Origin: Actinomycetes bacterium
GTDB taxonomy: Bacteria; Actinomycetota; Acidimicrobiia; Acidimicrobiales; Ilumatobacteraceae
Direction of reading: 5' to 3'
Assembly (NCBI GenBank): GCA_027491335.1
Contig: JAIXWJ010000023.1
Location: 1-33,343 of the forward strand
Length of the DNA: 33,343 nt
Below the pieces are notes generated by a model. The model searched no databases and was not told the DNA's origin. It worked only from the letters and a program-made list of their open reading frames with translations. Positions 1-33,343 of this stretch are shown piece after piece. The first letter of the stretch is position 1. Every line of letters begins with the position of its first letter. Made by a program: the position numbers and the translations under genes.

Positions 1-386
1 ACGTCGGAATTGACCAAGATGACGTCTTCCGGGTTGGTCAGTTCGAACGCCAGATTGCACGAACCGAGGAAGCCACCATTGGATCGGGGTCGGTGGACGT
101 CGACGCGATGACGCCACGAGCTTCGTGACTCATCCAAGTACTCGAAGAAGCGGCGGTCGGGCCCGTGATCATCGATGATGAGCACGCGCACATCGGTGGG
201 CGTGTGCCGAAGCACGGAATTCAGGCAGGCGATCGATTCGTCCGGTGCGTTGTAGACGGGGATGATGACCGTTGCACGTCCACCGATCATGTTGTCACCC
301 CGCTTGATGGCTTCGAGTGGGTCAAGTTCGGGGTTCACGAGCCACCACGGACGGGAACGAGCGAAGCTGCGACCAAGAAGACACAA
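1..386 (-). CDS. GT2-family glycosyltransferase, N-terminal part (runs off the left edge)
   Basis: Translation of the minus strand gives the start of a GT-A fold family 2 glycosyltransferase: a first beta strand with IIPVYN, the nucleotide-binding IDDHGPD, an NGGF segment, and LVNSDV, which is the DxD-type region, right at the window edge. The catalytic half lies outside. The frame is open back to a stop at 408-410. Possible starts are TTG at 386, GTG at 338 and ATG at 290. Plausible coding sequence (WWLVNPELDPLEAIKRGDN) lies ahead of the ATG, so I prefer an upstream start, but no good ribosome site decides it. It diverges from the methyltransferase gene and has the high GC of the wider locus (about 62-65% in two hand-counted lines), unlike its right-hand neighbours. 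The sugar and acceptor are unknown. Confidence 0.75.
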   Translation of the reverse strand, partial: MCLLGRSFARSRPWWLVNPELDPLEAIKRGDNMIGGRATVIIPVYNAPDESIACLNSVLRHTPTDVRVLIIDDHGPDRRFFEYLDESRSSWRHRVDVHRPRSNGGFLGSCNLAFELTNPEDVILVNSD

Positions 387-460
387 AGACGCCGCGAGGG
401 ATCGTGATTATTCTCCGACGTCACACGCATGGTTGACCGCTTTCGCAATACGACGTGTCG

Positions 461-466
461 TAAACT
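461..466 (+). promoter_or_regulatory. Candidate -10 element (TAAACT) for the methyltransferase-wzm-wzt cassette
   Basis: TAAACT fits the actinobacterial TAnnnT -10 pattern. It lies in the 408-489 divergent gap, 23 nt before the GTG at 490. A TTGACC at 433-438 is the only -35-like hexamer, but its 22-nt spacing is too long for a standard sigma-70 promoter, so the -35 is uncertain. AGGGA at 480-484 is the likely ribosome site. Confidence 0.4.
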
Positions 467-489
467 AACAGCCAACGATAGGGATTTTG

Positions 490-1392
490 GTGAAAATGAT
501 GCGCTGGAAGATGTCCGCCCCAACATTCGAGACTGATCGTCTTCAACCTTGGTTCAAGAGTGCCCCTTGGTCGGGCCATCGTCGTTTCGCATACGACCTC
601 ATGTTGAACCTCGAGCCATCGTTGACGGTCGAGCTCGGAAGTCACTTCGGAGTGTCTTTTTTCGCCATGAGTCAAGCCATGAAAGATCACGCGCTGTCGG
701 GTCGATTGGTTGCGATTGATACTTGGGAAGGTGATGAGCACGCCGGGTTCTATGGAAATGACGTTCTCCTTTCATTCGAAGATCTTCGCTCGAGTCTTTT
801 CGGAAACATCAATTCGGAGATCATGCGGATGCGATTCGATGAAGCAGTCGAATCTTTCGAAGATGGCTCGGTCGACGTGTTGCACATTGATGGCCTCCAC
901 ACGTACGAGGCGACGAAGGAGGATCACGAAACCTGGCAGTCGAAGTTGAAAGAAAACGGAGTCATCTTGTTTCACGACGTTGCCGAAGCCACGGGGTACG
1001 GAACTTCGTCGTATTGGAACGAGATTCGCGAGGCGGTCCCGAGCTTCTCTTTCCCTCATTCTTTCGGGCTGGGAGTCCTGTTCCCGAAAGGAGTCTCGCC
1101 GAAATGTGCGGACCTGGTCGATGGATCTTCACTGCTTCGTGAATGGTACGAATTGCGCTCGCGTTTGGACCTCGCTGAGCTTCAAGTTGTCGACGAGGCA
1201 GCGATGATCGATGATCGCGATGCTGCTATTCGATCGATGACGGCCATGATCGATGATCGTGATGCTGCTATTCGATCGATGACGGCCATGATCGATGATC
1301 GTGATGCTGCTATTCGATCAATGAAAGCCATGATCGATGATCGTGATTCACGGGATGGCCGGATCGAAGCATTGGTGAATCGCGACTCATGA
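490..1392 (+). CDS. Class I SAM-dependent methyltransferase with tandem-repeat helical tail
   Basis: Residues 1 to about 200 form a Rossmann methyltransferase of the Methyltransf_24 type common in polysaccharide loci. The SAM-binding strand is VELGSHFGVS (about 48-57), the acidic second strand is VAIDTWEGD, and the later motif is VDVLHIDGLHTYEATKED (about 128-145), followed by GVILFHDV. Residues from about 238 to 286 are three and a half copies of a 14-residue unit (AMIDDRDAAIRSMT), which is two heptads and should form a helix or coiled coil. I chose GTG at 490 because AGGGA sits 5 nt upstream. The adjacent TTG at 487 and in-frame ATGs at 499, 502 and 514 are alternatives. The gene overlaps the next one by ATGA. 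By context it probably methylates a sugar or cap on the exported glycan. The substrate is not visible in the sequence. Confidence 0.85.
   Translation: MKMMRWKMSAPTFETDRLQPWFKSAPWSGHRRFAYDLMLNLEPSLTVELGSHFGVSFFAMSQAMKDHALSGRLVAIDTWEGDEHAGFYGNDVLLSFEDLRSSLFGNINSEIMRMRFDEAVESFEDGSVDVLHIDGLHTYEATKEDHETWQSKLKENGVILFHDVAEATGYGTSSYWNEIREAVPSFSFPHSFGLGVLFPKGVSPKCADLVDGSSLLREWYELRSRLDLAELQVVDEAAMIDDRDAAIRSMTAMIDDRDAAIRSMTAMIDDRDAAIRSMKAMIDDRDSRDGRIEALVNRDS
1201..1347 (+). repeat. 42-bp in-frame tandem repeat, 3.5 copies
   Basis: Units run 1201-1242, 1243-1284 and 1285-1326, with a half unit at 1327-1347. Units 1 and 2 differ at 2 of 42 bases and units 2 and 3 at 3 of 42, so the expansion is recent or homogenised. 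Each unit encodes 14 residues, so copy-number change keeps the frame. It is coding sequence at the methyltransferase C-terminus, not a CRISPR array. Confidence 0.97.
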
Positions 1393-3935
1393 ATGGCAGG
1401 TTGCGTCGGGAGGTCGTTCGTGTCCACGCGATCTCTAGGGCAATCGCTCCTTTTCTCCCATCATCGCTGGTTCGGCTGCTTCGTTTCCTGAAGCGTGGAC
1501 TGACAGCCAACCGCGTGTTCCGATTCGTTGTCCGTCGCCCTCAGGCCGATCGTCGGAAACCTTCCGAAGATGTGACACGACTTTTCGACGTTGACTTCTA
1601 CCGGGAGCAGACCGGCTCGAGCGACGACAAGAAGTCCCTACTGGCTCACTACCGTCGTTTCGGCTGGCAAGCTGGGCTCGATCCCCATCCGTCTTTTGAT
1701 GTTCGTGGCTACCTGACTCGAGCTACGGCGCTGGGTGTCGCAGTGGTAGGGGACCCATTCGAGCATTACCTGGAGGATGGATGGAGGCTAGGGCTCGAGC
1801 CGAACGGACTTTTCGATGGCGAATGGTATTCGGTCAAGGTCGGCCTCCGAGACTCCTGCCCATTTGTTCATTATCTGGACCATGGTCAGTGGAGCGGAGT
1901 GCCCACGAGCGCCGCGATGGAGAAGGCCCTCTTACCCAGTCCGCGGACCCCGCGCAGATCCGATGCTCGGTCGTCGGTGATACCGTTCCCCGGACCCGAG
2001 ATTCGGCTTGTGACCCTCGATTTCTGGGACACCTTGGTCGTTCGCACTAGACCAGCCGATTCTGCGAAACTGGCGACAGCGAGACGAATCTCTCGAGAGC
2101 TCCGGACTTCAGTGACGGCTTTTGATCTCTTCGTTCGACGAGTTCGTATCGAAGCCGAACTCGCGGAGTCGAATGATCATGGCGAGTACCAGATTGCCGA
2201 AGTGATTGGGTTAATGCTTCAGACGCTTACGGGGAAAGTGGACCCCGAGCTCGTCGCGGAACTGGTGTCGGCAGAGGTTGAAGACGAGTGCCGTCACACC
2301 CAATTGAATCCGGAGGTTGCTCGATACCTGAGTGAACTACGTCGAGGATCCGGTGAACGCAAGATCGCGGTGCTGTCCGACTTCTATATGAATGGATCAG
2401 CTTTGCGAAGAATCCTCGAACATCATGGGGTCGAATGCGATGATTTGCATTTTGTCTCTTCGTGCGAGTTCGGGGCCTCGAAGCGCTTGGGAGGGCTCTA
2501 CGACGTGGCCCATCGCATCTTCGAGGTATCCCAGAGTGAGCACTTTCACGTTGGGGACAACGAATACTCGGACGTGGAGATGGCGAGAAGGCATGGGGTA
2601 CAAGCTCACCACGTGCTCGTTGAACGCGAACTACCCGGTCCGGGTGAGTTGTCCGAAGCCTGGTTCGCATCAAATCCGTTCGACGAGGGTTGTTCTCGGA
2701 TTGGATCCCTCTTGGCAGGGGATACGAAGAGGACACTTCCGACGAAACGCGCTCTTTTCGCAGGGTCGAGAAGTGCCTTTCTTCCGGTCGCACTCGTCTT
2801 CGCCGCGGCGCAGAGGGCCAGAGAGCGTGGACTCGATTGCGTCTTCTATGTGAGCCGGGAGGGAGCGTTTTTGAGCGAGTTGCATCGCCGTATCGGAGAT
2901 GAGCACCCGGATCTGAAATTCCCGACTGCAGTGCATCTGGAGGTCAGTAGGCGTTCGACCTTTGGAGCGTCGTTGTTGCGACTCGATGGTCCGAGCCTCG
3001 ACCGATTGTGGAGTCAATACCCGAATCAGTCGATTCGAGGACTGCTTTCCTCGCTTGGTTTGGATCCGGCGGACGTTGGTGATGGCGTTCGTCGCTTCGG
3101 GTTGGATCCGGACGAGTTGATTCACGACATTCGTTCGAGCGCGAGAGTGAGAGAGTTCCTCGCTGACAAGGCGGTGGGATCGACGATTATGGGCAACTTG
3201 GGAAATCAGCGCGAACTCCTCGCTCGGTACCTTCGTGACCGAGGCATGACCCAAGAGCAGGCGCTGGTAGTGGATCTCGGTTGGCGAGGGACCATTCAGG
3301 ACAACTTCGCGCACATCCTCAGTGATGTGCATTTTCATGGCGTCTACATGGGGCTGTTCCCGTATCTCAATAAGCAGCCGCTCAACGTTTCGAAGGAAGC
3401 GCTCGCATTCGATGGCAACCTCGGGCATTCTTTCGATCACGTGTCGCCGCCAGCCGTCCTCGAATCTCCGCTGACACCAAGCATCCCGTCTGCGGTGGGT
3501 TACATGGACCATCCAGACGGTCGTGTGTTGGTGGTGACGCAGGAGGAATTGGGGCGAGCGGACGAGCTGATTTTCGATTTTCAGGCTGGCGTGAGGGCAG
3601 CAGTCCCTTATCTCGTGGACCACTTCATTGCGAATGGCTACGACTTCGATCTCCTCTCGAAAGCATCCGAGAACTTTCTGAAGAGGTACTTCGTTGACCC
3701 CGATCCGGGTGTAGCAGACATCTGGTTTTCCAGTGCCCATGACGACACATTCGGGGCGTTGAATCTCTCGCCGTTTGGTAAACGATTCGATCCGTCGTTG
3801 ACCATCCGCGCCAACGGTGACCCTCTAAGGATTCCACATGCGGTGGAATCCGGTTGGCCACGCGGATACATGCGATGGTTGCCGGTGCATTCGCTCGTGG
3901 TGCTTTCTGAGTTGAGGTCCGAGCATGGCGAATGA
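1389..3935 (+). CDS. HAD-like (COG5610-type) protein with N-terminal FD..Y/HY..G repeats
   Basis: This is an 848-residue three-part protein. Residues 66-172 hold three modules of about 40 residues with FDxxxY, then HY, then GW/GQW and P. This module type is often attached to glycosyltransferases in polysaccharide loci. Residues from about 205 to 430 are a HAD fold: motif I TLDFWDTLV (nucleophile D211), motif II VLSDFYM (about 328-334), and motif IV HVGDNEYSDVEMA (about 385-397). In motif I the position two after the nucleophile is Trp, not the second Asp of DxD phosphatases, so phosphatase activity should not be assumed. From about 480 a conserved C-terminal domain starts at VFYVSREGAFL, as in COG5610 proteins. 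It overlaps the methyltransferase by ATGA and the next gene by 11 bp, so translation is probably coupled. The exact reaction is unknown. Confidence 0.75.
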   Translation: MNGRLRREVVRVHAISRAIAPFLPSSLVRLLRFLKRGLTANRVFRFVVRRPQADRRKPSEDVTRLFDVDFYREQTGSSDDKKSLLAHYRRFGWQAGLDPHPSFDVRGYLTRATALGVAVVGDPFEHYLEDGWRLGLEPNGLFDGEWYSVKVGLRDSCPFVHYLDHGQWSGVPTSAAMEKALLPSPRTPRRSDARSSVIPFPGPEIRLVTLDFWDTLVVRTRPADSAKLATARRISRELRTSVTAFDLFVRRVRIEAELAESNDHGEYQIAEVIGLMLQTLTGKVDPELVAELVSAEVEDECRHTQLNPEVARYLSELRRGSGERKIAVLSDFYMNGSALRRILEHHGVECDDLHFVSSCEFGASKRLGGLYDVAHRIFEVSQSEHFHVGDNEYSDVEMARRHGVQAHHVLVERELPGPGELSEAWFASNPFDEGCSRIGSLLAGDTKRTLPTKRALFAGSRSAFLPVALVFAAAQRARERGLDCVFYVSREGAFLSELHRRIGDEHPDLKFPTAVHLEVSRRSTFGASLLRLDGPSLDRLWSQYPNQSIRGLLSSLGLDPADVGDGVRRFGLDPDELIHDIRSSARVREFLADKAVGSTIMGNLGNQRELLARYLRDRGMTQEQALVVDLGWRGTIQDNFAHILSDVHFHGVYMGLFPYLNKQPLNVSKEALAFDGNLGHSFDHVSPPAVLESPLTPSIPSAVGYMDHPDGRVLVVTQEELGRADELIFDFQAGVRAAVPYLVDHFIANGYDFDLLSKASENFLKRYFVDPDPGVADIWFSSAHDDTFGALNLSPFGKRFDPSLTIRANGDPLRIPHAVESGWPRGYMRWLPVHSLVVLSELRSEHGE

Positions 3936-5076
3936 AATCGTCGATTCTTTCGGCCATCAGAAGTACTCCAGGTATTCGACGCGGGTGGACTTCATGGAGC
4001 AACCTCGTTCGGTTGTGTTCTTGGTCGGTTCCACGGCAATTAGCGGAGGAACCTTCGTCATTCTTCAGCATGCGCTGGCCCTCAAAGAGCTGGGATGGAA
4101 AGTGACGTTGGCGTGCCAGATGATCGACCATGGGAGTGATCCGTGGCATCCCGCCCTCGACGAGTTGAATCTCATTCGCATCGAAGATGTTTCCGACCTG
4201 TCGTTCGACGTTGCAGTCGCGACATGGTGGCGAACCGTTCTCGAAATTCATCGAGTTAATGCACGTCAGTACGTGTATTTCGTGCAGTCCATCGAGTCGC
4301 GCTTTTACGGAGATGATCCGATTCTGCAATCGATCATCGATCTGGTGGATGAGACCTACAAGCTCGACCTTCTGGTCATCACGATCGCCGGATGGATTCA
4401 GATGTTCCTTTACTCGGAGTACGGCGCCCCGTCGCTTCTCGTGAGGAATGGAATTCGAAAAGATTTGTTCGCCTCTGTGGGACCACGGTTCGCCCCGCCG
4501 CTTGAGGAAGGGATCCGAGTGCTAGTTGAAGGACCCGTCGGTGTACCGATGAAGAATGTCGATGCCGCGGTTCGCTTGGCTCGTGCCGGTGGTGCGAACG
4601 AGGTCTGGCTGGTTTCGGGTAACGCTGGTGAGTCGAATCATCTGGTCGATCGATTCTTCCGCACCGTTCGTGTCGAAGACATGGCGATGGTGTACCGCTC
4701 CTGCGACGTGCTGCTGAAGTTGAGTCGCGTCGAAGGCATGTTCGGTCCACCTTTGGAGATGTTCCATTGCGGTGGAACGGTTATCTCCTATGACGTGACT
4801 GGTTTCGAGGAGTATGTCGTCGACGGCGCCAACGCGTTGGTGGTGCCCATGGACGATGAGCCCGGTGTCATTGACGCAGTGCGAAGGCTGGCGACGGATC
4901 GTTCGCTCCTTGCACGTCTCAAGCATGGTGCGCTTCTGACTGCGGCCGAGTGGATGGGCTGGCAGAAGTCCTCGAGAGAATTCGCGGGCTATATGACGGC
5001 GATCTCGAATCTGCCCCAACGTGATTACTCCCTCACTCGGCGACGATCAGCCGAATTGGCCGCGCGTCTGCCGTAA
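3925..5076 (+). CDS. GT4-type (GT-B fold) glycosyltransferase
   Basis: A 383-residue retaining GT-B glycosyltransferase, resembling rhamnosyltransferase-like GT4 proteins. The N-terminal half has an ISGGTFVILQHALAL loop and helix. The C-terminal half has the donor-binding EGMFGPPLE motif (E-x7-E, residues 270-278), followed by GGTVISYDVTGFEE. The start ATG lies inside the preceding gene (11-bp overlap), with GAGG about 7 nt upstream. The wzm gene begins 12 bp after the stop, so it belongs to the same transcript. It probably adds a residue to the polymer that Wzm/Wzt exports. Donor and acceptor cannot be read from the sequence. Confidence 0.85.
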   Translation: MANEIVDSFGHQKYSRYSTRVDFMEQPRSVVFLVGSTAISGGTFVILQHALALKELGWKVTLACQMIDHGSDPWHPALDELNLIRIEDVSDLSFDVAVATWWRTVLEIHRVNARQYVYFVQSIESRFYGDDPILQSIIDLVDETYKLDLLVITIAGWIQMFLYSEYGAPSLLVRNGIRKDLFASVGPRFAPPLEEGIRVLVEGPVGVPMKNVDAAVRLARAGGANEVWLVSGNAGESNHLVDRFFRTVRVEDMAMVYRSCDVLLKLSRVEGMFGPPLEMFHCGGTVISYDVTGFEEYVVDGANALVVPMDDEPGVIDAVRRLATDRSLLARLKHGALLTAAEWMGWQKSSREFAGYMTAISNLPQRDYSLTRRRSAELAARLP

Positions 5077-5088
5077 AGTATTCGACTG

Positions 5089-5895
5089 GTGAAGTTGTTC
5101 CTCAGAGGTCGTGGCCGGCGTAGGCAGGTTCAGTTGACGTTCAACCTCGCCCGTCGACAAGTTCTTCAGCGCTATCGAGAATCCATGTTCGGATTGGTGT
5201 GGACCCTGATGACGCCGATGATTCTTCTACTGATCTACGGATTCGTTTTCAGCCAGGTCTTCAAATCCAGATGGGTCGGCGAAGTCCAGGATGAGCCGTA
5301 TGCCCTTCTGATTTTCTCTGGTCTCATGATCTTCAACTTCTTGTCGGAGACTCTCAATGGGTCCAGTTCTTTGGTCCAGTCAAATGCACTCCTCGTCAAG
5401 CGAACCACGGTTTCGCCTCGGTTGTTGCCCTACGCACTGACGTTGTCGACCTTGTTCACTTTTGTGATCAATTCCTTGGCGTTCTTGATCATGTACGTCT
5501 GGCTGAAGGGCGAATTGCCCTCTCCTTTCGCTCTCCAGATTTACGTCCTGGTCCTCGCCGTTGCGATCTTCGCCACCGGCGTCGGGATGATCATCTCTGC
5601 CGTTTCTGCGTACTTCCGTGACGTTCAGCAAATCGTTCCTCTGCTCACCACCGCACTCCTATTCTTCTCACCGGTCTTCTTCCCCTTGGAGTCGTTGCCG
5701 GATGGCATTGAGAAGGTGGTCCGAACGGTCAATCCACTTTCTTATCCGATCGAACAGAGCAAAAACGTTCTGTTTCTGGACCGCTGGCTGAGCATCTCGG
5801 GCTTGGCCCAATACTCGATCGCCGCTTTGATTGTGTGGTGGATCGGATCCCGAGTTTTCAAGGTGGCCGCGAGAGGATTCGCTGATGTCGTCTGA
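5089..5895 (+). CDS. wzm: ABC-2 type polysaccharide exporter, membrane subunit Wzm
   Basis: A 268-residue integral membrane protein of the ABC2_membrane family, the usual length for Wzm. It has a short basic N-terminus, an amphipathic LARRQVLQRYRES segment leading into the first span, and about six hydrophobic segments (for example MTPMILLLIYGFVF and LLTTALLFFSPVFFPLE). The periplasm-side hairpin before the last span, FFSPVFFPLESLPDG, is typical of this family. The start is GTG at 5089, with TAAAGT at 5074-5079 as a possible extra -10. It overlaps wzt by 11 bp. With Wzt it should flip a lipid-linked glycan across the cytoplasmic membrane. Confidence 0.93.
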   Translation: MKLFLRGRGRRRQVQLTFNLARRQVLQRYRESMFGLVWTLMTPMILLLIYGFVFSQVFKSRWVGEVQDEPYALLIFSGLMIFNFLSETLNGSSSLVQSNALLVKRTTVSPRLLPYALTLSTLFTFVINSLAFLIMYVWLKGELPSPFALQIYVLVLAVAIFATGVGMIISAVSAYFRDVQQIVPLLTTALLFFSPVFFPLESLPDGIEKVVRTVNPLSYPIEQSKNVLFLDRWLSISGLAQYSIAALIVWWIGSRVFKVAARGFADVV

Positions 5896-7228
5896 GCCGA
5901 TTCTTTCCGTTCGCAATCTTTCGAAGACATACCGTGTTTTCGGTCGGCCTCATGAGCGGGTTTTCCAAGCCATTTCCGATCGTCGAGGTTCTGGTCGCCT
6001 TCATTGCTTCGAGGTTCCAGCGGTAAAAGATGTTTCCTTCTCCTTGAACACCGGTGAAAGCATCAGCATCATCGGCCGTAATGGCAGCGGAAAGTCGACC
6101 CTTCTCGAGATGATCGTCGGAACTCTCCAACCGACTTCGGGTTCCGTGACGCGTCCGGAGCGAATCTCGGCGCTATTGGAACTTGGTGCTGGGTTCAATC
6201 CCGACTTCACGGGACGAGAGAACTTCAGAATGGCCGCTTCCATTCATGGCTTGCATCAGAGCGAAATCGACGCGATCGAAGAGAAGGTCGAACGCTTTGC
6301 CGAAATCGGTCGGTTTATCGACGAACCTGTGCGTACATATTCGTCGGGAATGTACGTTCGCCTTGCGTTCGCATCTGCGGTTCACGTGAAGCCGGACCTC
6401 TTGATCGTCGATGAAGCTCTGGCGGTCGGTGACATCTTCTTTCAGCAGAAGTGTTTCGAATTCCTGGACTCCAACCTACGGGACACACCGAAATTGATCG
6501 TCACCCATGACCTGGCGAGTGCTGTCAGGCTCAGCTCCCGCTGCATCGTGCTCGAGAACGGGCACGTCGTCTTCGATGGCGAACCACTCGAGGCTGTTGA
6601 GATTTATACGGCTGCGAGTTTGCGGGCAAACTCGCAGCGCCGGATCGAGGAAGCCGAGTTGCTCGAGACATCTAATGCCGTCGTTGAGAGTGGGGGAGAT
6701 GATGAGGCGAATGTGGTGTCAGAGTCGACGAGTTTGACGACTTCGCTGACATCGGGAGTTGGGTTGAGTTCGGCCAGCGAATTGCTGCAGATTCGAGAAA
6801 TCGCGGTGATCGTGAACGGGAAGACGACCACTGCCGAGCCAGGTATTCCGGTGGTTGTTTCGCATGCTGACGACGTGAGAATCGACTTTCTTGCGACCAT
6901 TGGTACGAACATTTCTGAGCCGGTGTGGGGGTACACCATGCGTGATCGCATGAGCACACCGGTGTTCGGCGAAAACACCATTGGGTGTGCCATCTCGGTC
7001 GATCGCATGGAACCCGGTTCGTATCGTATGTCCTTGGGATTTCTCTGGCCGGAAGTACAACAAGGTGAGTACACGATGACGATCGGTGTTGGAGATGGTC
7101 GCCATTCGCTTCATCACGAGATCGTCGCATGGGTTCAGAGTGTGCTGCAGTTCGCGGTGGTTCCAAAGCGTGATGTTCATGGCCTATTCAACAACGATCT
7201 GACATCATTCAGCTTCAGGCCCGAGTAG
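5885..7228 (+). CDS. wzt: ABC exporter ATPase Wzt with C-terminal carbohydrate-binding domain
   Basis: The 447-residue start at ATG 5885 overlaps wzm by 11 bp. An in-frame extension upstream to 5831 only reads wzm in another frame. The nucleotide-binding domain (1 to about 245) has Walker A GRNGSGKST (64-72), signature SSGMYVR, Walker B LLIVDE (172-177) and the H-loop His208. Residues from about 255 to 298 are an acidic Ser/Thr-rich linker. Residues from about 300 to 447 match the Wzt C-terminal beta-sandwich (WGYTMRDRMSTPVFGENT, then MEPGSYRMSLGF). In E. coli O8/O9a-type systems this domain binds the modified non-reducing end of the finished glycan and licenses export. Mycobacterial galactan exporters have a short Wzt without it. 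Its presence next to a methyltransferase suggests recognition of a methylated cap. Confidence 0.94.
   Translation: MSSEPILSVRNLSKTYRVFGRPHERVFQAISDRRGSGRLHCFEVPAVKDVSFSLNTGESISIIGRNGSGKSTLLEMIVGTLQPTSGSVTRPERISALLELGAGFNPDFTGRENFRMAASIHGLHQSEIDAIEEKVERFAEIGRFIDEPVRTYSSGMYVRLAFASAVHVKPDLLIVDEALAVGDIFFQQKCFEFLDSNLRDTPKLIVTHDLASAVRLSSRCIVLENGHVVFDGEPLEAVEIYTAASLRANSQRRIEEAELLETSNAVVESGGDDEANVVSESTSLTTSLTSGVGLSSASELLQIREIAVIVNGKTTTAEPGIPVVVSHADDVRIDFLATIGTNISEPVWGYTMRDRMSTPVFGENTIGCAISVDRMEPGSYRMSLGFLWPEVQQGEYTMTIGVGDGRHSLHHEIVAWVQSVLQFAVVPKRDVHGLFNNDLTSFSFRPE
6611..6638. repeat. Perfect 13-bp-arm palindrome inside wzt
   Basis: GCTGCGAGTTTGC (6611-6623) and GCAAACTCGCAGC (6626-6638) are exact reverse complements separated by GG. 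They encode residues 243-251 of Wzt, at the junction between the ATPase domain and the linker. The role is unknown: RNA hairpin, recombination scar or recognition site. Confidence 0.95.
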
Positions 7229-7237
7229 GAATTCCTG

Positions 7238-8272
7238 ATGGGTGTCACGTGCATCACCGTCACCTACGGACCCTCACCAACGTTGTCACGAGCGGTCGAG
7301 GCGCTCGTGCGTCATTCCGGTGAAGTGTCTCAGGACATCATCGTCGTCACCCAACCGGACGACGAGGGACGCCGTGAGGACGTGTCACACCTTCTCGATC
7401 GTGTGCGGCACATCGAGTTGAACGAGAACCTGGGTTTCGGGCCCGCCAACAATCTGGCGGTCGCGGATTGCGACACCGAGTTCGTCGCGTTCGTGAATCC
7501 CGATCTCGTCGTCACCGAAGGTTGGCTGAATCCGTTGCTGGAAGCGCTCGGGGATCCGCTGGTGGCGATCGCGGCACCGCCGCTTCTGGACACCGACGGA
7601 TATCTGACCGAAGCCGGTCAGGCGATCTTCTCCGATGGGGGAAGCGAAGCGATGGGCGGTGAGCGTTGGCTCGGCGGATACGACTCGGTCATGTTCGACC
7701 GTGACGTGGACTATGCCTCGGCCGCCTGTTGGTCGATGCGTCGAGACACGTTTTCGGCTTTGGGGGGATTCGACGCCCGCTACGCACCGGCCTACTTCGA
7801 GGACAGTGATCTGGCCATGACGGCATGGTCGCGAGGCTTGGTGACACGGTTGGTGACGGATCGGCCGGTTGTGCATCATCACGAGGGGGCCAGCGCCACA
7901 CGGGTGAAGCTGGCCGAAGCGTCCCGCGGGAAGTTCGTCGACAAATGGAGTCGCGAACTCGCCGCGCAGCCCAGCCGTCGAGACGTGGGGGAGGACAGCC
8001 GAGCCGTTCGTGATCATCGTGCGCCGCGTCGCATCGCGCACGTGTTCGATGGCGGGACGGATTCCATCCAGATGGAGCGAGCGGCCGAGACCGCGGCGAA
8101 AGAGGCGGCTGAAAACCCCAGAGATCGCGTGACGCTGGTCCTTCCACGAGGCGCCACGGTGGGACGGCTGCGTCGCCAACATCGGTTCAGCGGCTTGGAG
8201 ATCGTCGACGTGGAGGCAGTGCGGCGCGTGGACGTCTCGTGGGCCACCGAGGTGAGGACCGTGGGTCGATGA
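7238..8272 (+). CDS. GT2-family glycosyltransferase (rhamnosyltransferase-like)
   Basis: A 344-residue GT-A enzyme. Visible motifs are TCITVTYGPS at the N-terminus, NENLGFGPANN, the DxD-region FVNPDLVV (about 87-94), GGFDARYAPAYFEDSDLAM (ED motif, about 175-193) and VVHHHEGAS. These are usual for GT2 enzymes that add rhamnose or galactofuranose in cell-surface loci. About 100 residues after the catalytic domain are charged and not recognisable. AGGA sits 7 nt before the ATG. This gene marks the return to about 62% GC after wzt (10-nt gap). Its stop overlaps the next start by ATGA. Sugar specificity is unknown. Confidence 0.88.
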   Translation: MGVTCITVTYGPSPTLSRAVEALVRHSGEVSQDIIVVTQPDDEGRREDVSHLLDRVRHIELNENLGFGPANNLAVADCDTEFVAFVNPDLVVTEGWLNPLLEALGDPLVAIAAPPLLDTDGYLTEAGQAIFSDGGSEAMGGERWLGGYDSVMFDRDVDYASAACWSMRRDTFSALGGFDARYAPAYFEDSDLAMTAWSRGLVTRLVTDRPVVHHHEGASATRVKLAEASRGKFVDKWSRELAAQPSRRDVGEDSRAVRDHRAPRRIAHVFDGGTDSIQMERAAETAAKEAAENPRDRVTLVLPRGATVGRLRRQHRFSGLEIVDVEAVRRVDVSWATEVRTVGR

Positions 8273-9789
8273 GTCGCCGTCTTCGCTGGGCTCTGGTGTT
8301 GATTCTCGGAGTGGTGGGTTACGCGATCCGCGGGTACTTGCTGGGCACCAAGTTCGGTGAACTCAACGCCGACGAGGCTTTCACTGGATTGCAGGCGATG
8401 GAGATCGCCAAGGGTGATCTTCCCATCGTGTACCGCGGAATCGGATACACGGGAATCATCGACAGCTACGTGTTCGCTCCGTTTACGATGTTGTTCGGGG
8501 CTCACGTGGTCCCGTTGAAGCTTCTGACCAGTCTGTGGTGGATCCTGGCCTCCATCGTGATGTTCCATGTGGTGCGATCGATTCGGCGCGACCTGAAGTG
8601 CGATCATCCCGATCGTTGGGCTTGGCTCGCGGCCGGGATGTTGTGGCTCACACCCGGGGCGATGATGGTGGTGTCCGTGCGCGCGTGGGAGGCCTACGGT
8701 CTGCTTTTGTTGGTCACCTTCGCCTCGGCCCACATGGTGCGACGCGTCGTGTTGGGAGAGGCGAATGTGCGTCGTGACGTGCTGTTGGCAGGCGCGCTGC
8801 TGGGTCTCGCTTTCTACTTGCATCCCATGACCTTGGCGTCCGTTCTTCCGATCGCGTTGTTGCCCTGCTGGAAGTACCGAAGCCGATTTCGTGACTGGTG
8901 GGCACCGGCTGTTGGCGCCGCCGTTTTCGTCAATGTTCCGTTCCTCGTGTGGAACGTGAAAAACGACTGGCTCAGCTTGGCCCAGCCTTCACCGCCGATG
9001 AACAGCACGTGGGATCGACTCTCGAGCTTCTTCACGGGTCTGTTGCCCCGAGCCTTCGGCATGATGAACACCGACGGCTCCTGGCTGTGGGGCGCGGCCT
9101 CGCTCATCCTTTACCTGATCCTGCTGGTGCTCGTGGCACGCGGAATCTTGGTGCTCGTGCGGAAGGTGCCCGGAGGGTTGGTGCTGGCGCTCCCGGCCGT
9201 TCTGTGCTGGCCGATCCTGTCGCTGTTCAACAACATGTGGTTCGTCGAAGATGGCCGTTACTCAAGTGTGGGTTTCCCGTTTCTCATCGTGGCGCTGTCG
9301 ATCGGACTCGCCGACCTCGCGGGTCGACTTGGATCGAACCTCACGAGTCGGACGACATTCGCGATGGCTTTGGTCGTGTGGGTGGCAGTGCTGGTCGTGC
9401 CGTGGGTGAAGGTGAACGCGGGTCCACGAGTCGACGACCCGAACGAACGCGTTCGCGTGTTGGTCGAGATCCTCGAGGACGAGGGTTTTCGCTACGCGGC
9501 GGGCAACTACTGGCTCATGAACCCCATCGAATATCAAAGCAATCAACGCATACACGTGGCGGTCGCCGGGCACCCATGGGGTGTCAGATTTCCGTGGCGT
9601 CCGAAGTTGCCGTGGGGAGTTTCCTTCGCTCAGCGACAGACCGAGGTGCTCTCGCAGGGACCGCTCGACGTTGCGTACGCGTTCCTCGCGGGCGATGAAC
9701 GCGTCGAGGTGCTGCCACTTCCGGTGGACCAATACGAACGCCGCGATGTGATGGGGGCGGTGTTGTATCTTCCAATGGTGCCCGAATGA
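8269..9789 (+). CDS. GT-C fold polytopic glycosyltransferase (ArnT/PMT-like, GT39/83-type)
   Basis: A 506-residue polytopic membrane protein with roughly ten or more hydrophobic spans. The first extracytoplasmic loop carries NADEA (33-37), the acidic motif of GT-C enzymes, which use polyprenyl-phosphate sugars as donors. A later VEDGRYSSVGFPF segment also fits this fold. The last 100 residues are a soluble extracytoplasmic tail. I used ATG 8269, which overlaps the previous stop as ATGA; an in-frame start at 8239 would lie well inside the upstream gene. A DPM-like donor synthase follows 27 bp downstream, a natural pairing. The acceptor could be the exported glycan or a protein. Confidence 0.82.
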   Translation: MSRRLRWALVLILGVVGYAIRGYLLGTKFGELNADEAFTGLQAMEIAKGDLPIVYRGIGYTGIIDSYVFAPFTMLFGAHVVPLKLLTSLWWILASIVMFHVVRSIRRDLKCDHPDRWAWLAAGMLWLTPGAMMVVSVRAWEAYGLLLLVTFASAHMVRRVVLGEANVRRDVLLAGALLGLAFYLHPMTLASVLPIALLPCWKYRSRFRDWWAPAVGAAVFVNVPFLVWNVKNDWLSLAQPSPPMNSTWDRLSSFFTGLLPRAFGMMNTDGSWLWGAASLILYLILLVLVARGILVLVRKVPGGLVLALPAVLCWPILSLFNNMWFVEDGRYSSVGFPFLIVALSIGLADLAGRLGSNLTSRTTFAMALVVWVAVLVVPWVKVNAGPRVDDPNERVRVLVEILEDEGFRYAAGNYWLMNPIEYQSNQRIHVAVAGHPWGVRFPWRPKLPWGVSFAQRQTEVLSQGPLDVAYAFLAGDERVEVLPLPVDQYERRDVMGAVLYLPMVPE

Positions 9790-9816
9790 GTCCGTGGCGC
9801 GAGTGGAGTCGACGAA

Positions 9817-10539
9817 ATGTGGAACGGTAAGCGCCTGGCAGTGATCCTGCCCACGTACAACGAGCACCTATCCATCGCCGACTGCATTCGAGGCTTCGAG
9901 GCACTGGGAATCGTCGACGAGATTCTCGTGGTCAACAACAACGCTCATCCGGACACGTCGGCTCAGGTGGCACCCACCACCGCTCGCGAGGTGTTGGAGA
10001 CCACGCAAGGATATGGGGCGGCCATCAAGCGGGGTTTCGCGGAAACTCGATCATTCGATCTGGTGTGCGTGTGCGAACCCGATGGCACCTTCGATCCCGC
10101 GGATCTGCTGAAACTGTTGCCCTACACCCACGACGTCGACGTGGTCTTCGGCTCTCGCACCACTCAGGCCTTGATTCTCTCCGGAGCGAACATGGGGTGG
10201 TTCCTGAAGTGGGGCAATTGGGCGGTCGCCAAGTTGGTCGAAGTCCTGTACAACACGGTGTTCCTGTCCGACGTGGGCTGCACCTACCGTGTGATTCATC
10301 GTGAGTCGCTCGATCAGCTCGAACCCAAGTTCGCCATCGATGGTTCGTCGTTCGGGCTGGAGATGATGCTCCACGTGGCGCGCGAGCGAATGTCGTTCGT
10401 TCAAGTGCCCGTGAAGTATCAGGAACGTGTGGGTGAAAGTTCGGTCACGGGAAGCTTCTGGAAGGCCTGGACCCTGGGTTGGCAGATGATTCTTCTGACG
10501 TTGCGAATGCGCTTCCGGCGCGCGTCGGTCAGCGCTTGA
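9817..10539 (+). CDS. Polyprenyl-phosphate glycosyltransferase, DPM/DPG-like GT2
   Basis: A 240-residue GT2 enzyme of the DPM_DPG-synthase type. It opens with LAVILPTYNE, then ILVVNNN, TQGYGAAIKRGF, CEPDGTFDP (DxD region), VDVVFGSRT, and a late VPVKYQERVGESSVTG. It has no C-terminal membrane spans, unlike DPMs fused to GtrA-like domains, though a hydrophobic helix near the C-terminus may dock on the membrane. Its likely role is to make a polyprenyl-phosphate sugar on the inner face of the membrane for the GT-C enzyme just upstream. GGAG lies 8 nt before the ATG. Its 3' end overlaps the convergent methyltransferase gene by 11 bp. Confidence 0.85.
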   Translation: MWNGKRLAVILPTYNEHLSIADCIRGFEALGIVDEILVVNNNAHPDTSAQVAPTTAREVLETTQGYGAAIKRGFAETRSFDLVCVCEPDGTFDPADLLKLLPYTHDVDVVFGSRTTQALILSGANMGWFLKWGNWAVAKLVEVLYNTVFLSDVGCTYRVIHRESLDQLEPKFAIDGSSFGLEMMLHVARERMSFVQVPVKYQERVGESSVTGSFWKAWTLGWQMILLTLRMRFRRASVSA

Positions 10540-11389
10540 CGCATCGAAGCGTCACGAACTGATGCTCGGGGCGAAAGCCGTAAATCTTCGACATGTAAAT
10601 GTCCACCACGGGTCGAAGCTTGGACGTGGGTGCGTGGTCGATCATCGACGGAACATCGAAGCCGTCCACGTCGGGCTCGGGGCAGGCACTGACACCCCGT
10701 AGAACCTTGGCGAACTCCTCCATGAGGAGAACCTCCACCTCGAAACCCATCGACTCCATCGCCGTGACCAAATCCCATCCGAATCGGAAGTGCACCGGTG
10801 TGTTGTCTCCATGGAATTCGGGTTCGGTGGGACGCGAGGTTCGTCCCTGTTGCAACGGAACCTGCAAGTACATGGTTCCTCCCGGCGTCAGAACCCGGTG
10901 GATCTCCCGCAACGCCCGATCGGTGTCGGGGACGTGTTCCAGAACGTGCGGGGTGAGCAGAACGTCGACGGATGCGTCGGGAAGTGCGATGTCTTGCAGA
11001 TCGATACGGATGTCGCCTCGGTGCGCCGACAGGTCGTAATCGCTCGATGTGTATCGGAACAACGAGCGCATCATGCGGCGGTACTCGCGACCGAGCCGCG
11101 GGCTCGTCTCCAGGACCCGCTGGTTCTCGTCATGGGGCGAGCACGTGAGGAAACAGAACAGTAGGAACCGATCGCGAGCGACGCTGCCGCACCGGGGGCA
11201 AGTGGCACTCTCGACGTGCTCGGTGCCGAGGAACTCCGCTCCGGCCCAATGGCAGATGTTGCACACCGCCATGTGACCATCCGCCACGCCCGAGGGAACG
11301 GTCCATGGCATGTCGACGCCGTGCCACCACCGTGCTTGTCGTCTCCACCTCGAACCCCAAACGCCGGACACGAACCGAGACAACTTCAT
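10529..11389 (-). CDS. SAM-dependent methyltransferase with N-terminal zinc ribbon
   Basis: A 286-residue protein. Cys43, Cys46, Cys64 and Cys67 (CNIC and CPRC) form a small zinc ribbon. It is followed by a class I methyltransferase of the Methyltransf_11 type: RVLETSPRLG in place of the usual glycine-rich loop, DIRIDLQDIALPDASVD, then HVLEHVPDTDRALREIHRVL and GGTMYLQVPL. The ATG at 11389 gives the natural N-terminus; the longer open frame to 11704 runs into the plus-strand genes. TAGGGT lies 8 nt ahead of the ATG, so the transcript may be leaderless or have a very short leader. It sits alone on the minus strand between two plus-strand glycosyltransferase blocks. A sugar or glycolipid substrate is likely but not shown. 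Confidence 0.85.
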   Translation of the reverse strand: MKLSRFVSGVWGSRWRRQARWWHGVDMPWTVPSGVADGHMAVCNICHWAGAEFLGTEHVESATCPRCGSVARDRFLLFCFLTCSPHDENQRVLETSPRLGREYRRMMRSLFRYTSSDYDLSAHRGDIRIDLQDIALPDASVDVLLTPHVLEHVPDTDRALREIHRVLTPGGTMYLQVPLQQGRTSRPTEPEFHGDNTPVHFRFGWDLVTAMESMGFEVEVLLMEEFAKVLRGVSACPEPDVDGFDVPSMIDHAPTSKLRPVVDIYMSKIYGFRPEHQFVTLRCVKR

Positions 11390-11397
11390 CGTCGCAA

Positions 11398-11403
11398 ACC
11401 CTA
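11398..11403 (-). promoter_or_regulatory. Candidate -10 (TAGGGT) for the zinc-ribbon methyltransferase
   Basis: TAGGGT on the minus strand ends 8 nt before the ATG at 11389, the distance expected for a leaderless or near-leaderless actinobacterial transcript. No convincing -35 was seen. Confidence 0.45.
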
Positions 11404-11455
11404 GGTGCCACCGGCGTTGGTGGTGGGGACTCCGAAGGTGCCGATCGTCTCGGGG

Positions 11456-11461
11456 TAGGCT
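11456..11461 (+). promoter_or_regulatory. Candidate leaderless -10 (TAGGCT) for the 11468 operon
   Basis: TAGGCT is followed by 6 nt and then the GTG at 11468, with no Shine-Dalgarno sequence. This is the leaderless arrangement seen again before 26094, 28100 and 30725. Confidence 0.55.
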
Positions 11462-11467
11462 TGCCTC

Positions 11468-11761
11468 GTGCGAGTGGTCAAAGCGCTCCTGACGAGAATC
11501 ACCGGCCGCGACGTGCGTGCTCTGCGGGCCGAGGTGGCCGAGATCCGCAATCAGGTGCAGGTCATCAACGACGTCGTTCAGTCCTTGAATCACGACGTGC
11601 GTTCGGGAGCCGATCGTTCGTTGCCGCTGTTCCTGGGCTACGCCGAACGGGTCCGGTTGGACGCCGACACGGCGGTGGGGGCCGTGCAGTCGATCGAGCG
11701 CCAAATCGCCCGTCTGGAGGCCCTGATCGACGAAGCCTCCACACCCGCGAAACGGAGCTGA
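11468..11761 (+). CDS. Small coiled-coil protein of unknown function
   Basis: A 97-residue protein that I do not recognise. It has a basic N-terminus (VVKALLTRITGRD), then two heptad-rich helices separated by a DRSLPLFLGYAERV stretch: LRAEVAEIRNQVQVINDVVQSL and AVGAVQSIERQIARLEALIDEA. There is no membrane span or signal peptide. It is preceded by a leaderless-type promoter and followed 5 bp later by the double glycosyltransferase gene, so the two are almost certainly cotranscribed. A scaffold or oligomerisation partner for the glycosyltransferases is a guess from context only. The frame is intact, with high-GC codon use like its neighbours. Confidence 0.75.
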   Translation: MRVVKALLTRITGRDVRALRAEVAEIRNQVQVINDVVQSLNHDVRSGADRSLPLFLGYAERVRLDADTAVGAVQSIERQIARLEALIDEASTPAKRS

Positions 11762-11766
11762 GGCCG

Positions 11767-14130
11767 GTGGCGAACCTCCGCGTGCTGGTGGATGGGCGCG
11801 TCATCTCGCATCCCACCGCCGGAGGTCGCGGAGTGGGCCGCTACACCATCGGGTTGGTGCGGGCCATGCGGGCCTCGGGTGCCGATGTGGTGGTGCTCGT
11901 CGATTCGACCCAAGACGACCATGAATGGCGGGCGGCCATCGATGGTGTCGTCACCGAGCCACTGACGCGGAACACGATTCACGCCGAACCACCATCCACG
12001 TGGTTCATGTGCACCCAGATGATGTTGCACCCCATCGCGCTCGACGTTGTCCCGCTGGCGGTCACCGAAGCCGGACTACGGGTGGTTGGCGTTCTGCACG
12101 ACGTGATTCCGTATCGTCACCCCGACCGCTATTTGGTGGAGGATGCGGCACGGGTACAGGCGCGTCTGCGAGCGGGGCTGGTGCGAACCTTCGATCGGTT
12201 GCTCTCGAACTCCACGTTTTCGGCCGACACGGCCAGCGCGGTGCTCGACTTCCCTCGTGATCGCATCCACGTGGTGGGTGCGGCCATCGAACCGCAATTC
12301 GAGCCGTCGAACGACGCGAAGTCCATCGACGGACGTCTGGCGCGTTTGGTCGACATCGGACTCGACCTCGCTCGCGAGCGCGTGGTCGCCGTGACCGGCG
12401 GCGACGATCGCAAGAACACGCCGGGTTTGATTCGTTCGTGGGCCGGACTTCCTCCCGAGCTGCGTGCGAATCATCAACTGGTGATCGCCTGTGCCACAGT
12501 GCCGGCCGTGCGTGACCGCTGGCATCACATCGTTCATCATCTGGGCCTCGGTTGGCAGTCGGACGTGGTGGTCACCGACACCGTCACCGACGATGAGATG
12601 GTCGCCTTGTATCAAGGAGCCGCGTTGTCGGTGTTCCCCTCGTTGGAGGAGGGCTTCGGACTTCCGGTTGCCGAAGCGGCGGCCAGCGGATGTCGGGTGA
12701 TCTGCAGCGACAACTCGTCATTGCCCGAAGTGATTGGCGACGAGCGCGCCACCTTCGACGCCAACGACGTGGCGGACATGACGAGCGTGATTCGTTCCGG
12801 CCTCGAGGACGCAACGTTCCGTGAACTTCTGGTGGAGATCGCCCGCAACGCGTCGAGTCGATGGACCTGGGACCGCGTGGGTCGCTCGGCGGTGGAGGCG
12901 TTGAACGAAGATTCCACGTTCTCGACCGCGCAACGCTCGCATCGACGTCGCGTCGCGTTGGTTGGTCCCTTCGCCGGGTCGCCCTCGGGTATCGGTGCCT
13001 ACAACGAGAGGATTCTGGAGGCATGGAACTCCACGTCTCGCTCGGCCGAGATGGAGCCCATCATCGACCTGACCGCCACCAGCGGAACGGCCGGCTCTCG
13101 TCGCAACGTGGCCGGTCTCGGGCGCTATTTCCGAAAGCACGACTTCGATGCGATGGTCAACACGCTCGGGTCCTCGGAGTTCCACGCGGCCACGTTGGCC
13201 TCGTTGGGTGAACGCGCCGGTCATGTGTGGCTGCACGAGCCGACGTTGGTCGGTTGCCACGTGGGGATCGGGCATCTCTCGGGGCAGAGAGATTGGGCGG
13301 AGACGCGACTGCGCGATGAACTTCGTCGTGCCGGCGTGTCCGAAAGCGCGTGGCCGGCCGACCTCCTCGATGCCGATGGCCATCACCGCGCGAACATCAC
13401 TTTCCTGGAGCCGGTGTTGGCGGCGGCCGAGACGGTGATCGTGTCCTCCGATGACGCGGCCGACGTGGTGAAGTCCATCGAGCCGAATCATCCGCCGATT
13501 CTGGTGATGCCACTGGCCGCACCGCGCAATGAACGCGCGACGATGCCGGTCGGACGCACCATCGTCTCGTACGGGTGGCTGGACGAGAGCAAGAAGCCCG
13601 AGTTGCTCATCGGGGCCGTGGCCACCCTGTCGGGTTGGATGCGCGACATTCGGTTGGTCTTCGCGGGCGGATGCTCCCCGGAGTTGCGCGCCCGATTGGA
13701 CGCGGTGGTCGCGGCGCGACACCTGGAGGAATGGGTCCACTTCACGGGATGGCTCGATGCTCACCAGTTGACTCACACCTTGCTGTCGGCCCGGGTGGGG
13801 GTGCAGTTGCGTCGGAACGCCCGGGGACAACGCAGTGCCGCCGTCGCCGAGTTCAGATCACGGGGTATCCCGGTGATCACCGACATCGAGACGGAGGAGA
13901 TCACCGACGCCGATGTGCTCGCCGAGGAGCTCCGCCCGTTGTTGACCAGCGATCAGGATTGGCGCCGGGCTTCGGACGAATCGTGGCGCGCCGGTCGCGA
14001 GTTCCTCTTCGACGATCTGGTGGAGGCGTTGGATAGCTGGGTTTTCCCGTCCCGACCGCACGCGAGGGGATCGGTGACGCACGCGCACGATCTGGTGCCT
14101 CGGTCGCACGAACACGCCTCGTTATCGTGA
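11767..14130 (+). CDS. Tandem GT-B protein: two GT4-type glycosyltransferase domains
   Basis: A 787-residue protein starting at GTG 11767, 5 bp after the previous stop; the open frame continues upstream to 11305 but only covers other genes. Domain 1 (about 1-385) begins LRVLVDGRVISHPTAGGRGVGRYT and has the donor motif EEGFGLPVAEA (about 293-303). Domain 2 (about 392-787) begins RRVALVGPFAGSPSGIGAYN, has SYGWLDESKKPELL, and ends with VQLRRNARGQRSAAVAEF. The usual E-x7-E of GT4 is not evident in domain 2, so its donor site is different or degenerate. Such two-domain proteins can add two sugars in turn. Sugars are unknown. It is cotranscribed with the following GT2. Confidence 0.87.
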   Translation: MANLRVLVDGRVISHPTAGGRGVGRYTIGLVRAMRASGADVVVLVDSTQDDHEWRAAIDGVVTEPLTRNTIHAEPPSTWFMCTQMMLHPIALDVVPLAVTEAGLRVVGVLHDVIPYRHPDRYLVEDAARVQARLRAGLVRTFDRLLSNSTFSADTASAVLDFPRDRIHVVGAAIEPQFEPSNDAKSIDGRLARLVDIGLDLARERVVAVTGGDDRKNTPGLIRSWAGLPPELRANHQLVIACATVPAVRDRWHHIVHHLGLGWQSDVVVTDTVTDDEMVALYQGAALSVFPSLEEGFGLPVAEAAASGCRVICSDNSSLPEVIGDERATFDANDVADMTSVIRSGLEDATFRELLVEIARNASSRWTWDRVGRSAVEALNEDSTFSTAQRSHRRRVALVGPFAGSPSGIGAYNERILEAWNSTSRSAEMEPIIDLTATSGTAGSRRNVAGLGRYFRKHDFDAMVNTLGSSEFHAATLASLGERAGHVWLHEPTLVGCHVGIGHLSGQRDWAETRLRDELRRAGVSESAWPADLLDADGHHRANITFLEPVLAAAETVIVSSDDAADVVKSIEPNHPPILVMPLAAPRNERATMPVGRTIVSYGWLDESKKPELLIGAVATLSGWMRDIRLVFAGGCSPELRARLDAVVAARHLEEWVHFTGWLDAHQLTHTLLSARVGVQLRRNARGQRSAAVAEFRSRGIPVITDIETEEITDADVLAEELRPLLTSDQDWRRASDESWRAGREFLFDDLVEALDSWVFPSRPHARGSVTHAHDLVPRSHEHASLS

Positions 14131-14137
14131 GAACGCC

Positions 14138-15544
14138 ATGACTTCGCCGTCGCCCTTCGTTCGCATCGTCGTGTTGTCGTTCGATGGCGGGCAGATGACC
14201 ATCGACTGCATCGATTCGCTGCTTCTCACCGCATGGCCCGCCGATGGTTACGAGGTCGTGATGGTCGACAACGGCTCGCTCGACGACGTGACGGCGCGAG
14301 TGCGACGCGATTATCCGATGGTGCGCGTGTTGGAACCGTTGCGCAATCTGGGTTTCGCCGGAGGATGCAACCTCGGCCTGTCCGCCACCCACGATTCGGA
14401 AGGACACGAACTGCGCGCGTACGAGTTCGCGGCCTTGATCAACAACGACGCCACCGTGGAGCCACGTTGGCTCGAGGGCTTGTTGTCCGGTTTCGATGCC
14501 GGAAGCGATGTCGGTGCGGTGAGCGCAAAGATGCTCTTCGCCGATCGATTCACCGGGATCGACGTCTCGGTGTCCGAAACGACGGTGGCCGGCGGGGGAG
14601 ACGACCGAACGATCGGGGTGTGCGTGTCCGCGGTTCGCATCGACGGTCGACGCGAGGACCAGCGACTGCAATTCGACGAGGGATTCCACGGCCCGGTGGC
14701 CCATGACCCTTCGCGCGACGAGGAGTTCGCTCGTTGGAGCAAGAAGGCCGGTTCGCTTCGCATCGCCGAGACTCGTCCGGACCCCGCGATCACGCAGACC
14801 GTGTCGTTGCGTTTGTCGGCCGAGACGCCGCGGCTGGTGACCCTGACCACCGACATCGACGAGGTCTCGGTGGAAATCGGCGGCGGTTACTCGGACAAAG
14901 AGCCCGTGTTCACGTGGGTGGACGTGCGGATCGGATCCGACGTGTTCGACGTGGTGAACAACGTGGGTTCCAATCTGTACGAACGCGGTTTCGGTGGCGA
15001 TCGCGGCTTTCTCGAGCGTGATCGCGGACAATACGACCAGGCCGCCGAGGTTTTTGCCTGGTGCGGTGGTGCGGTGTTGTTGCGAGCCGAGTACCTCGAA
15101 TCGGTGGGGCTGTTCGACGAGCGCCTGTTCCTGTACTACGAGGACACCGACTTGTCGTGGCGGGGTCGACTGCAGGGTTGGCGGTACATCTACACACCCG
15201 AAGCGGTCGTTCGGCATCGTCACGCCCAGTCGTCGGGGGTGGGAAGCGACGTCTTTCGTTTCCACACCGAGCGCAACAGGCTGTTGGTTCTGGCGAAGAA
15301 CGCTCCGATGTGGCTCGCCGCACGGGCCGGATTGGGCGAGGTCAAGCGAACGCTCGTGCTGAACGTGCGACACCTGGTGTTGCGTCCACTCACCCTACGC
15401 ATGCCGTCGCGTCCGGAGGCTCGTCATCGTCGGCGAGTGCTGAAGAGTTACGTGAGTCTTCTTCCCGCGATGCTTCGGGATCGTTGGATGATGGACCGAC
15501 ACGTGTCGCGCGGATCCCTGATGCGATGGGAAGTTTCCAAGTGA
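14138..15544 (+). CDS. GT2-family glycosyltransferase with a ~120-residue insertion
   Basis: A 468-residue GT2 enzyme. The N-terminal half has VVLSFDGGQ, VMVDNGS (42-48), RNLGFAGGCN and LINNDATVEPRW (DxD region, about 100-110). The catalytic second half resumes at FAWCGGAVLL (about 306-315), GLFDERLFLYYEDTDLSWRG (about 324-343) and VRHRHAQSSG. Between them, residues from about 140 to 268 look like a beta-rich insertion (QTVSLRLSAETPRLVTLTTD) not found in ordinary rhamnosyltransferase-type GT2 proteins. It follows the double GT-B gene by 7 bp, and its stop overlaps the next start as GTGA. Likely part of glycan backbone or side-chain synthesis. Confidence 0.87.
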   Translation: MTSPSPFVRIVVLSFDGGQMTIDCIDSLLLTAWPADGYEVVMVDNGSLDDVTARVRRDYPMVRVLEPLRNLGFAGGCNLGLSATHDSEGHELRAYEFAALINNDATVEPRWLEGLLSGFDAGSDVGAVSAKMLFADRFTGIDVSVSETTVAGGGDDRTIGVCVSAVRIDGRREDQRLQFDEGFHGPVAHDPSRDEEFARWSKKAGSLRIAETRPDPAITQTVSLRLSAETPRLVTLTTDIDEVSVEIGGGYSDKEPVFTWVDVRIGSDVFDVVNNVGSNLYERGFGGDRGFLERDRGQYDQAAEVFAWCGGAVLLRAEYLESVGLFDERLFLYYEDTDLSWRGRLQGWRYIYTPEAVVRHRHAQSSGVGSDVFRFHTERNRLLVLAKNAPMWLAARAGLGEVKRTLVLNVRHLVLRPLTLRMPSRPEARHRRRVLKSYVSLLPAMLRDRWMMDRHVSRGSLMRWEVSK

Positions 15545-16707
15545 GTCGCGTCGCGATCTACAACCTGTACTGGAGCACCTACGGCGGTGGGGAGCAGGTC
15601 AGTGGTGCCATCGCCGAGTGTTTGCGCGGGGGACACGAGGTGACTCTTCTGGGACCCGAACCGATCGACATCGACGTCACGCGGTCTCGTTTGGGTGTGG
15701 ATCTCTCGGGATGCGAGTGGCGCAAGGTGGTCGACGATGAACAGGCCAGTGAGGTCAGCGCCGAATTCGACGTGTTCATCAACGGCACCTACCTCAGTGA
15801 CGCCAAGAATCGCGCACCCCGAGGCGTGTACTACGTCCATTTCCCCGGCTTGCCCACCACGCCTCGTCAGCGCGTGGTGCGAACCGTCGCTCGTGTGGGT
15901 TCCGCGGCTCTGGGTGTCGTTCCGCGTTTGCCCGGCCCGGTGGCGGGGGTGAAGCGTGGTTTGGAACGACGGTTGGTCGACATGTCGTGGGTGAGTACCT
16001 ACACGACGTTCATGGCGAACTCGGCCTACACGGCGACCTGGATTCGGAACCTGTGGGGGGTCGACAGTGTGGTGGTGCATCCGCCGGTGCGCTCGACGGT
16101 GATGCCCGGAACCAAGGCGCATTCCATCGCGTCGATCGGGCGCTTCTTCGACCCGAAGTTCGGTCACTGCAAGAAGCAGGCGGATCTGTTGAACGGCTTC
16201 TCGCGAATGGTGTCTTCGTCGGATGGTGTCGGCGATTGGCGGCTGATCTTCGTCGGCGGAGCCGATGCGGCCAGTCGCGAGTACGCGCTCGGAATGCGAC
16301 GCGGAGCCATCGGCTTGCCCGTCGAGGTGCACTTGAACGCTCCGCGATCGACGGTGGAAAACACTCTGGCCGCGGCGTCCATCTTTTGGCACGCCGGTGG
16401 CTTCGGTGAGGACCCCGACACGCATCCGGATCGGTTCGAGCATTTCGGCATCGCGGTGGTGGAGGCCATGGCCGCCGGTGCGGTGCCGGTGGTGTTCGGA
16501 GCGGCGGGTCCGGCCGAGATCGTTCGTCATGGTGTGGACGGATTCCATTGGCGCACCCTCGACGAATTGGCGGCCTGCACTCGTCGTCTCATGAACGACG
16601 AGTCGTTGCGAGCCTTGATGTCGGAATCGGCCCGGGAACGCGCCGCCCAGTTCGGGCTCGATGCATTCGGACGGTCGTTGTCGGCCGTTGTCGCAGCCGC
16701 CGATTGA
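15541..16707 (+). CDS. GT4-type glycosyltransferase
   Basis: A 388-residue GT-B enzyme. The N-terminus, AIYNLYWSTYGGGEQVSGAI, has the glycine-rich loop of GT4. The C-terminal domain has SIGRFFDPKFGHCKKQADLL, RLIFVGG, and EHFGIAVVEAMAAG, where E-x7-E (about 300-308) binds the nucleotide sugar. I placed the start at GTG 15541, overlapping the previous TGA by 4 bp; the open frame upstream to 15061 is another-frame reading of the GT2 gene. It is the last gene of the 11468-16707 operon. The stop lies in a small palindrome shared with the convergent gene. Donor sugar unknown. Confidence 0.88.
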   Translation: MSRVAIYNLYWSTYGGGEQVSGAIAECLRGGHEVTLLGPEPIDIDVTRSRLGVDLSGCEWRKVVDDEQASEVSAEFDVFINGTYLSDAKNRAPRGVYYVHFPGLPTTPRQRVVRTVARVGSAALGVVPRLPGPVAGVKRGLERRLVDMSWVSTYTTFMANSAYTATWIRNLWGVDSVVVHPPVRSTVMPGTKAHSIASIGRFFDPKFGHCKKQADLLNGFSRMVSSSDGVGDWRLIFVGGADAASREYALGMRRGAIGLPVEVHLNAPRSTVENTLAAASIFWHAGGFGEDPDTHPDRFEHFGIAVVEAMAAGAVPVVFGAAGPAEIVRHGVDGFHWRTLDELAACTRRLMNDESLRALMSESARERAAQFGLDAFGRSLSAVVAAAD

Positions 16708-16719
16708 CGGTGTCCGTCA
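16705..16719. terminator. Palindrome containing both convergent stop codons
   Basis: TGACGG, loop TGT, then CCGTCA. The left TGA is the stop of the plus-strand GT4 and the right TCA is the stop of the minus-strand secreted protein. A 6-bp stem without a T-tract could be a weak two-way terminator. Function not certain. Confidence 0.4.
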
Positions 16720-18825
16720 GATGACGTAACCCATGACGTCGATGAGGACGTCCGTGGAGGTGGAGCCCGTCACCGCCGGATCGTTGTACAACTGAATCGT
16801 TCCGTCGGTCCCGAGGGGAACGATGGCCATGTTCGGAATGTCGGTGCCACCGGGCCAGTTCACGTTGGAGACGTCGGGACGCTCGCCCCCGGTGGGCCAC
16901 ACCGCCAACCAACCCCATGCCGAAGCGGCCACCGAAGTGATGTTCACGTAGACGGCCGTGGCGCCCGCCGGAATTCCGCCGACACCCGATGGTCCGGCCA
17001 CCTGGACCCGCCGCGTTTCTCCCGGGCCCATGCGTCCACCCGACGTTCCGATTCCGTTGCGGGTGTCGAAGATGCGGACGGGGTTCATGGTGATGGTTCG
17101 TCGGGACCCGGCACCGGTGGGTGCGTAGTAGCCCTGTACATCGACCAGAAGATGCGTGGCCGCTTCGCGAGTGGTGAGACGAATCATGCCGTCTTGACCG
17201 ATCTTCACAACGGCCAGGTTGGGTCGATCCTGGTCGCGCAGGAGATTCAGATTGGAGGCATCAGGTATCGACGAGCCCGACGGATACGCGGTGACGTATC
17301 CCGTGCCCGTGGGGTCGACGGCGGTGATGTTGACGACGACGGATTCGGCGTTCGCGGGCACTCCGGCCACACCGCGAATGAAGATCGTGCGATCGTCGTC
17401 GGCTTCGAATCGCGAGGCGCCGGCGGGGCCACCGATGCCGTTGCGCGTGTCGAGGATTCGCGCGGGGGTGACACCGAAGAAGCCGAGACCACCCGGACTG
17501 GTGACGCTCGATCCGGTGTCGAACCAACCGGCCACATCGGCGACCATGTGCAGGGGATACCCGTAGTTGTACAACCGAATGCGCCCGCCCGCCCCCACGC
17601 GGGCCAGCACCAGATTCGGAACGGTCCGTCCGGTGCGAACGTTCAGATTCGACGCGTCGGGCCACTCCCCGTACGAGTGTTGGTCATCGAAGAGATCGCC
17701 GAGTCCGGCGGGTCGAGGACCGACGGTGATGTAACCGTTCGTTGCGGGCTCGATGGCGGTGATGTTCAGCAAGACGGCGCTCACACCGGTGGAGGGAACA
17801 CCTCCCACACCGAGCACGCGCAGATCATGATTGGCCGTGTCAGCGGCCCGCAGGATCGGATTGGTGGACGACTGGCTGCCGTCACCGAATCGGAGCATCC
17901 CGTTGGTGATGCCCCATCCCTTGCGGGTGTCGAGGATGCGAGCGGGGTTCGTGGGGTGGAACCCTCCGGCCGCCGGCGGAACCGTTCCGCGGTCCATCAC
18001 GCAGGTGTCGAGTCCGAAGCACGGCGAGTCCAGATCGATGGTGGGAATCCGGCTCGCGTCGACGTCGACGAAACCATGCAGATGGATGTCGCGGGCGAGA
18101 TCGCGAACGTAGATGATGTAGCGACCCGGCCATGCGACGCCACCCGTCCACCTATTCGCGCGATTGGTCGATGTTCCGAACGTTCCGTAGGAGTTCCCGC
18201 GTTCGTTGACCGGTGGATGAACGCACGTCTCGTGCCAATTGCAGTCGACCTGGAAGAAGTCGATGGACAGCCGACCATCGGGAACGGGTGATCCCGAAAG
18301 AACGTCGCCGTCCATGCGAAAGGCACCATCGACTCCCAGCGTGGGAAGGCGCACGGTTCCGACGTCGAGCCAGTTCGCGCCTTGGGTGGCCGCGACCTGA
18401 ACATGGGCCCCTCCGCGAGTACCGATCCATGGGTCATAGGTGAGCCAATAGCAAGCGTCGTTTTCATTGGTGCCCGAGCACGTGGTGGTGGGGTGCGGAT
18501 ACAACTCGAGTCTCATGAGATCGGCCGAACCGGCCACGGTCATGGACCCGGTTGCGGTGGTGCGCCAGCCATAGGTGGGCGAGCCGAGAACTTGGTCGTA
18601 GTTCCAGAGTTGGTTGTTGGCGTCCCAACGCACCATGCGGTCATAGGCCCCGCCACCACCGGTGTTGCCGAACACGGCGTCGAGTCCGACCGTGCCGTTG
18701 GTGCCCCCACCGGCGACGGAGAACGTGATGGTGGTTTGTGTCGCGGCGGACGCAGGAAGTGCGTCGACGGGAAACATCGACGCGAGCGCGACGATCGGAA
18801 CCAGGAAGCGGCGAATCGAGCTCAT
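16717..18825 (-). CDS. Secreted protein with three actinobacterial DTR/PDASNLN repeats
   Basis: A 702-residue protein with a signal peptide (basic SIRRF, hydrophobic LVPIVALASMF, cleavage after about residue 27 at PASA). Residues from about 30 to 290 are an unrecognised, probably beta-rich domain with several cysteines. From about 290 to 702 there are three repeats of about 130 residues. Each opens with PxRIxDTRxGxG, continues through a GVP/GIP segment, VxxNIT, GYxTVxPxG and PDxSNxN, then PN and DGxIRLYN, and closes with DVxGY/W. The repeats lack the paired cysteines seen in the 22940 protein. There is no sortase motif or C-terminal membrane span, so it is probably released or non-covalently held. 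It converges with the glycan locus. Function unknown; a cell-wall or surface adhesin-like role is inference. Confidence 0.8.
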   Translation of the reverse strand: MSSIRRFLVPIVALASMFPVDALPASAATQTTITFSVAGGGTNGTVGLDAVFGNTGGGGAYDRMVRWDANNQLWNYDQVLGSPTYGWRTTATGSMTVAGSADLMRLELYPHPTTTCSGTNENDACYWLTYDPWIGTRGGAHVQVAATQGANWLDVGTVRLPTLGVDGAFRMDGDVLSGSPVPDGRLSIDFFQVDCNWHETCVHPPVNERGNSYGTFGTSTNRANRWTGGVAWPGRYIIYVRDLARDIHLHGFVDVDASRIPTIDLDSPCFGLDTCVMDRGTVPPAAGGFHPTNPARILDTRKGWGITNGMLRFGDGSQSSTNPILRAADTANHDLRVLGVGGVPSTGVSAVLLNITAIEPATNGYITVGPRPAGLGDLFDDQHSYGEWPDASNLNVRTGRTVPNLVLARVGAGGRIRLYNYGYPLHMVADVAGWFDTGSSVTSPGGLGFFGVTPARILDTRNGIGGPAGASRFEADDDRTIFIRGVAGVPANAESVVVNITAVDPTGTGYVTAYPSGSSIPDASNLNLLRDQDRPNLAVVKIGQDGMIRLTTREAATHLLVDVQGYYAPTGAGSRRTITMNPVRIFDTRNGIGTSGGRMGPGETRRVQVAGPSGVGGIPAGATAVYVNITSVAASAWGWLAVWPTGGERPDVSNVNWPGGTDIPNMAIVPLGTDGTIQLYNDPAVTGSTSTDVLIDVMGYVI

Positions 18826-18854
18826 GTCACGAGTGTCGTTCGTTCCCTCGGGAT

Positions 18855-18885
18855 GACATACGTGCGACGGTCAAGAAACGGTCAA
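18855..18885 (-). promoter_or_regulatory. Possible promoter/operator with two TTGACC repeats
   Basis: In the 84-bp gap upstream of the 18825 start, minus-strand TTGACC occurs at 18885-18880 and again at 18874-18869, exactly 11 bp (one helical turn) apart. A TATGTC at 18860-18855 could be a -10, 19 bp from the distal TTGACC. This could be a promoter, an operator, or both. The evidence is weak. Confidence 0.3.
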
Positions 18886-18909
18886 CCGCCGAATCAGGAT
18901 CGAAACGCG

Positions 18910-19512
18910 TTACTTGCGCGGAGCGGCCTTCTTGAGCGGGCGGCTTTGTTTGTCGCGCTCGGCGGCCTTCTCGGCCTTCTTCCACGCGCGCACCTTCAGC
19001 AGCTGTTCGGGAGAGTCGATGTCGGCCACCGTGCGGGGCTCGTGATCGCCGAACACACCGGCGGCCTCTTTCCAGCCGCGTGGGCGCACGCCCATTCGCT
19101 TGCCGAGGAGCGCCACGAAGATCTGGGCCTTCTCCTCGCCGTAGCCGGGAAGGGTGCGCAGTCGCTCGAACAATTCGGCACCGGTTTTCACGTCGGCCCA
19201 CATGTTCTCGCCCTTGCCACCGTAGGTGGTGGCCAAGATGCCGCACAGCTCATGGATGCGTCGGGCCATGGAGGCCGGGAAGCGATGGATCGCCGGCTTC
19301 TCGCAACACAGAGCCACGAAGGTCTCCTGATCCATGGCGGCGATCTTGCGCGTGTCCAAGTGCCCGAGTCGTTGCTTCAAGGTGAATGGCCCCTTGAACG
19401 CCCATTCCATGGGGACCTGCTGGTCCAGAAGCATGCCGATGAGCAACGCCGTGCCGTTGGTGTTGAGCAACTTGTCGGCGGTGGGATCACCGGTGATGAA
19501 GAGCGTGCTCAC
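18910..19512 (-). CDS. HhH-GPD-family protein (TIGR03252-like)
   Basis: A 200-residue protein. The N-terminal LLIGMLLDQQVPMEWAFKGP is the hallmark of an actinobacterial HhH-GPD family usually labelled base-excision repair. The helix-hairpin-helix is LRTLPGYGEEKAQIFVALLG (about 112-131). The tail is Lys-rich (KKAEKAAERDKQ...), suiting nucleic-acid contact. The catalytic Asp that normally follows the HhH in Nth/MutY/AlkA is not evident, and the Lys after LPGYG is one position later than in Nth. No iron-sulphur cysteine cluster is seen. GTG 19512 was chosen because AAGGA lies 4 nt upstream (GGAAAGG is also purine-rich). The gene begins 16 bp after the aceE stop, so the two are probably cotranscribed. 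DNA repair activity is inferred, not shown. Confidence 0.8.
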   Translation of the reverse strand: MSTLFITGDPTADKLLNTNGTALLIGMLLDQQVPMEWAFKGPFTLKQRLGHLDTRKIAAMDQETFVALCCEKPAIHRFPASMARRIHELCGILATTYGGKGENMWADVKTGAELFERLRTLPGYGEEKAQIFVALLGKRMGVRPRGWKEAAGVFGDHEPRTVADIDSPEQLLKVRAWKKAEKAAERDKQSRPLKKAAPRK

Positions 19513-19528
19513 GATTTCCTTTCCGTGT

Positions 19529-22237
<2,709 letters not shown>

Positions 22238-22297
22238 GCCGTCAGTCTCGCACGATTACCGATTGGTGAGGTATCCGTGTGCGAACATGAGCACCCC

Positions 22298-22783
22298 ATG
22301 AACAACCCCACGACCGCTCCATCCATCGATCGAGTCATCGCCGTCTACACCGATGGCGCGTGCAGTGGTAACCCCGGCCCGGGTGGCTGGGCATGGGCGG
22401 TGGCGCCCGGCGGCAATCCACGGGGATCGGGCGGTGAGGGTCGCACCACCAACCAACGCATGGAGTTGGTGGCGGCCATCGAAGCGATCCGCGCCATGGG
22501 TCCGGTGGCGCGCGCCGACGCCAAACGGCTCGTGATCGTGAGCGACTCCACGTACGTGGTGAACTGCTTCAAGGATCGTTGGTGGGTGCGCTGGAAGGCC
22601 AACGGATGGAAGAACTCCAAGAAAGAACCGGTGGCCAACGCCGACCTGTGGCGCGATCTGATCGCTCTGTACGAGGATTATCCGGCGGACGAGCGTCCTG
22701 ACTTTCAGTGGGTGAAGGGTCATAGCGGTGATCCGATGAACGATTTGGTGGACCAGCTGGCGGTGGCCGAGAGCCAGAAGTAG
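22298..22783 (+). CDS. rnhA: Ribonuclease HI
   Basis: A 161-residue RNase HI that cleaves RNA in RNA-DNA hybrids. All four catalytic acids are visible in order: Asp in YTDGACSGNPGPGG, Glu in RMELVAAIEAI, Asp in VSDSTYV, and Asp in NDLVDQLAV. The basic handle region DRWWVRWKANGWKNSKKEPVAN and the WVKGHSG histidine loop are also present. ATG 22298 places about 15 residues before the first strand. The open frame to 22181 is an extension into the divergent aceE gene. There is no strong Shine-Dalgarno site. The gap to aceE (60 bp) must hold both promoters, but I could not pick out clear -10 boxes. Confidence 0.95.
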   Translation: MNNPTTAPSIDRVIAVYTDGACSGNPGPGGWAWAVAPGGNPRGSGGEGRTTNQRMELVAAIEAIRAMGPVARADAKRLVIVSDSTYVVNCFKDRWWVRWKANGWKNSKKEPVANADLWRDLIALYEDYPADERPDFQWVKGHSGDPMNDLVDQLAVAESQK

Positions 22784-22797
22784 TCGCTGAGCAGGGA

Positions 22798-22936
22798 TGA
22801 CGAGACCCGATGGGGTCGTGTTCGGTACGGTTCGCCCCGACGGGTGTCACCCCCGGCGCCCGTCGATTTCCCGAGCCCGATCTGTTCAGTCTCGAGGCCT
22901 ACGGGCCGATAACTCGGGCGTCCCCGACGCCTTTTT
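22798..22936 (+). promoter_or_regulatory. Structured leader with terminator-like hairpin before the SpoIID-SGNH gene
   Basis: In the 156-nt gap between rnhA and the next gene I see four possible stems: GACCC/GGGTC (22804-22808 with 22813-22817); CGACGGG/CCCGTCG (22838-22844 with 22859-22865); CCCGAG/CTCGGG (22870-22875 with 22913-22918); and GGCGTC/GACGCC (22917-22922 with 22926-22931), the last followed by TTTTT (22932-22936). The third and fourth share bases 22917-22918 and cannot both form fully. The T-tract ends 3 nt before the ATG. This could be an attenuator, a start-site-masking hairpin, or the rnhA terminator. It matches no riboswitch class I recognise. Confidence 0.5.
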
Positions 22937-22939
22937 GCC

Positions 22940-25900
22940 ATGACCGTGACCCGCCGCCTGCTTCCCCTCCTCGTGGGGCTGCTCCTCGCCTCGGTTCTGA
23001 CCCTGGCCCCCTCGTCGATCCCGGTGATCTCGGTGAATCCGGCGATGGCGACCCCGGGAGACCCCAACGAGGCGGTGGCCATCGTGGTGAACGGCCAGGG
23101 CAGTGGTCACGGGCGCGGACTGTCGCAGTACGGAGCACTTGGTTGGGCGATCGGTCGGGGCGACGGAACCCCGCGCGACTACTCGTGGATCCTCGACCAC
23201 TACTACGGCGGAACCGTGATGGGTTCGGCCGCCGTGGGCCAACGCATCACGGTGCGCATGCTCAGCTACGACGGAGCGTCGCAGGTGTCGGTGATCGCGG
23301 CCAACAGCAACGCGAGATGGTCGCTGAACGGCGTGGTGCAACCCGGTTCGTACGCGTCGATCGTGGCGCGCAAGGTGAGCGGCAGCGAAGCCTTCGACGT
23401 GTGGGGTTTCCCGTTGCAGGCTTGTCCCTCGTCGACCGACGCGTTGGCCTGGTGGCAATACCTCGGTCGTGCATCCGGAGCTCGCTCGAGTGCGATCCTC
23501 GGTTTCTCGGTTCCCGACGGCGATGCGCCCGGCACGTTGGCGGCCAACACCTTGGGTTTGTGCAATTCGACCGGAGCCGTGACGCACTATCGCGGGAACA
23601 TGTTCGCCACCTTCAACAGCGAAGGTTCGGTGCGACTCGTCAACGACGTTCAGGTCGAGTCGTATCTTCGCGGAGTGGTGCCGCGCGAATCGCCGGCCGG
23701 TTGGGGTGACTGGGCCTACGGGTTGGGATTGAACGCGTTGCGCGCGCAATCGGTCGCGGCTCGTTCGTACGCGTTGGCTCAGAATCGTTACTCGCCTTAC
23801 GCCAAGACGTGCGACACCGACTCGTGTCAGGTGTACGGCGGTGCCGCCAGCCGTCCGTCGGCCAGTGCGGCGGCCACGAACAAGGAACACGCCAACACGG
23901 ATCGGGCGATCCTCGACACCGCGCTCATGATCCGTGTGCGGCCCGCCGCACCGACGGTTCCGGTGTCCACCGAGTTCTCGTCGTCGAACGGTGCGCGAAC
24001 CGCGGGCGTGAACTTCCCGGCGGTGGACGATCCCGGTGACCAAACGGATTTCAACCCCTTCGTTCGTTGGAGCCGGGTGCTCGACATGGCCGGACTGGCC
24101 TCCCGCGCGGGCCTGACGCGCATCACGCGCATCGAGACCGAACCGGACCCCACTCTTCTGGCCAAGGGAACCTACGGAAGCACCCCGGCTTGGGCGGTGC
24201 GTCTGCGCTTGTACAACGGAACGCAATCGATCACGAAGACCACCGCTTGGTTGCGCAGTGCCTACGACCTGCCGTCGGAATCCGTCACGGTTCGTTTGGT
24301 CAATCGTGACTTCGCCACCAGCAACGACTTCGTGTTCATTTCGGACTCCGTTGGCGCGTCCATCGCCACCAGTTCGGGTTCCGGCGAGTTGCCGACGTTG
24401 TTGAACTCGGTGTTCGCTTCCGAGACGTATAACACCGAGTCCAGTCGTTGCACGGTTGGCTCGTGTCCGCCGGCCACGGTGGACGGATTGACGGTGGCCC
24501 GAAATCTGACGGGCACCCCCGACGTGGCCATCGTGGAGTTGGGGTACAACGACAGCCAGGCCAACTTGGGCTCCGAGATCGATCAAGTGATGCAGGCGTT
24601 GGTGGCCAAGGGCGTTCGTGTGGTCGGTTGGGTCACCATGTCGGAGCGGCGTCAGTCGAACGGAACGTCCACGTATGCCGTTGGCAACAGGGCGATTCGC
24701 GCGGCGGCCACTCGTTGGCCGCAGTTGAGGGTGCTGGATTGGGACGCGGCCAGTTGGGGTGGATCGAAGGACCGCTGGTTCACCGACGACGTGCATCTCA
24801 ACAACACCGGACAGGCCGAGTTCGCACTGTGGTTGCGCGATCGAGCGATCGAGTTGGCCGGTGGTCGTCCGGGATCTCCGCAGTGGGTGGTGAAGGTGTC
24901 GCCCGGAGTGGATCTGCGTATTCCGATTCTCGAGACCGCGGGTGCCCCGCAGTCGGGCGTCATGGGTGTGGGGATGAACTTCACCGTGGTCGATCCGGTC
25001 GGTGAGGGTTACCTCACGGTGTGGCCGTGCGGTGCGACGAAGCCGGACGCGTCGAACCTGAACTTCCGCGCCGGACAAACCGTCGCGAACGCGGTGGTGT
25101 CGCACGTCGATGGCACGGGTCTCATCTGCGTGTCGTCCAACGTGGCGGCGCACGTGATCGTGGACGTGAATTCGTGGCTGACATCGTCGGCCGGGTTCAC
25201 TCCGATGACTCCGTATCGACTACTCGACACGCGTCATGGCATCGGCGCCCCGCTGGGCAAGGTCGGCACCATGGATGGCTCGGGGGCGCCTCTGCCCGTG
25301 CGATTCGCCGGAGTCAACGGAATCCCCGCCAGCGGCGTGAGCGCGATCTCACTGAACCTGACGGCCACCGGAACCTCCGTCGATCGGTTCGGTGGATTCG
25401 TGTCGGTGTATCCCTGCGACGTTGCGTTGCCCAACGTGTCCAGTTTGAACTTCGGAAACGACGTCAGCGTTCCCAACGCGGTCATCGTTCCGATGTCGGC
25501 CAGCGGCGATGTGTGCTTCCACGTGCGTGGCCGCGCCGATCTGATCGTCGACGTGAACGGCTGGTTCTCCGTCGGAGGAAGTTTCACCAAAGTCACGCCA
25601 CAACGAATCGCGGACACTCGCAGCGGTATCGGGGTGGTGCGGGCGCGCGTCGGTGCGTTGAACGGCGGGGGCACCCCGTTGCAGGTGCCCGTGCTGAACG
25701 TCGCCGGCGTGCCGGCAACCGGCGTGGATGCGGTCTCGATCAACGTGACCGCCACCGGCACGCGGGCGAACGCTTTCGGCGGCTACGTGACCGTGTATCC
25801 CTGCGGCACCGTTCCCGATGCGTCCACGCTGAACTTCACGACCGGTCAGACGGTGCCCAACGCGGCCATCGCGCGGGTGTCGGGCAACGGGACGGTGTGC

Positions 25901-26035
25901 ATCATGGTGTACGGCGAAGCCGACGTGATCGTCGACGTGAACGGCTGGTTCGGTTCTGCTCGAGGCTTCTTGGGCATGACACCGGTGCGCGTGAGCGACA
26001 CCCGCAACGGTCTCGGTTCGGTGCCGGGCAAGTAG
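22940..26035 (+). CDS. Secreted SpoIID/LytB - SGNH hydrolase - DTR-repeat fusion protein
   Basis: A 1031-residue protein. A signal peptide ends near residue 37 (hydrophobic LLPLLVGLLLASVLTLA, then PAMA). A SpoIID/LytB (amidase-enhancer) domain follows: GQGSGHGRGLSQYGALGWA (about 52-70), then VESYLRGVVPRESPAGWG with the family's catalytic Glu at 250, then ALRAQSVAARSYAL. Known SpoIID enzymes cut glycan strands of peptidoglycan. From about 460 to 640 is an SGNH hydrolase with SDS (Ser470), GYND (about 534-537) and DDVH (Asp616, His619), so the esterase triad is intact. From about 650 to the end are three repeats of the DTR/PDASNLN family, each with a PC..C cysteine pair, and the first 19 residues of a fourth. 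The likely site is the cell wall. Acting on acetylated peptidoglycan or glycan is inference. Confidence 0.85.
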   Translation: MTVTRRLLPLLVGLLLASVLTLAPSSIPVISVNPAMATPGDPNEAVAIVVNGQGSGHGRGLSQYGALGWAIGRGDGTPRDYSWILDHYYGGTVMGSAAVGQRITVRMLSYDGASQVSVIAANSNARWSLNGVVQPGSYASIVARKVSGSEAFDVWGFPLQACPSSTDALAWWQYLGRASGARSSAILGFSVPDGDAPGTLAANTLGLCNSTGAVTHYRGNMFATFNSEGSVRLVNDVQVESYLRGVVPRESPAGWGDWAYGLGLNALRAQSVAARSYALAQNRYSPYAKTCDTDSCQVYGGAASRPSASAAATNKEHANTDRAILDTALMIRVRPAAPTVPVSTEFSSSNGARTAGVNFPAVDDPGDQTDFNPFVRWSRVLDMAGLASRAGLTRITRIETEPDPTLLAKGTYGSTPAWAVRLRLYNGTQSITKTTAWLRSAYDLPSESVTVRLVNRDFATSNDFVFISDSVGASIATSSGSGELPTLLNSVFASETYNTESSRCTVGSCPPATVDGLTVARNLTGTPDVAIVELGYNDSQANLGSEIDQVMQALVAKGVRVVGWVTMSERRQSNGTSTYAVGNRAIRAAATRWPQLRVLDWDAASWGGSKDRWFTDDVHLNNTGQAEFALWLRDRAIELAGGRPGSPQWVVKVSPGVDLRIPILETAGAPQSGVMGVGMNFTVVDPVGEGYLTVWPCGATKPDASNLNFRAGQTVANAVVSHVDGTGLICVSSNVAAHVIVDVNSWLTSSAGFTPMTPYRLLDTRHGIGAPLGKVGTMDGSGAPLPVRFAGVNGIPASGVSAISLNLTATGTSVDRFGGFVSVYPCDVALPNVSSLNFGNDVSVPNAVIVPMSASGDVCFHVRGRADLIVDVNGWFSVGGSFTKVTPQRIADTRSGIGVVRARVGALNGGGTPLQVPVLNVAGVPATGVDAVSINVTATGTRANAFGGYVTVYPCGTVPDASTLNFTTGQTVPNAAIARVSGNGTVCIMVYGEADVIVDVNGWFGSARGFLGMTPVRVSDTRNGLGSVPGK

Positions 26036-26081
26036 AACGTTTGGTCCCGCTCCGGATGGGGCAATCCGCCAGGGGGCTGTC

Positions 26082-26087
26082 TAGCCT
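26082..26087 (+). promoter_or_regulatory. Candidate leaderless -10 (TAGCCT) for the SDR gene
   Basis: TAGCCT, then 6 nt (GAGGGC), then the ATG at 26094. This fits a leaderless transcript. The GAGGG could also be read as a Shine-Dalgarno sequence, but it is only 1 nt from the ATG, too close. Confidence 0.55.
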
Positions 26088-26093
26088 GAGGGC

Positions 26094-26870
26094 ATGGACA
26101 TCAACGGAGCAAGCGCAATCGTCACTGGTGGGGCCTCGGGAATCGGAGCCGCCACCGCTCGTCTTCTGGCCGCCAAGGGCGCCAAGGTGGTCGTCGCCGA
26201 CCTGCAGGCCGACAAGGGTGAGGCCATCGCCAAGGAGATCGGCGGAGCCTTCTGCAAGGTGGACGTCACCAAGACCGACGACATCATGAACGCCATCGAG
26301 ATGGCCAAGAGCATGGGCCCGTTGCGCGTGCTGGTGAACTCGGCCGGAATCGGTTGGGCGCAGCGCACCGTGGGTCGCGACGGCTCGTACGACTCGGCCG
26401 CCAACCTGGACGCCTACAAGAAGGTCATCGCCATCAACTTGGTGGGCACCTTCGACTGCATTCGCTTGGCCGCCACGGCCATGAGCACCACCGAGCCGTT
26501 GAACGATGGTGAGCGTGGTGCGATCGTCAACATCGCCTCGGTGGCGGCGTTCGACGGACAGATCGGTCAGGCCGCGTACTCGTCGTCGAAGGGCGGCGTG
26601 GTGGGTATGACCCTGCCGGTGGCGCGCGATCTGGCCGCCGTTGGTATCCGCGTGAACACGGTGGCTCCGGGCCTCATCAACACGCCGATCTACGGCGAAG
26701 GTGAAGGCAGCGAGCAGTTCAAGGAGAAGCTGCAGACCGGTGTGTTGTTCCCGAACCGTCTGGGTTACAGCACCGAGCTGGCCTCGATGGTGGTGGAGTG
26801 CGTCACCAACAGCTACATGAATGCCGAGACCATCCGCGTGGATGGCGGCATCCGCATGCCACCCAAGTGA
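26094..26870 (+). CDS. Short-chain dehydrogenase/reductase (3-hydroxyacyl-CoA dehydrogenase type II-like)
   Basis: A 258-residue classical SDR. The NAD-binding TGGASGIG is at 11-18, an acidic VADL at the end of the second strand (favours NAD over NADP), NSAG at 82-85, and the catalytic Ser149, Tyr162 and Lys166 (AYSSSKGG). PGLINTP follows. The spacing and the insert RLAATAMSTTEPLNDGERGAIVN resemble HSD17B10-type 3-hydroxyacyl-CoA dehydrogenases used in beta-oxidation. The substrate is therefore probably a 3-hydroxyacyl-CoA, but SDR substrates are hard to assign from sequence. It is a single-gene transcript: a leaderless-type promoter in front and a strong palindrome 11 bp after the stop. Confidence 0.88.
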   Translation: MDINGASAIVTGGASGIGAATARLLAAKGAKVVVADLQADKGEAIAKEIGGAFCKVDVTKTDDIMNAIEMAKSMGPLRVLVNSAGIGWAQRTVGRDGSYDSAANLDAYKKVIAINLVGTFDCIRLAATAMSTTEPLNDGERGAIVNIASVAAFDGQIGQAAYSSSKGGVVGMTLPVARDLAAVGIRVNTVAPGLINTPIYGEGEGSEQFKEKLQTGVLFPNRLGYSTELASMVVECVTNSYMNAETIRVDGGIRMPPK

Positions 26871-26881
26871 CACCTCTCGTG

Positions 26882-26930
26882 GTTCTGGGTCGGTAACAGG
26901 ACACTGGACGTCCGATTACCGACCCAGAAC
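26882..26930. terminator. Palindromic element A (15-bp perfect arms) between convergent genes
   Basis: GTTCTGGGTCGGTAA (26882-26896) is the exact reverse complement of 26916-26930. Inside, GGAC/GTCC (26899-26902 with 26910-26913) can extend the stem. It lies 11 bp after the SDR stop and 12 bp from the argJ stop, so it is well placed as a two-way terminator. There is no T-tract. It shares its GTTCTGGGT ends and ~50-bp size with the elements at 32573 and 33138. Confidence 0.8.
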
Positions 26931-26942
26931 AACAAGTAAGGA

Positions 26943-28100
26943 TCAGGTGGTGTAGTCGGCGTTGATGCGCACGTATCCGTCGGTGAGATCGCAGCCCCAC
27001 ACGGTGCAGTCGGTCGAACCGGTGTTCAGCGACACGTGAATGCGCACGTCGGTGCCTTTCATGTACGCGCTCAAGCGCGCCAAACCGGACTCGTCGACCG
27101 CCACGGGGTACACCTCTTGGTCGCCGAAGCGAATGACGACCCGCTCCTGATCGATGTCGTCGTATTGGCTGCACTTACCCACGGCCATGGCCACCCGACC
27201 CCAGTTCGGGTCGGCGCCGTGGACCGCGGTCTTCACCAGCGGTGAGTTCACGATGGCCTTGGCCACGGTCTTGGCCTGCTCGGCATCGCGCGCGTGGTCC
27301 ACGCAGACCTCGATCAACTTCTCGGCACCCTCACCGTCGCGGGCCACCTGTTTGGTGAGCGATCGAGCCACGTCCTCGAGGGCGGCCTCCAAGGCGACTT
27401 CATCGACGGAGCCCGCCGCCCCGCTGGCCAAGACGATGGCGGTGTCGCTGGTGGAGGTGTCGGTGTCCACGGAGACGCAGTTGAACGTGCGGTCGATGAC
27501 TCGTCGCCACATGGAGTCCAGCGCGATGCCATCGACGGCCGCGTCGGTGAACACCAACGTGATGAGCGTGGCCATGTTCGGCTCGATCATGCCCACGCCC
27601 TTGGCGACACCCACCACGCGCGCCGAACTGCCGGCGACTCCGGACTCGGCGATCTTGGACACGGTGTCGGTGGTCATGATTCCGCGTGCCACGGCGTCGG
27701 CATCATGGTCGGGCAACGGAAACGGCAACGCGCTCAGACCCGCGCGCACGCGGTCGATGGGGTATTGGCGACCAATCACGCCGGTGGAAGCGATCAACAC
27801 GTCGTGCGGATCGCAACCCAATCGCGCGGCGACACCACGCACCACCTCGAGTGCGTTGCTCATGCCCTGCTCGCCGGTGGCCACGTTGGCGTTCTTCGAG
27901 ATGACCACCACGGCCCGGGCTCGGCGGTCGGTGAGATGCTTGCGCGACACCACCACGCTGGGTCCGGCGAATCGACTCCGCGTGAACACGCCGGCCGCGG
28001 ACACCACGTCATCGGCGGCCACCACCGTGAAATCGTCGGACGCGTCCTTGATGCCGATGTTGGTGACGAACGACGTGAAACCAGTGGGCAACGCGACCAT
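26943..28100 (-). CDS. argJ: Bifunctional ornithine acetyltransferase / N-acetylglutamate synthase
   Basis: A 385-residue ArgJ, which moves the acetyl group from N-acetylornithine to glutamate in arginine synthesis. The oxyanion-hole motif STGVIG is at 105-110. The self-cleavage site lies in GMIEPNMATLITL, with Thr178 as the N-terminal nucleophile of the beta chain. The C-terminal GADPNWGRVAMAVG and the final YVRINADYTT are family signatures. Many homologues read ATML; here it is ATLI, which keeps the required Ala-Thr. ATG 28100 lies 17 bp after the dapD stop. TAGGTT sits 6 nt before the ATG, so argJ may have its own leaderless promoter as well as read-through from dapD. Confidence 0.96.
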   Translation of the reverse strand: MVALPTGFTSFVTNIGIKDASDDFTVVAADDVVSAAGVFTRSRFAGPSVVVSRKHLTDRRARAVVVISKNANVATGEQGMSNALEVVRGVAARLGCDPHDVLIASTGVIGRQYPIDRVRAGLSALPFPLPDHDADAVARGIMTTDTVSKIAESGVAGSSARVVGVAKGVGMIEPNMATLITLVFTDAAVDGIALDSMWRRVIDRTFNCVSVDTDTSTSDTAIVLASGAAGSVDEVALEAALEDVARSLTKQVARDGEGAEKLIEVCVDHARDAEQAKTVAKAIVNSPLVKTAVHGADPNWGRVAMAVGKCSQYDDIDQERVVIRFGDQEVYPVAVDESGLARLSAYMKGTDVRIHVSLNTGSTDCTVWGCDLTDGYVRINADYTT

Positions 28101-28106
28101 GGGGAG

Positions 28107-28112
28107 AACCTA
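28107..28112 (-). promoter_or_regulatory. Candidate leaderless -10 (TAGGTT) for argJ
   Basis: Minus-strand TAGGTT is followed by 6 nt (CTCCCC) and the ATG at 28100. It lies in the short gap just after the dapD stop, so argJ could be uncoupled from the upstream genes. Confidence 0.5.
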
Positions 28113-28117
28113 CCGAT

Positions 28118-29044
28118 TCAGTTCTTGTGGAGAGCGGCGTTCAGTCCGCCCCAGCTGCCCGAACGCTGAACCGCTTCGACCGCGCCCGTGATGCTGTTGC
28201 GACGGAACAACAAACCGCTGGCCCCCGACAGTTCGCGTCCCTTCACCGAGTTGCCGTCGGGAAGCTTCACCAACGTTCCTCCGGTGACGTACAGGCCGGC
28301 CTCGACGATGCACTCGTCACCCAGGCTGATGCCGATGCCACTGTTGGCGCCGAGCAGGCAACGCTCGCCGATGCTGACGACTTCCTTGCCGCCACCCGAG
28401 AGCGTGCCCATGATGGACGCGCCGCCTCCGATGTCACTGCCATCGCCCACCACGACACCGGCCGATATACGACCTTCCACCATGGACGCGCCGAGCGTGC
28501 CGGCGTTGAAGTTGCAGAAACCCTCGTGCATGACGGTGGTGCCGGGGGAGAGGTGAGCACCCAGACGCACGCGATCGGCGTCGGCGATGCGCACGCCGCT
28601 GGGCACCACGTAGTCGGTCATGCGTGGGAACTTGTCGACGCCGTGAACGGTGAGGATTCGACCGCTACGACGCTCCTCCCAGCGCACTCGCTCCACCTGA
28701 TCGACCGCGATCGGCCCGAGGTTGGTCCAGGCCACGTTGGCGAGCAAGCCGAAGGCGCCATCGAGATTCAGGGTGCGGGGCTTGGCGAGTCGATGCGACA
28801 ACAGATGCAAACGCAAGTACACGTCGACGGCGTCGGCGGGCGCGACGTCGGTGTCGATCACGATGCTCTCGGCGGTGACCTTCACTGCGCGCAAGGCGTG
28901 GTGTTGCGGTTCGGTGGTGTGGTCGGTCGCTGGCGCCGATGCACCCCAGTCGAGCGTGTGGAACCACGCGTCGAGAATGGTGCCGTCGGCCGATGAACCG
29001 TCGGCGATGCGGGTGACGAGGGCATGACCCCAAGCTGCGGGCAT
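28118..29044 (-). CDS. dapD: Tetrahydrodipicolinate N-succinyltransferase
   Basis: A 308-residue protein of the actinobacterial DapD type. It transfers succinyl from succinyl-CoA to tetrahydrodipicolinate in lysine/diaminopimelate synthesis. The C-terminal half is a left-handed beta helix of hexapeptide repeats ([30 protein letters not shown]..., then [16 protein letters not shown]), and the N-terminal half is the alpha/beta domain with [14 protein letters not shown] 29044 is set by a strong AAGGAG 6 nt upstream; the longer frame to 29170 only reads lysS in another frame. It follows lysS by 22 bp and precedes argJ by 17 bp on the same strand. Confidence 0.95.
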
Positions 29045-29050
29045 GTGTGG

Positions 29051-29056
29051 CTCCTT
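29051..29056 (-). promoter_or_regulatory. Ribosome binding site of dapD (AAGGAG)
   Basis: Minus-strand AAGGAG with a 6-nt spacer to the ATG at 29044. It is the strongest Shine-Dalgarno site in the window and fixes the dapD start over the longer frame. Confidence 0.85.
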
Positions 29057-29066
29057 CGTGGGCGAC

Positions 29067-30605
29067 TCAGAACACTTCTGGTCGGAGAGTGGGGAAGAGG
29101 ATGACTTCCTTGATGCTGTGCACGCCGGCCAACAACATGGCCACGCGGTCCATGCCGATGCCCAAACCACCGGTGGGAGGCAGGCCGAACTCCAAAGCGC
29201 GCAGGTAATCCTCGTCGACCGTTCCGCGCTCGGCGTCGCCGGCCTCCTTGGCGGCCTGCTCCTCCATGAAGCGAGCGCGCTGTTCCACGGGATCGTTCAA
29301 CTCGGAATAGCCGTTGGCCAGTTCGCGCGCGCCCACGAACAACTCGAAACGCTCGGTGAGGAACGGGTCGTTGCGGTCGGTGCGCGCGAGTGGCGAGATC
29401 TCGACGGGGTGTCCGGTGACGAACGTGGGTCGGATCAACGAGGACTCGGCGGTGGCTTCGAAGATCTCCTCGATCAACTTGCCCGGGCCCCAGTGCTTGT
29501 CGTAACGGACGCCGTTGTCCTCGGCCACTTTGCGCAACTGATCGACGGATTGCGAAGGATGAACGGCCACGCCGGTCTTTTCCTCGACCAGATCGATCAT
29601 GCGCGCGCGTCGCCACGGCTCCGCCAGGTCAACAGTGTGCAGGTTGCCCTCGGTGTCGGCGATGTCGACCACGGTGGTCCCGATGGCGTCTCGAGCCGCC
29701 TGCACGATGAGTTCCTCGGCGATGGCCATGACTTCGCTGTAATCACCGAAGGCTTGGTACAGCTCCATCATGGTGAACTCGGGGTTGTGGCGCGTGCTGA
29801 TGCCCTCGTTGCGGAACACGCGGCCGATCTCGTAGACGCGTTCCATGCCGCCCACGATGAGACGCTTCAGGTGCAGTTCCAGGGCGATGCGCAGGTACAA
29901 CTGCATGTCGAGCGAGTTGTGGTGCGTGACGAACGGACGCGCGTGCGCACCGCCGGCCTCCACGTGCAACACAGGCGTCTCGACTTCGATGAAGTCCTTG
30001 CCGGCCAACGTGCGACGGAAGCTGCTGATCACCGCGTGACGCACTTCGAAGGCGCGACGGGCCTCCTCGTTCACGATGAGGTCGGTGTAGCGCTGACGGA
30101 AGCGGGTGTCGGTGTCGGTGAGGCCCTTCCACTTGTTGGGCAGAGGGCGAACGGCCTTCGACAGCAAGGACAGGTTCGCCACTTTCACGGACAACTCGCC
30201 CTTACGAGTGGTCATGACGGTTCCGGACACGCCGACCCAGTCACCCAGGTCGAGGGTGGAGATGTCGGCGAAGGCCTCGTCGCCCACCACGGCCTTGGAG
30301 ATGAACAACTGGATCTCATCGGAACGATCGCGCACCGTGGCGAAGATCAACTTGCCCTGTTCGCGCAGCAACATGATGCGCCCGGCCACCTCGACGTGGC
30401 TCTCCGTTTCGGTGCCGGCTTCGAGGCTTCCCCATTCGGAACGAACCTCGCGCAGGGTGTGGGTGCGGTCGAAACGGTAGGGATAGGGCTCGATGCCGCG
30501 GGCCCGAAGGTCGTCGAGTCGGCCAAGACGTCGGTTCTTCTCGGCGAGCAATCCGCTGCCCGTCAGTTCCGGGCCGTCGTCGGTTTCGCTCGTCACGTCG
30601 CTCAC
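29067..30605 (-). CDS. lysS: Lysyl-tRNA synthetase, class II
   Basis: About 512 residues from GTG 30605. The N-terminal anticodon-binding OB fold includes [22 protein letters not shown]. Class II motif 2 is [23 protein letters not shown], and motif 3 is [19 protein letters not shown] near the C-terminus. All catalytic blocks are present. The start is uncertain: GTG 30605 gives a normal MSDVTSE... lead, with TACGGT 9 nt upstream as a possible -10. GTG 30656 (17 more residues) and TTG 30683 are also open. It heads the minus-strand set lysS-dapD-argJ and diverges from the flavoprotein gene at 30725. Confidence 0.96.
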
Positions 30606-30711
30606 AAGGGAGAGACCGTACTTGCTCGGGGTGTGGGGCGAGGAGTCAATAGTCACGGACGCAACGAAGGATCGCGTCGCCAAGTCACCCGACCCGACCG
30701 ACGCCGACCGG

Positions 30712-30717
30712 TAACCT
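30712..30717 (+). promoter_or_regulatory. Candidate leaderless -10 (TAACCT) for the flavoprotein gene
   Basis: TAACCT is followed by 7 nt and the ATG at 30725, with no Shine-Dalgarno site. It lies in the divergent gap with lysS. Confidence 0.55.
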
Positions 30718-30724
30718 GCAACGC

Positions 30725-32089
30725 ATGGCAGTGCGCTTTCTGATCATTGGTGGCGGTCCGGCCGGTAACACCGCGGCCACCTACGCCGCCCGACTCGGAG
30801 CCGAGGTCACCATGGTCGAGCGTGACCTGGTTGGTGGTGCGGCTCACCTTCTCGATTGCATTCCGTCCAAGACCATGATCGCCACCGGCGGTGCGATGAC
30901 GTTCAGTCGCCGAATCCAGGGCATGGGACTGGAAGAGGTCCGGCCCGAGATCGACGTGGAGGCCCTCACCGAGCGCATCGAGGACATCAAGGAGCACCTC
31001 TCGGGGAGCACCTCCACCTTGCTCACCAGTCAGGGCGTGCGCATTCTGAAGGGCACGGCTCGGTTCACGTCGGCGACGTCGGCCGAAGTCGACACCGCGG
31101 ACGGCAAGACCATCAACGTTCCCTTCGACGCGGCTTTGATCGCCACCGGCTCCAGCCCGCGCATTCCGGACTGGGTGCACCCCGACGGCGAGCGCATCCT
31201 CACCACCCGTGATTGCTATCCGCCCAAGATCTTCCCGACCAGCGTGTGCGTGGTGGGTTCGGGCGTCACCGGTGTGGAGTTCGTGCACATGTTCGAGTCC
31301 TTCGGAGCCAAGGTGACGTTGGTGGTCAGTCGCCAGCAGGTGCTTCCGAGCAAGGACCCCGAAGTGGCGGCCGTGCTGGAGGACGACTTCTTGCGACGTG
31401 GAGTGGCGTTGCTGAAGGGCGCTCGCGCACAGTCGGTCGAACGCGACGGAGACACCGTGGTGGTGAAGTGCGACGACGGCCGACAGGTGCGCGCCAGTCA
31501 TGTGGTGTTGGCCATCGGGTCGGTGCCCAATAGCGATGGCTTGAACCTCGAGGCGGCCGGCGTGGAAGTCGATCGCGGCGGTTACATCTCGATCAATCAG
31601 CACTGCGTCACCAACGTGGAGCACATTTATGCCGCCGGTGACGTGAGCGGAAAGTTGCCCTTGTCGTCGGTGGCATCAATGCAGGGTCGCAAAGTGGCCG
31701 AGCACGTGATGGGTCTGCACACGCGCCAACATCGTCACCTCGATTACGACAAGGCGGCCTCGGCGATCTTCACCGAGCCCGAGATCGCCGACGTGGGTCT
31801 GGCCGAAGCCGAGGCGTTCGCCTCGGGTCGCAAGATCCGCGTCACCAAGGTGCCGTTCTCGGCCACGCCCAAGGCGCTCATCAACAACGACTCGCGAGGT
31901 TTCGTGAAGATCATTTCGGACCCCGCCACCGGCGTGGTGCTCGGTGGATCCATCGTGGGTCGACACGCCGCCGAGTTGATCAGCGTGATCGCACTCGCCG
32001 TGACCGCGAACCTGAAAGTGACCGACATCGTGGAGAGCCTGCTGGTGCACCCGGCACTCTCCGAAGCACTGGCGGAGGCCGCCGAATGA
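30725..32089 (+). CDS. lpdA: Flavoprotein disulfide-reductase homologue, LpdA (Rv3303c)-like NAD(P)H:quinone reductase
   Basis: A 454-residue FAD/NAD protein. FAD site: IIGGGPAGNTAATYAARLG (7-25). NAD site: VCVVGSGVTGVEF. Second FAD site: IYAAGDVSG. The active-site segment reads GGAAHLLDCIPSKT, where true lipoamide dehydrogenases have GGTCLNVGCIPSK, so the first redox cysteine is Ala and no disulfide can form. M. tuberculosis LpdA (Rv3303c) has the same change and acts as a quinone reductase. The C-terminal His-x4-Glu pair (HPALSE) of classic dihydrolipoamide dehydrogenases is kept here. It should not be counted as the E3 partner of the nearby AceE. It overlaps the RDD gene by ATGA. Substrate is inferred from the homologue. 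Confidence 0.85.
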   Translation: MAVRFLIIGGGPAGNTAATYAARLGAEVTMVERDLVGGAAHLLDCIPSKTMIATGGAMTFSRRIQGMGLEEVRPEIDVEALTERIEDIKEHLSGSTSTLLTSQGVRILKGTARFTSATSAEVDTADGKTINVPFDAALIATGSSPRIPDWVHPDGERILTTRDCYPPKIFPTSVCVVGSGVTGVEFVHMFESFGAKVTLVVSRQQVLPSKDPEVAAVLEDDFLRRGVALLKGARAQSVERDGDTVVVKCDDGRQVRASHVVLAIGSVPNSDGLNLEAAGVEVDRGGYISINQHCVTNVEHIYAAGDVSGKLPLSSVASMQGRKVAEHVMGLHTRQHRHLDYDKAASAIFTEPEIADVGLAEAEAFASGRKIRVTKVPFSATPKALINNDSRGFVKIISDPATGVVLGGSIVGRHAAELISVIALAVTANLKVTDIVESLLVHPALSEALAEAAE

Positions 32090-32562
32090 ACGACTACCCG
32101 CCCCCGCCGCCGTTGTCGGACTTCTCCATGGAGTCCGACCGTCTGGCCTCCGTCGGCCAGCGCGCACTTGCTCAGGTGTTGGACTCGTTCATCATCGGAA
32201 TTCCGTTGTTCATCCTCACGATGTCTTTCGGTGCGGACCTCACCGACACCGATGACGGCAGCCTGTTGTGGCTCACATTGCTGTGGCTCGGCGTGAGCCT
32301 GTTGTACAACACGGCCTTCATCGCCACCACTGGTGCGACGTTGGGCAAGCGCATCATGAAGTTGCAGGTCGTGAACCGAACCGATGGGTCGCCCGTGAAT
32401 TGGACCTACGCCGCCGTCCGCGCGTTGATTCCCACGGTGGCCGGCGTGGTTCCGGTGATCGGGTTCGCATTGAACATCGCGGTGTACGTGCGCGCGGCGT
32501 TCCATCCGTACCGCCAGGGCTTGCACGACGCCGCCGCCGGCACCATCGTCGTTCGTCGCTGA
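32086..32562 (+). CDS. RDD-family membrane protein
   Basis: A 158-residue protein with the RDD signature: DRLASVGQRALAQVLDSFIIGIP (Arg near the start, Asp in the first helix), then TLGKRIMKLQVVNRTDGSPVNWTYAAVRALIP in the middle, with about three to four hydrophobic segments. The N-terminus is proline-rich (NDYPPPPPLSDF), as is common in actinobacterial RDD proteins. The start overlaps the flavoprotein stop by 4 bp, so the two are translationally coupled. A role in transport or membrane stress is typical of the family label, but no substrate can be given. Confidence 0.88.
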   Translation: MNDYPPPPPLSDFSMESDRLASVGQRALAQVLDSFIIGIPLFILTMSFGADLTDTDDGSLLWLTLLWLGVSLLYNTAFIATTGATLGKRIMKLQVVNRTDGSPVNWTYAAVRALIPTVAGVVPVIGFALNIAVYVRAAFHPYRQGLHDAAAGTIVVRR

Positions 32563-32572
32563 CACACCCCAC

Positions 32573-32624
32573 CGTTCTGGGTAACGAAAGTGCCCGTTTT
32601 CGGGCACTTTCGTTACCCAGAACG
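32573..32624. terminator. Palindromic element B (24-bp perfect arms, TTTT loop)
   Basis: The arms 32573-32596 and 32601-32624 are exact reverse complements; the left arm starts CGTTCTGGGTAACGAAAGTG and the loop is TTTT. It sits between the convergent RDD gene (stop 32562) and NTF2-like gene (stop at 32633). A two-way terminator or a mobile palindromic repeat are both possible. Its right arm matches the right arm of element C at 20 of 23 positions. Confidence 0.85.
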
Positions 32625-32632
32625 CGGAGGGT

Positions 32633-33133
32633 TCACAGGGGTCGGTAGACCTCGTCGTGGGGGAATGGTTGCGGCTTCACGTAGTTGTCGTCGGGATCGA
32701 CCGAGCCCGCGGGCACGTCGTCCACGCGCACCCAATCGCTCACCACCACTCGTCGTGAGATGGCCCAGACACCATCGATGTTGGTCATGTCGTCCACGTA
32801 GCGGACGCCAGCGGTGACGTCTCGAAGTGGTTTGCCCTCGCGAACGAGCGTGCGGTGGTACGCCACGGCGTAGGTCTCCACGCGGGCCCGATCGTCTCGC
32901 ACGTCGATGAGGATGTTCGACATGGTGTGCGACGTCACGGACCAATGCGACAACTGACCCTCGAGCCACACGATGAACGCGTCGACATCACCTTTGAACG
33001 GACCGTGATCGTCGGTGGCATCGGGGTGATAGCACGAACGCACCAGATCGAAATCGCGTCGGTCCACGCCGCGCGCGTAGCGATACACGACGTCGCGAAT
33101 CCGCTCGCGGGCCACTACCTCGTCGATGTTCAT
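32633..33133 (-). CDS. NTF2/SnoaL-like (SnoaL_4-type) protein
   Basis: A 166-residue cone-shaped alpha+beta fold protein. It begins with the helix IDEVVARERIRDVVYRYARGVDRRDFDLVRSCYHPDATDDHG, the classic start of the SnoaL_4 family with its acid-rich pocket loop. It ends with the strands GVWAISRRVVVSDWVRV. The family includes ring hydroxylase beta-like subunits, dehydratases and isomerases, plus many with no known activity. A possible catalytic pair (Asp in YHPDATDDHG, His in SVTSHTMSN) is in the usual place. The gene stands alone between palindromes B and C, so it is probably its own transcript. No substrate is inferred. Confidence 0.88.
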   Translation of the reverse strand: MNIDEVVARERIRDVVYRYARGVDRRDFDLVRSCYHPDATDDHGPFKGDVDAFIVWLEGQLSHWSVTSHTMSNILIDVRDDRARVETYAVAYHRTLVREGKPLRDVTAGVRYVDDMTNIDGVWAISRRVVVSDWVRVDDVPAGSVDPDDNYVKPQPFPHDEVYRPL

Positions 33134-33137
33134 GGTC

Positions 33138-33187
33138 GATCTGGGTAACCCAAGTTGCCGAAAACAGTCACTTTCGGTACCCAGAAC
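33138..33187. repeat. Palindromic element C (imperfect, same family as B)
   Basis: TCTGGGTA (33140-33147) pairs perfectly with TACCCAGA (33178-33185), and the inner parts are degenerate (15 of 23 positions pair). The loop is AAAA. It sits between the biotin-carrier stop at 33191 and the NTF2-like start at 33133, so it may end the former transcript. The total length, 50 bp, matches element B. Confidence 0.75.
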
Positions 33188-33190
33188 GCG

Positions 33191-33343
33191 TCAGGCGATG
33201 ACGATGACGACGTCGCCGGAGCCCACGGTGTCGCCGGCTTTCACCTTCACCTCGGACACCTTGCCGCTCTTTTCGGCCAGGATCTGGTTCTCCATCTTCA
33301 TGGCTTCCAGAACCACCACCGCTTGGCCGGCTTCCACGTCCTG
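33191..33343 (-). CDS. Biotin/lipoyl carrier domain, C-terminal part (runs off the right edge)
   Basis: The minus strand encodes about 50 C-terminal residues of a biotinyl domain. VLEAMKMENQI holds the AMKM biotinylation motif, with Lys as the biotin site. It is followed by GKVSEVKVKAGDTVGSGDVVIVIA, which is the second half of the flattened beta barrel, and then a TGA. It is either a stand-alone biotin carboxyl carrier protein of about 70 residues or the tail of an acyl-CoA carboxylase alpha subunit. The start is outside the window, so I cannot tell which. Element C lies just after the stop. Confidence 0.9.
   Translation of the reverse strand, partial: QDVEAGQAVVVLEAMKMENQILAEKSGKVSEVKVKAGDTVGSGDVVIVIA

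Follow-up and report, generated by a model that had tools for sequence, protein, structure and literature searches.

In Klebsiella pneumoniae O4 and O7, chains that depend on an ABC transporter are built by a PRPP-dependent two-domain ribofuranosyltransferase together with other glycosyltransferases, the terminator sits on a coiled-coil protein, and cap-binding modules have been described on transporters of this kind (PMC11231755). A ribofuranosyltransferase of Thermobacillus composti is mentioned elsewhere (PMC10299916). In E. coli, the WbdD terminator is a methyltransferase (O8) or a kinase-methyltransferase (O9a), and the O9a protein, whose C-terminal part is a coiled coil, recruits the polymerase (PMC3482155). 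For the S-layer glycan of the Gram-positive Geobacillus stearothermophilus, the N-terminal methyltransferase of WsaE is held to cap the chain by 2-O-methylation, binding of the methylated product by Wzt is predicted, and such clusters are noted to be low in GC (PMC2943079). The cap-binding domain of Aquifex aeolicus WzmWzt binds 3-O-methyl-mannose, with a tryptophan forming a lid over the methyl group (PMC9445017).

The locus compared here with these systems lies in a window (the whole stretch of DNA analyzed, 33,343 nucleotides) from a draft genome of the Ilumatobacteraceae. It holds a five-gene cassette with a predicted division of labor like that of Klebsiella O4/O7. Termination in Klebsiella, however, is by a Kdo transferase in O4 and by a methyltransferase-kinase in O7, whereas the window has a Methyltransf_24 protein with a putative short tandem-repeat coil and no kinase match in Pfam. 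WbdD and the window protein share a methyltransferase terminator, putative here, but no kinase domain was found in the window protein, and no WbdD chain occurs among the PDB matches of the methyltransferase (up to E 1) or of its family profile (up to 0.001). WsaE/Wzm/Wzt, compared by function, resembles the window in a proposed methyl cap and its predicted reading by Wzt, but WsaE carries glycosyltransferases on the same protein and makes a rhamnan. The closest solved cap-binding domain to that of the window Wzt is the Aquifex one, whose lid tryptophan aligns with a tryptophan of the window protein.

It appears that this bacterium swapped its own sugar-chain exporter for a foreign five-gene package, which probably makes, terminates and secretes a different surface sugar chain, in which case such machinery is exchangeable as one block. 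The reading we favor, with moderate confidence, is that the cassette is a horizontally acquired, ABC-transporter-dependent glycan module that replaced the resident wzm/wzt in place and carries its own mechanism for building, capping and exporting a chain.

Composition and gene content of the cassette

In a likelihood fit with two breakpoints, the edges of a low-GC block fall at 400 and 7240, in line with a sequence-only reading that had placed the shift near 408 and 7230, low inside and high outside. GC content is 0.552 over 408–7230 and 0.639 from 7231 to the window end; the left flank (1–407) is also under average, at 0.597. The sliding-window check that this reading had proposed gave a nonuniform genome: sampled GC was 0.640, and 0/1415 windows of 6.8 kb were at or below 0.552 (minimum 0.604), the sample covering 387 kb out of 2.52 Mb, in 20 stretches on five contigs picked for ABC2_membrane matches and hence not random. 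A chance dip in GC is ruled out by the same count. GC3 in gene order is 0.576, 0.622, 0.651, 0.695, and 0.616, compared with 0.736–0.862 in 12 frames outside the cassette taken as genes, a set from which three frames within 27154–30743 were dropped as probable antisense. Among 239 background genes delivered by a crude gene caller, values as low were found in three for the methyltransferase, 17 for the HAD-like gene, 34 for GT4, 71 for wzm, and 13 for wzt. The outlier is the block as a whole, and individual genes are weaker outliers.

All five genes lie on the forward strand. A Methyltransf_24 methyltransferase (487–1392; Pfam, 8.5e-26), the putative terminator and cap writer with a probable C-terminal repeat coil, is followed by a ribofuranosyltransferase-like protein (1389–3935), a GT4 glycosyltransferase proposed as its repeat-unit partner (3925–5076; Pfam Glyco_trans_1_4, 4.8e-12), a Wzm permease of the cassette type (5089–5895; ABC2_membrane, 8.4e-26), and, adjoining it, a Wzt ATPase (5882–7228; ABC_tran, 2.8e-23) with a predicted C-terminal cap-binding domain at about 6836–7228 (Wzt_C, 53.4 bits against a cut-off of 30.4). 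The genes had earlier been listed as methyltransferase, HAD-like protein, GT4, wzm and wzt, nearly all overlapping. Of these names, "HAD-like" was incomplete; overlap is found in three of the four neighboring pairs (methyltransferase/HAD, HAD/GT4 and, if wzt starts at 5882, wzm/wzt), and a gap of 12 nt separates GT4 from wzm.

The second protein resembles PRPP-type ribofuranosyltransferases, and that activity is predicted. Chain A of PDB 7shg, which we take to be the Thermobacillus composti enzyme, aligns to residues 204–719 (E 8.5e-27), Bcs3 matches at E 1.1e-8, and the Pfam HAD hydrolase score of 26.3 bits falls just below the 26.4 cut-off. The aligned region comprises a HAD phosphatase (about 204–410) and a phosphoribosyltransferase-like part (to about 720); relative to 7shg, the window protein has an extra N-terminal extension of ~200 residues. 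Across 11 sequences, D211/D214/T215, D331, and G389/D390/D395 are invariant and S330 and K365 nearly so, residues of the HAD phosphatase catalytic motifs. The counterpart in Paenibacillus sp. 2.1 matches 7shg with 591 bits over chain residues 35–643 of 648. Three Paenibacillaceae ribosyltransferases end in C-terminal coil repeats, which are absent from the window protein.

In addition to cap and export functions, the cassette thus probably supplies enzymes for polymerizing the chain, and the earlier view of it as a cap-and-export unit only gives way, since its largest gene resembles a ribofuranosyltransferase and a GT4 is carried as well. Because both are aboard, the cassette may build its own chain. 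In the mechanism we propose, resident enzymes would supply initiation and adaptor sugars, and GT4 and the ribofuranosyltransferase would build a ribofuranose-containing chain, the latter adding ribose-5-phosphate from PRPP and then stripping the phosphate. The coil-spaced methyltransferase would O-methylate the chain end, halting growth; the C-terminal domain of Wzt would recognize the methyl cap, and Wzm/Wzt would export the completed chain.

Among solved domains, that of Aquifex is the nearest to the family profile of the cap domain (E 3e-12). A tryptophan aligned to the Aquifex lid residue (position by manual count) is present in 42/45 Wzt rows, residents included, and was dropped as evidence because it does not discriminate. 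A Wzt motif picks ten of 62 rows but is descriptive, having been built from those same ten; L114, a member of the Wzt clade described below, is without it.

Probable replacement at the resident exporter site

Homology to congeners restarts at 7244, six bases inside the next gene, and on the left it ends at 269, within a minus-strand GT2-GT4 glycosyltransferase gene that is cut by the contig edge (3–290) and probably starts at 290. The exchanged stretch is about 270–7243; the left junction falls at about 270–290, and the intergenic region 291–486 separates the resident gene from the divergently oriented cassette. The closest congener, G631, aligns at window 1–269 (72% identity to 144–412 of its locus L067) and at 7244–15511 (colinear, 80% nucleotide identity). 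Between these flanks it has 2.13 kb, its wzm plus wzt, where the window has 7.0 kb.

A divergent resident wzm/wzt stands directly before the same gene in all seven congeners with contigs that extend to the site (those of G622, G634, and G636 stop short and are outside this count). On the right, three forward-strand genes (7238–10539), identified by synteny with G631 and by Pfam as GT2, a protein without a Pfam match, and GT2, encode proteins 74, 84, and 92% identical to those of G631 in the same order. The left flank is, by synteny, resident too: the rest of the GT2-GT4 gene sits on another contig of this genome, C44 (GC 0.589, under average), where three genes are 80–85% identical to genes left of the site in G637, the flank on the cassette contig being about 270 bp long and its continuation on C44 deduced from gene order.

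Cassette Wzm is 24–26% identical to the congeners' Wzm, and the congeners' Wzt form one clade. Cassette DNA was not found in 23/23 other genomes of the genus, save for two that each have a short match (64 and 60 bp); seven of the 24 genus genomes, counting this one, reach a completeness of 90% or more with contamination of 5% or less, and the source genome is a fragmented draft of 76 contigs. No resident Wzm was found at 1e-8 in stretches covering all seven other ABC2_membrane places of this genome. Wzt_C has one match each in 12/24 genus genomes; in this genome that match is the foreign Wzt, and a search of this genome found no second Wzt_C protein. The comparison with close relatives that the sequence-only reading had suggested therefore points to replacement, with resident wzm/wzt at the site and cassette DNA absent. 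Its claim that termination, recognition and export were acquired together also holds up, given a single low-GC block at the congeners' wzm/wzt site and the recurrence of the set elsewhere.

An ordinary integrative element was rejected: none of the five proteins of the cassette matches an integrase in Pfam, the window contains no tRNA, and the longest repeats common to the flanks (direct 8, inverted 9) are the same as in shuffles. The locus offers a natural experiment, in which a foreign exporter and terminator module sits at one defined place and the unreplaced state is kept in close relatives.

Recurrence of the module in other phyla

The set of methyltransferase (MT), ribosyltransferase (PRT), GT4, Wzm and Wzt recurs in three Paenibacillaceae and one Proteobacteria MAG, which links an export module that recurs to a ribofuranosyltransferase whose structure is solved. 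At 1e-10, eight of the nine sister loci in the MT clade have a match to the HAD protein, the exception being a 3.8-kb contig, and so does one of the 71 other loci, L140, where the match is confined to the N-terminal repeats; relaxing the threshold to 1e-6 adds L105, again through the N-terminal repeats alone, and L114, with a weak match in the HAD part. A GT4 44–48% identical to that of the cassette is present in 5/80 related loci, and a WsaF-like GT4 occurs in two relatives of the module. Extra GT2 genes adjoin the module in Cohnella sp. OV330 and P. glacialis. In 9/9 sister loci wzt ends between −35 and +16 nt relative to the start of MT, but even a range of −60 to +150 nt takes in only 19/45 loci overall. 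Gene order is wzm wzt MT PRT GT4 in L080, L082, and L083, PRT GT4 wzm wzt MT in L085, and MT PRT GT4 wzm wzt in the window. These orders are mutual cyclic permutations, which might hint at a circular intermediate; the hint is weakened because, with wzm-wzt and PRT-GT4 held fixed, chance would by our estimate give such a pattern in about one case in four.

In quick trees with SH-aLRT support only and long branches that include the window rows, the methyltransferase falls in a cross-phylum clade of 10 rows (SH-aLRT 98) and Wzt in one of 11 rows (SH-aLRT 100) that consists of the MT-clade loci plus L114 (Wzt tree, 50/62 rows; NBD and CTD trees, 45 rows). Wzm lies outside the clade common to these two and conflicts with both, in a clade test whose group was chosen after the trees were viewed and which left out 6/44 rows; a constraint uniting only the window, L085, L093, and L098 as one Wzm group was not rejected (p 0.21). 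The loci with which the ribosyltransferase groups differ from those of GT4. Phylogenies had been proposed as a check for all five proteins. None of the four covered here (methyltransferase, ribosyltransferase, Wzm, and Wzt) groups with host-order relatives, but by these trees the five are without one common deep history. In the order sample (248 genomes per search) no cassette relative exceeds 48% identity, and among relatives at about 20–54% identity no near source was found that could be the donor.

Alternative explanations

A rather unlikely competitor, the graft of the sequence-only reading or a hybrid, holds that the cassette supplies cap, recognition and export, perhaps with one sugar, and that resident glycosyltransferases build the main chain. 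A hybrid chain is possible because resident glycosyltransferase genes follow the cassette directly, still colinear with G631, and the genome has no other Wzt_C protein that was found for exporting a resident chain. Further, the GT2 genes beside the module in the two Paenibacillaceae mean that the five genes may be too few to make a chain, and they shifted our confidence from an autonomous chain toward this arrangement. Against it, the cassette has its own ribofuranosyltransferase-like protein and GT4, the same division as in the Klebsiella O4 polymerase, and in the 20-kb locus of Paenibacillus sp. 2.1, where Pfam was run on part of the genes, no relative of the window's other glycosyltransferases was found at 1e-3.

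It is very improbable that assembly or binning falsely joined a foreign fragment to this contig: the many contigs of the draft, the short left flank and the contig break inside the GT2-GT4 gene would allow for it, but two false joins would be needed, each beside a gene start and together flanking the resident wzm/wzt site, and the genome would be left without any Wzt_C match. Least probable of all is a native block, with a low GC merely typical of glycan loci and congeners that changed instead, which the weak GC3 signal of single genes such as wzm and GT4 and the under-average GC of the left flank and C44 would suit, but which is rejected because the cassette is missing in congeners and its Wzt, methyltransferase and ribosyltransferase group with other phyla, and which is further opposed by the single clade of the congeners' Wzt, their common wzm/wzt layout, the absence of comparably low background windows, and the lack of closer relatives in the order sample.

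The putative coil repeat

Returning to the acquired module, a 42-bp tandem repeat in the methyltransferase gene (1204–1347, forward strand; 3.4 copies, 96% matches, 14-residue units MIDDRDAAIRSMTA) is the sole TRF array in the window at score 40. The heptad contrast of the methyltransferase tail is modest, equalled by 51/2000 shuffles; the tail of the family profile matches a phage tail needle protein, and the single methyltransferase has one weak match in the PDB. One 14-residue coil repeat was found on both methyltransferases and ribosyltransferases of the module. A search of open-licence literature (titles and abstract starts) found no description of the module or of the shared repeat.

A tentative and somewhat doubtful idea is that this coil serves as a matched, module-specific docking and ruler tag on terminator and ribosyltransferase, passed between these unrelated enzymes, that its copy number, changing by slippage of the 42-bp repeat, sets the time of capping, and that methyltransferase and Wzt travel across phyla as a locked pair while Wzm is exchanged. 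The related loci form a series of terminators with differing coil lengths, and the idea of a coiled-coil ruler, which comes from enterobacteria, becomes testable in other phyla, Gram-positives included. In whole-tail scores, which rise with copy number, the window coil is closer to methyltransferase tails (those of L084, L080, and L086) than to ribosyltransferase tails; a unit-level comparison of the repeat (L084 left out) favors the ribosyltransferases.

Replacement of a resident export gene pair

The sequence-only reading had taken five genes, encoding a methyltransferase (487-1392), a ribosyltransferase that it called a HAD-like protein (1389-3935), a GT4 (3925-5076), Wzm (5089-5895) and Wzt (5882-7228), to be an imported low-GC block, and composition bears out both the block and its edges. 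A two-breakpoint likelihood fit placed the edges at 400-7240, with GC of 0.552 inside compared with 0.640 in the own-genome background (387 kb on five contigs, picked for ABC2_membrane hits), and 0/1415 background windows of block size had GC as low. GC3 ranged from 0.576 to 0.695 across the cassette genes and from 0.736 to 0.862 in 12 outside frames; singly the five are modest outliers, with 3, 17, 34, 71, and 13 of 239 background genes (crude gene calls) equally low. Pfam matches within the cassette were Methyltransf_24, GT4, ABC2_membrane, and ABC_tran with Wzt_C, and a HAD match fell slightly below the cut-off. Elsewhere in the window, DTRxGxG-centered repeats, seen by eye only, are common to two proteins, 16717-18825 (-) and 22940-26035 (+).

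The cassette is an in-place replacement. Within a genus sample of 24 genomes, own included (only seven at least 90% complete with contamination of at most 5%), relatives of the second gene past the right edge of the block occur in 11, own included; the site was fetched from the ten others, and the contig was long enough in seven. In all seven, divergently transcribed wzm and wzt directly precede the relative of window gene 7238, and the left neighbor of wzm is a GT2 gene in three (G631, G635, and G637) and a different gene in the remainder. The closest relative, G631, aligns with window positions 1-269 at 72% and 7244-15511 at 80%; these flanks enclose 2.13 kb carrying wzm and wzt in G631 and 6.97 kb carrying the cassette in the window. 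Cassette and resident (genus-native) proteins are about 35% identical for Wzt and 24%-26% for Wzm. Cassette DNA was absent from all 23 other genus genomes, except for 64-bp and 60-bp matches in two. A Wzt_C match occurs in 12/24 genus genomes, one apiece, that of the own genome being the foreign cassette copy. A search at 1e-8 for the resident Wzm gave no match in own-genome stretches that take in each of the seven other ABC2_membrane places. To the left, the flank runs on into another contig of the genome, C44, where three genes are 80%-85% identical to genes left of the site in G637; the GT2-GT4 gene is split by the gap between the end of C44 and the start of contig C75, with about 110 codons missing.

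Two features of the resident flank were also observed. In congener G630 (locus L068, 7357-9847), the genes corresponding to 7238 and 8239 of the window seem broken into several frames. To the right of the third resident gene is a resident methyltransferase (Methyltransf_11; window 10529-11704, -) that has a relative in five of the ten fetched congeners and might cap the resident chain.

Related loci and the history of the cassette

Related loci were collected by a genome_contigs scan with a five-row methyltransferase alignment, which confirmed at least 554 places, of which the best 80 were kept. Among these 80, many with short flanks, matches at 1e-10 numbered 41 for wzt, 33 for wzm, nine for HAD, and five for GT4, and the full five-gene set was found in Paenibacillus sp. 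2.1, Cohnella sp. OV330, Paenibacillus glacialis, and a Proteobacteria MAG. That termination, recognition, and export arrived together, as proposed from sequence, is upheld, as the cassette takes the place of resident wzm/wzt and its gene set recurs elsewhere. In Paenibacillus sp. 2.1, genes of the set have GC of 0.33-0.36 (locus mean 0.43), an epimerase gene lies to the left, and a Mutator-family transposase gene (locus L080, 15524-16780) lies to the right, possibly a trace of the set's mobility. In Cohnella sp. OV330 and P. glacialis low GC extends rightward past the set, and GT2 genes adjoin. In three further loci (L084, L093, and L098) another GT4 sits between methyltransferase and ribosyltransferase; in the two scanned, L084 and L093, it is WsaF-like.

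Judged from quick-method trees with SH-aLRT support only, the cassette is present here as a single block yet is itself a mosaic, because Wzm departs from the grouping of methyltransferase and Wzt, and because ribosyltransferase and GT4 group with different loci. The window methyltransferase falls in a 10-member clade (support 98; 85-row tree) and Wzt in an 11-member clade (support 100; 50-row tree) that adds only locus L114. The Wzt ATPase part alone keeps the clade (support 97); with the cap domain alone the window is in no starred set, and the group still lies on one side of a branch from the residents. Holding nine members together for Wzm, a group named after the trees had been seen, was rejected (AU p 3e-40), and the window Wzm lies within a mainly Proteobacteria set with Planctomycetota (support 95). 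The ribosyltransferase groups with L084, L093, and L098 (support 95) and the GT4 with the Proteobacteria MAG locus L085 and Paenibacillaceae (support 91, in a tree of eight rows only). Own-order methyltransferases (L024-L027), ribosyltransferase relatives (support 99), and Wzt relatives were all placed away from the window. The methyltransferase, Wzt, and Wzm of a locus titled Bacillus subtilis SK7B5 all group with Stenotrophomonas, which suggests that this contig is contaminating or mislabeled.

That glycan gene blocks can be exchanged is well established, and the cassette is therefore a variant of a known phenomenon. Such exchange is mentioned in parts of PMC2943079 and PMC11231755.

Predicted chain, cap, and export

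Over residues 204-719, the 848-residue HAD-like protein matches 7shg, a ribofuranosyl transferase of solved structure (E 8.5e-27); its match to the Bcs3 polymerase is weaker. The Paenibacillus sp. 2.1 counterpart matches nearly the whole 7shg chain (591 bits). In enzymes of this type, according to sections of PMC10299916 and PMC11231755, one domain transfers ribofuranose-5-phosphate from PRPP and the other takes the phosphate off. The window protein retains the HAD motif residues and a VDxGWxGTIQ stretch almost unchanged. The closest solved relative of the Wzt C-terminal domain family is an Aquifex domain with demonstrated 3-O-methyl-mannose binding (PMC9445017, in part).

As described in portions of PMC11231755, the Klebsiella O4/O7 ribofuranosyltransferase acts with other glycosyltransferases, contact being supported by two-hybrid data, and a coiled-coil protein that serves as a ruler carries the terminator. 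For the Geobacillus S-layer glycan, the N-terminal methyltransferase of WsaE is regarded as the capping enzyme and Wzt is predicted to bind the glycan (PMC2943079, in part); WbdD of E. coli O9a is covered in part of PMC3482155. From the Klebsiella and Geobacillus systems, and beyond the observed gene resemblances, replacement, and co-occurrence, we infer that the chain would contain ribofuranose, that methylation would cap it, and that Wzt would read the methyl cap before export of the capped chain. Resident adaptor enzymes would be used, and the coil would act as the ruler. Two parts of the sequence-only reading go further than the evidence: a cap-only role, since the cassette also holds the 7shg-like ribosyltransferase and a GT4, and a graft onto resident glycosyltransferases, which may or may not contribute to the same chain.

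The N-terminal 200 codons of 1389-3935, ahead of the ribosyltransferase part, had no Pfam match and carry FD..Y......HYL..G...G..P repeats, which also occur in other glycan-locus proteins (by match, L140 16788-17540; by eye, L025 4203-5237 and L027 9776-14518). Relatives of the window ribosyltransferase at 1e-20 were present in 18 plasmid records, including at least seven from Pseudomonas and at least six from Citrobacter, with 26%-30% identity among the 15 matches listed.

A coil repeat on two enzymes

Most worth following is a coil repeat specific to this module and shared by two unrelated enzymes. The C-terminal end of the methyltransferase contains a 42-bp tandem repeat (3.4 copies, 96% matches) coding 14-residue units, the only array detected in the window, and several of the best 80 of at least 554 loci have related 42- or 84-bp arrays after the methyltransferase. 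An unexpected finding was that the ribosyltransferases of the three Paenibacillaceae loci end with a nearly identical 14-residue unit. The window tail matches nine other frames at E < 1e-5, six methyltransferases and three ribosyltransferases, all of this module, with no further matches at that threshold across the fetched loci (9968 open frames); the own genome has no second copy of it (one match, E 0.08). Compared unit by unit, the window is nearest to the Paenibacillaceae ribosyltransferase units (mean 8.6-8.9/14 identical), with 4.5-6.0/14 for those methyltransferase units accessible to the pattern. When whole tails are scored, three methyltransferase tails outrank the ribosyltransferase tails.
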